From Thiotrichales bacterium (GTDB lineage: Bacteria > Pseudomonadota > Gammaproteobacteria > Beggiatoales > Beggiatoaceae), in the NCBI GenBank assembly GCA_016744475.1, contig JADGEH010000004.1:1-64000 (forward strand): 64,000 bases of DNA, given 5' to 3'. A model generated the notes under the pieces. It had not been told where the DNA came from, did no database searches, and saw only the letters and a list, made by a program, of their open reading frames with translations. Of this stretch, positions 1-64,000 are shown in pieces. Within the stretch, counting starts at the first letter, position 1, and every line of letters starts with the position of its first letter. Made by a program: the position numbers and the translations under genes.

Positions 1-302
1 AAAATAGCTTCTATTTTCAATAAATCTTGCTTTTCTAAAGCTGATGCGGGGATAAAAAATTTATAAATATATTTTTCATTTTTATAAAACACGTCACCTT
101 TAACGTGCATGTCTGAAGTTAAATTTAGCTGTATAGTTTTAAGTGCATGTTTGGTATCAATTTCACCAGCAATGAAAATATCCAAAAAAGACACGGAATT
201 TTCCACAGGGGAGACTAATGAATGTGTATAGATAGAGTTATTTTCCTGATGTAACTTAACTTTAGTGACTTTATGAACATACATTGCATTTTGAACAATC
301 AC
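1..302 (-). CDS. Partial gene, N-terminal beta-rich domain shared with the methyltransferase-like gene at 1622-3112
   Basis: An open frame runs leftward off the window edge, so only about the first 100 residues are seen. The start is taken as GTG at 302-300, because an AGGAG ribosome-binding site lies nine bases upstream and no in-frame ATG fits better. The reading aligns almost without gaps to the N-terminus of the protein at 1622-3112: K-V-T and K-I-T at residues 11-13, then V-K-G against I-K-G, Y-K-x-x-I-P and a following leucine-rich strand. That agreement also supports the start. The two proteins are therefore probable paralogues at least in this domain. No catalytic part is visible. It lies in the AT-rich leftward surface-polysaccharide block. 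Confidence 0.7.
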   Translation of the reverse strand, partial: MIVQNAMYVHKVTKVKLHQENNSIYTHSLVSPVENSVSFLDIFIAGEIDTKHALKTIQLNLTSDMHVKGDVFYKNEKYIYKFFIPASALEKQDLLKIEAI

Positions 303-565
303 TTGTTTATTCTCCTGATTTATTCCAAATAAGAAAGAAGAGGTTTTTAAACCACCTTCATTTAATTACATTGTTCCATGTATTCTTCTTCAATCTTTAC
401 AAAATAGAACTGCCTTGATTACTTGTTTTTTATTACTTCAATAGTTGATTTAGCCATTTGGATGTAAATCTTTGTGGCTAAAGCCGCTGTCTTTTTAATG
501 TTTTCTCTTTAAGTTGGGGTTTATTTTAGTGATTCATTTTGTGACGAATTATTTTTATATAAATA
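303..565. other. AT-rich intergenic region, no gene seen
   Basis: This very AT-rich spacer separates the acyltransferase from the truncated gene at the left edge. Both are transcribed leftward. I see no convincing ORF, no hairpin with a T-tract and no copy of the repeat families found elsewhere. It may hold a promoter for the edge gene, but no clear -35/-10 pair was identified. Confidence 0.5.
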
Positions 566-1585
566 CTATGATATTTTTAATCGCAATACAGGTTTTTCTA
601 CTAAAAACCAAGAGCATACTGCCATACATAATGCACCTATAAAGGCTAATAAATTGATCAACCAGGGGAATTCTGTACCAACATATAAAATGGAGATTTG
701 TTGCAAAGGATAAGCATACAAATAAAGTCCATAAGAAAAATCACCATATTGACCCAATTTAGGTAGGTGTAACTGGTTGCTTAGCCCTATCCACAATATA
801 CAATATGATAAAAACAATAATGATATAAAGTTATAATAGATTGTTTCATTTAAGGTGATAGTAAGGAGAAAGAGAAGAATGAAAGTTTTTATATTAAAAT
901 CAATAGCCTTGCTATTAATGTAAAAAAAACTACCCAATAAGAAAGCTAATCCTAGATATACATGGTGTTTGTTTTTTAAAAGAAAAAAATTGTCTGGGTT
1001 ATTTATAAATAAAAGAATCAATATTACAACTAATAAATTAAATACCTGTCTATTTTGAAATAAGCCTAGTATTCCTATAATGCCTACTATTACGTACATA
1101 GTTAATTCAATCGGCAATGTCCATAATGAACCATTTACGCCACCTTTCCACGGTAATTCTAAAAATACTCCTGGCAATCCAAAACTAATATCATTAAATA
1201 AAGTAATATTTCTATAAAAAAATAAAGATGTTTTATGGTGTTCAAGATATTGAATTGGTGGCAATGTAGTAAACATTAAACCAATTAATACACAAAATGA
1301 AACAGCAACAAATAAGGCCGGATAGATTCTTAATATTCGAGCTACAGCATACTTTATAATGTCATTTGTTTTACAAAAACTGGCGGTGACTAAATATCCA
1401 GATAGAACAAAAAACATCACTACACCAAGACCTGATAAACCTAGATGAAATGGAGATAAAGATATAAATAATAATGATATGGGGTCTTCAGTGTGCTTGC
1501 CAGCCGAGAGACTATAACCATGCCCCCACAATACAAAAAAAGCTCCAAGAAAGCGTAATGTAGCTATATTGTTAGCATGAGGCAT
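566..1585 (-). CDS. Acyltransferase family 3 membrane protein (probable polysaccharide O-acyltransferase)
   Basis: This 339-residue polytopic membrane protein has about ten hydrophobic segments. The N-terminus reads N-N-I-A-T-L-R-F-L-G-A-F-F-V-L-W-G-H-G, the hallmark start of the acyltransferase-3 (OafA/YrhL) family with its catalytic His in the first membrane segment. V-M-F-F-V-L-S-G-Y-L-V follows near residue 57, the second conserved block of the family. Family members transfer acetyl or other acyl groups to sugars of O-antigen, exopolysaccharide or Nod factors at the inner membrane. Length is typical for the minimal family without an SGNH domain. It sits between glycan-related genes on the same strand, which supports surface-polysaccharide decoration. 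The exact acceptor cannot be read from sequence. Confidence 0.88.
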   Translation of the reverse strand: MPHANNIATLRFLGAFFVLWGHGYSLSAGKHTEDPISLLFISLSPFHLGLSGLGVVMFFVLSGYLVTASFCKTNDIIKYAVARILRIYPALFVAVSFCVLIGLMFTTLPPIQYLEHHKTSLFFYRNITLFNDISFGLPGVFLELPWKGGVNGSLWTLPIELTMYVIVGIIGILGLFQNRQVFNLLVVILILLFINNPDNFFLLKNKHHVYLGLAFLLGSFFYINSKAIDFNIKTFILLFLLTITLNETIYYNFISLLFLSYCILWIGLSNQLHLPKLGQYGDFSYGLYLYAYPLQQISILYVGTEFPWLINLLAFIGALCMAVCSWFLVEKPVLRLKIS

Positions 1586-1621
1586 TTTAAAAACTCACTT
1601 GGGTTTTTTTAGCGAACATCA

Positions 1622-3112
1622 TTATATCTTTATATATATTTCCAAATTTCCAATGATAATAAATTCATTGTTTGTATTACCAGGATTAAAGCGGACTTTT
1701 GATACAAGAACATTTTCTGGAAAGCGCTGTCGTAAAAGAAGACCATCCACCATATTGACAGAACCATTTGAACGTAAGCTAGTATCTAATGATATAGAAT
1801 ATTCCTCAGAAAAAGTAATGTTTTGAGGTTTGCTTATATCATGTAATATACCAAAATAATATTTTCCAACGGAATGTTCATATTCATGAGATAAATTACA
1901 ACTTCGCATATTAATTAAAACAATATCTCTTATAGATACAGGCGTATCCAAATCAAAAATAACTTGATTATCAATCCCTTGGGTTGAAAATAATTTATAA
2001 AAAGTATCGCTCTCGTCTGTTTCAATCAGTTTAAGGCTATGTGTTTGAAAAGTACTAATGTTTTGTTTTATGATGTTTTTTTCTTTAACTAAGTCAACAG
2101 CTAAAGATAATGAGTTTGTTTCATCTCGAAGGTTCAAACCACTAAGGTGAGAATTTTGTGATGCATAGCAGTTTGTTTGCTGTAAAGAATAACCACATTC
2201 TTTAGCAATGACTTCTAAAGATTCTACCGTATGCAGCCAGCGGTGCCCACTGAATCGCATACCATAATTTAATATATCTGCCCAAGTAGCTGAACCATTA
2301 GCATTAATCAGAAAACTATTTTCTCCAGACTTTTTATATGTTTCTGCTTCTGTTTGTGCACTTAAATAAAGTTTATCTAAATCTGGGCATAAAATTCTAT
2401 TGATAGCCTTTATTTTTAAAGCCATATTGGATTGTAGTAATATATATATTTGCTCTGTCCTATAAAAATGCTCAATAACATCCTCAGAAAAAATACCCTC
2501 CAGCTTATTTTCCATTTCTTTAGGCCAAGGATATAGTAAATTCCAAGGTAGCACTTTGGGATGTTCAGGAATAAAATCAACATTTACAAAATCATCAAAT
2601 ACTCTATCGCCACACCCAAAATGTAAATACTTTAAATTTTGGACAATTTCTTTAGGCCATGGATTAGTCTTCCATAAACGTCTTGTAAAGCTAGACTCCA
2701 TTAACTCTGTTAACCATGCAGGAGGAAGGACACTATTATTTTGGGTATCTGTCATTTTTGTAAAACTAATAGACATTAACTCTACATTTTCTTTGGTTTC
2801 AAAATTAGCTTTTATTTCAAGTGGCTGGTTTACATTTTTTAATAAATGAACTGGAATGGTTATTTTATAAAGACAGCTATCTCGATCTGCTTGAAACTCA
2901 CCTTTTATGTCAGGGTGTTGATTTATGTTGGACAAATAAATAGAAGTTAAATGAGCACTTAATTTTTCCAAACGCCCATGAATAATCAATTGATTACTGA
3001 TGTCTTCATTTTTTTTAGGTTTGAATAATGTTTGAGTGCATATACCGTCAACAAGTATGTTGGTATATATTTCTGTGATTTTATATTTACTGTCATTAGT
3101 AGGAAACATCAT
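1622..3112 (-). CDS. SAM-methyltransferase-like protein with N-terminal beta domain and C-terminal beta-sandwich
   Basis: The protein has 496 residues. Residues 1-125 form a beta-rich domain shared with the truncated gene at the left edge. Residues about 160-300 look like a class I methyltransferase: L-H-F-G-C-G-D as motif I, V-N-V-D-F soon after, then I-F-S-E-D-V-I-E-H-F and a long helix leading to C-P-D-L-D, as in type-11 methyltransferases of polysaccharide clusters. The C-terminal 150 residues are again beta-rich and could bind carbohydrate. The ATG overlaps the stop of the upstream glycosyltransferase gene by one base, so the two are probably translationally coupled. It could methylate a sugar in the glycan built by its neighbours; the substrate is unknown. 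Confidence 0.65.
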   Translation of the reverse strand: MMFPTNDSKYKITEIYTNILVDGICTQTLFKPKKNEDISNQLIIHGRLEKLSAHLTSIYLSNINQHPDIKGEFQADRDSCLYKITIPVHLLKNVNQPLEIKANFETKENVELMSISFTKMTDTQNNSVLPPAWLTELMESSFTRRLWKTNPWPKEIVQNLKYLHFGCGDRVFDDFVNVDFIPEHPKVLPWNLLYPWPKEMENKLEGIFSEDVIEHFYRTEQIYILLQSNMALKIKAINRILCPDLDKLYLSAQTEAETYKKSGENSFLINANGSATWADILNYGMRFSGHRWLHTVESLEVIAKECGYSLQQTNCYASQNSHLSGLNLRDETNSLSLAVDLVKEKNIIKQNISTFQTHSLKLIETDESDTFYKLFSTQGIDNQVIFDLDTPVSIRDIVLINMRSCNLSHEYEHSVGKYYFGILHDISKPQNITFSEEYSISLDTSLRSNGSVNMVDGLLLRQRFPENVLVSKVRFNPGNTNNEFIIIGNLEIYIKI

Positions 3113-5547
3113 TATTTTGTCCTCAAGGTTTTTATAAAATGCTGTATTTTTCCTAAAGCTAAATTAGAATTTATTTCCTTAATAATAAGACCCTTTTTAT
3201 ATTTTTTGACTCTTTCTGGAGGTGCTCCTAGGTCAAATACAGCAATAGGAATATCTAGTAGCATAACTTCTTCAGTAACATAAGAAAAAGTTTCAGGCCA
3301 AATGGAAGGTAAAAATACTATATCAATAGCATATTTTTCCATTAAATTAGGCAATTCTTCATGTGTGTAGCTACCTGTATTGATATAGTGAATATCTTCT
3401 AATAGGGGTTCAGATGTGTCCCCCATTAATACTATTTTAATGTTCAGCGCATTTGCACGAATAGTATCTAACATTTTTTTGATAATATAAATACCCTTCA
3501 CTTTATTGATATTGCCCAGCACCCCAATGACTATAAAATCACTGGTTTCTTTTTCTGGTAATGTAGGTCGTTTTTTGAATGAATTAACTTTATGAGGTAT
3601 AAGCCTAATGCTTCCCGTATAGAGTGTTGGGTAGGTTTGTTTTATAAATCTTTGGGATGATTCTGAAAAGCAGATAATATCATCTGCTCTGTTTAAAAAT
3701 TTAAGCCAAACTTTACGCCACTCATTCATTTTTAACTGTTTAGGCTCTGAAAATAAAAACTTAAAGTTATCTGCTGGGTGTTGAATTAAACAGTTTTCAC
3801 AAAATAAAATATCTTGCGGAACATCACAAAAGTCATCCTTGTAATTCATTAAAGTATAAGATGGGCAAATGCTGAAGTAATCATGAATATAGATGGTTAA
3901 ATGAAAGTCTGTTTTTTGTTTTTGTTCTAATAACGCATGAATAATTTCTAGCGGTTCAGGGTGAGTGACAAGCTCATTCATATATACAGATTCTATTTTA
4001 AATAAAGAGATAATATTGCTTATTTCTTCTGGATTTTTAACCTCCCAATCATAGTCTAGATTTTTGTGATTTAATAAAAGTTTGGTTTTTTGTTCTGCAC
4101 GATTATGTATGAGAAAAAAAACAATATGTTTTTTTTCAGATAATTTATTTTTTATTTCATTTGAAAATTTATTTGCCCCTCCGCCCCATATGTGATCAAT
4201 GATCAAACAAGGTTTTAGTGCTTGTGATTGATGCAGCATTTCATAATGAAGAAACTGACGAAAATATTTCACCGGATCATTTTTAATAAATTCCTGTACT
4301 AAATCATGATAAATAGGGTGTAATTTCCCAACTTTTTCAATAGCATTGTTGATCAATCTTTTCTTTTCTTCTGATTCAAAAGAGCCTCCATGTTTATGAT
4401 ATACAAATAGATTGGTTGCATGTACATTTCTGTAACCGGCATTATATGCTCGCATACACCAATCATTTTCTTCACCGTAACCACGGGGGAATTCTTTTAC
4501 ATTTAGGAAACCTATTTTTTTTGCGACGTGTTTATTAATACCCATACAAAAACCAACACCCGTTGGAATTTGAACATACGTGTCCTTTGGAGAGATAGAG
4601 AAAAAATAAGCGTCTATTTCATTCACTGACATGCCTTCCATTAGAGCATTATCTTCTGGCATGAGAGGGAAACTGCAAATAGTGGCTGCATTACTAAAAG
4701 GGGTAACTGAAGCGACTTGATCATTAGAAATAATAGGATACATAAGACGCTCTAGCCAATATGGTGGGACTACGGTATCCTGATTCAGGATAACAAAGTG
4801 GTGCTTAGTGAGCTGATACCCTTTGTTGACAGTTGATGTAAACCCCAGATTGGATTCATTGTTTACTAAAGAAAAATGTTTGTTTTCATGTGCTAATTTT
4901 GTTAAAAAGGGTAATACCCGTTCATCAGTGCTGTTATCATTTAAAATAAACACATTATATTCAATTAATGTATTATTTATAACAGATTGGAATAGGGGTT
5001 CTAAGAAATCATAACCATTAAATATAGGGATAATAATATCTATTTTTTCATTTATATAAAAATCCTTTTCTGTGTATTCAAAATGACATTTACTCTCTAT
5101 AAATGAAAATGAAAAACCAGGAATTAAAAAATGATTATAGACATCACTTATTTTATTTTCTTTTTCTATCTTAATGCATAGCGCTAATAATTTTTTTAGC
5201 TCTTCATCATTAGGTTTTATTTTTAAAGCTTCAGATAGCCAATGTTGGCTATTTTTTGTATCCCCTGTTTGAAAAAAAATTTTACCTAAATTTGAACATG
5301 ACTGAATATTTTTTCCATAAATACCGATGGACTTAAATAAAATATGTTTAGCGGCCTCAAATTCCCCATTTGAAGCATATACTAATGATAAAATGGATAA
5401 TGATGCCTTGTTATTTTTCTCTATTTTCATTGCCTTAAAACAGGCTTCTTTGGCTTGTTTAAAGTGTCCAGATTTTAGATGAAAAATAGCTAAATTATTC
5501 ATATCATTTATGAATGATTTTTTATCTATAGTATGTTTTTTTTCCAT
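3112..5547 (-). CDS. TPR - GT2 - GT4 multidomain glycosyltransferase
   Basis: This 811-residue cytoplasmic protein has three parts. Residues 12-140 are tetratricopeptide-like repeats. Residues about 165-400 are a family 2 glycosyltransferase: D-I-I-I-P-I-F-N-G-Y-D at its start and L-N-Q-D-T-V at the metal-binding position. Residues about 440-811 are a GT-B fold of the family 4 type: a G-G-G-A-N-K segment, G-V-L-G-N-I-N-K-V-K-G, and the E-x7-E motif in P-E-T-F-S-Y-V-T-E-E. Two transferase domains in one chain suggest addition of two sugars, or a processive step, in surface glycan assembly. Its AUG lies only a few dozen bases from the divergent gene at 5581, so the two starts share a very short control region. 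Sugar specificity is not readable. Confidence 0.85.
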   Translation of the reverse strand: MEKKHTIDKKSFINDMNNLAIFHLKSGHFKQAKEACFKAMKIEKNNKASLSILSLVYASNGEFEAAKHILFKSIGIYGKNIQSCSNLGKIFFQTGDTKNSQHWLSEALKIKPNDEELKKLLALCIKIEKENKISDVYNHFLIPGFSFSFIESKCHFEYTEKDFYINEKIDIIIPIFNGYDFLEPLFQSVINNTLIEYNVFILNDNSTDERVLPFLTKLAHENKHFSLVNNESNLGFTSTVNKGYQLTKHHFVILNQDTVVPPYWLERLMYPIISNDQVASVTPFSNAATICSFPLMPEDNALMEGMSVNEIDAYFFSISPKDTYVQIPTGVGFCMGINKHVAKKIGFLNVKEFPRGYGEENDWCMRAYNAGYRNVHATNLFVYHKHGGSFESEEKKRLINNAIEKVGKLHPIYHDLVQEFIKNDPVKYFRQFLHYEMLHQSQALKPCLIIDHIWGGGANKFSNEIKNKLSEKKHIVFFLIHNRAEQKTKLLLNHKNLDYDWEVKNPEEISNIISLFKIESVYMNELVTHPEPLEIIHALLEQKQKTDFHLTIYIHDYFSICPSYTLMNYKDDFCDVPQDILFCENCLIQHPADNFKFLFSEPKQLKMNEWRKVWLKFLNRADDIICFSESSQRFIKQTYPTLYTGSIRLIPHKVNSFKKRPTLPEKETSDFIVIGVLGNINKVKGIYIIKKMLDTIRANALNIKIVLMGDTSEPLLEDIHYINTGSYTHEELPNLMEKYAIDIVFLPSIWPETFSYVTEEVMLLDIPIAVFDLGAPPERVKKYKKGLIIKEINSNLALGKIQHFIKTLRTK

Positions 5548-5580
5548 AGTTAATTCAATCTCAATCGAAAAGGCTTGATG

Positions 5581-8355
5581 ATGGGTTCTTTATTAAAAAA
5601 ACAACCATTTTTTTCTATTATGATACCTGTACATAATCGGCTGTCATATTTAGCTGATGCATTGCAGAGTGTTTTGCAACAAGACGTGGGCGATATGCAG
5701 ATAAAGGTGGTTAATGATGGGGGGGATGATGAACATCAACTAAAAATTAAACGCATTATCAGCCAATTTCCCGCTAAAAATATTGAATTTTATAGCACTC
5801 CAGACGATGTTGGACTCATTGGCATCTTTAATACGTGTATCTCTCAGGCTATTGGTCTGTGGGTGCATATACTACACGATGATGATTTGGTTTTGCCAAG
5901 CTTCTATCAGCGCTTACAAGCAGGGTTAGAAAAAGCGCCTGAAGAAGTAGGCGCGGCTTTTTGTCGTCATGTGCATTTTGATGAGCGCGATCAGATTATT
6001 TATACCTCACCATTAGAACGGGAAACGCCGGGGGTGATTGATGATTGGCTAGAACGGAGTGTTATATGTAATCGTGTACAGCCCCCTGCTATGGTGATAA
6101 AACGCGAGGTGCATGAAAAACTAGGGGGATACCTCAAAGAGGCTAACATCGCAACGGATTGGGAGATGTGGTTGCGCGTTGCATCACATTACTCCGTATG
6201 GTACGAACCCACTATTTTAGCTAAGTATCGACGACATACCGCCTCTGCTTCATCTCAATCTCTGGCTCAGGGGATTCAAATGGCTGATACGCGCAAAGTC
6301 ATTGAGATTGCACAAAGCTATTTACCCGCATCGGTTAAACCTTTAATCCCTCAAGCTAAACAACATTATGCGCAGTATTCATTAAATCTAGCTGAACAGT
6401 TTTTACAGCAAAAACATTATGATGGCGTGTTAGCTAACTTGCGTGAGTGCGTGTTATTTCAACCTAATACTCAGCTAAAAACGCAAATGAAAGCTTTTGT
6501 ACATAATATCGCCCCCTTACAAGTGGCTGTCGATTTAGATACAGAGGCTTATCAGGCATTTATTCAGCAGTTAAGTGCTATTTCTGGGGTGAAAATGCCC
6601 TCATCTGTATTAAGCCAGAATGTACAAAAAATGCGCTATCAGTTTGCGCAAGATTGTTTAAAAATCCCTTCTATACAATTACCTACACGCTATCAACAAT
6701 ATTTACAAGCTTCATTGAAAGCCTTTCTCAACACAGAATTACATATCTATCCTTTAGTCAAACAGGAAAAAAACTTTGCTCAGCAAGTACTAAAAATCTG
6801 GTTAAAAAAACCTCAAGTCAATGCTCATTTACTGGTGGTGATGCTGTATTACCCAGCTTATCAATTGCCATTGAAAACTTGCTTTAGTTTGGAGTTACCC
6901 TCTTGGTGGATCAGTGATTTTTTCTGGTATTTGTTAAAACCACCTCGTTTGTTCGGAAAAGTAGGTGAAGCGAACAAATATTATGCTTATGTTGCGGAAT
7001 TACTCACATTGCTGGTGGGTCATGCGCAGCAAAATCCGCAGCAAGCATTATGGCAACAATTAGCACAATATATTGCTGATGAGGTGTCATTCAGTATGCT
7101 GTATTTTACCCCCGCCTCTACTTATCCCGCCCCGGTGTTAAGGGCGCGTGCGGCTTTATTACAGTTTGCGGCTCAACTGCGAGGATGGTCATTGGCTTGG
7201 CGGCCTCAGCCTCAGCAGCGGGACAAAGTTCGGGTAGGTATATTAGCCAAACATTTTGCCCCAGGAACGGAAACTTTTTCTACGCTGCCATTATTTGAAG
7301 CTTTGGATAGGCAACAATTTGAAGTGTTTTTGTACGCTACACAGTCACAACCGTCTGCTTTAGAAGATTATTGTCAGGAAATGACCGATAAATGGACGGT
7401 ATTACCTGCGGATACTTCTTTAGCTGTGCAACAGATACGCGAAGATGCCTTGGATGTGATGTTGTTGGGTACCAATGTGACTGCCAGCGGTCAGGGCGGA
7501 ACGGCCTTAGCTCTGCATCGTTTGGCTCGAGTGCAAATCACCAATTTTGCTTCGCCTGTCACAACGGGGTTTTCCTTTGTGGATTACTACTTATCAGGCA
7601 CTTTATTAGAGTCCGCCGATAATGCCGTTCATTACACTGAAAAATTATTGCGCTTAGAAGGTGCAGGCTATTGTTTTTCTTATCAAGCCGTTTCTGAGCC
7701 GTCCAGCCATATCAGCGTGCCAAGCCGAGAGGATTGGGCAAAAAATCCAGATACTGTGGTCATGATGTCGGGTGCGTTTATCCTGAAAATCATCCCTGAA
7801 GTGCTTGAAACCTGGGCACGTATTTTGGCGGCTACGACAGATACAGTCTTAGTCTTGTATCCTTTTGCACCCAGTTGGATAGACGGTGCCGAACGCTTGG
7901 CTACTGCTTTTACTGAGCACCTGCAAACGGTCTTAAAACGTCACAAAGTAGCCACAGAGCGCTTGATTATTTTGCCCCCTTTGGCAGGGCAACAGGCTGT
8001 ACAGGCTTGCTTACGCCAAGCTGATCTCTATTTAGACTCTTTTCCTTATTCTGGTTCGCATTCAACAGTGGATGCCCTGTTGGCAGGCATTCCTCCGGTC
8101 GTCATACAGGGTCAGTGTGTGCGCTTTAATCAAGCCGCCGCCGCTTTAATGGACATCAATTTGACAGAGTGTATTGCTGAGGATGAGCACGCTTATGAAG
8201 CTTTAGCTATCAAGTTGGCAGAAAATCCAGAATGGAGAATTCAACTGGCTGAATATATTCAAGAAAAAATGCGAAAAACACCAAGATTTCTAAATAGTCA
8301 AGACTATGGGGAACAATTAGGAAAAAGGTTGTTAAATCTACCTGAACTCCAATGA
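5581..8355 (+). CDS. GT2 glycosyltransferase fused to an OGT/SPINDLY-like (GT41) domain
   Basis: The protein has about 924 residues. The start is chosen at the second of two adjacent ATGs, because an AAAAGG ribosome-binding site lies seven bases upstream; the ATG three bases earlier is possible. Residues 8-240 are a GT2 domain (F-S-I-M-I-P-V-H-N-R, V-V-N-D-G-G, and H-D-D-D as the metal motif). Residues about 540-920 resemble the C-terminal half of O-GlcNAc transferases: V-R-V-G-I-L-A-K-H-F, L-P-L-F-E-A-L-D, then D-L-Y-L-D-S-F-P-Y-S-G-S-H-S-T-V-D-A-L. The His usual after the first OGT strand does not align clearly, so this half may be altered or inactive. Such fusions occur in bacterial glycoprotein and polysaccharide loci. 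The target is unknown. Confidence 0.82.
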   Translation: MGSLLKKQPFFSIMIPVHNRLSYLADALQSVLQQDVGDMQIKVVNDGGDDEHQLKIKRIISQFPAKNIEFYSTPDDVGLIGIFNTCISQAIGLWVHILHDDDLVLPSFYQRLQAGLEKAPEEVGAAFCRHVHFDERDQIIYTSPLERETPGVIDDWLERSVICNRVQPPAMVIKREVHEKLGGYLKEANIATDWEMWLRVASHYSVWYEPTILAKYRRHTASASSQSLAQGIQMADTRKVIEIAQSYLPASVKPLIPQAKQHYAQYSLNLAEQFLQQKHYDGVLANLRECVLFQPNTQLKTQMKAFVHNIAPLQVAVDLDTEAYQAFIQQLSAISGVKMPSSVLSQNVQKMRYQFAQDCLKIPSIQLPTRYQQYLQASLKAFLNTELHIYPLVKQEKNFAQQVLKIWLKKPQVNAHLLVVMLYYPAYQLPLKTCFSLELPSWWISDFFWYLLKPPRLFGKVGEANKYYAYVAELLTLLVGHAQQNPQQALWQQLAQYIADEVSFSMLYFTPASTYPAPVLRARAALLQFAAQLRGWSLAWRPQPQQRDKVRVGILAKHFAPGTETFSTLPLFEALDRQQFEVFLYATQSQPSALEDYCQEMTDKWTVLPADTSLAVQQIREDALDVMLLGTNVTASGQGGTALALHRLARVQITNFASPVTTGFSFVDYYLSGTLLESADNAVHYTEKLLRLEGAGYCFSYQAVSEPSSHISVPSREDWAKNPDTVVMMSGAFILKIIPEVLETWARILAATTDTVLVLYPFAPSWIDGAERLATAFTEHLQTVLKRHKVATERLIILPPLAGQQAVQACLRQADLYLDSFPYSGSHSTVDALLAGIPPVVIQGQCVRFNQAAAALMDINLTECIAEDEHAYEALAIKLAENPEWRIQLAEYIQEKMRKTPRFLNSQDYGEQLGKRLLNLPELQ

Positions 8356-8652
8356 CCTCAAGATTTTTATCATTTCTTGCATATATTCATATACGTGACG
8401 AAAAATCGCATCAATCTTGGTGCTGTTCGCTACGGCGCTTTCCCCGCAAGTCAGTCTAATCAGGCAAGAGAAGCCCTTTGTCAGAGGCAAAAACCTCAAA
8501 AACTCACCTCGTTTCCAAATGTCAATGGAGTCATCTCTAAAATAGAAATAATTTTTTCGTGCTTTGATACGCATCCTTTATGGCTGATGTGTCAAAATGC
8601 TTGATTATTTTCATATTCCATTGACGCTAACATAAGAAAGAACCCCTACCGC
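8356..8652. other. Intergenic region with a decayed family-2 repeat end
   Basis: I see no credible gene here. Positions about 8490-8533 match the right end of the family-2 elements at 18775 and 21138: a CCTCAAAA stretch followed by CCAAATGTCAAtGGAGtC, where intact copies have CCAAATGTCAACAGAGCC. No left end is recognisable, so this is a relic. A promoter for ubiB is expected here but none was clear. Confidence 0.55.
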
Positions 8653-10311
8653 ATGTTGCGACCTCGCCAACTCAGCCATCTCTTTTCTATTTATCAAACC
8701 TTGGTCAAACATGGCCTTGATGAATTGATCCCCGTCACGCGGGCGTTACCCATTTTGCGTTTGTTTTTGTTTCTCACTCCCGCTTACTGGCAACGCTGTG
8801 CAGATACACCTCGTGGTTTACGTATCCGTGAAGCACTTGAGGAATTAGGGCCTATTTTCGTTAAATTCGGGCAAATTTTATCTACGCGCCGTGACTTATT
8901 GCCCGATGACATTGCTTTGGAATTGGCTAAATTACAAGATCAGGTAAAACCGATCTCCAATCAGCAGGCTTGGGATATTTTGCACAAGGCTTATGGTTGC
9001 GCACCGGACGTGATGTTTAAGGTCTTTGATCCCGATCCTCTAGCGGCGGCATCCATTGCCCAAGTGCATACTGCACGCTTGTCTAGTGGTGAAGAAGTGG
9101 TGGTGAAAATCGTGCGCCCAGGCATTGAGAAGCGCATTAATCGTGATATTGAAGTGATGTATTTATTGGCTGAACTCACCCAAAATTATTGGGCAGATGG
9201 TCGTCGTTTGCGCTTAGTTGAAGTGGTCAGAGAGTTTGAGCGACATATTCATGATGAATTAGATTTAATGCGCGAAGCGGCTAATTGCGCCATGCTTAAA
9301 CGCAATTTTGATGATTCAGATTTGCTCTATATCCCCAAGGTTGAATGGGATTACACACGCAGTAATGTGATGGTGTTGGAACGCATTTATGGCATTCCTA
9401 TCAGTGATATAGCGCGATTAAAAAAAGAGAAAGTCAACTTACGGCGCTTGGGTGAGTTAGGCGTGGAAATCTTTTTTACACAGGTGTTTCAAGATAATTT
9501 TTTCCATGCCGATATGCATCCCGGTAATATTTTTGTGGATGCGACAAATCCTGATTATCCTCATTATATTGCGGTAGATTTTGGCATCATGGGGGTGTTG
9601 AATAAGGCGGATCAACATTATTTAGCCGAGAATTTTTTAGCCTTTTTTAATCGTGATTATCACCGCGTGGCAGAGCTACATGTGGTATCGGGCTGGGTGC
9701 CAGGTAATACCCGTATCGAAGATTTTGAAAGTGCGATTCGTACTGTGTGTGAGCCGATTTTTAATCGTCCATTAAAAGAGATTTCTTTTGGTTTAGTGCT
9801 CATGCGCTTATTTCAAACCGCCCGACGTTTTAATATGGAAGTGCAGCCGCAATTGGTGTTATTACAAAAAACTTTCTTAAATATTGAAGGTTTAGGGCGG
9901 CAACTTTATCCTGAACTGGATTTGTGGCAAACCGCCAAACCCTTCTTAGAACGCTGGATGCGCGAACGCTTAGGCGGACAGGCGTTGTGGCACAATGTAC
10001 GAGAAGCCGCACCGCAATGGATAGAAACATTGCCCAAATTGCCCAATTTACTACACCATACTTTGGAGCAAATGCAGCATGGGCAACACCAACAGCAGCA
10101 AATGTTGCAACAACTTAAATCACTCGAAAAAACCGTCAAAAATAATGGTCAACGCCATTCTTTAAATATAGGCGGAGCGACATTATTATTAAGTGGAGTT
10201 TTGATTTTGGCGTTAGAAAATCTATCCGTCACACAAATGCCATTGATTGGGGCGCTATTAGCAGGCGGGGGATTGGCGATTTTTTTATTAACATGGCTGA
10301 GCGATAGTTAA
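8653..10311 (+). CDS. ubiB: UbiB, ubiquinone biosynthesis accessory kinase-like ATPase
   Basis: This 552-residue member of the ABC1/ADCK atypical kinase family supports aerobic ubiquinone synthesis with the Ubi enzyme complex at the inner membrane. The family-specific K-F-G-Q motif is present (V-K-F-G-Q-I-L-S-T-R-R-D-L-L-P, around residue 75), as are the A-rich loop (A-A-A-S-I-A-Q-V-H), the lysine of V-V-V-K-I-V-R-P-G, H-A-D-M-H-P-G-N-I-F, and V-D-F-G-I-M-G as the metal-binding DFG. Two hydrophobic segments at the C-terminus match UbiB membrane anchors. Length equals that of the E. coli protein. It stands alone here, without ubiE or ubiJ. The ribosome-binding site is weak. Confidence 0.95.
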   Translation: MLRPRQLSHLFSIYQTLVKHGLDELIPVTRALPILRLFLFLTPAYWQRCADTPRGLRIREALEELGPIFVKFGQILSTRRDLLPDDIALELAKLQDQVKPISNQQAWDILHKAYGCAPDVMFKVFDPDPLAAASIAQVHTARLSSGEEVVVKIVRPGIEKRINRDIEVMYLLAELTQNYWADGRRLRLVEVVREFERHIHDELDLMREAANCAMLKRNFDDSDLLYIPKVEWDYTRSNVMVLERIYGIPISDIARLKKEKVNLRRLGELGVEIFFTQVFQDNFFHADMHPGNIFVDATNPDYPHYIAVDFGIMGVLNKADQHYLAENFLAFFNRDYHRVAELHVVSGWVPGNTRIEDFESAIRTVCEPIFNRPLKEISFGLVLMRLFQTARRFNMEVQPQLVLLQKTFLNIEGLGRQLYPELDLWQTAKPFLERWMRERLGGQALWHNVREAAPQWIETLPKLPNLLHHTLEQMQHGQHQQQQMLQQLKSLEKTVKNNGQRHSLNIGGATLLLSGVLILALENLSVTQMPLIGALLAGGGLAIFLLTWLSDS

Positions 10312-10509
10312 TGACAGTTTGTTTAGGACATGAAAAAAATCATTAAAAATGCTTGTATTTTGCCCATGCTACTTGCACAATCATTGACGAAAAAACTCAA
10401 CTATGTCCCCGAATTTGAGATCGATATCGGTCTTAAAACTAAAATCAAGGCAAACCACTTGTCTTGCTTTTTTATGACGTTAATTAACTATCTTGGAGGT
10501 TGTAATCCC
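10312..10509. promoter_or_regulatory. Upstream control region of the EGKCG-peptide cluster
   Basis: This stretch between ubiB and the precursor gene could be read in frame as a 60-residue N-terminal extension of the precursor (from an ATG at 10330). That extension is not a signal peptide and would bury the real one. A strong GGAGG ribosome-binding site ends ten bases before the ATG at 10510, so the stretch is more likely a 5' leader holding the promoter. I could not assign a definite -35/-10 pair or a repressor operator. Confidence 0.5.
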
Positions 10510-10866
10510 ATGGCTAAGCAAATTGTAAAAACTCCTTTGGCTCTGGCTGTTAGTGCTGCATTGAGCATTGGCGGTATGACTATCGCAAGCAATGTCAACG
10601 CTGACAGCAATCCTTTCGGTGCCACTGATCTGACTGGCGGTTACATGAATGACAGTCATGGTAAAGAAGCCGCTGAAGGAGTCAAAGAAGCGGCTAAAGA
10701 AGCTGCTGAAAAAGGCAAAGAAGCGGCTAAAGAAGCTGCTGAAAAAGGCAAAGAAGGCAAATGCGGCGAAGGCAAATGCGGCGGAGATATGGAAAAAAGT
10801 GACAGCGATGATGATAAAGGTAAAGAAGGCAAATGCGGCGAAGGTAAATGCGGCGGTGCTAAGTAA
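10510..10866 (+). CDS. bufA1: Bufferin/HvfA-type secreted RiPP precursor with four EGKCG motifs
   Basis: This is a 118-residue precursor. Residues 1-31 are a cleavable signal peptide ending in N-V-N-A, with cleavage before D32. Residues 52-83 are two near-identical K-E-A-A-x-E-A-A-E-K-G repeats forming a charged, alanine-rich helix. The only four cysteines (85, 90, 109, 114) all sit in E-G-K-C-G motifs, arranged as two pairs separated by an acidic D-S-D-D-D linker. In the HvfA/bufferin family these cysteines are converted by an MNIO enzyme and its partner to copper-binding heterocycles (thiooxazole type), and the exported peptide buffers copper. The modification genes follow directly. The start is set by the GGAGG site before 10510. 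Doubling of the motif pair by tandem duplication is evident in the DNA. Confidence 0.88.
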
Positions 10867-10886
10867 GTAACGACGAGGCCCTAGCT

Positions 10887-11741
10887 ATGACTTATCCAGT
10901 TCATGGCGCGGGTCTGGGACTCCGGCGAGGCCACTTGATGGACTCGCTGGAGGCTCAATACCCTGCGCAAGTTGGTTTTCTTGAAGTGGCCCCTGAAAAT
11001 TGGGTGGGCGTTGGCGGACGTTTAGGTAAACGTTTTCGCGGTTTTACTGAAGCCCGCACCCTGGTTTGCCACGGACTCTCCCTCAATCTTGGCGGTTTTT
11101 CACCGCTCGATGAAGCTTTTCTCAAGCGCTTAAAACAGTTTTTCCATACCCATCAAATCACTTGTTACAGTGAACATCTCAGCTATTGTGGCGATGAAGG
11201 ACATTTGTATGACCTCATGCCGATTCCTTTCACTGAAGATGCCATCAAGCATGTTTCTGCCCGCATTCGTCAAACACAAGACATTTTAGAACAACGCATT
11301 GCCGTGGAAAACGTCTCTTATTATGCGGCACCAGGGCAAGAAATGTCTGAAATAGACTTTATTAATGCAGTGATTGATGAAGCCGATTGTGACTTACTCA
11401 TTGATGTTAATAATATTTATGTCAATAGTGTGAATCATGGTTATGATGCCGATGCCTTTCTTAAAGCCCTGCCGGGTGAACGGATTATTTATGGGCATAT
11501 TGCCGGACACCACAATGAAGCGGAAGATTTGATTGTGGATACGCATGGTGCAGATATTGTTGATCCTGTTTGGCGCTTATTGCATGTGGCTTTTGAGGCT
11601 TTTGGCGTATTTCCTACGCTTTTAGAACGTGATTTCAATATCCCACCCTTACCAAGCGTGCTCAAAGAAATCAATATGATTTCTGATATTCAGCAGCAAT
11701 ATGACTTGAACAACACCACAGCCCATACCGCTCATGCCTGA
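10887..11741 (+). CDS. bufB1: MNIO (DUF692) enzyme, peptide-modifying multinuclear iron oxidase
   Basis: This 284-residue TIM-barrel protein of the DUF692 family relates to MbnB and HvfB. Conserved metal-ligand blocks are visible in order: E-V-A-P-E-N-W near residue 30, [43 protein letters not shown] and L-L-E-R-D-F. Known members use a mixed-valent iron centre to oxidise cysteine in a precursor peptide. Lying 20 bases after the EGKCG precursor and overlapping the DUF2063 gene by eight bases, it is almost certainly the enzyme acting on those cysteines. The ribosome-binding site is CGAGG, eight bases before the ATG. Confidence 0.93.
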
Positions 11742-12477
11742 TTTTATCCAACAACAACGTGCATTTACGGCTTATATTCGTGATCCAGAAGAAAACCCAT
11801 TGCTAACAGATGTGCCTCAGCAACGTATGGCTGTTTATCGGGAGCTATTTTATAACAATGTGCAAGGATTGCTCAGTAGCACTTACCCGGTTTTGCATAA
11901 AATATTGCCCAGTTCGCAATGGCATTCTTTGATACAAGATTATTTTTCGAAACATCAAGCGCATACGCCTTTATTTCCGCAAATGCCCAAAGAGTTTTTA
12001 CGTTATCTGGAAGATGAGCGTATTCCTCAAGCAGAAGACCCTGCTTTCTTATGGGAACTAGCCCATTATGAATGGGCTGAATTGGGCGTATCTATTGATA
12101 CCCGCGAAGTGGCTTGGAATGCCGCCCCGCCTGAAGATGTTTTAACGCATTCTCCGCGTCTGAGTCCTTTGGCTTGGGTGTTTGCTTATCGCTTTCCTGT
12201 GCATAAAATTAGTCTTGATTATCAACCGACTGAAGCTCCAGAAACGCCGACCTATCTAGTCATTTATCGCACACCGGATGATGAAGTTAATTTCATGCTA
12301 TTAAACCCCGTCAGCGCACACTTGCTGAATTTAATAGATGAAGGGCAAGGACAGCTTAACGGGCAAAACCTGCTGCAAAAAATATGTGATGAACTGCAAC
12401 ATCCTAAGCCCGAAGTAGTGATTCAAAGCGGCATAGGTTTACTGCACGATTTTTATCAAAAATCCATTTTGTTATGA
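11734..12477 (+). CDS. bufC1: DUF2063 partner protein of the MNIO enzyme
   Basis: This 247-residue protein has an N-terminal DUF2063 domain: [12 protein letters not shown], then [12 protein letters not shown] and L-L-S-S-T-Y-P-V-L, with [11 protein letters not shown] near residue 88. In characterised systems this partner recruits the precursor peptide to the MNIO enzyme. The C-terminal half (about residues 140-247) resembles the second, winged-helix-like domain of HvfC-type proteins. The ATG lies inside the last codons of the upstream enzyme gene, an eight-base overlap typical of this pair. It is expected to act in the cytoplasm on the unexported precursor. Confidence 0.9.
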
Positions 12478-12486
12478 GAACCTAAT

Positions 12487-13101
12487 ATGAGTCATCCCTC
12501 TGACGCGCTTGACAGTGAAGATACCTCCTTGAATGAATCTTCCTCCACCAAAGCACCTTTACCGCTATGGCGAAAATGGTTATTAGGCATAGGGATATTG
12601 CTCAGCATGGTGGGACTTGTGTTATATGGCGTGGCTGCTTTGACGGATAGTCCGCCCACCGTGACGACCGCCTCATCGACTGAGAGCACACCCGGTTTTA
12701 GAATCCAATCAATGCCTCCGAGTTCCTTTAGCTCTGATTCGCTCAATTCCAGCACAGACTACCCCGCCTTACCACAAACCCCCGCAGGTATTGCTGTTGG
12801 CGATTGGTCAACCTTGTTTATGAAGCTAGGTTTTAGCTTTGTCGTCGGTTTTGCGATTGCTTATGCGGTGTCCGGTTTTTTAAAAATAGCTTTGTTTGTT
12901 GCAGGCACAGCGTTTTTATTATTATTTGGTTTGCAATACATCGGCTTAATTGAAGTGAACTGGCAAAACATGGGCGGTTATTACGATAACTTCATTGTGT
13001 GGTTGCAACCTCATATTGGCAATTTCCGTGATTTTATCAGCAGTAATTTACCCTCTTCGGGTTCAGCCGCAGTGGGGTTAGTGGCTGGCTTTAAGCGCTG
13101 A
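12487..13101 (+). CDS. FUN14-domain membrane protein
   Basis: The protein has 204 residues. Residues 30-52 are a membrane segment. A serine/threonine/proline-rich linker follows (about 55-98). The C-terminal half is a FUN14-like domain: G-D-W-S-T-L-F-M-K-L-G-F-S-F-V-V-G-F-A-I-A-Y-A, split by me from a longer run, then F-L-K-I-A-L-F-V-A-G and a segment near I-E-V-N-W. Bacterial FUN14 proteins are small inner-membrane proteins of unknown function. The gene follows the DUF2063 gene by nine bases and overlaps the next gene, so it is probably part of the copper-peptide operon, where a DoxX-type protein is often found instead. That membership is inference from spacing. Confidence 0.72.
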   Translation: MSHPSDALDSEDTSLNESSSTKAPLPLWRKWLLGIGILLSMVGLVLYGVAALTDSPPTVTTASSTESTPGFRIQSMPPSSFSSDSLNSSTDYPALPQTPAGIAVGDWSTLFMKLGFSFVVGFAIAYAVSGFLKIALFVAGTAFLLLFGLQYIGLIEVNWQNMGGYYDNFIVWLQPHIGNFRDFISSNLPSSGSAAVGLVAGFKR

Positions 13102-13814
13102 TGGCCAATTTTAAAACCCATCTTGGCGTTGCCGCCATTGCCAGTGGTGGGCTATCTACCCTGTGTTTGGGAGCCGGTTTAGCTACTCCACAACAAGTGG
13201 TCGTGTTGACCATACTGGGTAGTGCAGGCGGTATTTTGCCCGATATTGATTTAGACCATTCCAGTCCCACCAAAATCATGTTTACCGCATTAGCCTTATT
13301 GGTGGCTTTTTTTGCCTTGTTTAGTAAATCAGCCACTTATTCATTACTGGAATTATGGTTGCTGTGGGGCGCTTGTTATTTCTGCATTCGCTATATGGCT
13401 TGGCGCATCTTTTCTGATTTAACCTCACATCGCGGCATTTATCATTCTCTCGTCGCTGCATTATTTTTCTACTTTTTGACCACCACCTTGGCCTATTACT
13501 TATTTGATTGGAATCCCGTAGCTGCTTGGCTGGCGGGTTTTCTGGTCTTTTTTGGCTACATGGTACATTTGGCTTTAGATGAAATATACAGCGTCGATTT
13601 TTCTGATAAACGTCTGAAAAAATCCTTTGGCACCGCCTTAAAACTCATTGATCCGCGTCATTTAAAAAACTCCGTCTTAATGAGTTTCGCCGCCGTGTTA
13701 GTCTTTTTTATGACCCCCGACTTCAGCTACTTCTGGGATGTACTCAGTGACGGTAATACCTGGGGCACACTAGCCAGTCGCTTATTGCCACAGGGCAGTT
13801 GGTTTGAGTTTTAA
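13101..13814 (+). CDS. YdjM-like inner-membrane metal-dependent hydrolase family protein
   Basis: This 237-residue protein belongs to the LexA-regulated YdjM / DUF457 family. The diagnostic N-terminus is present: T-H-L-G-V-A-A-I, then G-G-I-L-P-D-I-D-L-D-H-S. S-H-R-G-I-Y-H-S follows near residue 112 and H-L-A-L-D-E-I-Y-S near 153. His and Asp at these places form the predicted metal site. Four to five membrane segments are seen. The ATG overlaps the FUN14 gene stop by one base (TGATG). No LexA box was seen near it. The TAA stop lies at the junction with a truncated family-1 repeat, so the very 3' end may have been replaced by the insertion. Confidence 0.78.
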   Translation: MANFKTHLGVAAIASGGLSTLCLGAGLATPQQVVVLTILGSAGGILPDIDLDHSSPTKIMFTALALLVAFFALFSKSATYSLLELWLLWGACYFCIRYMAWRIFSDLTSHRGIYHSLVAALFFYFLTTTLAYYLFDWNPVAAWLAGFLVFFGYMVHLALDEIYSVDFSDKRLKKSFGTALKLIDPRHLKNSVLMSFAAVLVFFMTPDFSYFWDVLSDGNTWGTLASRLLPQGSWFEF

Positions 13815-13902
13815 TAGCCCGCTATTTGCCTCAAAAAACCGAAAAAACAGCCTCAAAACCACACCTTTTCGCTGCGATGCCTACCCCATCGCAGCAAGTC
13901 TA
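13811..13902 (+). repeat. Family-1 MITE, right half only
   Basis: This is a truncated copy of the 163-bp family-1 element. It starts in the conserved core (TTAATAGCCCGC, TTAAATAGCCCGC in full copies) and runs to a terminal GCAGCAAGTCTA; the left arm is missing. It touches the stop codon of the YdjM-like gene and ends 22 bases before the next start. Confidence 0.8.
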
Positions 13903-13924
13903 GTAAATACAAGGACTTTATCTG

Positions 13925-14476
13925 ATGGCTACCCGTAAAACCACAAAAAAAACCTCTCTTGCCACCCACTTAATGCTCACAGTTTTATCCTTAATTGTGG
14001 CCGCTATCGCTTACAAGCAGATTTTCCTCGTGAGCCAAGTGTCCAGCACCATTCCTCAAGAAGGTTTAACCCAAGCTTTGCAACGTTGCGTGCAAAATAA
14101 TTTAACCCCGCAAATGCTAAAACAAGGCTGGGCAGGAGAGCAACTGAACTCGCAGCTAAACTTTGATGTAAAAAGTCTATTAGGTGACATGTTCAGTCAA
14201 GTTTCACAAAATTTGATGGACACTACAATCACACAAAACTACATGACTGAAGTGAAAGTGATGAAAGTAGATTGGTTTGGTAAGCAAGCGCAAATGCGCG
14301 TGACAGGTTCTATTGATTTAACCTCAAAAGCCCCCGTCATTGGCAGTATAAAAGCGCAAAAAGATTATCAGACTCAAGTATTTAAACGTGATAACAGTTA
14401 TTATTTTGATACGTTATCCATTAAAAAACGTGATTCCCAACAATGGGATGAATGGACTTGTGCGCAGACTTTATAA
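13925..14476 (+). CDS. Unrecognised single-pass membrane protein
   Basis: The protein has 183 residues. A basic start (K-K-T-T-K-K-T) is followed by one membrane segment, residues 15-37, and then a soluble domain facing outward. Two cysteines are present, one near residue 56 and one in the final W-T-C-A-Q-T-L. The soluble part has amphipathic helices, then two beta-like stretches ([11 protein letters not shown] and [10 protein letters not shown]). I do not recognise the family. An AAGGA site nine bases before the ATG supports the start. It lies 25 bases before gmd on the same strand, so they may share a transcript, but no shared function is implied. Confidence 0.7.
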
Positions 14477-14501
14477 CCCCTCATCAGGAGAACTCTCTGT
14501 T

Positions 14502-15587
14502 GTGAAAAAACGTGCGCTGATTACAGGTATCACGGGTCAAGATGGTGCTTATTTAGCTGAATTTCTGATCCAAAAAGACTATGAAGTACATGGTATTAAA
14601 CGCCGCACTTCTTTATTCAATACAGATCGCATCGATCATCTTTATCAAGACCCCTCAGAATCTAATCGTAGTTTAATTCTACATCATGGAGACATGACAG
14701 ATTCTAGCAGCTTGATTCGCATTATCCAGCAAGTACAACCGGATGAAATCTATAATCTAGCGGCTCAAAGCCATGTGGCAGTATCCTTTGAAGAACCCGA
14801 ATACACTGCTAATGCCGATGCTTTAGGCACTTTGCGCTTATTAGAAGCGGTTAGAATTCTTGGTTTAGAGCATAAAACCCGCTTTTATCAAGCTTCAACC
14901 TCTGAACTATTTGGCAAGGTTCAAGAAGTGCCACAAACTGAAACCACGCCCTTTTATCCACGTTCACCCTATGCTGCGGCTAAATTATATGCTTACTGGA
15001 TTGTGGTGAATTATCGTGAAGCCTATGGTATGTATGCTTGCAATGGGATTTTATTTAATCATGAAAGCCCCGTGCGAGGAGAAACCTTTGTTACCCGTAA
15101 AATCACCCGCGCATTAGCACGCATTAAACTGGGACTACAAGATTGTTTATATTTAGGCAATATGAATGCAAAGCGTGATTGGGGACATGCTAAAGATTAT
15201 GTAGAAATGCAGTGGTTAATGTTGCAACAGGATTCGCCGGATGATTTTGTCATTGCTACTGGAGAACAACATTCGGTGCGAGAATTTGTCTCATTAGCCG
15301 CTGAGCAATTAGACATAGCACTGCATTGGCAAGGCGAAGGCGTTGATGAAAAAGGTTATGATGCTGCTGGACGTTGCATTGTGGCGGTCAACCCACGTTA
15401 TTTCCGCCCAACCGAAGTAGAAACCTTGCTAGGTAAACCTGAAAAAGCAAAACGAATATTAGGCTGGACACCTAAAATTTCATTTGCTGAATTGGTGCAA
15501 GAAATGGCTGCTGCGGATTTACAAGAAGCACAGCGCGATGCTTTAGTACAAAATAAAGGATTTAAAACCTTTAATCATCACGAATAG
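14502..15587 (+). CDS. gmd: GDP-mannose 4,6-dehydratase
   Basis: This 361-residue short-chain dehydrogenase/reductase of the extended type converts GDP-D-mannose to GDP-4-keto-6-deoxymannose, the first step to GDP-fucose, GDP-rhamnose or GDP-perosamine. Visible motifs: the nucleotide-binding [19 protein letters not shown] near residue 130 (catalytic Thr/Ser and Glu), and Y-A-A-A-K holding the Tyr-Lys pair. H-E-S-P[12 protein letters not shown] is also family-typical. The start is GTG at 14502, backed by AGGAG eleven bases upstream. An in-frame ATG 38 codons earlier lies inside the preceding gene and is rejected. No GMER/fcl gene follows, so the second step must be encoded elsewhere. Confidence 0.93.
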
Positions 15588-15610
15588 TTGTACTAAAAAT
15601 AAAAGTAAGC

Positions 15611-15651
15611 CTTATTAGGTAGACATTGAAGCATTCTTGTCTGCTAATAAG
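15611..15651. terminator. Hairpin downstream of gmd
   Basis: An imperfect inverted repeat has CTTATTAGGTAGACA on the left and TGTCTGCTAATAAG on the right, 24 bases after the gmd stop. There is no T-tract, so it could be a transcript-end stabiliser rather than an intrinsic terminator. No gene is seen between here and 15800. Confidence 0.45.
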
Positions 15652-15800
15652 ACTTAGCGCGTGGAACAAGTCTTTGATTTACACACCGCCCCACTGCTTT
15701 TCACCACAGCGGATAAGTCTAATACTGAGTGATTTTTCATGAAGGATTTTGACTTAAATTATCCAGCTTTTCTTTTTCTTCATTTTCTATGCATAAGGTT

Positions 15801-16385
15801 GAAACCTTCGCCTTTCAGGCGAACAGATTTATCTCTGATGTTTTACAATAAAGCATGGAATATCGTTATGGAAGCCACACAGTTTACAATATTGAGTACC
15901 ACTTTGTGTGGGTGACGAAATATAGATACCAGATTTTAACGGGTGATATAGCACTCAGGGTAAGGGAGCTTGTTAGACAAACCTGTGAAGCGTTTGAAAT
16001 CCGGATATTGAGTGGTGTAGTGAGTAAAGATCATGTACACATAGTGGTGTCAGCTCCTCCAAATATGGCTCCAAGCGAAATAATGAGGAGGATAAAGGGA
16101 CGTAGCGCAAGAAAACTGTTTGAGGAGTTCCCCAAGCTAAAAAAACGGTATTGGGGCAAGCACTTTTGGGCAAGAGGCTATTTTTGTGTGTCTGTAGGGC
16201 AAATGACAGAAGATATGATTAAGCGCTATTTGGAACACCATTTTGAAGCAAACTCCGACGACAATTTTAGAACAGAAGGCAGAGAGCCACCAAATTAACA
16301 GGGCTTATTCGCCCTGTATCCCGGCTTTCAGCCGCCAAATCTCTAACCCACCCGTCTTTTAGCGGGTGGTTGTTTAGCCCAGCGC
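15801..16385 (+). mobile_element. IS200-type element (tnpA with left and right hairpins)
   Basis: A single-gene IS200/IS605-family element. The left end carries a perfect 7-bp hairpin, TTCGCCT-TTC-AGGCGAA at 15807-15823. After tnpA come a GC-rich hairpin (ACAGGGC and GCCCTGT, 16298-16317) and the right-end hairpin with a bulged base (AACCcACCCG and CGGGTGGTT, 16345-16371). These hairpins are what the HUH transposase recognises. There is no tnpB. Exact ends cannot be fixed without an empty site; the coordinates are approximate at both sides. Confidence 0.78.
15855..16298 (+). CDS. tnpA: IS200/IS605-family transposase TnpA
   Basis: This 147-residue HUH single-strand transposase has the H-x-H motif in D-H-V-H-I-V-V near residue 58. 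The catalytic tyrosine is in M-I-K-R-Y-L-E-H-H near residue 122. Y-H-F-V-W-V-T-K-Y-R-Y at the N-terminus is the standard family opening, and K-K-R-Y-W-G-K-H-F-W-A-R-G-Y-F matches the Y1 transposase core. Length is typical and no frameshift is seen, so the gene looks intact. The enzyme nicks and joins single-stranded ends next to hairpins, which are present on both sides of the gene. Confidence 0.92.
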   Translation: MEYRYGSHTVYNIEYHFVWVTKYRYQILTGDIALRVRELVRQTCEAFEIRILSGVVSKDHVHIVVSAPPNMAPSEIMRRIKGRSARKLFEEFPKLKKRYWGKHFWARGYFCVSVGQMTEDMIKRYLEHHFEANSDDNFRTEGREPPN

Positions 16386-18733
16386 TCTTGTGACCAAGCC
16401 TCTTCTCCCCAAGCCACTGTCTCATCCTGCTCAGGATTATCCGTTAAACTGAACGTGTCATCATCAATATCTTCATCATTCTCATCGTTATCTAACACTT
16501 CCTCAGCCAATACTTCGAGAGGATCGACATCACTTAAATCATCTTCTGAAGTAAAGTTTTCATCCAGGTCTGTTTCACTGAACATATCATCACTGGGTAA
16601 AACATCGTTATCTATTGCTTCGATGCTATCTTGAGGTGGATAGAGTGCTTCATCTAGTTCGTTAGTGTCATCTGAATCTGTGCAGGTGATGTCAGTTTCA
16701 TCCCCTGGTTCTATTTCAATGCTGTCATCCATTACGTATTCATCAGATATTTCAGCGTCTATGTCTTCGTTATTATAGGCGGCTGTTTCATCCGCGCTGT
16801 CTTGTACATCCCATTCTTCTTCACTATCTGTCTCGGCTTCTATTTCTTCCATATCTTCTGATGTGACTTCATCAGAATCATATTGCGCGTCCCATTGTTC
16901 TTCTGCTTCAGGTGCGTCATCCCATTCAGCTTCATCAGTCGCTTCAGCCTCTATCTCTTCCATGTCATCCGGCGAGGTGTCATCAGAAGCATATTGTCCA
17001 TCCCACTGCTCTTCTGTTTCAAGGGGCTCACCATCTTGTTCAGATTCATCAAATAGTTCGGTGACTTCTTCGGTGCCATTAATACCATCTATTTCAGTCA
17101 TTTGTTCTATGTCAGCTACTTCCAAGCAAGTGTCGTTATGAGCTGTGTCAGTATCGACATCCTCTGTCTGATTTGATGAGGTGTCATCTGTCATTTCAAG
17201 TTCTTGAGGTGCTTGTTCAGAGATATTAACCTCTTCTTCACTCACCAGGTTATCCACTTGTGCTACATCTGCGATGTCTACTACCTCTTCACTTTGAACT
17301 ATAGCTGCACCACTGTTTTCATCACTCTCAATTGCGGTTGTATTATCATTATTCTTATCTGCATTTTTAATCTGCCAACGTAGGCTTTGTAATACTGTTT
17401 GTAAACCTTCTTCAATAGTGGGGTGGTAATAGGGCATTTTTAATAAATCAAACACCGTTAATTCTTGTTCTACAGCCCAAGCCAATAAATGCGCAATATG
17501 TTCTCCGCGAGGAATGGCTAAACTAGCCCCTAGAATTCCACCTCTGTTTTTATCGGCATAAACACGCATGATACCTTTGTCATGACTCATTAATACAGCG
17601 CGGCTTTGGCGTTGAAAATTAAGTTCTCCCACCACAACATCATCGCGGGTTTGAATATCCTCCCAACGCATACCAATTTGAGCAATATTAGGGTCTGTGA
17701 AAATAATGGATAAAGGAATACGGCGTGGAAAACTTTGCACTTCATGAGTAGCGTTGTAAGCCACTATGCGGCCTTCATCTCCCGCTTCGTGCATCGTCAT
17801 GCTCTCGCCAGTAGCATCGCCAGCGAGGAAAATAGGATAGTCGCCCAGTTGTAAGGTATTTGGATCAAATAGGGGTAAACCGGCTTCATCCCATTCTAAT
17901 GATAGGTTCTCCAGCCCTAAGTAATCCAGATTAGGTCGTCTACCCGCTGTAATCAGTAGTTTCTTGACTAAGGCACTGGTATTTCCACTGTGTATGCGCA
18001 GCCAATCACCTTGGATTTCAATTTTTGTGTCTTTACCCAACCAGTAATGAAATTCATCAATTAACAATTCTCCAGCGGCTTTTTGTACGACAGGATCGCT
18101 AATACCTCCAATGTCATCCTCTAAATCAAAGCCTGTGATACGCACGCCTAAACGACTTAAAGCCTGTCCGATTTCTAAACCCACAGGGCCTAATCCCACG
18201 ATGGCCATATCACTGGGTAAATCATCTTGTTCAAATAATTCATCGGTAGTGAGGATGTAATCTTGAAAACCTTCCCAAGCCGTTGGTAATACGGGGGATG
18301 AACCTGTTGCAATAATGATTTTGTCAGCACGAATGTATTCATCATTGACTTCCAATACATTGGGTTCAACAAAACGTGCATAGCCATTGATGCGGTTAGC
18401 TTCAGGAATTTTTAGCAACCCACTCAGTACTCGCGCAATGAAACGATCACGTAAATCGCGCACATGACGCAAAACTTCAGGGATATTCACCTGTAAATTT
18501 TCTGTACCCAAAATGCCTGTTTGCGCAAAATAATGGCGGCGATGAAAGTCTTCAGCCACTTGCAGCAGAGTTTTGCTCGGCATACAACCACTGCGCACAC
18601 TGGTCGTACCATGCGCACCACCATTGATGAGAACAAAATTGCCATCAGTCGCGTCCCGCACTGTGGGTGTGGCGTATAAACCGGCAGAACCGGCACCAAT
18701 AATGGCTACTGCAACGTGTCTGTTGATATTCAT
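16343..18733 (-). CDS. Dihydrolipoamide-dehydrogenase-like flavoprotein lacking one redox Cys, with acidic repeat tail
   Basis: The protein has 796 residues. Residues 1-460 are a class I pyridine-nucleotide disulfide oxidoreductase: FAD-binding I-G-A-G-S-A-G-L-Y, second dinucleotide motif I-V-G-L-G-P-V-G-L-E-I-G, FAD motif F-L-A-G-D-A-T-G, and the dimer-interface H-P-T-I-E-E. The active-site block reads G-T-T-S-V-R-S-G-C-M-P-S-K where relatives have G-T-T-C-A-R-V-G-C: the first cysteine is serine, so the classical disulfide cannot form. Residues about 470-790 are almost entirely Asp/Glu/Ser/Thr with imperfect 35-40-residue repeats marked by E-E-Q-W-D-x-Q-Y. The last nine codons lie in the right-end hairpin of the adjacent IS200 element, so the original C-terminus was replaced. 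The substrate is unknown. Confidence 0.85.
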   Translation of the reverse strand: MNINRHVAVAIIGAGSAGLYATPTVRDATDGNFVLINGGAHGTTSVRSGCMPSKTLLQVAEDFHRRHYFAQTGILGTENLQVNIPEVLRHVRDLRDRFIARVLSGLLKIPEANRINGYARFVEPNVLEVNDEYIRADKIIIATGSSPVLPTAWEGFQDYILTTDELFEQDDLPSDMAIVGLGPVGLEIGQALSRLGVRITGFDLEDDIGGISDPVVQKAAGELLIDEFHYWLGKDTKIEIQGDWLRIHSGNTSALVKKLLITAGRRPNLDYLGLENLSLEWDEAGLPLFDPNTLQLGDYPIFLAGDATGESMTMHEAGDEGRIVAYNATHEVQSFPRRIPLSIIFTDPNIAQIGMRWEDIQTRDDVVVGELNFQRQSRAVLMSHDKGIMRVYADKNRGGILGASLAIPRGEHIAHLLAWAVEQELTVFDLLKMPYYHPTIEEGLQTVLQSLRWQIKNADKNNDNTTAIESDENSGAAIVQSEEVVDIADVAQVDNLVSEEEVNISEQAPQELEMTDDTSSNQTEDVDTDTAHNDTCLEVADIEQMTEIDGINGTEEVTELFDESEQDGEPLETEEQWDGQYASDDTSPDDMEEIEAEATDEAEWDDAPEAEEQWDAQYDSDEVTSEDMEEIEAETDSEEEWDVQDSADETAAYNNEDIDAEISDEYVMDDSIEIEPGDETDITCTDSDDTNELDEALYPPQDSIEAIDNDVLPSDDMFSETDLDENFTSEDDLSDVDPLEVLAEEVLDNDENDEDIDDDTFSLTDNPEQDETVAWGEEAWSQERWAKQPPAKRRVG

Positions 18734-18774
18734 GGGTTCTTAGTCATATAACATAGCTTGAGGAAATGGGGTTT

Positions 18775-18933
18775 TAGGCTCTGTTGACATTTGGATAATG
18801 GCGGCTTTTTGATCTTTTTTACGCCTAGCCGTGTTGGTTTTTGGCTGGCAATGGGGAGCATTGCGGTGCAAAAACCGCCTTGCTAGACGCAATCCTCAAA
18901 ATCCATCTCATCCCCAAATGTCAACAGAGCTTA
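18775..18933 (-). repeat. Family-2 MITE, inverted orientation
   Basis: A 159-bp element with ends TAGGCTCTGTTGACATTT and AAATGTCAACAGAGCTTA. The inside matches the copy at 21138-21300 in reverse. The terminal TTA is also the stop codon of the leftward Rpn-type gene. There is no coding capacity. Confidence 0.85.
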
Positions 18934-19785
18934 GGAAGTGAATATATCTTCAATCCGTTCAGCAGTGAGAATATTCGCAGCCCATTGCATGAGTTTTTCA
19001 TTGGATGCTTGATGGATTTTTTCTTGAACAAAGGCAGGGGTTGATTTGAATTTTGTATTAAGTTGTTGTAATAGCATATCAGCCAAGCCTTGATGCAGCC
19101 CTTCTTGATGTCCTTCTTGATGTCCTTCTTGCCATCCGCCTTGGTAGGAAGGTAAATCACTTATTTTAGTAGCACTCAACATATCGGTCTCCTCGCGTAA
19201 TATGTTTTGCAAGTTGCGGTTGCTAGATAAAATCTCTAGCATTGTCCAATATTCTCTAAATCCCGATTCATTATCTTTTAATAGTGCTTTTAAGCGTTGA
19301 AGAATCTGTCTCACAACGTAGCGTGCATCTTGGCCTTTGAAGTCGCATAAGATAGCCAGTACCAAAGCATCGGGGGTATTGTGTTGTAGAAAGGTTTGGC
19401 AATCAATGCTACGCATATCCAACAATTGATAACGATAAGATAAATTTTCTTCATCTATTATGGAATGCATACGTAATGTTTGCGAACCGATATAAATCAC
19501 ATATTGATAAATGAGTTTATCAGGATAAGCTAAAGCTATATCAACACGATAACGCAACATACGCAAAGGCATTTGAAGGTGATTGTCATTTTGTACTTCT
19601 ATATGTAAAAGATAATCTTTAGGTGCTTTTACATGCAATAGTAAATCAGCGCGACGGTCTTCTACTCTTTGAAATTCTGTATCTAACAGTTCCGCTTCAC
19701 TCACTTCTAAATTAAACAAATAGACAGCCATATCCAAAGCAATATGTTTTAAGAGGCTTTTAGAGACGACATCTTTATTCCCCAT
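18931..19785 (-). CDS. Rpn/PD-(D/E)XK transposase-like nuclease family protein
   Basis: This 284-residue protein of the recombination-promoting nuclease family is related to YhgA/Rpn proteins. Visible marks: F-Q-R-V-E-D-R-R-A-D-L-L-L-H-V and L-L-H-I-E-V-Q-N-D near residues 37-65, which hold the Asp and Glu-x-Gln of the PD-(D/E)XK-like site, then M-P-L-R-M-L-R-Y. Near residue 220 a short Q-E-G-H-Q-E-G-H-Q-E-G-L repeat precedes a C-terminal helical part, as is common in this family. Many sulfur bacteria and cyanobacteria carry several copies. The ATG overlaps the stop of the upstream gene by one base. The stop codon coincides with a MITE end. DNA cleavage activity is inferred from family only. 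Confidence 0.78.
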   Translation of the reverse strand: MGNKDVVSKSLLKHIALDMAVYLFNLEVSEAELLDTEFQRVEDRRADLLLHVKAPKDYLLHIEVQNDNHLQMPLRMLRYRVDIALAYPDKLIYQYVIYIGSQTLRMHSIIDEENLSYRYQLLDMRSIDCQTFLQHNTPDALVLAILCDFKGQDARYVVRQILQRLKALLKDNESGFREYWTMLEILSSNRNLQNILREETDMLSATKISDLPSYQGGWQEGHQEGHQEGLHQGLADMLLQQLNTKFKSTPAFVQEKIHQASNEKLMQWAANILTAERIEDIFTS

Positions 19786-20774
19786 CAGGGCTGGATGTCC
19801 ATCGATAAAGCTCGCAAAGCTTCTGTGCGTTCGCGGGTTAATGCTGTTTTAGCTTCAATCATGGCAATCTTTTCGTCCGTAATGCGACGATAAAAATCAG
19901 CTATAAAGGTGGCATTGCTATCACGAAAAGCCAGCCACTTTCTTTGTGCCGCTAATAATTTTTTGCGCTGCTGCTTATCCAATTTGTTTTTGAGTGCTGT
20001 GTAGACTGTATTTAATTCTGCATCGACTGTGCTGTATAGAGTTTCTGCACAATGTAGCGATGTAATTTGTGATAACTCACACTCATAACGCAGTTCAAAG
20101 TCTTTGTCATATAACTGCATGAGTTGCATTAATCCGGCAAAAAATTCTTCTGCACTGCCATCAATAAAACGTCGTAACCAGAATAACACAGCCCGTTGTG
20201 CCACATTGCCGTCATAACCTTTTTCATATAAACCTGAGAAATAGTAATAATCTTCTCCATAAAAGGCGGGCAAACTGCGGGTTTTCATCAAAACTTGATA
20301 TTTTTCTTGCTGTTCTTGCAAATATTCAGGATTGGCGCGTAAATCTCGATACACAATGTAATAGGTTTGCGCACTCAGGCGTAAGTATTGTTGATAAGCA
20401 TTTTGAGTGAGACGTAGAAATTCAGGGTCTTGAGCCGCAGGCAAAGCATTTTTAATCAACCAACGTACAAATTCAGGATTGTAATGACCAAATTCAAAAC
20501 GGGCATTGAGGTTTAAGCGCTCATCCGTGTGAGGGCCTTGCAAATAAATCGGTATGCCCGCCAAATCTCTTAATTGCGCATAATCCATTAAATCCATGAT
20601 GTGACAATAAAAAATCCGTATACCTCCGTTCGGAAAATAATCATGGAGTTCAGGGCATTGATTCTGAGTAGAACCCAGGCTCGCCCAGATGTCACGTAAA
20701 CTAGCAGGGCGTTCAGCCGCATGGCTGGAGACTGACAGCCAGAGACCTACAAACATCAATAAAAATGTACGCAT
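19785..20774 (-). CDS. Secreted protein with C-terminal LprI-like (DUF1311) domain
   Basis: The protein has 329 residues with a signal peptide at 1-19 (cleavage after S-S-H-A). The middle is mostly helical and unrecognised. Residues about 245-320 show the lysozyme-inhibitor-LprI-like pattern: two cysteines (Y-E-C and H-C-A-E), L-N-T-V-Y-T-A-L, then L-L-A-A-Q-R-K-W-L-A-F-R-D. Family members are periplasmic or surface proteins; lysozyme inhibition has been shown only for some, so the role here is open. It is coupled to the Rpn-type gene by a TGATG overlap, an odd pairing of functions. Start: ATG followed by R-T-F-L-L-M-F-V-G-L-W. Confidence 0.75.
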   Translation of the reverse strand: MRTFLLMFVGLWLSVSSHAAERPASLRDIWASLGSTQNQCPELHDYFPNGGIRIFYCHIMDLMDYAQLRDLAGIPIYLQGPHTDERLNLNARFEFGHYNPEFVRWLIKNALPAAQDPEFLRLTQNAYQQYLRLSAQTYYIVYRDLRANPEYLQEQQEKYQVLMKTRSLPAFYGEDYYYFSGLYEKGYDGNVAQRAVLFWLRRFIDGSAEEFFAGLMQLMQLYDKDFELRYECELSQITSLHCAETLYSTVDAELNTVYTALKNKLDKQQRKKLLAAQRKWLAFRDSNATFIADFYRRITDEKIAMIEAKTALTRERTEALRALSMDIQP

Positions 20775-21137
20775 AAACTTTAATTCCAGATCAATGACTC
20801 ATCGAGACAGCTTCTTATCTCACCGACATCATCATCAGCTAAGTGTTGAGAAAATCTAATGACTGACCTTAGAGTCTATACGAAGGCAGGGCTTGTATAG
20901 AGACTAAAAAAAGGGTGACGCATAAAAAACACTCTTTATTTGCTCCTCACGGCTTGTCTTTATACGGTGTTTGCCGCAGCTATAAGAAGCTGTCTGAGCA
21001 ATATCCATCGTTCAAACAAGGGCTGCATTTTAACGAAAAATATCGGCTCTGGAACCTTAAGACGCATATTTTGTCAGAATACGCAAAATCCCCCTAAAGC
21101 AATTAGGATTTTAATTGGCTAAAATCCCTCTCATCCC
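20775..21137. other. Intergenic region, no gene supported
   Basis: Two overlapping 60-codon ORFs exist here but have no ribosome-binding site and no family features. Positions 20871-20905 contain a degenerate family-3 end (AGAGTCTATACGAA followed by GTATAGAGACT). The rest shows nothing recognisable. Confidence 0.5.
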
Positions 21138-21300
21138 TAGGCTCTGTTGACATTTGGGGGTGAGATGGATTTTTGAGGATTTTTTGCATCTAGCAAGGCG
21201 ATTTTTGCGCCGCAATGCCTCCATTGCAAGCCAAAAATCAACGCGGCTAGACGCAAAAAAGACCAAAAAGCCGCCATCATCCAAATGTCAACAGAGCCTA
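21138..21300 (+). repeat. Family-2 MITE, complete
   Basis: This 163-bp element, terminal TA included, has perfect 20-bp inverted ends beginning TAGGCTCTGTTGACATTT. Subterminal parts also pair (TAGCAAGGCG and CGGCTAG regions), giving a long hairpin. There is no ORF. It lies 20 bp before a family-1 copy. Confidence 0.88.
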
Positions 21301-21320
21301 CTTCTCAACAGGGGCTAGAT

Positions 21321-21483
21321 TAGACTTGTTGCGAGGGGTAGGCATCGTAGCGAAAAGGTGTGGTTTTGAGGCTGTTTTTTCGATTTTTTGAGGCGAATAA
21401 CGGGTTATTTAACGAAAAAAAGCGGAAAAACAGACCAAAACCCACGCCTTTGCAGTCGATGAATGCCCCTTGCAACAAGTCTA
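21321..21483 (+). repeat. Family-1 MITE, complete, just upstream of rnfB
   Basis: A 163-bp element with ends TAGACTTGTTGC and GCAACAAGTCTA. The two outer 50 bases form an imperfect inverted repeat. The core has TTATTTAACGAAAAAAAGCGG. It ends 36 bases before the rnfB ATG, so it lies where the rnfB promoter or an upstream rnfA gene would be expected. Confidence 0.9.
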
Positions 21484-21519
21484 TTGACTCTATGGGCAAA
21501 AAAACATAGGAGAAAACAC

Positions 21520-22083
21520 ATGCTTTCAGCCATTCTAGTAGCGGGTGCTTTAGCACTCATTTTTGGCGCGGTCTTAGGATACGCTGCCGTGCGTTTTCGA
21601 GTAGATGGCAATCCAGTGGTGGACAAAATAGACTCGGTGTTGCCACAAACTCAATGCGGACAATGCGGTTTTCCAGGATGTCGCTCTTATGCAGAGGCGA
21701 TTGTGAACGGCGAAGCGGAGATTAATCTCTGTCCTCCAGGGGGCGAATCGAGCATGTTGTCATTAGCCCAATTACTCGATAAACAACCCGTCCCCTTAGA
21801 TGAACTGTTGCTTGAAGAAAAAATAGAGACGGTCGCTATTATTGATGAACAAACTTGCATTGGCTGTACTTTGTGCATTCAAGCCTGTCCGGTGGATGCC
21901 ATTTTAGGCACTTCTAAAAAAATGCATACGGTGATGACCCACGAATGCACGGGCTGCGAATTATGTTTGCCGCCGTGTCCAGTGGATTGCATCAAAATGT
22001 TGCCCTTAGAACAAGACTTACGCGCTTGGAAATGGCCTCACCCCGCACAAATTGAAGCCTTTACAGAGAGCAAAGCGGCATGA
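21520..22083 (+). CDS. rnfB: RnfB, iron-sulfur subunit of the Rnf ion-translocating ferredoxin:NAD oxidoreductase
   Basis: The protein has 187 residues. Residues 1-26 are the membrane anchor. The Fe-S domain has C-G-Q-C-G-F-P-G-C (about 49-57) and a further Cys near residue 74 in N-L-C-P-P-G-G. A two-cluster ferredoxin domain follows: [12 protein letters not shown] and [12 protein letters not shown]. This is the standard RnfB/RsxB plan. An in-frame upstream ATG lies inside the repeat element and is rejected, because AGGAG sits seven bases before the ATG at 21520. The stop overlaps rnfC (ATGA). RnfB passes electrons from ferredoxin toward RnfC at the inner membrane. No rnfA precedes it. Confidence 0.94.
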
Positions 22084-23651
22084 ATCAAGTGGCTCAACCT
22101 CTCTGGCAGTTTCCTGGTGGTTTGCATTTAGACAAACAAGCGGCTTTATCTCATCACCGCATCGCAGTCTCCACAGTGCCCCCCTATTTAATTATTCCCC
22201 TCTTGCAGCATATTGGCGAACCCGCGCAGCCCATCGTGAAGGTCGGGGATTATGTATACAAAGGCCAAATCATCGCGCAATGTGCTGATGCACATTGTGA
22301 TGTGCCTAAAATCGCACCGATTCACGCTTCTAGCTCAGGCACTGTGTCCGCTATCGAACTGCGCTCAGTGGTGCATCCTTCGGGTTTAGAAGCGATGTGC
22401 GTGGTGATTGAGACCGATGGTAAAGAGGTATGGAACAGCGATGATCGTTCCCCTCTAAAATGTACGGGCATGACACCCGAACAATTGCGTCATTTGGTCG
22501 CACAAGCGGGTATTGTCGGTTTAGGTGGCGCTGGTTTTCCCGCGCATTTGAAGCTCCGTCCCGGTGACATCGATACTTTAATTTTAAACGGTGCGGAATG
22601 TGAGCCATACATCAGTTGCGATGATTATTTAATGCGTGAACGCCCTGAACAAGTAGTGATTGGCGCACGCATTTTGTCTTATGCGCTGGGCGGCGTAAAA
22701 CGCTGCATTATTGCGGTGGAAGATAACAAGCCTGAAGCCTTTGCGGCCTTGCAAGCCGTGGCTCATAAAGATGAAGAGCAATTTAAGATTGCCACTCAGC
22801 AATTAGATGTGGTGCAAGTGCCCACCCTATATCCCATGGGCGGGGAGCAGCAATTAATACGCACTTTGACGGGTAAAGCCTTACCGCGCAGTCACTTGCC
22901 CAAAGAAGTCGGCATTGTGATGCACAATGTGGGCACCGCAGCCGCTATTTATCAGGCGACTAAACAGCGTTCGCCTTTGTTATCACGTATCGTCACAGTC
23001 ACGGGTGATGCGGTAGAGATTCAGCAAAATATGGAAGTCTTACTCGGTACGCCCATGCAGCATGTTTTACAGCAATGCGGGCTCAAAGCTGACATGGCTC
23101 GATTGATTGCGGGCGGCCCCATGATGGGCACTGCGCTACATTCTGCTGAGTTACCCATTGTGAAAGTCAGTAATTGTTTGATTGCTTCCACTGCAGAACA
23201 CCTGCAAAACACCGCGCCGACCATGCCTTGCATTCGTTGTGGCAGTTGTGAGCGCGTCTGCCCTGCGCAATTGCTGCCGCAACAATTATATTGGTATGCA
23301 CGGTCGAAGGATTTTGATAAGGCGCAGGATTTTAATCTGTTTGACTGCATTGAATGCGGTTGTTGTGCTTATGTGTGTCCCAGCCAACTGCCGCTGGTGC
23401 ATTATTATCGTTACGCTAAATCAGAAATTCGCACACAAGTGTCTGAGCGCAAAAAAGCCGATGCTGCACGTCGTCGTTTTGAATTTAAGACGTTCCGCTT
23501 AGCGCGAGAAAAAGAGGAGCGCCAAGCGCGACATCAGCAAAAACGTGCACCCGTCAAATCAGGGGTCAAGGCTGAGGATAAAAAAGCCGTCATTCAAGCC
23601 GCCGTTGATCGCGCTAAGGCGAAAAAAGCAGCGCCATCGGAAGAGGTGTAA
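22080..23651 (+). CDS. rnfC: RnfC, NADH-binding subunit of the Rnf complex
   Basis: The protein has 523 residues. The N-terminal biotinyl-like region contains G-G-L-H-L-D and [10 protein letters not shown]. The FMN/NADH-binding core has [11 protein letters not shown] and [10 protein letters not shown]. Two [4Fe-4S] motifs follow near residues 380 and 420 ([12 protein letters not shown] and [12 protein letters not shown]). The C-terminal tail is basic and much shorter than the long Ala/Lys repeats of enteric RnfC. The ATG overlaps rnfB by four bases, so the pair is co-translated. The membrane subunit genes rnfD, rnfG and rnfE do not follow; a leftward VWA gene does. The complex would need them from elsewhere in the genome. 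Confidence 0.95.
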
Positions 23652-23705
23652 AAGCGAAGGAAAATACCGCTTAGAGCAGTTTGATTCCTTTCAGGGCACT
23701 CATTT

Positions 23706-24725
23706 TTAAGTCAATTGCGCTCCACGCCGAAAGCGCAGCAGTAATAACAACAGCATCAACAACACCAGCCAATAATAATGCTCTTGCCAAACGCGGATAG
23801 GATTATTTTCTAGCACGGGTGGGGCATCGGTTTGAATGCGCTGAAGCAAAGTTTGTGTGTCATGATCGCGGTAATCCGCTCGTACATAGAAGCCCTTGCC
23901 CGCTTGCGCCAAGGCTTGCAATTGTTCCTCTGCCAACGGCGACACCACGGGCTGTCCTTTTGACGTGAGTATCCAATCACCACGAGGGGCAGGCACCCGC
24001 CCTCCTTCTAGCGTTCCGATGCCCATCACATAAAAGCGAATACCTTGTGCGTGTAATTGCGCCACCCGCTTGAATAACTCTGGCTCAGGAAAATCACCAT
24101 CACTGAGTAATAAAATCGCCCGCGAATGACCCTCGGGCTGAACCGTCAGCAATTGCTCAGCACGATCCAACGCATGACTTAAACGACTGCCTTGTAATTG
24201 CACCATGTCGGTATCCAATGCACTGATCAGGTGCTGCAAAGTTTGCGTATCATCGGTGATGGGCGCGACCACATGCGCCACCGTGGCAAATACCACCATT
24301 CCCATGCGAATGCCGCTGCGGGTATTGATTAAATCAGACATTTCTTGACGCGCACGAACCAGGCGTGAAGGCTTTACATCAGTCACACTCATCGAGCGTG
24401 ATAAATCCAACAAAATCACCACATTTGAACCCGGTTGAAACACTTGAATATCCGTGTAATGCCAACGCGGGCCCGCCATTGCCAACACGCCCAAGCCCCA
24501 CAACACACTCCATAACAATAAGCTGCGACGGTGTTGAGCCTGTGCATTTTTAGGTTGAATCAGCAAATGAGGTAATAAATGTGCATCCGCATAACGTTTG
24601 AGGCGTGCTGATCGCTGTTGAGCGATACGTTGTCCCGGTGGCATCAGCCACAACAACGCAGGAATACTTAAAGCCAATAACCAAAGAGGATAAACAAAGT
24701 GAAAACCGGAGGGGTCTGAAGGCAT
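23706..24725 (-). CDS. BatA/BatB-like von Willebrand factor A domain membrane protein
   Basis: This 339-residue protein has a membrane segment near 10-27, a second near 66-84, and a C-terminal one near 312-330 followed by basic residues. Between them is a VWA domain with the MIDAS motif D-L-S-R-S-M-S (about residue 105), a conserved Thr later (T-D-D-T-Q-T) and L-L-S-D-G-D-F. This matches aerotolerance-type BatA/BatB proteins of MoxR-VWA systems, which hold the metal-binding domain outside the membrane. No MoxR ATPase, DUF58 or BatD gene is adjacent, so it is an isolated member. It is convergent with rnfC; only 54 bases separate the stops and no strong terminator is seen there. Confidence 0.85.
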   Translation of the reverse strand: MPSDPSGFHFVYPLWLLALSIPALLWLMPPGQRIAQQRSARLKRYADAHLLPHLLIQPKNAQAQHRRSLLLWSVLWGLGVLAMAGPRWHYTDIQVFQPGSNVVILLDLSRSMSVTDVKPSRLVRARQEMSDLINTRSGIRMGMVVFATVAHVVAPITDDTQTLQHLISALDTDMVQLQGSRLSHALDRAEQLLTVQPEGHSRAILLLSDGDFPEPELFKRVAQLHAQGIRFYVMGIGTLEGGRVPAPRGDWILTSKGQPVVSPLAEEQLQALAQAGKGFYVRADYRDHDTQTLLQRIQTDAPPVLENNPIRVWQEHYYWLVLLMLLLLLLRFRRGAQLT

Positions 24726-24917
24726 AATAATAAGACGCTATGTGTCACTGGGATAAATACCCCGTGATTTGAAATGTGAGACCATGAGGTGAGTTGATAT
24801 GGCCTAAAACTCGCTTTATGCACCACTTTTGTGAATGCTCGGGATGAGCCTGATTATACCGACTAATCCCTTAAGAAGAGCAAAAAATATTGACGCTTGA
24901 GATAAGACTTCATGAGT

Positions 24918-25610
24918 TTAGAACGGACAAGGTGGAGCTTCAAACCATTCTAATGGTGCGGGTAAATCCATCACGGAGTATTCAAGATGAATGATTCTTC
25001 TATGCGTAGGATGTGTCGCTTTTCTTGAAGAATGAAACAATAATGGATTCATTAATAAAATATCTCCTGGCTCAGCAGGACATTCTATGACGGTTGACTG
25101 CTCTACGGTTTTTAATATATCGGAAGAAGAGACTCGTCCTTGTCGATGTGTGCCTGGAATCACTCGCAACACACCAGTGTGAGTATTAGTCACATCTAAA
25201 TGTATTCTTAAGGTTAGCATTTGATCTAAATAAAGAGCAGGCGGTTCAACATGAACAATGCCTTGTTTTTCAGACCAGGTGTTAAAATGAATCAGTTGTG
25301 CTTTTTGCTTGACGGCGATTAAGGTATCTTGATGCCATGCTACATTCCAATTAGCGTGAGGGTTTTTATCAAAATAGACACTCCTAACAGGGCGTGCTGA
25401 TTGACCTAAAATCTCTTGAGCGATGTTTAGCAAAGGTAAAGATTGTGCGATTTCACGAATATAAGGCACTTTATTCATTAAATCCCGTATGCCATACGCT
25501 GAACTTTCAATATCAATACTGTGTAATGCATTAATGAATTGTTTAACATCATGTTCTTTGAAAACATGACGTGCCATATAGTAACCGTTTTGTATGTATT
25601 CTGGTGTCAT
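24918..25610 (-). CDS. Phytanoyl-CoA dioxygenase (PhyH) family oxygenase
   Basis: A protein of about 230 residues from the chosen ATG, which has AAAGGG six bases upstream. The frame stays open to 25706, and ATG 25628 or 25706 are alternatives. The Fe(II)/2-oxoglutarate fold is indicated by W-H-Q-D-T-L (His and Asp iron ligands), L-R-I-H-L-D-V-T, G-V-L-R-V-I-P-G-T-H-R, G-D-I-L-L-M-N-P-L-L-F-H-S-S (distal His) and a nearby Arg for 2-oxoglutarate. Members hydroxylate diverse small molecules. The gene stands apart, facing away from the LRR gene with about 120 bases between the starts. The substrate cannot be inferred. Confidence 0.82.
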   Translation of the reverse strand: MTPEYIQNGYYMARHVFKEHDVKQFINALHSIDIESSAYGIRDLMNKVPYIREIAQSLPLLNIAQEILGQSARPVRSVYFDKNPHANWNVAWHQDTLIAVKQKAQLIHFNTWSEKQGIVHVEPPALYLDQMLTLRIHLDVTNTHTGVLRVIPGTHRQGRVSSSDILKTVEQSTVIECPAEPGDILLMNPLLFHSSRKATHPTHRRIIHLEYSVMDLPAPLEWFEAPPCPF

Positions 25611-34879: not shown

Positions 34880-35530
34880 TTATAAGGTGTCCTGTTTACG
34901 GTCTACGGTGTTATCCGACGCGGTGTCGTCTACGTCTTCATCTTCTGCGACGATATGTTTAGCTAAAAAGAAGGCTTGTCCAATCACAAACAATAAGGTT
35001 AAACCCAGTAAACCAAAGAGTTTGAAATTGACCCAAAATTCAGTGCTGTAATTGTAAGCCACATAGATATTGACGATGCCCATCAGGGTGAAAAAGACCA
35101 CCCAGGCTACATTTAAACGTGTCCATACACGCGGCTCGTCTAACTCTATATTGGCTTCCATCATGCGTTGCACGAGGGGTTTACTGCCAATAAATTGGCT
35201 GCCTAAAAAGGCAACGGCGAACATCCAATTGACAGCGGTGGGTTTCCATTTAATAAAGGTTTCATCTTGAAATAGCAAAGTGGCTCCGCCTAAGACTGTA
35301 ATCAATCCCAAGGTGATGAGATGCATTTTTTCAAAACGGCGGTGTTTAAGCCAAAACAATAATACTTGAGCGGCTGAAGCAATAATGGCGACCAGCGTGG
35401 CAGCGTAAATAGCGCCTTCGGTGCCGCCAGGGATAAAGCCGAGTTGTGAGTCCTTATCGACAAAATCCGCATAGAACTTAAAGGTGATAAAAAATAATAA
35501 AACCGGTAAAAAATCAAAGAGTAACTTCAT
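34880..35530 (-). CDS. yciB: YciB / intracellular septation protein A family membrane protein
   Basis: The protein has 216 residues and about five or six membrane segments. The family start [14 protein letters not shown] is clear, with [12 protein letters not shown] and [15 protein letters not shown] later, and R-V-W-T-R-L-N near residue 134. The tail is acidic and longer than in E. coli. YciB is linked to cell envelope synthesis and division. It leads a leftward run of HD, yciI, bolA and parvulin genes. Confidence 0.93.
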
Positions 35531-35602
35531 AGATGATCCAGGGTGTCGGGGCTTTTAAAACCTTGTGGTGGGATAAGCAGAATGCCTCGCGGCAAGAGGC
35601 TC

Positions 35603-36343
35603 TTAATGTAGGGACGATGCAGAGGAACATAAAGTGTGGTAGCGCTGCATCACTTCTCGCACCGCATCAGGATAACCCACTGCATCCATTTGTCGCATAC
35701 CTTCACGGAAAAAGCCTTGAGCTTCTTCAGGAAAATGTGAGACCAAGGTTTGAAAGGCAGTATCCATTAATGCCTCATTGTATGAGCGGGTAGCGATGAT
35801 GGCGTAATTGATATGCAGCAGTAACCAAGGTCGTCCCGGATTCATTTTTTCCAAGTCTTGTTTGATGAAAGCCGGAGCCGTCGCCATGATGTCGGGCACG
35901 ATGTCGCCCACAGCAGTAAGCAAGGCCGCATCTTGAGTTTGATTGGCAAATTCGGCTAAGCAATTCACCACGCCTTCCAAGGCTTCAATTTCACCATGAT
36001 GCCGCCCCATCCAAGCCACCAACAGCAAAATCGCCGCTCGTGTGGGTTGTGGATCAAGTTCTAATTTTAGATTCCAGGCATCCAGGGTGTACAGCAACTG
36101 CAAACCCTGCGCACCTAGATGATGAATATCCTCCACATCTAAAATGGCATCGCTGGCATTGTTCTGTGCTTGCTGCATGATGTCACTGAACTGCTGTAAT
36201 GCTTGCGCAAAATCAGACAGTTTGACCGTATGGCTGGCTTGCAATTGTGCAACGCTATCTGCCTGTGTTTGTGTGGCAGTGTGCAGTTGCTCTAGGGCTT
36301 GCGCAATATTGCGACTTAATTGTTGAGTGTCATGACTTATCAT
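35603..36343 (-). CDS. Unrecognised cytoplasmic protein
   Basis: A protein of about 246 residues. The frame stays open upstream to 36517, but those 58 extra codons are encoded by a family-2-like repeat (36370-36495), so the start is placed at the first ATG outside it, 36343. Residues 1-75 form a likely coiled coil rich in Gln, Ala and Leu. The rest is helical, with M-G-R-H-H-G-E-I-E-A-L-E-G and P-G-R-P-W-L-L-L-H-I-N-Y-A. No signal peptide, membrane segment or known motif was found. It lies 72 bases upstream of yciB on the same strand and divergent from rpoH. Confidence 0.65.
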   Translation of the reverse strand: MISHDTQQLSRNIAQALEQLHTATQTQADSVAQLQASHTVKLSDFAQALQQFSDIMQQAQNNASDAILDVEDIHHLGAQGLQLLYTLDAWNLKLELDPQPTRAAILLLVAWMGRHHGEIEALEGVVNCLAEFANQTQDAALLTAVGDIVPDIMATAPAFIKQDLEKMNPGRPWLLLHINYAIIATRSYNEALMDTAFQTLVSHFPEEAQGFFREGMRQMDAVGYPDAVREVMQRYHTLCSSASSLH

Positions 36344-36369
36344 AGGCTGCGCATTATCAATGATGCAGA

Positions 36370-36495
36370 TAGGCTTTGTCCATGCTGATGAAGCCGCCGC
36401 TTTTTGTGGCATATCCGCTATTCGCTGCAAAACATCTCCCCACTGGCTGCAAAAAGAAGCGGTTCGCTCCACTCCCCAAATATCAACAAAGCCTA
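36370..36495. repeat. Diverged family-2 MITE between rpoH and the unknown gene
   Basis: A 126-bp element with ends TAGGCTTTGT and ACAAAGCCTA. The inside shows the GCCGCCGCTTTTTG and AAAAGAAGCGG pairing typical of these repeats. It ends about 40 bases before the rpoH promoter. Confidence 0.72.
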
Positions 36496-36534
36496 ATAAC
36501 ACACTTGACAAATACACTATGTACAGAAATTAAT

Positions 36535-36562
36535 TTGAAATCCTTTAGCAGCGGCTTATAAT
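36535..36562 (+). promoter_or_regulatory. Sigma-70-type promoter of rpoH
   Basis: TTGAAA at 36535-36540 and a perfect TATAAT at 36557-36562 are separated by 16 bases. Transcription would start near 36569, inside the CIRCE operator. Leader to the rpoH ATG is about 55 bases. Confidence 0.82.
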
Positions 36563-36566
36563 GCCG

Positions 36567-36593
36567 TTAGCACTCTAACATTGAGAGTGCTAA
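36567..36593. promoter_or_regulatory. Perfect CIRCE operator (HrcA-binding site) at rpoH
   Basis: TTAGCACTC, nine bases, GAGTGCTAA: this matches the consensus CIRCE element with no mismatch and the correct spacing. It begins five bases after the -10 hexamer and covers the expected transcription start, the usual place for repression by HrcA. Confidence 0.93.
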
Positions 36594-36624
36594 AACACAT
36601 GTCACAACAAAGAGGGGCATCATC

Positions 36625-37485
36625 ATGAGCAACGCTTTAGCACTCAAATTAAATTCAAAATTAACCGTTTCAGAACAGAGTATTGACAGCTATATTCAAG
36701 CAGTTAAAGCGATTCCCACGTTAACTGAGATAGAAGAACGCGCACTGGCGTTTCGTTTATTTGAGGAAGAAGACCTAGGCGCTGCGAAAAAATTGGTGTT
36801 ATCGCATTTACGCTTTGTCCTGTATATCGCGCAAGGCTATCGTGGTTACGGTCTGCCATTAGCGGATTTGGTGCAGGAAGGCAATATTGGTCTGATGAAA
36901 GCGATTAAGCGTTTTGATCCTAATGTGGGCGTGCGATTGGTGTCTTTTGCTGTGCATTGGATTCGTGCAGAAATCCATGAATTTATTTTGAAAAACTGGC
37001 GCATCGTCAAAGTCGCCACGACTAAAGCACAGCGTAAATTATTCTTTAACCTGCGCAGTTCTAAAAAACGTCTGGGCTGGTTATCTTATGCTGAAGTGCA
37101 AACCGTGGCTAAAGATTTAGGCGTGTTGCCTAAAGATGTCCTAGAAATGGAAAAGCGCATGAGTGGCAACGATACGCCGTTTGACGCGCCCACCGATCAT
37201 GATGATGAAGATTTTGTTGCCGCCCCTTCAGGCTATTTGGAAGATTATCGTTTTGACCCTGCGGCTTTAGTCGAAGAACACGAATGGGAAAGTCAGCAAA
37301 GCGATAAATTACATGAAGTGTTTGCTTCCCTCGATGAGCGCAGCAGCGATATTTTGCAACAACGTTGGTTGAGTGAAGATAAAGCGACCTTACAAGATTT
37401 AGCGGATAAATATCATGTATCAGCTGAGCGTATTCGCCAAATTGAAACCGCTGCCATCAAAAAATTGCGCAAGCAGATGATCTAA
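36625..37485 (+). CDS. rpoH: RpoH, heat-shock sigma factor sigma-32
   Basis: The protein has 286 residues, the standard RpoH length. Region 2 includes [28 protein letters not shown] and [10 protein letters not shown]. The RpoH box Q-R-K-L-F-F-N-L-R is present near residue 134 and separates it from housekeeping sigma factors. Region 4 ends with a helix-turn-helix, [19 protein letters not shown]. It directs RNA polymerase to heat-shock promoters. Upstream lie a sigma-70 promoter and a CIRCE operator, so HrcA should repress it. The ribosome-binding site AGAGGGG lies eight bases before the ATG. ftsX, its common neighbour, is absent. Confidence 0.96.
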
Positions 37486-37505
37486 CCCTTTTAGTTCTGT
37501 TGCTC

Positions 37506-37535
37506 AGCCCGTATGGGTAGTTATCAATACGGGCT
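37506..37535. terminator. Hairpin between convergent rpoH and DUF1015 gene
   Basis: AGCCCGTAT and ATACGGGCT form a perfect 9-bp stem with a 12-base loop, 20 bases after the rpoH stop and 11 bases beyond the DUF1015 stop. There is no clear T-run on either side, so it may act as a shared, weak or Rho-aided terminator. Confidence 0.6.
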
Positions 37536-37546
37536 AAACCACAAGC

Positions 37547-38785
37547 TTATAACAAGTGTGACACCAAGCCATCAGCCAGTTTAGGTTCAAACCAAGTGGA
37601 TTTAGGCGGCATCACTTGTCCCGCATCAGCCACCGCCATCAGTTCCTCAATGCTGGTCGGATACAGCGCAAACGCCACCGCCATTTCGCCACTGTCCACG
37701 CGCTTTTCCAAACCTTCCAAGCCTCGAATCCCCCCCACAAAATCAATACGTTTATCACGGCGTGGATCAGTAATATTTAGAATCGGTGCAATCAGATGCT
37801 CGCTGAGCAAGCTGACATCTAATGCAGCAACGGGATCATCTTGTGGCACTTTTTCTGATTTGATACTGATTTGATACCATTGCCCGTCTAAATACAGACC
37901 AAATTCTCCGCGTTGAGTCGGTTTATGTTGAGCGGTTTGTAGCGTGACAGAAAAATTCTCCGCGACTTTAGCCAGAAAATCGTCTTTAGACAGACCATTG
38001 AGGTCTTTGATCACGCGGTTATAGTCAAGAATTTTCATGCGTGTGTCAGGAAACATCACCACTAAGAAATAATGACACGGTTCTTCACTGGTATTACTAG
38101 GAGTGCTGGCACGACGCTTAGAAGCCACACGAGAAGCCGCCGCAGAACGATGATGTCCATCAGCAATATAAAGGTTGGGCATGGCATCAAAAGTAGTGGT
38201 AATGGTCTCGATGTCTTCCTTGATGTCTACTAACCATAAGCGATGAATAATGCCATCGTCGGCGGTGACATCCACCAGTGGTGGTGCGGCACTGATGCGA
38301 TCCATCATGCCTTGAATGCCCTCATCTTGCTTGTAGGTCAGCAACACGGGCCCGGTTTGCGCGTTTAAGGTATCCACCTGGCGCACGCGATCATCTTCTT
38401 TATCGGGACGAGTAAATTCATGCTTGCGGATGCGATTGGTGTCGTAATCATCCACCGAAGCCACCGCGACTAAACCGGTCTGGCGATGCTCACCCATAAT
38501 GAGTTCGTAAAGATAATAATAAGAGGACTCATCCTGCTTGAGCACCCCTTTATCCAGCATGTGTTGCAGGTTTTCTGCGCCTTTTTCATACACCGCTGTA
38601 GAGTAGGGATCAGTCCCTGCTGGCAAGTCAATTTCAGGGCGTGAGATATGTAAAAAGCTCCAAGGCCGTCCATCCGCACGTTGTTTAGCTTCTTCAGTGT
38701 TTAAAACATCGTAAGGCGGTGCGACGACGGCCTCGGTATATTCGGGTTGGGGACGTAAACCAGCAAAAGCGCGAATCAGTGACAT
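37547..38785 (-). CDS. DUF1015 family protein
   Basis: The protein has 412 residues. Family marks: I-R-A-F-A-G-L-R-P near the start, V-V-A-P-P-Y-D-V-L, R-K-H-E-F-T-R-P-D-K-E-D-D-R (about residue 130) and Y-I-A-D-G-H-H-R-S-A-A-A (about 207). The D-G-H-H-R segment looks like a metal- or nucleotide-binding site. DUF1015 proteins are widespread, cytoplasmic and of unsettled function; some lie in serine or nucleotide metabolism contexts, which is not so here. No signal peptide. It is convergent with rpoH. Confidence 0.88.
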   Translation of the reverse strand: MSLIRAFAGLRPQPEYTEAVVAPPYDVLNTEEAKQRADGRPWSFLHISRPEIDLPAGTDPYSTAVYEKGAENLQHMLDKGVLKQDESSYYYLYELIMGEHRQTGLVAVASVDDYDTNRIRKHEFTRPDKEDDRVRQVDTLNAQTGPVLLTYKQDEGIQGMMDRISAAPPLVDVTADDGIIHRLWLVDIKEDIETITTTFDAMPNLYIADGHHRSAAASRVASKRRASTPSNTSEEPCHYFLVVMFPDTRMKILDYNRVIKDLNGLSKDDFLAKVAENFSVTLQTAQHKPTQRGEFGLYLDGQWYQISIKSEKVPQDDPVAALDVSLLSEHLIAPILNITDPRRDKRIDFVGGIRGLEGLEKRVDSGEMAVAFALYPTSIEELMAVADAGQVMPPKSTWFEPKLADGLVSHLL

Positions 38786-39018
38786 ATTGTTTCCTCAAAA
38801 TGAAAACCAGCGTGGAGCGGTAGCGTAAAGATGCGCTAATCGGCAAAAGAGCACATTAGATCTGAGCAAAGCCGTCCGTTGGGTCAGCTGGTCGCTACGA
38901 TGACCTGTATTTGTATAGACTCTAAAACAGCGAATGCTCAGAATGCGGGCATTGTACAAAAACGCGCCTAGCGTTTCAGCATTGATTTGTTGAGCATAGC
39001 ACTAGGCTTTGTTGACAT
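38786..39018. other. Intergenic region with decayed repeat fragments
   Basis: No gene. Positions about 38865-38935 contain AAAGCCGTCC, GTTGGGTCA and CGCTACGATG, fragments of a family-1 arm as in the copy at 34086. Positions 39003-39018 read TAGGCTTTGTTGACAT, a family-2 left end, directly interrupted by the family-1 copy that follows. Confidence 0.55.
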
Positions 39019-39181
39019 TAGACTTGTTGCAAGGGGTATCCATCGACTGCAAAGGCGTGGATTTTGGCCTGTTTTTCCGCTTTTTCTCGTTAAATAGCCC
39101 GCTATTCGCCTCAAAAAACCGAAAAAACCGCCTCAAAACCACACCTTTTCGCTACGATGCCTACCCCTCGCAACAAGTCTA
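39019..39181 (-). repeat. Family-1 MITE, complete, opposite orientation
   Basis: A 163-bp copy with ends TAGACTTGTTGC and GCAACAAGTCTA, inverted relative to the copies at 21321, 46333 and 60316. It appears to be inserted at a TA inside a family-2 relic: TAGGCTTTGTTGACAT before it and TTATGGGGACAAGATGAG after it resemble the two halves of a family-2 left arm. Confidence 0.88.
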
Positions 39182-39205
39182 TTATGGGGACAAGATGAGT
39201 TTTAA

Positions 39206-39480
39206 CTCGTTCTCATGCGGCGCATTACTGTCATAAAGTGAAGCCCCAAAGGGGCGTCATCTCTATAGCCTAGGGCCACGCCCTAGGTTAAACGGATAGA
39301 AGAGGCTCAGCCCTGAAAGGGCGACATAAAACGCCATGCCGCCTTTATATTGCGCCCTTTCAGGGCTGGGTCGGTATCATCGACCAAACCCAGGGCGTTG
39401 CCCTGGGCTATAGGGATACCGCCCCGTTGGGGCTAAAAATCCTTCACTTAAATGGCAGTGATGCGGCGCATGGGAACGAG
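39206..39480. repeat. 275-bp near-palindromic inverted repeat
   Basis: The outer arms CTCGTTCTCATGCGGCGCAT and ATGCGGCGCATGGGAACGAG pair. Inside them AAGTGAAGCCCC pairs with GGGGCT...CTTCACTT, CCTAGG/GCCCTAGG pairs with CCCAGGGC/GCCCTGGG, and GCCCTGAAAGGGCG pairs with CGCCCTTTCAGGGC near the centre. There is no ORF. It differs from the MITE families and lies before the ATPase gene. Confidence 0.8.
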
Positions 39481-39604
39481 GGTAATGCGGTATTTCTTAA
39501 CGCATTTTGTAGTCAGAAAAAAATGAATATTATCAGCAGCAAAGCGATCTTAAATATCGCCATTTATCATGCGTCTTAAAGACGATACGAATATTGGAAA
39601 CAAC

Positions 39605-40945
39605 ATGACACTAGCACTTGCGCGTTTCTATCGTGCCAGCAATCCGGGAAAAACCCTACATCTGGATGATGAGCAGGAACGTAAATATTACATTGATTTT
39701 TCTCCCGTGCGCGGCGGACGGGTTACTCGTGAATTGGAGCGCACGATTACCTTGCTCTCCCCGGATGAACCCACCACGCAGTTATTCACAGGGCATATCG
39801 GCTGCGGCAAATCGACAGAACTGCTGTGGCTGAGCCATGAATTAGAGCGCCAGGATTTCCATGTGGTGTATTTTGAATCCAGCCAAGATTTGGTGATGGC
39901 GGATGTGGATGTCACTGATGTGTTGCTGTCCGTGGCGCGTCAAGTCTCAGATAGCTTAGAAGCCGCTAATATCATTTTAGAACCGACGGGGTTTAAAGCC
40001 TTATTGGCCGGAGCGATTAAGCTCTTAAACACGGAAATTGAGCTATCCGCTCAAGCCAATGTGCCAGGTTTAGGAGAAGTGGGTTTTGATCATAAAAAAG
40101 GTTTTTCGTTAGGATTAGGCATTGGCAAACTCACCGCTAAAGCGAAAAACAGCCCGGAATTACGTTCACAATTGCGCCAATATTTAGAACCGCGCACTGA
40201 TACGATTTTGCAGGCGATTAATAAAGAATTGCTAGAACCTGCCCAACAAGCGTTGAAAGCCATCGGCAAGCAAGGCTTGATTGTGATTGTGGACAATTTA
40301 GATCGAATTGATAACACGTCAAAAATGTCAGGGCGCACGCAACCGGAATATTTGTTCGTGGATCGCGGCGAGCAATTAAAACAATTGCATTGCCATGTGG
40401 TTTATACGATTCCTTTGGTATTAATGTTTTCTAACGATTGGAGCCGCTTAACCAATCGCTTTGGCGTTGATCCCAAGGTGTTGCCGATGGTGCAAGTGCG
40501 TCATCGTGACGGGCGTGCTTATGAACCCGGTGTGGCTTTGTTGCGTCAAATGATTTTGGCGCGTGCCTTTCCTGATCTGCCTCCTGAACAACGTTTAGAT
40601 CACATTACAGAGATTTTTGCCGAGCCTGAATTATTAGATCGTTTGTGTTTAGTTAATGGCGGGCATGTGCGGCGTACTTTGATGATGTTGTATTCCTGTT
40701 TGCAGCGGGAAGACCCGCCGTTATCCAAAGCGGGCTTAGACACCGTGATTCGGGTGCAGCGGGATAAGTTGGCACAAGCGATTACGCAGGAAGAATGGGT
40801 ATTAATTCGAGAAGTGCAAAAAACTCGTTTGGTCTCAGGGGAAAACCAGCACAAAACCTTGCTGCGCAGTATGTTTGTGTTTGAATACCATGATGATCAA
40901 GGCCGTTGGTTTGATGTCAATCCTTTATTAGCCGATGAATATTAA
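39605..40945 (+). CDS. P-loop ATPase (AAA/STAND-like)
   Basis: A protein of about 446 residues. Start at the second ATG, preceded by TTGGAAA; an in-frame ATG twelve codons earlier has no ribosome-binding site. Walker A is G-H-I-G-C-G-K-S-T (about residues 63-71) and Walker B is L-I-V-I-V-D-N-L-D-R-I-D (about 224-236). R-T-Q-P-E-Y-L-F-V-D-R-G and a basic sensor-like region follow, with C-terminal helices. This is an ATP-binding protein in the broad KAP/STAND group. No effector domain, nuclease or membrane segment is visible. It overlaps cmoB by eleven bases, so the two are probably coupled. The role is unknown; a defence function was considered but nothing adjacent supports it. Confidence 0.72.
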   Translation: MTLALARFYRASNPGKTLHLDDEQERKYYIDFSPVRGGRVTRELERTITLLSPDEPTTQLFTGHIGCGKSTELLWLSHELERQDFHVVYFESSQDLVMADVDVTDVLLSVARQVSDSLEAANIILEPTGFKALLAGAIKLLNTEIELSAQANVPGLGEVGFDHKKGFSLGLGIGKLTAKAKNSPELRSQLRQYLEPRTDTILQAINKELLEPAQQALKAIGKQGLIVIVDNLDRIDNTSKMSGRTQPEYLFVDRGEQLKQLHCHVVYTIPLVLMFSNDWSRLTNRFGVDPKVLPMVQVRHRDGRAYEPGVALLRQMILARAFPDLPPEQRLDHITEIFAEPELLDRLCLVNGGHVRRTLMMLYSCLQREDPPLSKAGLDTVIRVQRDKLAQAITQEEWVLIREVQKTRLVSGENQHKTLLRSMFVFEYHDDQGRWFDVNPLLADEY

Positions 40946-41933
40946 TCCTTTGCCCTATTATCAATCAGCCTTTGCCGCCTTGGAAAACACGCTGGCGGTG
41001 AGTTGGTTGGAACACCTGCCACAACAGATCACGGCGGCGTTTGATCAAGCGCAGCATGGGCATTTGCCGGATTGGTGGCAGCACTTTCAACAATTACCGT
41101 CTTTCCATCTAGCGTCGGTGTCATTGGATCAGGCGTGTGTCAGCGCGGGTGTAAAAGCTGATTTAAGCGATGCCCAACGCGAGGTTTTGCAACAACAATT
41201 GATGCGTTGGCATCCGTGGCGCAAAGGCCCTTATGCCATCGGTGAGCTGGAGATAGATACCGAATGGCGCTCGGATTGGAAATGGGATCGTTTAAAACAA
41301 GTCATCAGTCCGCTACACGGGCGCACCGTATTAGATGTGGGTTGCGGCAACGGTTATCACTGTTGGCGCATGTTAGGCGCAGGGGCTAAGCAGGTGTTTG
41401 GCATCGATCCTACGATGCTGAGCGTGTTGCAATTTTTGGTGATGAAGCATTTTCTCGGCACGCAGCATCCCGCTTGGGTGTTGCCTCTCGGCATTGAAGC
41501 GCTACCCGCACAATTGCGGGCTTTTGATACGGTGTTTTCAATGGGGGTGTTATATCACCGCCGCTCGCCGCTGGATCATTTGCTGGAATTGCGTGATAGC
41601 TTGCGCCCAGATGGGGAATTGGTGTTAGAAACGCTGGTGATTGACGGTGCGATGGGGGAAGTGTTAGTGCCTGAAGGACGTTATGCCAAAATGCGTAATG
41701 TGTGGTTTATTCCTTCACCCGCGACCTTGCTCAGTTGGTTGAAGCGCTGCGGTTTTGTCGATATACGTTTAGTCGATGTGACGACCACATCGCTGGAAGA
41801 GCAACGCAGCACCGCTTGGATGCAGTTTGAATCCTTGGCTGATTTTCTTGATCCTGATGATGTCAGTCGCACGGCTGAGGGTTTACCCGCGCCACGCCGC
41901 GCCGTCGTCATTGCTCGCACACGCTCGGTTTAG
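40935..41933 (+). CDS. cmoB: CmoB, tRNA U34 carboxymethyltransferase
   Basis: The protein has 332 residues. L-M-R-W-H-P-W-R-K-G-P and D-T-E-W-R-S-D-W-K-W-D-R are CmoB-specific segments that bind carboxy-SAM. V-L-D-V-G-C-G-N-G-Y-H-C-W-R-M is the methyltransferase motif I and F-S-M-G-V-L-Y-H-R-R-S-P a later conserved block. It transfers a carboxymethyl group to 5-hydroxyuridine in tRNA, giving cmo5U34. CmoA, which makes carboxy-SAM and usually lies beside cmoB, is not here; an ATPase gene takes that place. The TAG stop is formed at the junction with a family-3 repeat. Confidence 0.95.
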   Translation: MNINPLPYYQSAFAALENTLAVSWLEHLPQQITAAFDQAQHGHLPDWWQHFQQLPSFHLASVSLDQACVSAGVKADLSDAQREVLQQQLMRWHPWRKGPYAIGELEIDTEWRSDWKWDRLKQVISPLHGRTVLDVGCGNGYHCWRMLGAGAKQVFGIDPTMLSVLQFLVMKHFLGTQHPAWVLPLGIEALPAQLRAFDTVFSMGVLYHRRSPLDHLLELRDSLRPDGELVLETLVIDGAMGEVLVPEGRYAKMRNVWFIPSPATLLSWLKRCGFVDIRLVDVTTTSLEEQRSTAWMQFESLADFLDPDDVSRTAEGLPAPRRAVVIARTRSV

Positions 41934-42094
41934 AGCCTATACGAAAATGGGATAATCGGCTGCAAACCCGCCCTTTTGGTCAGGTTTTCCGCTTTTTTTC
42001 GTTAAATAGCTCGCTATTCGCCTTAAAAAACCGAAAATCCTGCCTCAAAATGGCGAATTTTCGCTTCGATTCCCCATCTTCATATAGGCTCTTA
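41931..42094. repeat. Family-3 MITE with a family-1 core
   Basis: A 164-bp element with ends GAGCCTATACGAAAATGGG and CCCATCTTCATATAGGCTC. The middle (TTTCGTTAAATAGCTCGC and TATTCGCC) is shared with family 1. Its outermost bases form the stop codons of both flanking convergent genes: TAG of cmoB and TAA of the CBS-kinase gene. Confidence 0.86.
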
Positions 42095-43354
42095 AGCCGC
42101 GATCTGCTCCTCTGGTAATGGAATTTTTTGCGGCAAGCTGATAGAAAAAGTGCTGCCTTGATCGACCTCACTTTCAACCGCTATCGAGCCACCCATTATC
42201 TGGCAAAATTGATAAGTAATGTTTAAACCCAATCCAGCACCATCAAATTGACGGGTAGAAGAATCATCGGCTTGCGTGAAAGCTTCAAACAAAGTAGCCA
42301 GCTTTTCTTGCTGAATTCCCATGCCTTGATCTTTGATGCTGAATAACACATGGGGCTTGGATTTATCCGTTTGCACTTTGACGGTTAAGAGCACTTCGCT
42401 GTTAGCAGAGAATTTTGCGGCATTGCTTAATAGGTTGAGTAAACATTGACGCAATTTAGCCTTGTCGGTGTGCATCACTGGAATCTCTTTATCTGCATAA
42501 TCAATACGTAAAGTGTTCTTTTTTTTATCCATCCAGGGTTTGACCATTGCGGCAATATTGTCGAGCATGTCGGGTAAGGACACGACTTCCGGTGTCACCT
42601 CCATTTTCCCCGCTTCAATTTTAGTGATGTCGAGAATATCGCTAATAATATTCAGCAAGTTTTCTCCCGCCCCGCGAATGCGTCCTAAATCGCCTGAATA
42701 ATCCGTGTGTCCATCATCTTCTAAGTCTTCTTGCAACATTTCGCTGTAGCCAATAATGGCATTCAGTGGTGTGCGTAATTCGTGGCTCATATTGGCGAGA
42801 AAGCGGCTTTTGGCGCGATTGGCGGCTTTAGCTTCTTTCATCGTTGACTGAAGTTCTAAACCACGTTGTTCCAGTTGCACGACTTTTTGCGCTAATTCTT
42901 GATCATAAGCGCGAAATTTCACGTCAGTAATGGCTTTCAATAAATCCATAATTCGCCCAATACCACAATATTTTCCATTGTCTGTGATGAGAAAATCTTC
43001 CGTCACAGGAAATTGCATATTGTCGGTCAAATATTGGCTGGCTTCTTCTAGGGAGGTATTTTTTTCTAAGATGAGCGGGCGATCATGCATGAATTGCTGA
43101 ATCGGTTTTTTGCCGTATAGCTCGCGCCCGTAGTTCAGCAGGAAAATGCGTAAAATACGATAGCGGCTGATAATGCCGATGGGTTTGCCTTTTTTAACAA
43201 TGGGAAGGGACAATAATTGACGGTTGTCTTCCGATAAAAAGACTTCGCCTACCCTTTCTACGCTGGAGTCAGGATCAATCGGCAAAATAGGGATGGTTAA
43301 TGCAGAAACAGTGTCTGTGGACATAAGGTCAACAAAATAATGAAAAAACGTCAT
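42092..43354 (-). CDS. CBS-domain sensor histidine kinase
   Basis: A protein of about 420 residues; an ATG ten codons downstream (43324) is an alternative start. Residues 5-150 are a CBS pair ([15 protein letters not shown] and [11 protein letters not shown]). A coiled linker follows. The HisKA block [17 protein letters not shown] has its His near 188. The HATPase has [17 protein letters not shown] and G-A-G-L-G-L-N-I-T. No membrane segment or receiver domain is present, so it is a soluble kinase that may sense adenine nucleotides through the CBS pair. It is about 190 bases downstream of a hybrid kinase gene on the same strand, a plausible partner. Confidence 0.9.
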
Positions 43355-43551
43355 CAATGATCAGTACGTCAATACGCAAACAACGTACCCTTGAAAGGTG
43401 ATGAACGGATGTGGGGCAGCCTATCCATTGGCTTCATACCATCATCTGTATCACACCCAGGTATTTATTGGGCATGACGTATTCTAGGCTCTGCGCGTGA
43501 CACAAAGATGACATGTTTCAGACGAGATATTTTCAGTAAATTCAAAGCCTT

Positions 43552-46272
43552 TTATGCCCTATCGGCAGGCTTTGATGAGACTTCTTGATCGGAATGTCTT
43601 ACCAACATAATGTCTAATGTGTGATGAATTTCAGCTAATAAACGGTCGCGGTCATACAAGCCTTTCTGCAAAATGGTGGCTGCACCTGCGTGTAGTTCCT
43701 GCGCATCATTGTCGTCTAAGTCTTTGGCAGTTAAGACTACGACGGGTAAGTTCTGTAATTCAGGCATCCCGCGTAAATGCACCAAAAATTCAAAACCGTC
43801 CATCACGGGCATCATTAAATCCAACAAAATCACCACAGGTTTGAAACTTTCTAAGCGATCTAATGCGATTTGACCATTTTCTGCCTGAGTCACTGTCCAG
43901 CCATGTTTTTTCAGCATTTTGCAGAGAATGTCACGAGTGACTTCATCATCTTCCACCACTAACACTTGCTTATCGATGAGCTTAGAAGGGACATATTGTT
44001 CTAACACGCTGCGCAAATAATTTTGGCTGACGGGTTTGATTAAATATTCTGAAGCACCGATGGCATAACCTTGGTTTTGCTCAGTAGACAGCGACATCAT
44101 AATCACTGGAATGGCGGCTAATTCGGGATCACTTTTTAACGCCGAAAGCGTCATCCAGCCGTCCATGTCAGGCATCATGACATCCAAAGTGATAGCGGTG
44201 GGGTGCAGTTTTTTAGCTAAGTGCAAACCTTCAGAACCTGTCGAAGCGTGTACCACGCGGTAGCCAAAACTGCCAAAATATTCACCAATGGCCTCGGCAC
44301 TGTGCTGGTTACTATCCATCACCAACAAGGTATCTTGTCCAGGCGTGGGGGTGTGCTGCGATAGCGCAGGTAGGCGCACAGTAAAACAAGTGCCTTTATC
44401 CATTTCACTGCTGAGCTGAATGTCGCCGCCCATCAAAGTGATAAAGTGTTTACTGATGACCAAGCCTAAGCCTGTTCCGCCAAATTTGCGCGTGGTGCTG
44501 CTATCGGCTTGCACAAAGGGCTGGAACAGCTTGTTTTGCTGTTCTTGCGTCATACCAATGCCTGTATCTTTGACACTGATGATTATCCATTCACGGCGAT
44601 TTTCTTCCACCCGCTGAGCACTCAGCGTAATCACACCGTGTTCAGTAAACTTGCAGGCATTGCCCAGCAAATTGAGCAGCGCTTGGCGTAATTTGGTGCT
44701 ATCGGTATATAACTGACCTAAGTCCTCGCCCAGTTCAAGTTGCAAACGATTGCCTTTTTTATCCGCCAGTAATTCCACTGTATGTTCAACATCGTGCAGC
44801 AAGGTTTCAAGCTCAAAGCGTTCTTTGTGCATTTGCATTTTGCCCGCTTCGAGCTTCGACATATCCAGCACATCATTAATCAACGCTAATAAATGCTTGC
44901 CAGCACTCATGATGCGGTCTAAATCCTCGCTCATGTCTTCTGCCATTTCTTGTACGTCTTCGCCAGCCTGCAAATCTTCTTTCATCATTTCGCTATAACC
45001 AATAATGGCATTCATCGGTGTGCGGAACTCATGACTCATATTGGCAATAAAACGGCTTTTGGCTTGATTGGCTTGTTCTGCTTGATGCTTGGCTTCGTGT
45101 AGCGATTGTTCTGATTTTTGTACTGAATCCAACATGATATTAAAATCTTGCGCTAAAAGGCCGAGTTCATCACGACTGGTGACAGGTGCGCGGATGTCTC
45201 GCCCCCCCATTTTGACTTGTTCTAAGACTTCGGTCAGGCTTTCTAAAGGAACGCTGATTAATTGATTTAACAGCAAAGAAATGCCGACTGCTAAGGTTAA
45301 TACAATGAAGAGAATTAAGATTAAATGCAGTTGGAATTGATGCACGCTACGTAGTAGTTCTTGCGTGGGACGTTGCGTCACCACCACCCAGTCGCCTAAA
45401 CCTTCAACGGAAGTGCGAGAAAATGACAAAGTAGTGCTACCGGATAATAAATAGCCCTGCTCTTGTTGGTGCATTTGTTCTGCCCAGGCCTCACCATATT
45501 CGGCCTGCACGCCATAACCGTGATCTAAATCGCGTTGTCCGCCCCAGCGTAAATCCTCATCAGGATGTGAGGCATAAAACCCTTGTTCATTGATCAAGCG
45601 ACTGCCTTGCAAGGAATTCAATAGCACTTTGGCATCAAGATTGGTAATCACCACACCCGCTTCATCGCCATTGGGATAAAACACCTTGGTGGCATAGCGA
45701 ATCACGGGTTTATGCGGTTCTTCAATCTGTCCACGCTCACGGTTTAAATCCAAAGGCGATACCAATACCCGGCTCTTTTCCAGTTGCATGGTGTCGCTGA
45801 AATAATAACGGCTGGCTTTGTTTTGTAAGCGTGCTTCAGGCACCACTATGAAACGGCCTTGATGATGGTCCACACGCACCCGTTCTTGTCCGGTTTCATC
45901 TAAATAACGCACTTGATAATAATGTTTACGGGCTTGAGAAAAGGCTAGAAATTCTGCTTCTAAGGCTTGTTTTGTATGCTGCTGTGCCGTTGTATTGATG
46001 GGGGCAAAGGGATCATGGCGGTGTAAATAATTCGTCAAAGGGGCTGCGTGGCTTAAAAACTCAATATCACTACGCGCACTGGCGAGGAAGAATAAGACTT
46101 CACGTTTGAGCTTTTCGACTTGTGCCGCTTGGTTTTTTAACTCTTGCTGACTCAGATTTTGAGTGGAAGAGTGAATCGCCAATACACCCACAATAATCGC
46201 AGGGATAAGCGCGACTGATAAAAAGCCCGCGGCTAAGCGCGTGCGAAAGCGGTGAAAAAAATGCAGTGTCAT
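43552..46272 (-). CDS. Membrane hybrid histidine kinase with two receiver domains
   Basis: A 906-residue protein. Membrane segments lie near 12-32 and 310-335, enclosing a cache-type periplasmic sensor of about 275 residues ([17 protein letters not shown] is typical). Then a HAMP domain, HisKA ([11 protein letters not shown], His near 412), HATPase ([18 protein letters not shown]) and two receivers with [10 protein letters not shown] (about 645-765) and [10 protein letters not shown] (about 769-890). There is no HPt domain, so the phosphoryl group must go to a separate HPt or the second receiver acts alone. The ligand is unknown. A family-1 repeat lies about 60 bases upstream. Confidence 0.92.
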
Positions 46273-46332
46273 GACATTGGCCTTTGGTTATGTTTGTTAT
46301 TTTAATATTTTGTATTAACAATTTTTTTCTAA

Positions 46333-46494
46333 TAGATTTGTTGCGAGGGGTAGGCATCGTAGCGAAAAGGTGTGGTTTTGAGGCTATTTTTTCGGTTTTT
46401 TGAGACGAATAGCGGGCGTGTGTTGAGAAAAAGCGGAAAAACAGGCCAAAATCCACGCCTTTGCAGTCGATGAATACCCCTTGCAACAAGTCTA
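46333..46494 (+). repeat. Family-1 MITE upstream of the hybrid kinase gene
   Basis: A 162-bp copy with left end TAGATTTGTTGC (one change) and right end GCAACAAGTCTA. The core is partly rearranged (GCGGGCGTGTGTTGAG). It lies in the divergent space between the kinase gene and the stop of the epimerase gene. Confidence 0.86.
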
Positions 46495-46655
46495 ATGTTC
46501 TGTGGAGAGTTCAAGCAAAAAAGAAGCCTTTGTTTCAGAACTTTATATTCATCGATATAAGAACAATACACGTCATTAGCAATGCTTGTGCGGAGAATAA
46601 TACTGCTCTAAGTGGTCTTAGCTCTTTCTATCCTCATCAAAGTCAAGCTCTTCAT
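46495..46655. other. Intergenic region, nothing recognised
   Basis: About 160 bases between the repeat and the stop of the leftward epimerase gene. The short rightward ORF here has no ribosome-binding site and no family features. Confidence 0.5.
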
Positions 46656-48491
46656 TTAAACTTCATGAAATTCAGGCACTAAGGTTTTTAAACCTGAATT
46701 CAAACACTTTTCATCATAAGTATCACAAGCAGTGACAAAATCGTTGAGAACCTGAGATAGTGTGTGCCAATCGGCAGGACGGTGAGAAGCCAGCATAATC
46801 TTCGTATGGCGAGTTTTACTCATTTGTTCTTCAGCCGGATGAAACAATTCTTCATACAATTTTTCGCCAGGACGTAACCCGGTATAAACAATATGAATAT
46901 CTTTATTGGGTTCTTTGCCTGCTAAACGAATTAATTGTTCTGCCAGGTAAGAAATTTTAATCGGCGTTCCCATGTCGAGCACGAAGATTTCACCGCCATA
47001 ACCCATGGCTCCAGCTTGTAAAATCAACTGGCTGGCTTCAGGAATCGTCATGAAATAACGGCAAATGTCGGGATGCGTCACCGTCACCGGCCCACCTTGC
47101 GCAATTTGCCGTTTGAACAAGGGTACCACGCTGCCTGCTGAACCTAGCACATTGCCAAATCGCACGGTAATAAAGCGCGTGGCTGAGCGATCATTTAAGC
47201 CCTGGCAGAAAATTTCCGCCACACGTTTGGTGGTGCCCATGATGCTGGTGGGGTTCACGGCTTTGTCTGTGGAAATGAGCACAAAACTGTGACATTTATG
47301 CTTGACGGCGGCTTCTGCCAGCGTCTTGGTGCCCAGCACATTGTTATGCACGGCTTCGCGGATTTCGGCTTGAAGCATGGGCACATGTTTATAAGCCGCC
47401 GCGTGAAAAATGACTTGCGGTTGATAGGTCTGTAGCGTGTGTTCCACGGTGTGAATATCGCACACATCACCTAAACACGGATAAAGACGGGTTTCTGGCG
47501 AATCTTTTTGCAGACGCAAGGTGATTTCGTACAGGTTGTATTCGCAGTTTTCTAAAATGACCAGAGCTTGCGGGCGCAGTTTAGCGATTTGGCGACAGAG
47601 TTCTGAACCAATGGAGCCACCACCGCCGCTGACTAACACGACTTTTCCACCCAATCCTGCCTCGATAATGCTCCAATCTAATTGGATTTTATCGCGCCCT
47701 AATAAATCATAAATAGAGACATCATGCACTTCGGCAAGGCTGGGCTGTTGCTGGGCTTCACTGGGTTTGGGTAAGGTACGAAAGGGCACTTGCACTTGTT
47801 CGCAGTATTCCACGGCGCGCTGCATTTGTGCATCGCTGGCAGAGGGGATGGCGAGAATCACTAAATCAATGGACAATTTATGCACCACTTCATTGAGTCG
47901 ATTGATGCCAGTAATAATGGTCACGCCGTGCAAGCGAGCACCATGCAAACGCGCGTCATCATCGAGGAAAGCCACGGGAAGATATTCGCGTCCACGTCGC
48001 ATATCACGAATCAGCATTTCTCCAGAACGTCCCGCGCCAATAATCAACACACGTTGTGCGGCTTGAGTTTCTAGCAAGAAATTAAAGGAATGCTCACGCC
48101 ACAAACGATAAAGCAGTCGTGGAATGCCCAGAAAGAGAGCCAGTAATAATGGATAGAGCAATAAAGCGCTGCGTGGGTAGTGATCGAAGGTGCCCATCAG
48201 TAATAACACTAAGGTCATCACCAAGGCTCCCACCAATACCGCCCGCAGGATGTTCCATAAATCGGGCAAACTGGCGAAGCGCCATATGCCTTGGTACAAG
48301 CCGTAATGCCAGAAAATGAGGCTTTGAACCAGCACCGCAATAGGCGCGGTTCCGCGCAGCAATAACCATTCTGTTTCAGACAGTTGGAAAAATAAGCGTA
48401 GATTTAGCGCCAAACTCCAGGCTAAAACAACCATGAATAAGTCGTGGAGGATGACGGCAAGACGGCGGGGATCAATTTTGAGTGGTGGCAT
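46656..48491 (-). CDS. WbpM/CapD-type nucleotide-sugar 4,6-dehydratase/epimerase
   Basis: A protein of about 611 residues. The frame stays open 42 codons further upstream, but that part overlaps the ligase gene and lacks family features, so the start is placed at M-P-P-L-K-I-D-P-R-R. Four membrane segments (20-140) come first, then a CoA-binding-like domain (V-L-I-I-G-A-G-R-S-G-E-M-L). The catalytic SDR domain has V-S-G-G-G-G-S-I-G-S-E-L and S-T-D-K-A-V-N-P-T-S-I-M-G-T-T-K-R, with the Met-x-x-x-Lys typical of this family. It likely makes a UDP-6-deoxy-4-keto amino sugar for O-antigen. It follows the O-antigen ligase on the same strand. Confidence 0.9.
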   Translation of the reverse strand: MPPLKIDPRRLAVILHDLFMVVLAWSLALNLRLFFQLSETEWLLLRGTAPIAVLVQSLIFWHYGLYQGIWRFASLPDLWNILRAVLVGALVMTLVLLLMGTFDHYPRSALLLYPLLLALFLGIPRLLYRLWREHSFNFLLETQAAQRVLIIGAGRSGEMLIRDMRRGREYLPVAFLDDDARLHGARLHGVTIITGINRLNEVVHKLSIDLVILAIPSASDAQMQRAVEYCEQVQVPFRTLPKPSEAQQQPSLAEVHDVSIYDLLGRDKIQLDWSIIEAGLGGKVVLVSGGGGSIGSELCRQIAKLRPQALVILENCEYNLYEITLRLQKDSPETRLYPCLGDVCDIHTVEHTLQTYQPQVIFHAAAYKHVPMLQAEIREAVHNNVLGTKTLAEAAVKHKCHSFVLISTDKAVNPTSIMGTTKRVAEIFCQGLNDRSATRFITVRFGNVLGSAGSVVPLFKRQIAQGGPVTVTHPDICRYFMTIPEASQLILQAGAMGYGGEIFVLDMGTPIKISYLAEQLIRLAGKEPNKDIHIVYTGLRPGEKLYEELFHPAEEQMSKTRHTKIMLASHRPADWHTLSQVLNDFVTACDTYDEKCLNSGLKTLVPEFHEV

Positions 48492-48588
48492 GAATATTAT
48501 TAACTCTTGACGTGACGCAATGGCTACTTTTCTGCACTGGAGTCTGTTTTCAAGTGCGGTTTGAGTAGACTGGTTACAAGGGGCCAGT

Positions 48589-49776
48589 CTAATAAAAACG
48601 GGGCGACCAAGAAACACCTAATCGCGCATAAAATAATCCAATAAAGTAAGCAAAGGTATGACCTTCCGTGAAATCTAACCACAAGGAATTAAACAGATTA
48701 CCGACGAGGATAATCAGCAATAAACCTTGTGCAGGTTGGCTAAATGCGCCCAAACGAGGGCTATAAAAGAACAACACGGCAAGAAATAATAAAAACAAGC
48801 ATAAGCCGGGGAGTCCCCATTGCACCGTTATCAATAAGTATTCATTATGCGGATTTTCACACATGATCATATTTTTATTTGCGGTAAGTTGCGTATAAGC
48901 GGGGGTAAATCCTCCTGTGCCGGTGCCTAGCCAGGGACGTTGCGCCACCAATTGTAGGCTGTGATAGTAAAATTCCAGACGATAACCGACAGAGGTATGA
49001 GCGGGTTGTTGTGAATCATAGGCTTGAATGTTTTGCCAAGTTTGTTGTATGCGCAGTCGGGTTGAGTCAGAAAAATGGTAAGCAGACAACGCTAACAGCC
49101 CCACGCCCAAGATCGCCAATAACAAACCGCGCCAGCGCCAAGCGATAAATCCCCGCCACAACATCAGCATTAACACAATAATATAAGCGCTACGCCCCTG
49201 CCCAATAAATAAAATATTATATAAAATCAATAATAAGAGCACCGTTATTAGTGCTCGCCAACGCGGATATTCTTGCCAATACCAGAGTAATAAAACGGCT
49301 CCCACGCAGAATAAAATGCCTTGTGAAATATAATTTTTAAAGATGACCGGATTCTCTGCCGTAGCCTTGCCCAAAGGAATACCTGTAAGCCAAACAAAAT
49401 AAGCGCCCAGCAACACGACTAAGAGTCCGATCATGAAACAGTGGATGCCCCAGCGTTGTCGATGAGGGTTTTGAAACAGTAACAGCATGAAGGGTAAATA
49501 GAAAAATTCTAAATAGGGTAGGAGCGTTTGCAATGCTGCAAAGGGTTTGAGTAGAGAGTAGCTGATAGCCAATAACCCCCACAACCATAAGGCCCATGAA
49601 GTTAAAACCACGGGATGAGAGGCGAGGTTTAAGTGCTTGGGTTCGTGCCACAATATCCAAAGACTGAGCACCGTGATCAAGGGTAGAAGGGTGTTGACAC
49701 CCGCAATCGAAATCGGTAGAGAAAAGCCTGTGAGCCATAACAGGTAAACGGCAGTACGGTGCAGAGTAGTTGACAT
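48589..49776 (-). CDS. O-antigen ligase family (WaaL/Wzy_C) membrane protein
   Basis: The protein has 395 residues and about eleven membrane segments. The Wzy_C signature is present: I-G-Q-G-R-S-A-Y-I-I-V-L near residue 190, and a large periplasmic loop with R-L-E-F-Y-Y-H-S-L-Q-L, R-P-W-L-G-T-G-T-G-G-F and N-P-H-N-E-Y-L near 270-315. The conserved Arg and His of ligases are in these blocks. It joins polymerised O-antigen to lipid A-core in the periplasm, or could be a polymerase; the fold alone cannot separate them. It is divergent from the GT9 gene with only 29 bases between starts. Confidence 0.88.
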   Translation of the reverse strand: MSTTLHRTAVYLLWLTGFSLPISIAGVNTLLPLITVLSLWILWHEPKHLNLASHPVVLTSWALWLWGLLAISYSLLKPFAALQTLLPYLEFFYLPFMLLLFQNPHRQRWGIHCFMIGLLVVLLGAYFVWLTGIPLGKATAENPVIFKNYISQGILFCVGAVLLLWYWQEYPRWRALITVLLLLILYNILFIGQGRSAYIIVLMLMLWRGFIAWRWRGLLLAILGVGLLALSAYHFSDSTRLRIQQTWQNIQAYDSQQPAHTSVGYRLEFYYHSLQLVAQRPWLGTGTGGFTPAYTQLTANKNMIMCENPHNEYLLITVQWGLPGLCLFLLFLAVLFFYSPRLGAFSQPAQGLLLIILVGNLFNSLWLDFTEGHTFAYFIGLFYARLGVSWSPRFY

Positions 49777-49805
49777 TGAACCCCAAATAACAACAGGCTT
49801 GCGGT

Positions 49806-50906
49806 ATGAAATATTCAGACCTTTTAATAAAAAAAATACTCGTCATTTCGACCCGCCAGATTGGCGATGCGTTGTTGACGACACCACTGATTCACTCACT
49901 ACACTGCGCTTATCCACAAGCACAAATAGACGTGCTGTGCTTTGCGGGTAAAGGGGCGATATTGCAGGGCAATCCCGACATTCATCGGGTCTTGAGTATA
50001 GCTGAACGCCCAAGTTTTGTTGAGCACTGGGCATTATTCAAACGCATTGGACGCGCTTATGATTTAGCCGTCTCGACCCTAGCAGGCGACCGTCCCATGC
50101 TGTACGCCTTGTTAGCTGCCCCACGCCGTGTTTCTATCGTTCCGCCCAAACACCCACAACACACTTGGAAACGTTGGCTTTTACAGGGCTTTAGCGAATT
50201 AGATGATGTGAATACGCCGACGGTTTTACAAACCTTGCAACTCGCCGATGCATTGCACATTCCACGCACGAGCGCGGTGATTCTGCCACAAACAGCACAA
50301 CCTGCACGTTTACAAAAACATTTGCCTTTTGCTCTGCATAGCCCTTTTGCGGTTGCCCACGTCAAACCCATGTGGCGTTATAAACAATGGCCTGTGGCGC
50401 ATTGGGTATCGCTGCTTAAGCATTTGCAAGACACGCAACAGTGGTCGGTGGTGTTGACGGGCGGAGGCGGGGAGGAAGAGTTGAATTATGTGGAACATAT
50501 CGCCCAGCAGGTGCCTGGTGCGGTGAACTTGGCGGGTGCATTAGATTTTGGGCAAGTGGCGCAGTTGATTCAAGCCGCCCAGGTGTATATCGGCCCAGAT
50601 ACGGCAGTGACGCATTTAGCCGCCGCGACAGGCACGCCGACCATTGCCTTGTTCGGCCCGACTAATCCTGTGAAATGGGCCCCTTGGCCTGTGACTGATG
50701 CACAAAACACCGCGCCTTTTCAGCGCGTGGCAGCGGCTCAGACCATCGGTAATGTAACGGTATTACAGGGTAAAAAAGACTGCGTGCCCTGTCATCAAGA
50801 AGGCTGTGAACGCCATCGCAAGAGTCATAGTGAGTGCTTAGATAGCTTAAGCGTTGAGCGGGTCATCAATGCGATACAGAGAGTATTCGATAAAAATTTG
50901 CAATAG
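49806..50906 (+). CDS. Glycosyltransferase family 9 (heptosyltransferase-like)
   Basis: The protein has 366 residues. I-L-V-I-S-T-R-Q-I-G-D-A-L-L-T-T-P-L at the N-terminus is the ADP-heptose:LPS transferase opening (Asp at the catalytic position). The C-terminal domain has Y-I-G-P-D-T-A-V-T-H-L-A-A-A-T-G-T-P and A-L-F-G-P-T-N-P, the donor-binding loop. A short cysteine-rich tail (C-V-P-C-H-x-x-G-C) follows, seen in RfaQ-like members. It adds heptose to the LPS inner core on the cytoplasmic side. Neighbouring ligase and epimerase genes fit LPS assembly. Confidence 0.92.
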   Translation: MKYSDLLIKKILVISTRQIGDALLTTPLIHSLHCAYPQAQIDVLCFAGKGAILQGNPDIHRVLSIAERPSFVEHWALFKRIGRAYDLAVSTLAGDRPMLYALLAAPRRVSIVPPKHPQHTWKRWLLQGFSELDDVNTPTVLQTLQLADALHIPRTSAVILPQTAQPARLQKHLPFALHSPFAVAHVKPMWRYKQWPVAHWVSLLKHLQDTQQWSVVLTGGGGEEELNYVEHIAQQVPGAVNLAGALDFGQVAQLIQAAQVYIGPDTAVTHLAAATGTPTIALFGPTNPVKWAPWPVTDAQNTAPFQRVAAAQTIGNVTVLQGKKDCVPCHQEGCERHRKSHSECLDSLSVERVINAIQRVFDKNLQ

Positions 50907-50913
50907 CTTGTTT

Positions 50914-52629
50914 CTATTGTCGAATCGGATAAACCGGAAAGTGGTAATATTGGATGGCAGCCTCAATCGCAGGATGAGGATTCAGATAGAGCAAAGTGAG
51001 CAGGCGCTCGTGGTCAAGTGGGATTTCTAAAATCCGAGCCTGGGCGGGTAAGTGCTTGGGCGGGCAAAAATAAGTGCTGCGTTCGATGTGCGGCCACCAG
51101 CTGGGCAGTCGAGAGGGTAAATTCAACTGATTAAGGTCGCACGCGGGTTGCCCATTCGCATCAAAAGGGGCTTCTAATATGTAACTGCCGACCAAAAATC
51201 CCGCTAACCCACCATAGGCTTCAGTGAAAGTCTGCTCCGTTCGACGAAAGCGCGGTACTCCCAACACTAAATGCACTGTCTGCTGTTGTAGATAGTTCAA
51301 AGGTGCCAAACGATAATGCCCTGGCTTGTTGGCAAACGGAATACCTTGGCGAGCCACTTGTGGTTCATTGAGACCAAACATGTCCAGGGTTTTTAAGTCT
51401 GAATAATAAGGGATAGCGCCTGCCGCTACGGTGGCAATATGCACGGGCTGTTTGGCATCAGCAAACAGCGCTCCGAGCGCTTGTCCTGCCAGATCAGCAC
51501 GTTCTTGCTCCATAAAAGCTCGCAAATCGGCGATGCTGTTAATACCGTTGATACCTGTGAAATGTTGGGCATGATTGAGCGAACCTATCAGCAGCAGCGA
51601 TAGCAGGGCATAACGTAACAGGGTTGTGGGTAACAAGCGGTATATCAGCCACACGCTGAGTAACATGCCTGCTGGTAACACGGGGATTAAAAAGCGAAAC
51701 TCCATAAAATCCCCGCCCACTTTTAATACGTACAACAACCATAAAAACACCAGTAGACTTAATACCAGCATGGGGCGTTGTTCAGGATGCAGCAGGTGGT
51801 GTCGATTGATGGCAGCGAGTGCCAATAATCCTACAGGCCATAGCCAATATGAGATAAAGAAACTGGCTAAATAAATAAAGCCTTGATATAGCAGGACAAA
51901 AGCGGGAACAGCAGCGACTTTAGCGTAATAAGTATTGGGCAATACATCGCCGTAATACTGAAATTTCCACACCAACCAGAGACTGAGTAATGTGCCTGCG
52001 GGCAGTAATAAAGCAGAGAATAAGGCTCCGCGCTGTGGGCTATTTAACACACGCAGACCTAAAGCCACGCCTAAAGGTAAGAAAAACACCACAGAATCTA
52101 ATCGTGTCAACACGGCTAAAGCTGAGATGATAGAAAACCAGAAAAGCGGCGAGAGGCGAGGGGTTTTGAACAGTAATGGCAGGCTGAGAGCTAAACCCGT
52201 GGTAAACAGCAGAGATTGTAATTGGGTTTCTAAACCGCCTGTGGCATAGGCACTAAAGCTGTAATGCGTCCCCAGCAATAGCACCACAACTATGGCTTGG
52301 GTATAAGCGTTTAATATCCAACGAGCTAAGTAAAAACTTACGCCTAAGTTGAGAGCCAATAAGAATATTCCCAACACGTAAGTGAAACCTATGGGTTCTA
52401 GCCCTAAGCTCAATGGCACCGCTAATATCATTGTCCACAAGAAGTTGGAATAGCCCTCAACATATTCTCCAGGATTGAAGACTAAACCTTGCCCAGCAAC
52501 GAGATGAGCTGCATAGCGCAAAGAAATAAAAGCATCATCCTGGACAAAACGTAGATGCCAAGCCAATAAGAGACACAGACTCAACAAGCCAAACAACAGG
52601 GCTCGTTGCGAAGTGGATAAGGGCTGCAT
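50914..52629 (-). CDS. GT-C fold membrane glycosyltransferase-like protein
   Basis: A protein of about 571 residues. The start is set at ATG 52629, because AGGAG lies seven bases upstream; the frame also opens at 52647 within the cyclase stop (ATGA overlap). Around ten membrane segments are present. The first periplasmic loop has F-V-Q-D-D-A-F-I-S-L-R-Y-A, the double Asp typical of GT-C enzymes using polyprenyl-phosphate sugars. A C-terminal soluble domain of about 170 residues follows (D-M-F-G-L-N-E and V-L-G-V-P-R-F-R). It may add a sugar to glycan or lipid outside the inner membrane. It follows the signalling genes on the same strand but suits the LPS genes better. Confidence 0.8.
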   Translation of the reverse strand: MQPLSTSQRALLFGLLSLCLLLAWHLRFVQDDAFISLRYAAHLVAGQGLVFNPGEYVEGYSNFLWTMILAVPLSLGLEPIGFTYVLGIFLLALNLGVSFYLARWILNAYTQAIVVVLLLGTHYSFSAYATGGLETQLQSLLFTTGLALSLPLLFKTPRLSPLFWFSIISALAVLTRLDSVVFFLPLGVALGLRVLNSPQRGALFSALLLPAGTLLSLWLVWKFQYYGDVLPNTYYAKVAAVPAFVLLYQGFIYLASFFISYWLWPVGLLALAAINRHHLLHPEQRPMLVLSLLVFLWLLYVLKVGGDFMEFRFLIPVLPAGMLLSVWLIYRLLPTTLLRYALLSLLLIGSLNHAQHFTGINGINSIADLRAFMEQERADLAGQALGALFADAKQPVHIATVAAGAIPYYSDLKTLDMFGLNEPQVARQGIPFANKPGHYRLAPLNYLQQQTVHLVLGVPRFRRTEQTFTEAYGGLAGFLVGSYILEAPFDANGQPACDLNQLNLPSRLPSWWPHIERSTYFCPPKHLPAQARILEIPLDHERLLTLLYLNPHPAIEAAIQYYHFPVYPIRQ

Positions 52630-52643
52630 TCTTAACTCCTGCA

Positions 52644-53765
52644 TCATGTCGATGACACGGTGATTTTATAAATTTGTGCGGGCAGGGCTTTGCCTTTTAA
52701 CTTCACCGATGCTTGAGGTTTAATGGCAAAGCCCGCGTAATGAGTTGAAGTTAAGGCTTGATGTAGGCTATCGGACAAAATAATTTCCCGTTTTTTAGCT
52801 ACCCCCATCAATCGAGCCGCTACATTTACGGTATCGCCAATCACGGTGTAATTCATGTAGTTAGCCGAACCCACATTGCCTACGATCATATCGCCTTTAT
52901 TGATGCCAATGCCTAAGCCAATATCGCCGTGGTAAATATCTCGTGCTTGCCAACTCCCTGACACTTCAGTAAACCGCTCTTGCATGGCAATGGCGGCTTG
53001 GGTGGCGCGTTGTGCGGAATCGACTTGCTCAAACGGCACACCAAAACCAATTAATAAACAATCGCCTGCCATATTAAAAATCGTGCCTTCGTACTGATAA
53101 GCCACTTCGGTCAGCACCGTGAAAAACTCATTGAGTAACGCCACAACTTCAGCGGGTTGCAAGGCTTCACTCATGGCGGTAAACCCTCGCATATCCGCAA
53201 ATAACACCACACCATGTTGGCGATTTTGGCGGTCAGTTAAGGCTTGTCCGGCTTTTTCAGGATGGCTTAAAATTTCATCGACCAAATTAGGCGCAATGTA
53301 GCGTTTGAAAGTGCCTTGTAATTGTTCGCGTTGAGCGGTTTCCAATTGCTTGCGAGCATGTTGGTAGCGTAATAAGGAACGCACCCGCGCAATGAGTTCT
53401 TCACGATGAATGGGTTTGGAGAGAAATTCATCCGCGCCCGCTTGGATACCATTAATGCGATCACTGCGATCTTCTAATGCGGTGATCAATACCACGGGAG
53501 TGAGCACGGTGAGGGGATCAGATTTGATATGACGGCAGAGTTCAAAACCGTTCATTTTGGGCATCAGTACATCGGATAAAATGATGTCGGGTTGCCAGTC
53601 CTGCACTACTTTTAAGGCCGCAATGCCATTGTCTGCTGTTTGCACCTGATAATCGCGTTCGCGCAATAATCGACTGGTCAGCAAGGCATCGTAATGTTGA
53701 TCGTCAACGACTAGAATTTTGTTCTGGTGGGGAGGCGGCAAGGCCAGCGATAGCTCCGGTGCCAT
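52644..53765 (-). CDS. Response regulator with class III adenylate/guanylate cyclase output
   Basis: The protein has 373 residues. The receiver domain (16-135) has V-V-D-D-Q-H, phospho-acceptor D in I-I-L-S-D-V-L-M-P-K-M-N-G, and S-K-P-I. A helical linker leads to the cyclase domain (about 185-370): V-V-L-F-A-D-M-R-G-F-T with the first metal Asp, F-N-M-A-G-D-C-L-L-I-G-F-G with the second, and V-G-N-V-G-S-A-N-Y-M-N-Y-T-V-I-G-D-T-V-N-V-A-A-R, here quoted in parts, with the Asn and Arg that stabilise the transition state. It should make cAMP or cGMP on phosphorylation, probably by the triple-HPt kinase encoded 15 bases upstream. Confidence 0.93.
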   Translation of the reverse strand: MAPELSLALPPPHQNKILVVDDQHYDALLTSRLLRERDYQVQTADNGIAALKVVQDWQPDIILSDVLMPKMNGFELCRHIKSDPLTVLTPVVLITALEDRSDRINGIQAGADEFLSKPIHREELIARVRSLLRYQHARKQLETAQREQLQGTFKRYIAPNLVDEILSHPEKAGQALTDRQNRQHGVVLFADMRGFTAMSEALQPAEVVALLNEFFTVLTEVAYQYEGTIFNMAGDCLLIGFGVPFEQVDSAQRATQAAIAMQERFTEVSGSWQARDIYHGDIGLGIGINKGDMIVGNVGSANYMNYTVIGDTVNVAARLMGVAKKREIILSDSLHQALTSTHYAGFAIKPQASVKLKGKALPAQIYKITVSST

Positions 53766-53779
53766 CGACTTCAGTGCAT

Positions 53780-56700
53780 CTAGCTTTTTTTTTTATCTTG
53801 TGAGGGAGTGGTCAAGCTTTCACCACGATCCAAGCGGGCGCTGAGTTGCTGGAGCGCTTGCTGAACCGAATGGAAGCTTTGTTCTAATGCGGGGAGTAAT
53901 GGTTCAACTTCGTCGAGTTGATGCTCATGCCCATATTGTTCCAAGCGTTGACAGTGTTCAGCCAGTTGTTGAGCACCTAAATTAGCGCTGCTTGATTTTA
54001 AGGTATGTGCAGCACGAGACAGCATGTCAGCATTTTTCAGTTTTGCTCCAGTTAAAATCTCTTTTAATAAGGTGCTGGCTGTATCTGTATAAGTGTCTAC
54101 TAACTCTTTGAAAATATCCGGTTCTTCCATGCCCACCAACGCATGCATGGTGTTCCACATATCACGTTGTAACGTGTCTAAAGCTTCAGTTGACACTGTT
54201 TTAGTCGGTTCTGCTGGGACATCTGTTACGATGTTTTCAGCGTCCGCAGACTTTAAGCCTCTAATGTCGTGTAAGACTTTAGAAACGACTTGGTATTCTT
54301 GATTTAGCGCGATGACTTGTTCTGGTACGCCTTGCAAATCATTTATACGCCCTTGCGTTTCCAATTGCTTGCTTTGCTGGCTTAACAGCGTCGCACCTAG
54401 GCTGGCGCTGCTGGATTTTAAGCTATGTGCGGCACGCTGTAAGGCTTCAGCATCTTTTTGATCGGAAGCTTGATTGATGTGCGCTATCAATTCTTCACCG
54501 CCGGATAAATAAGCATCGATCAACTCATGCAAAATCGCTTCTTCGCCATCAGTCAAGGCATTCAACGTCGCCTGCATTTCTGGCAATAACGCCTTAAAAT
54601 GCGCCTCATTAGAGTCTTGTCCTGACGGGGAAGGAGTAGGAGGCGTGGCGGCTTCTGGTTCTGCTGCTGGCAGGTTGAGCGTGAGGCTTGTGGTGTCGGG
54701 TAATTCAATATTATGCAGCGTTTTTAAGGCTTTGAGCACTAACACATATTCTTGCGTGAGCGTGGCGACCTTGCTGCCCAAGCCCGATAAATCCCCCATC
54801 CGGCTTTGTAACTCAATGTCTTTGCTATGCTGACTCAACACTTTGCAGCCAATGCTGGCGCTACTGGATTTCAAACTGTGGGCGGCGTGTTCTACACCTT
54901 CGGCTTGTTGTTGCTGGAGCTTGCTTTGCAATTGTTCAATTAAAGGCAGACTGGTTTCCACATACGTGTTGAGCAATTCTTCGCTTAATGCTGTATCGCC
55001 TTCGGTCAAATTCTCCAGACTGCTGCGAATATCATTGATTAAGCCCGTCATGTGCGCATTGTCTGTCGTTTCTGCACCGCTAATGGAGTCGGTTTCTATT
55101 GAGGTGTCTTGCAAATCCAGGCATTTAAATTCAATACCGCGCTGCAAGGCCGATAGCAAATCATCGCGGCGCACGGGCTTGGTGACATAATCATCCATGC
55201 CGATGGATAAGCATTTTTCTCGGTACCCCTGCATGGCATGAGCGGTCATGGCGATAATATAAGGTCTACGTTTTTCATCGGTAATACGTTTGCGCAGCTC
55301 TTGCGTGGCTTGAAAACCATCCATTTCTGGCATTTGAACATCCATCAGGATCAAATCGAAATCCTGTTGCTCAAAAGCAGCTAAAGCCTCCAGACCATTA
55401 TTAGCAATTTTTGCGGTATAGCCTAAACGCTTGAGTAATAGGATGGCGACTTTCTGATTAGTTAAATTATCCTCTACCAACAACAAACGCACATTAGGCA
55501 CAGCGCTGGGTTCTGGTTTTGATGCCGTGGGACGCGCATATTTTGCCGAGGACATAGAGATTTTTTGCAGTGTACCTTGCGCCATATTTTGACGACGAAA
55601 TACTTCAATCAAACAATCAAATAAATGCGAACTTTTAACCGGTTTAGTCAGATAGGCCGCAAATAGATTTTCTTGTTTTTCAGCTTGTCGTCCTAGAGAA
55701 GTCAACATCACTAGGGGGATGTTTTTATGCTGAGCTAAAGCCTTAATTTTTTGCGCCAGCATCACTCCATCCATACCTGGCATTTGCATATCCAAAATGG
55801 CTAAATCAAAGGTGGGACAGTCGGCTTGCTCTAACAACTCCAGAGCTTGCATTCCAGAACTGGCTTCTTGTGGCTGCATACCCCATGATTGCAACTGACG
55901 ATCAAGAATCATTCGATTGGTGGCATTATCATCGACTACCAGCACTTGTTTTTGTTTTAAATCAGTATGCACCTTCAGTAAGGGGTCTTCACGATCCGCC
56001 GCTTCTTCGTCTAATTTCACTTCAATGGTGAAATAAAAGGTGGAACCATTACCCACCTCACTTTCTACCCACATGTGACCGCCCATCAATTCACACAAAT
56101 GCTTACTGATGGCTAACCCTAAACCCGTGCCACCATAACGTCGTGTCATTGACGCATCGACTTGGCTAAAAGCACGAAATAAGCGGTTTTTGCGCTCTTC
56201 AGGTATACCGATTCCCGTGTCTTTCACTCCACATCTAATTTCTTGTCGCTGCTGATCTAAAAAACGATGGCTAACACTAACCAATACTTCACCGTGTTCC
56301 GTAAATTTCACGGCATTACTCAGCAAATTCACCAAAATCTGTCGTAAGCGTGTAATGTCTCCAAGCACATGAAAATTGATGCCCGGCTCAAACAACATGC
56401 CCAATTCCAAGCCTTTTTCAGCTGCTCTGGAGGTCACGATATCCAGTGCTGACTCGACACAATCACGAACATCAAAGGTATGTTCTTCTAGTTCTAATTT
56501 ACCCGCATCAATTTTGGAAAAATCCAAAATATCGTTAATCAAAGCTAACAAAGCATCGCCACTGGTACGCACTGTTTCGACAAAATCATGCTGCTCGGAG
56601 TCCAGTTCAGTGTCCAGCAATAAGCCAGTCATACCAATCACTGCATTCATTGGCGTGCGAATTTCATGGCTCATATTGGCTAAAAATTCACTCTTAGCTT

Positions 56701-57547
56701 TATTGGCTACTTCAGCCGCTTCTTTAGCCTCTTGCAAATCCGAAACGGTTTTTTCTAAGGTGAAATTCGCTTCAGATAATTCTGCGGTGCGAGAATGCAC
56801 TTGTTCTTCAAGATGATCACGGTGCTTTGCGAGCATTTTGTCGCGGTCTTGAATTTGAGCCAGCATGTTATTAAAAGCATTCACCATTTGGCCGATTTCA
56901 TCACGCCCATACGATTGCGCTCGGATGCTGTAATCTTCTTTTTCAGTGACGGCTTTGGCGGTGTAAACCAGGTGTAGGATGGGACGCGAAATAATCGTCT
57001 GCAAATTGGTGGAAATAATAAAAGAAAGGAAAGTCGTGACTAATAGGATAAGAAAAATAGTGCCTGCAAAATTCCACAACAGGGCATAAATATGCTTGAG
57101 GTCTGACTGAATAAACACCGTACCGACCGTCTGTTTATGCAATTCAATATGTTCAAAGACCTCAAGGTGTTCAGCCGTGAATAAAGGGCCTGGGGGACGC
57201 ACAGAAGGGGCTTTGAAGCTTTGTTTAGAATCCCGTTGATAGATGGCAAAAGGTTCATTTTCTTTATTATAAATGACCGCAGCCACCACACTTTCTTGTA
57301 CTTTCAAAGCGGATAAAATACGCTCAGCTAAGTCTTTATCTAAAAAAATCAGCGCGGCATTACTATTTAATCCAATAATGCGAGACAAAGCAGTATGGTT
57401 GTGTACCATCGCTTTGCGCAGCGATAACACTTCATTAAAAGTGAAAAAGGCCGAGGCCGCTAACAAGGCCATTGCATTGGTCAACATGATAATGAGGATT
57501 AATTTGCGTTTGATGGATAAATCAGCAAACACATTGCGAAATGTCAT
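53780..57547 (-). CDS. Hybrid histidine kinase with two receivers and three HPt domains
   Basis: A 1255-residue protein. Membrane segments near 15-35 and 155-180 flank a periplasmic domain. Then HAMP (about 180-235), a coiled coil, HisKA ([11 protein letters not shown], His near 291), HATPase ([18 protein letters not shown]), REC1 (about 532-650, [10 protein letters not shown]) and REC2 (about 686-805, [10 protein letters not shown]). Three HPt modules follow, with H-S-L-K-S-S-S-A-S near 889, H-S-L-K-S-S-S-A-S near 1040 and H-T-L-K-S-S-S-A-N near 1179. The DNA around the three motifs is alike, pointing to internal duplication. The start overlaps the YfiR stop by four bases. Confidence 0.94.
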
Positions 57548-58143
57548 CGCTTACACCCCTTGCTGTCGCAAATATTGGCGAGATTTAATAAATTACCGTC
57601 AGCTTTCAATCCTGTATTCTCCAATTCTTCACGATTAATTTTCAGGCGAATTTTTTTACGCACGGTATAAAATTCAATCATCACACCGTCATGTACGGCA
57701 TGTTCCATTTCGGTCACAGTGAGAATCGCTTGTTGATGAAGTGTTTCAATCAATGCATCCAGATGCTCTTGTTCTGAATGGCTAATAAATAAAATATGGC
57801 AACGATGATGTTCTAAATCCTCTATCTGTGCAAAGCGCACCACGGCTAATGAACGATTTTTTGCGGTGACATTTTCAGTGGTAATATCCAGCAACACTCC
57901 AAAGGGGTCTTCCCCTAATACGCAGAGGGTATAAGGTTCTTCTGGGCTGCTAAAACTAGCTTCAGGCCAAGTGATAAAATTCACAAAATTATACAAAAAT
58001 GCGGCTTTAATCTGATATTCCCGAGCCGTGGTGGCAGAGGCTGGATACGCTCCAGTCAAACCCAACACCACTAGGCATAAGCCAGTGAGAAGCGGCAAAA
58101 ATCGTAGTTTGTAAAATAAATACTGGAATTTGGAGTGCATCAT
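57544..58143 (-). CDS. YfiR-family (DUF4154) periplasmic protein
   Basis: A protein of about 200 residues. Signal peptide to about residue 38 (Y-P-A-S-A). The DUF4154/YfiR domain follows: [28 protein letters not shown] and H-I-L-F-I-S. In Pseudomonas, YfiR is a periplasmic repressor of a membrane diguanylate cyclase. Here it is coupled by overlap to a hybrid kinase with a periplasmic domain, so it probably modulates that kinase. An ATG is preferred to the TTG two codons earlier. Confidence 0.9.
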
Positions 58144-58542
58144 ATTCAAAATTGAAAGGTGTAGTCATCAAATGTTAATGATTGAATTTACAAGAAACTA
58201 AAGTATTTAATCGCTTAAACGGGCAGGAATTGTACTGAATTCTACAAAGAAAGTGTGGATTTATTCATAACTCACTTTGAGCCTACCTGAAAAACATTCA
58301 TCATCACAGAACATTCATGACTCAAGTTTTTTTCAGTGCTTAAAAACAGATTCAAGCACCAAAAAATCGCTATGGTTCCACACTGAAGTGGGGATAGCGT
58401 GGGAAAAACTAGATGTTTGGATTCACTATTATCACAGTGAACGCACAAAATTTTGTTGAATATCGGGGCTATAGGTATCATGTTCCGCCAAACCCCTTCT
58501 CATATACCTTCATCATATTTATTCCGACGAGTAAACACAACT
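58144..58542. other. Divergent intergenic region between yfiR-like gene and argH
   Basis: About 400 bases with no gene. An in-frame extension of argH begins at 58453 but lacks a ribosome-binding site and ArgH-like residues. Promoters for both directions must lie here; no convincing hexamer pair, ARG box or repeat element was identified. Confidence 0.5.
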
Positions 58543-59922
58543 ATGGAAAAACCCTGGACAGGTCGTTTTACACAAGCCACTGATCAATTCGTTGAAGCGT
58601 TTACCGCTTCTGTAGACTTTGATCAACGTCTTTATCACTACGATATTGCTGGTTCCATCGCGCACGCCACCATGCTGACTAAAATCGGCGTGCTCAATGA
58701 GCATGAAATGCAGCAAATTATCGAGGGCTTACAAGCGATTGAACAAGATATAGAGCAAGGACAGTTTGTGTGGAGCATTGCGCTTGAAGATGTTCACATG
58801 AATATTGAAGCGCGGCTGACCGAAAAAATTGGGGCGGTGGGTAAAAAATTACATACCGGACGTTCACGAAATGATCAGGTAGCCACGGATATTCGCCTGT
58901 ATTTACGCGATCAAGTTGACTTGATTCAAACTGAACTTCAACGCCTGATTGAAGCGCTCGTCACGGTCGCAGAACGAGAAAATGCCACGATTTTACCGGG
59001 TTTTACCCACTTACAAAGCGCCCAGCCCGTCACCTTTGGACATCACATGCTGGCTTGGGTAGAAATGCTCATGCGTGACCGCGAACGTCTGCGTGATTGT
59101 CGTCAGCGCGTCAACATCATGCCTTTGGGTGCTGCGGCACTGGCAGGCACTACTTATCCCTTAGATCGACACTACACCGCGCAGCTTTTAGGTTTTGATG
59201 GGGTGGCTGAAAACTCATTAGATGCGGTCAGTGATCGTGATTTTGCAATTGAATTTAATGCGGCGGCTGCCGTGTTGATGATGCATTTATCACGTTTTGG
59301 CGAAGAGTTAGTGCTGTGGTCATCAGCACAATTTGATTTTATTGATTTAGGCGATGCTTTTTGTACGGGTTCATCGATCATGCCGCAAAAGAAAAATCCT
59401 GATGTCCCTGAATTAGTCCGAGGAAAAACCGGGCGTGTTTATGGACATTTAATGAGTTTGCTGACGCTGATGAAATCCCAACCGCTGGCCTACAACAAGG
59501 ATAATCAAGAAGACAAAGAGCCCTTATTTGACACGATTGATACTCTAAAAGGCTGCTTGAAAGTGTACGCCGACATGATTCCCATCATGCAAGTCAAAAC
59601 CGACAATATGTTGCAAACTGCTCGACAAGGTTTTACCACGGCTACAGATTTAGCCGATTATTTAGTGCGCAAAGGCGTGGCTTTTCGTGATGCACATGAA
59701 ATTGTCGGCAAAGCCGTGCGTCACTGCGTAGAACAGCAGTGTGATTTAAGTGATTTAAGCTTATCTGTCTTGCAAGGCTTTTCTGACACCATTGATGCTG
59801 ATGTCCATGAAGTGCTCACGCTACAAGGCTCCGTCGCTGCTCGTAATCACTTTGGCGGCACCGCACCAGAGCAAGTCATCGCCGCTGCACAAAGAGTTCG
59901 CTTGCGCTTAAAAGCTTCTTAA
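58543..59922 (+). CDS. argH: Argininosuccinate lyase
   Basis: The protein has 459 residues, the usual length. The start M-E-K-P-W-T-G-R-F matches the family; thirty upstream codons in frame are rejected. Active-site segments: [12 protein letters not shown] (about 115), [12 protein letters not shown] with the catalytic His, and the fumarase-superfamily signature [12 protein letters not shown] with the catalytic Ser. It cleaves argininosuccinate to arginine and fumarate, the last step of arginine synthesis. No other arg gene is adjacent. An inverted repeat follows the stop. Confidence 0.96.
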
Positions 59923-59940
59923 AAAAGCGGCTGCTCCATT

Positions 59941-59978
59941 CATAGATAGATGCCAAAGTCCCTCGGCATCTATCTGTG
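59941..59978. terminator. Hairpin after argH
   Basis: ATAGATAGATGCC and GGCATCTATCTGTG pair to a 13-bp stem with one mismatch and a ten-base loop, about 20 bases after the argH stop. No long T-tract follows. Confidence 0.6.
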
Positions 59979-59984
59979 TCATTT

Positions 59985-60073
59985 GCCTATACGAAGATGG
60001 GGGATCGAAGCGAAAATTAGCTATTTTGAGGCAGGTTTGCAGCCGATTATCCCATTTTCGTATAGGCTCTTAA
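59985..60073. repeat. Short family-3 MITE
   Basis: An element of about 88 bp with ends GCCTATACGAAGATGGG and CCCATTTTCGTATAGGC. It lacks the family-1-like core of the copy at 41931, so it is close to a bare pair of arms and would fold into one hairpin. Confidence 0.82.
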
Positions 60074-60315
60074 ATAACCGCTGATCGTCTCACCATCAAT
60101 TTCTGGCATCTTGTGTGCTCTGTTGGCGGGTGAGATACCTTAAGACTTCTGACAACAGTGTGTAATAAAAATGGATTCGTGCTGTGTCCTCTGTGACTTC
60201 TCCGTGCCTCTGTGGTGAGAAACATCATCCAAACAATGAAATATAACAAAGCACTAAAGTTTGTTTTCAAACACATCATCAATTCTCACACTATCTGGTG
60301 AGAACACCGTATCAC
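60074..60315. other. Intergenic region with a CTCTGTG-type repeat motif
   Basis: No gene is supported. Positions 60185-60216 read CCTCTGTGACTTCTCC followed by GTGCCTCTGTGGTGAG, two related phrases of a short repeat type I recognise from intergenic regions of many unrelated bacteria. The rest is unremarkable. Confidence 0.45.
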
Positions 60316-60478
60316 TAGACTTGTTGCGAGGGGTCAGCATCGTAGCGAAAAGGTGTGGTTTTGAGGCGGTTTTTTCGGTTTTTTGAGGCGAATAACGGGT
60401 TATTTAACGAAAAAAAGCGGAAGAACCGACCAAAATCCACGCCTTTGCAGCCGATGAAGACCCCTTGCAACAAGTCTA
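60316..60478 (+). repeat. Family-1 MITE upstream of the TonB receptor gene
   Basis: A complete 163-bp copy with ends TAGACTTGTTGC and GCAACAAGTCTA, very like the copy at 21321. It carries an open frame in phase with the receptor gene and so yields a false 59-residue N-terminal extension. Confidence 0.9.
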
Positions 60479-60531
60479 CTTACCACATAAGACACGCTCC
60501 CAGTCACACCAAACCAACGAGAGTAGCCACC

Positions 60532-62742
60532 ATGTCTTTACATCACTTCACCATCAGCACCTTGAGTTTTTGCCTGTTGGTCAATGTGGCTCATGCCAAT
60601 GCAGAAGATGATTTACAAAATCTCTTAGAACTCCCTTTTGAATCCCTATTCAATCTGGAAATTGTCACCGCTTCAAAACTGCAAGAAGATATTAACGACA
60701 CCCCCTCCACCGTTCATGTCATTACGCGCCAACACATCCGCCAGCGACGTTACACCAGTTTGGTGGACTTATTAGAAGATTTACCCGGCGTTGATGTGCA
60801 TCGCAACACCCGTTCTACGGCGTATCACAACATTTTGCTACACGGGCACTTAAACAACACCAAGTTCTTGATTTTACAAGATGGCGTGCGTATTGAGCCG
60901 AGTTCTGGCGAGCAAGTACCTGTAGCGCAAAACTTCCCCTTGTATCACCTCAAACAAGTGGAAATTCTCTACGGGCCTGCCGCAGCTCTGTATGGTGCAG
61001 ATGCTTTTGCGGGCGTGATCAATATGATTACCGAAGATGGCAAAGACTTACAGGGAGCCGAAGCACACATCACTTACGGTACTGATAATTACGCTTATTT
61101 CACCGCGCGTGCCGGGGTTGAGTTACAAGAAGGGCTTGATCTGGTGGTGGGCACCCATTTGCACAGTGCTGATATGGCGCCACTGAATGAGTTTTATCCT
61201 GATGATTACCCCAAAGTAGATGCTAAAACTTTTGATGGGCGCGTCAAAGTGCCTGCTGAAGAACGTGAAGATTATGCAGGGCCCATTAGCAGCCATACGA
61301 TTTTTGCCAAACTGAACCTCACCGAACATTTTACTCTCGGCTTTCAACAATCTTTTTTCCGTAGCTTGACCAGCACGGGGGATAAACCGAGTTCAAGTTT
61401 GTATCGAGAAGATGCGCAATGGAATACAGAAATCAATACGGTCTACGGACGCGGACGTTTTGAACTGACGGATAAATTACACAGCGATACTTTGTGGGAA
61501 TACAACACGCACGAAATTTTGCCCACTTCAAAATATTTCAATATTTATGTGGAATTTGAAGATGATGGTTATGAATATGCAAAAAGCCGAAAACACAGCC
61601 TAGAACAACAATTTACTTATCTATTTAGCGATACGCAGACGCTCATTGCAGGTGTCAGCTATGGTCATTACTACTCTTTACCCAATGTGCCAGATTTACC
61701 CAATCCCTTCCAAGTCAATGTGCCGTTAGAACAGCAAACGCACTACTACCCCAACACCAATGATGAATTGCCCATTGTTTTTTTTGATACGCGCTACACC
61801 AACGAAGCGCTGTATTTACAATGGAAAGCTCATTGGATGGATACCTTTTCCACCACACTCGGCGTGCGTTATGACAACAATTCCGCTTATGGTTCTACTT
61901 GGAATCCACGTTTAGGTTTTGTGTATCGAGTGGATACAGACACCGTGGTGAAAATGCTTTACGGCGAGTCTTTCCGCGCCCCCACTGCCACTGAAGGTTT
62001 TGGCACGTTTGGCACTTTCACCGGAGAGAAAAACGCTCAAGGTGAATACATCAGCAACTTTTTCCGTTCGCCTAATTTTGATTTACAACCCGAAAAAGCC
62101 CGCAGTCTAGAATTAAGCCTTAGTCATGCTTTTCATTCACGCCTGCACGCTCAGTTCAGCGCTTATTATGCGGAAGTCGATAATGTCATTGCGACGGTAG
62201 ATTTAGAGGAGCCTGTGCAATTCATTCCGGGTGGATTTATAAAAAACAGCAATCGCAAAGACAATGTTGGGACAGAAACCCACTATGGTGTGGACATGAG
62301 CGTTAATTATCAGCGCTCATTTGGAAGCGGTTGGGTGGGGAATTTTTGGGGTAGCTACAGCTATATTGATGGCAATGTGCAAGATGCCGGCGATGCGCCC
62401 GCACTGGATTTGTACTATGTGTCCAAACACAAATTCAAATTAGGCAGCACTTTCAGTTATGACAAATACTTCTTAACCACCCAGTTTTATTACATTGGCA
62501 AAGCTAATACTGGGCGTAAAGATGCCACTCAACCGGGTCGGCTCCAACAAACCCCTGATTATTTCCTCATGCACCTGCATTTAGGGGCTAATGATGTGCT
62601 GAAAAACCTGTCTGCTTATTTGGATATTTATAATGCATTGGACAACCGCTACTACGGAGCAGGCGGTTCTGCCAGCACGACCTTGACTCAAATGCCGCAA
62701 CAACCCCGCAGCGTGATGTTTTCTCTGAATTATCGGTTTTAG
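60532..62742 (+). CDS. TonB-dependent outer-membrane receptor
   Basis: A 736-residue protein from the ATG at 60532. The longer in-frame reading from 60355 starts inside a repeat element and would bury the signal peptide M-S-L-H-H-F-T-I-S-T-L-S (cleavage near A-H-A-N-A). The plug has T-P-S-T-V-H-V-I-T-R-Q-H-I, V-D-L-L-E-D-L-P-G-V-D-V and G-P-A-A-A-L-Y-G-A-D-A-F-A-G-V-I-N-M-I-T. Barrel strands run to M-F-S-L-N-Y-R-F with the C-terminal Phe. The region before the plug (E-L-P-F-E-S-L-F-N-L-E-I-V-T-A-S-K) matches the receptor at 28091. The substrate is unknown; no transport partner genes are adjacent. Confidence 0.92.
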   Translation: MSLHHFTISTLSFCLLVNVAHANAEDDLQNLLELPFESLFNLEIVTASKLQEDINDTPSTVHVITRQHIRQRRYTSLVDLLEDLPGVDVHRNTRSTAYHNILLHGHLNNTKFLILQDGVRIEPSSGEQVPVAQNFPLYHLKQVEILYGPAAALYGADAFAGVINMITEDGKDLQGAEAHITYGTDNYAYFTARAGVELQEGLDLVVGTHLHSADMAPLNEFYPDDYPKVDAKTFDGRVKVPAEEREDYAGPISSHTIFAKLNLTEHFTLGFQQSFFRSLTSTGDKPSSSLYREDAQWNTEINTVYGRGRFELTDKLHSDTLWEYNTHEILPTSKYFNIYVEFEDDGYEYAKSRKHSLEQQFTYLFSDTQTLIAGVSYGHYYSLPNVPDLPNPFQVNVPLEQQTHYYPNTNDELPIVFFDTRYTNEALYLQWKAHWMDTFSTTLGVRYDNNSAYGSTWNPRLGFVYRVDTDTVVKMLYGESFRAPTATEGFGTFGTFTGEKNAQGEYISNFFRSPNFDLQPEKARSLELSLSHAFHSRLHAQFSAYYAEVDNVIATVDLEEPVQFIPGGFIKNSNRKDNVGTETHYGVDMSVNYQRSFGSGWVGNFWGSYSYIDGNVQDAGDAPALDLYYVSKHKFKLGSTFSYDKYFLTTQFYYIGKANTGRKDATQPGRLQQTPDYFLMHLHLGANDVLKNLSAYLDIYNALDNRYYGAGGSASTTLTQMPQQPRSVMFSLNYRF

Positions 62743-62755
62743 AAACTTCGGCAGG

Positions 62756-63316
62756 CTAAGAGGTGACAATCCAACTGTCTGCATTCTCTAGTATGTGATG
62801 AAAGCCTAATTCCAGCAGTTCTTCTTTCGTCCATAATGAACGGTGGTTTTCATAAGGATTAGCTTCTACTTCCTGGTGAATAAAGGTTTTGGGCGTGCTG
62901 ACTAAAATTTCGCCTCGACTAATGCGCTTGAGTTGTTCTAAGAAAATAAACCCTTCTGATTTTTCAAAGTGTTCCAAAATATCAATAGCTAATACCAGTT
63001 CATAAGAGTGTTCGGGTAATGTAGGTAACACTTCTAGTGCATTACCTATGAAAAGCTGGTTATACACATAATCATGCACCGGAGTGACATACACAGAACA
63101 CGCTTCAATACCATCAATTTGAATTATCCATTCAGACTTGGGGCGTTGCGTGGCTTCTGAACCATTAACATCAAATAAGTGGATATGTTCTAAGTTAGTG
63201 CGTGTTAAAAAACCGTATTGCCCCATCCCTGTCCCCACATCCAGAATACTGCTGGGATTACAACCTTCAATAAACCCCATAATGCTTGACAATTGCGTGC
63301 TTTGACTAAATGGCAT
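62756..63316 (-). CDS. Class I SAM-dependent methyltransferase
   Basis: A 186-residue protein. Motif I is I-L-D-V-G-T-G-M-G-Q-Y-G (about residue 24). L-F-D-V-N-G-S-E follows as the acidic motif II, then V-L-A-I-D-I-L-E-H-F-E-K-S-E-G as motif IV. E-I-L-V-S-T-P-K-T-F-I-H-Q-E-V is like methyltransferase type 11 members acting on sugars or lipids. No substrate domain. It lies two bases after nth on the same strand, a common arrangement only by chance. Confidence 0.8.
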   Translation of the reverse strand: MPFSQSTQLSSIMGFIEGCNPSSILDVGTGMGQYGFLTRTNLEHIHLFDVNGSEATQRPKSEWIIQIDGIEACSVYVTPVHDYVYNQLFIGNALEVLPTLPEHSYELVLAIDILEHFEKSEGFIFLEQLKRISRGEILVSTPKTFIHQEVEANPYENHRSLWTKEELLELGFHHILENADSWIVTS

Positions 63317-63318
63317 TT

Positions 63319-63954
63319 TTATTCCTTGATTTTTTCTTTGTATTCACAGAGGTCTTGAATTAAACAATGAGGGCATTTGGGTTTGCGAGCCACACAGATG
63401 TAACGTCCCAATAGAATCAACCAATGATGCGCATGTTGTTTAAATTCTGCTGCCACTACTTTAAGCAATTTATGTTCTACGGCTAATACATTGTGACCAG
63501 GAGCTAGTCCTGTGCGATTAGATACTCGGAAAATATGCGTGTCTACGGCAATCGTGGGTTCACCAAAAGCGGTATTGAGAATGACATTGGCTGTTTTGCG
63601 CCCTACCCCTGGCAGAGTTTCTAGGGCTTCACGTTGGCGGGGCACTTCACCTTTGTGATGCTCTAATAATAAAGCACAGGTTTTGATGATATTGCGGGCT
63701 TTACTATTGTACAAACCGATGGTTTTAATGTGTTGCTTTAAACCTTCTTCGCCTAAATCAAGAATAGCTTGTGGGGTATTGGCGAGAGGATATAAGTGGG
63801 CAGTAGCTTTGTTCACACTTTTATCGGTGGCCTGTGCAGAAAGAATCACTGAGATCAATAATTCAAAGGTTGAGTGATAATTTAACTCAGTAGTGGGTTC
63901 AGGATTATCTGCTTGTAAACGGGTCAATATTTCCCGGCGTTTGGTGGCGTTCAT
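63319..63954 (-). CDS. nth: Endonuclease III, DNA glycosylase/AP lyase
   Basis: A 211-residue protein, standard for Nth. The helix-hairpin-helix L-P-G-V-G-R-K-T-A-N carries the catalytic Lys; the following V-D-T-H-I-F-R-V carries the catalytic Asp. The C-terminal [4Fe-4S] ligands follow the exact C-x6-C-x2-C-x5-C spacing. It removes oxidised pyrimidines from DNA and nicks the resulting abasic site. In many gammaproteobacteria nth follows the rnf operon; here it is about 40 kb away from rnfBC. Confidence 0.96.
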   Translation of the reverse strand: MNATKRREILTRLQADNPEPTTELNYHSTFELLISVILSAQATDKSVNKATAHLYPLANTPQAILDLGEEGLKQHIKTIGLYNSKARNIIKTCALLLEHHKGEVPRQREALETLPGVGRKTANVILNTAFGEPTIAVDTHIFRVSNRTGLAPGHNVLAVEHKLLKVVAAEFKQHAHHWLILLGRYICVARKPKCPHCLIQDLCEYKEKIKE

Positions 63955-64000
63955 GAAGAGGATTTAACGGGACTGGCGAAGTCTACGTTTTGGGTTGAAA

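Follow-up and report, generated by a model that had tools for sequence, protein, structure and literature searches.

A captophorin-type HvfABC cluster in a Beggiatoa-like lineage, very probably abutting a separate FUN14–YdjM module

Introduction

The captophorin clusters, among them oxazolin (hvfABC) of Haemophilus influenzae and the fontiphorin and gonophorin clusters, have in common a Sec-type precursor with EGKCG repeats, an MNIO of the HvfB family and an HvfC/PME1 partner. HvfB depends on HvfC, assembles a mixed-valent diiron site and turns the EGKCG cysteines into 5-thiooxazoles, preferring a full-length precursor that retains the signal peptide; the products bind copper (PMC13419390, PMC13097082). 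In a survey of the MNIO landscape, Buf_EGKCG/oxazolin clusters likewise show repeated EGKCG motifs and a core set of RiPP, MNIO and DUF2063 genes, with core genes and DoxX genes occurring in various combinations; its main text mentions neither FUN14 nor YdjM (PMC12452194). The mmrABC cluster of Microbulbifer, which makes bulbicupramide, also consists of an EGKCG precursor, an MNIO and a DUF2063 gene, and its description does not mention DoxX (PMC12538549).

Here, we analyze a cluster of this kind in the genome of a Thiotrichales bacterium (GCA_016744475.1), located in a 64,000-nucleotide stretch of contig JADGEH010000004.1, which we refer to as the window. In contrast to the oxazolin/captophorin clusters, it features no DoxX-like HvfX gene and is followed by genes for a FUN14-domain protein and a YdjM-like protein. 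Its precursor contains four cysteines, compared to six in HvfA, seven sites in FonA and five to eight cysteines in the mmr precursors, whose cluster also has other flanking genes. A sequence-only reading had proposed that the two membrane proteins may replace DoxX and that the four-motif precursor, with its Ala/Lys/Glu helical spacer, may bind two metal centers.

Results

Gene content and layout

All five genes between positions 10510 and 13814 were recovered where they had first been placed, all on the forward strand (Table 1). They are densely packed: 20 bp separate hvfA and hvfB, hvfB and hvfC overlap by 8 bp, only 9 bp lie between hvfC and the FUN14 gene, and FUN14 and YdjM overlap by 1 bp, which bears out the proposed operon spacing from the precursor through YdjM. 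The next gene, orf183, starts 110 bp after the end of YdjM. A search for a separate promoter before 12487 returned nothing promoter-like in the 9-bp gap or just upstream of it. With tight spacing, a common direction and no such site, hvfABC, FUN14 and YdjM likely share one transcript. An Rfam scan of the window detected no known RNA element above the cut-offs. Further downstream, an IS200-like transposase gene (Y1_Tnp) is found at 15855-16298, about 2 kb behind YdjM, and positions 16343-18733 encode a pyridine-nucleotide disulfide oxidoreductase of 796 aa, which ends in a long and very acidic stretch of about 300 residues added at the C terminus.

Table 1. Coordinates of genes and precursor elements in the window.
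Feature	Position	Strand	Basis or remark
hvfA-like precursor, 118 aa	10510..10866	+	ORF list; NF050137, 28.6 bits (cut-off 19.5)
Conserved 12-residue post-signal motif (NPFxxxxLxxGY-like)	10609..10644	+	Common to most EGKCG precursors of the class
First EGKCG pair	10753..10783	+	Tandem-repeat coordinates
Second EGKCG pair	10825..10855	+	Tandem-repeat coordinates
hvfB, MNIO (DUF692) peptide maturase, 284 aa	10887..11741	+	Pfam/NCBIfam NF003818; 3bww match
hvfC, DUF2063 / NGO1945_C partner, 247 aa	11734..12477	+	NF050145; 3dee match
FUN14-domain membrane protein, 204 aa	12487..13101	+	Pfam PF04930; judged part of a separate module
YdjM-like membrane protein, 237 aa	13101..13814	+	Pfam PF04307; forms a pair with FUN14, as also in Binatia-type loci
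orf183, 183-aa protein, no known family	13925..14476	+	Homologue after YdjM in two other family genomes

The family assignments are well supported by profile scores. The MNIO reaches 334.7 bits against its Pfam family (cut-off 25) and 424.8 bits against the HvfB equivalog (cut-off 360), while its partner reaches 84.9 bits against DUF2063 (cut-off 27.2) and 297.6 bits against the HvfC equivalog (cut-off 142). Membership of the bufferins was rejected, as the MNIO scores 258.6 bits against the BufB equivalog NF050167, under the cut-off of 310. Solved relatives point in the same direction: 3bww (E=6.5e-72, the match spanning most of the length of HvfB) and 3dee for HvfC (E=9.4e-11) have both been assigned to such MNIO clusters (PMC13097082). 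We accordingly retain the original reading of the first three genes, since both equivalog cut-offs are exceeded; judged by its sequence, the segment 10510-12477 is an HvfA–HvfB–HvfC cluster of the oxazolin/captophorin type, encoding an MNIO-modified RiPP. The FUN14-domain and YdjM-like assignments hold as well, at 51.1 and 37.2 bits against gathering cut-offs of 22.5 and 29, respectively; for the YdjM protein, a sequence-profile search returned no solved relative.

The genome contains a second MNIO locus (L001), a bufferin-1 cluster with a BufA1-type precursor, an MNIO, a partner gene and a DoxX gene. It has an MNIO, a DUF2063-type partner and a Sec-type precursor in common with the window cluster, but differs in the type of precursor and in featuring DoxX, and its MNIO shares about 38% identity with the window HvfB.

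The precursor peptide

The precursor frame is nested in-frame in a longer ORF, whose ATG at 10330 would give a product of 178 aa. As the Shine-Dalgarno sequence ttggagg before the ATG at 10510 is conserved together with this start in the same-genus homologue, the likely product is the 118-residue protein. From N to C terminus, it comprises a signal peptide, a post-signal motif, Ala/Lys/Glu repeats, a first EGKCG pair, an acidic linker of 15 residues and a second EGKCG pair. The signal peptide, called by eye, is probably of the Sec type, with cleavage after SNVNA at about residue 31. ORF and translation confirm a putatively secreted precursor with four cysteines in all, each of them within an EGKCG motif; the motifs form two 10-residue pairs. 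The Ala/Lys/Glu stretch, described as a helical spacer, is present, but it precedes the first pair and does not lie between the pairs. A reversed control pattern for the EGKCG pair had 0 matches in 43 genomes, which argues against a chance occurrence of the motif pair. Compared to the KCGExKCG_twice domain NF050137, whose cut-off the precursor exceeds, the strict HvfA equivalog NF050188 gives 19.6 bits, far under its cut-off of 95; we therefore term the precursor HvfA-like and do not call it an HvfA orthologue.

Could the short precursor partly be an assembly artifact, with a longer repeat array collapsed in the short-read assembly? The gene contains near-perfect tandem repeats of 33 bp and 15 bp, the genome is a draft of 253 contigs, and in the same-genus homologue the repeat array is interrupted by an assembly gap (L026, 7300-7400). 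However, the window gene is free of Ns, its frame is intact, and four motifs are also found in other genomes, which is why we regard a collapse as rather unlikely, while leaving it some weight.

Genomic neighborhood of MNIO and FUN14 genes

The sequence-only reading made recurrence of FUN14/YdjM genes beside MNIO clusters its test beforehand. We scanned 120 MNIO-partner loci with their flanks by profile search (114 HvfC-like and 6 BufC-like, the window included), which takes in the flanks of 100 further loci. An MNIO gene was found in 119 of these loci and a DoxX gene in 63, whereas FUN14 or YdjM within about 5 kb was found in a single one, the window itself; these adjacency counts are lower bounds, as some flanks end at contig ends. 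The profiles were made from the family's own homologues, so that very distant FUN14 genes could escape, a gap partly filled by a Pfam FUN14 search of the class genomes. From the opposite side, none of 36 FUN14 loci of other genomes showed an HvfB, HvfC or BufC match up to 8 kb to each side. Across the 43 family genomes, FUN14 protein matches occur in 11 and YdjM matches in 24; the window is the only place where either adjoins an MNIO gene, and the flanks of the six other family HvfBC loci (L026, L027, L028, L030, L033, L189) contain neither. The class sample of 369 genomes has HvfC-family matches in 210 (118 over the cut-off) and FUN14 in 3.

Individual genomes illustrate this independence. 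G010 has all the parts, yet on separate contigs or far apart, and G016 has FUN14 and YdjM without an MNIO. In the same-genus genome G001, which shows no FUN14 and no YdjM match, the HvfABC cluster adjoins cysE/iscR/iscS-like genes (named by eye from the sequence) and not ubiB. Ten genes next to HvfC that were sampled with Pfam comprised two NUDIX, one DUF302, one MlaA, four Glu_synthase and one thioesterase gene as well as one without a match, and neither FUN14 nor YdjM was among them. A Glu_synthase-domain gene follows HvfC in L133, L155, L161 and L164 and may be a recurrent neighbor. The literature on FUN14 with DUF692 and on bacterial FUN14 yielded nothing bearing on the gene association. 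With 0 loci besides the window, the expected recurrence failed to appear: FUN14 and YdjM are not regular captophorin partners.

The two genes do, however, accompany each other without an MNIO. FUN14 is directly followed by YdjM in six of the 36 FUN14 loci (L219, L220, L221, L222, L224, L226), all lacking an MNIO and all from Candidatus Binatia or from a bin that closely resembles it. Their YdjM proteins are 56-58% identical to that of the window, and in the YdjM tree the Binatia clade sits in an open fork among family sequences. A homologue of orf183, a protein with an N-terminal hydrophobic segment, follows YdjM in G024 and G006 (L048, L049), again with no MNIO beside it. Because FUN14–YdjM and YdjM–orf183 both occur elsewhere without an MNIO, the window can be seen as joining an HvfABC module to a FUN14–YdjM–orf183 module, which probably came to abut by rearrangement; the different neighborhood of the G001 cluster fits such a rearrangement. 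Named relatives of the FUN14 protein belong to Thiotrichales bacterium, Candidatus Venteria ishoeyi, Candidatus Marithrix and Thiomargarita, which points to a Beggiatoa-like family. In the YdjM alignment, H7, D48, D50, H110, H115, H156, D160 and E161 are invariant, which suggests a membrane-bound metal-dependent hydrolase.

Are the membrane proteins nevertheless captophorin partners recruited in this lineage, taking the place of DoxX in metal handling or in membrane repair under copper stress? The operon-like spacing through 13814, with no promoter-like site in or shortly before the 9-bp gap, and the absence of DoxX from the cluster (window positions 4001-20000 gave no DoxX match) would fit such a role. 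Against it stand the zero recurrences in the other HvfC/BufC-type loci and in the 36 FUN14 loci, and the existence of the pair without an MNIO. Moreover, DoxX is present in just 61 of the 114 HvfC-like loci and is thus not a required feature; it is missing from five of the six other family HvfBC loci, L030 being the exception, with no such substitute there, so nothing needs replacing. Finally, the same genome retains DoxX in its bufferin-1 locus. We consider such a recruitment very unlikely, and reject the proposed replacement of DoxX on the basis of the non-recurrence beside MNIO clusters.

Motif number and a post-signal motif across EGKCG precursors

To place the precursor in context, we compared 77 EGKCG precursors with at least three motifs. 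Motif counts, which are lower bounds for draft genomes, range from 3 to 13 with a median of 6, and exactly four motifs are found in 12 of the 77; the window precursor is low-normal. In G006, the only MNIO/HvfC pair found (L028) is preceded at 5864-6151 by a signal-peptide-bearing repeat protein that lacks both cysteines and the NPF motif, while a different contig (L279) encodes a normal EGKCG precursor, with about 11 motifs. The idea that four motifs and an Ala/Lys/Glu helix make a new architecture with two defined metal centers draws on the two EGKCG pairs being held apart by the acidic linker. Yet this two-pair plan is also seen in the precursor of L027, a locus of the same family, the precursors of L026 and L030 carry charged or Gly/Ala/Lys spacers between many units, and Cu binding of such peptides is heterogeneous and aggregating (PMC13097082). 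Since four-motif and two-pair precursors recur, the case for a special precursor falls away, and two defined centers appear highly improbable.

A different element of the precursor is shared far more widely. The pattern [DNST]P[FY]..L/M..GY occurs N-terminal to the first EGKCG motif in 62 of the 77 precursors, namely in the window (10609-10644) and in 61 precursors among loci L027-L214, L279, L284 and L285, with an NPFxxxxLSSGYMVA-like consensus just after the signal peptide. In shuffled controls, it appeared 0 times in 200 rounds. Every one of the 62 carriers has P, F, G and Y, with N found in 56 and L in 57, although the pattern was chosen after seeing examples and has P, G, Y and nearly F built in. 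It is absent from the bufferin-1 precursor of this genome. No such motif is named in the main text of the MNIO papers compared, though a conserved leader has been noted in Microbulbifer precursors (PMC12538549). As it follows the probable cleavage site, the motif could either help HvfC to dock before the peptide is exported or have a function in the mature peptide, making it a candidate element for HvfC recognition or for a post-export role.

Discussion

Taken together, we think it very probable that an ordinary HvfABC cluster (10510-12477) and a separate FUN14–YdjM(–orf183) module abut in this lineage, where transcription may continue from the one into the other. This reading builds on the gene identities, their spacing and the motif arrangement in the sequence, on the non-recurrence of the neighborhood and on the independence of the FUN14–YdjM pair. 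That a conserved FUN14–YdjM membrane module was instead captured into the captophorin operon of this lineage, so that copper-peptide output and a membrane function are co-induced, is an idea to which we give very little credence.

How would the abutting HvfABC cluster operate? By analogy to its published relatives, HvfC would bind the precursor via the signal-peptide/leader part and activate HvfB, which would then oxidize the EGKCG cysteines, so that four 5-thiooxazoles are expected in the window precursor, at about -4 Da each. The modified peptide would subsequently be exported by the Sec pathway and may bind Cu(I) to buffer excess copper outside the cytoplasm; this chemistry, the order of export and copper binding are carried over from the described systems. 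The FUN14–YdjM(–orf183) module, possibly co-transcribed, would probably have no part in making the peptide.

The locus contributes one more captophorin-type cluster, from a Beggiatoa-like lineage, and the survey of its neighborhood shows that these systems can do without DoxX and do not regularly have FUN14 or YdjM as partners. Moreover, the class-wide post-signal motif makes substrate recognition by HvfBC directly testable.
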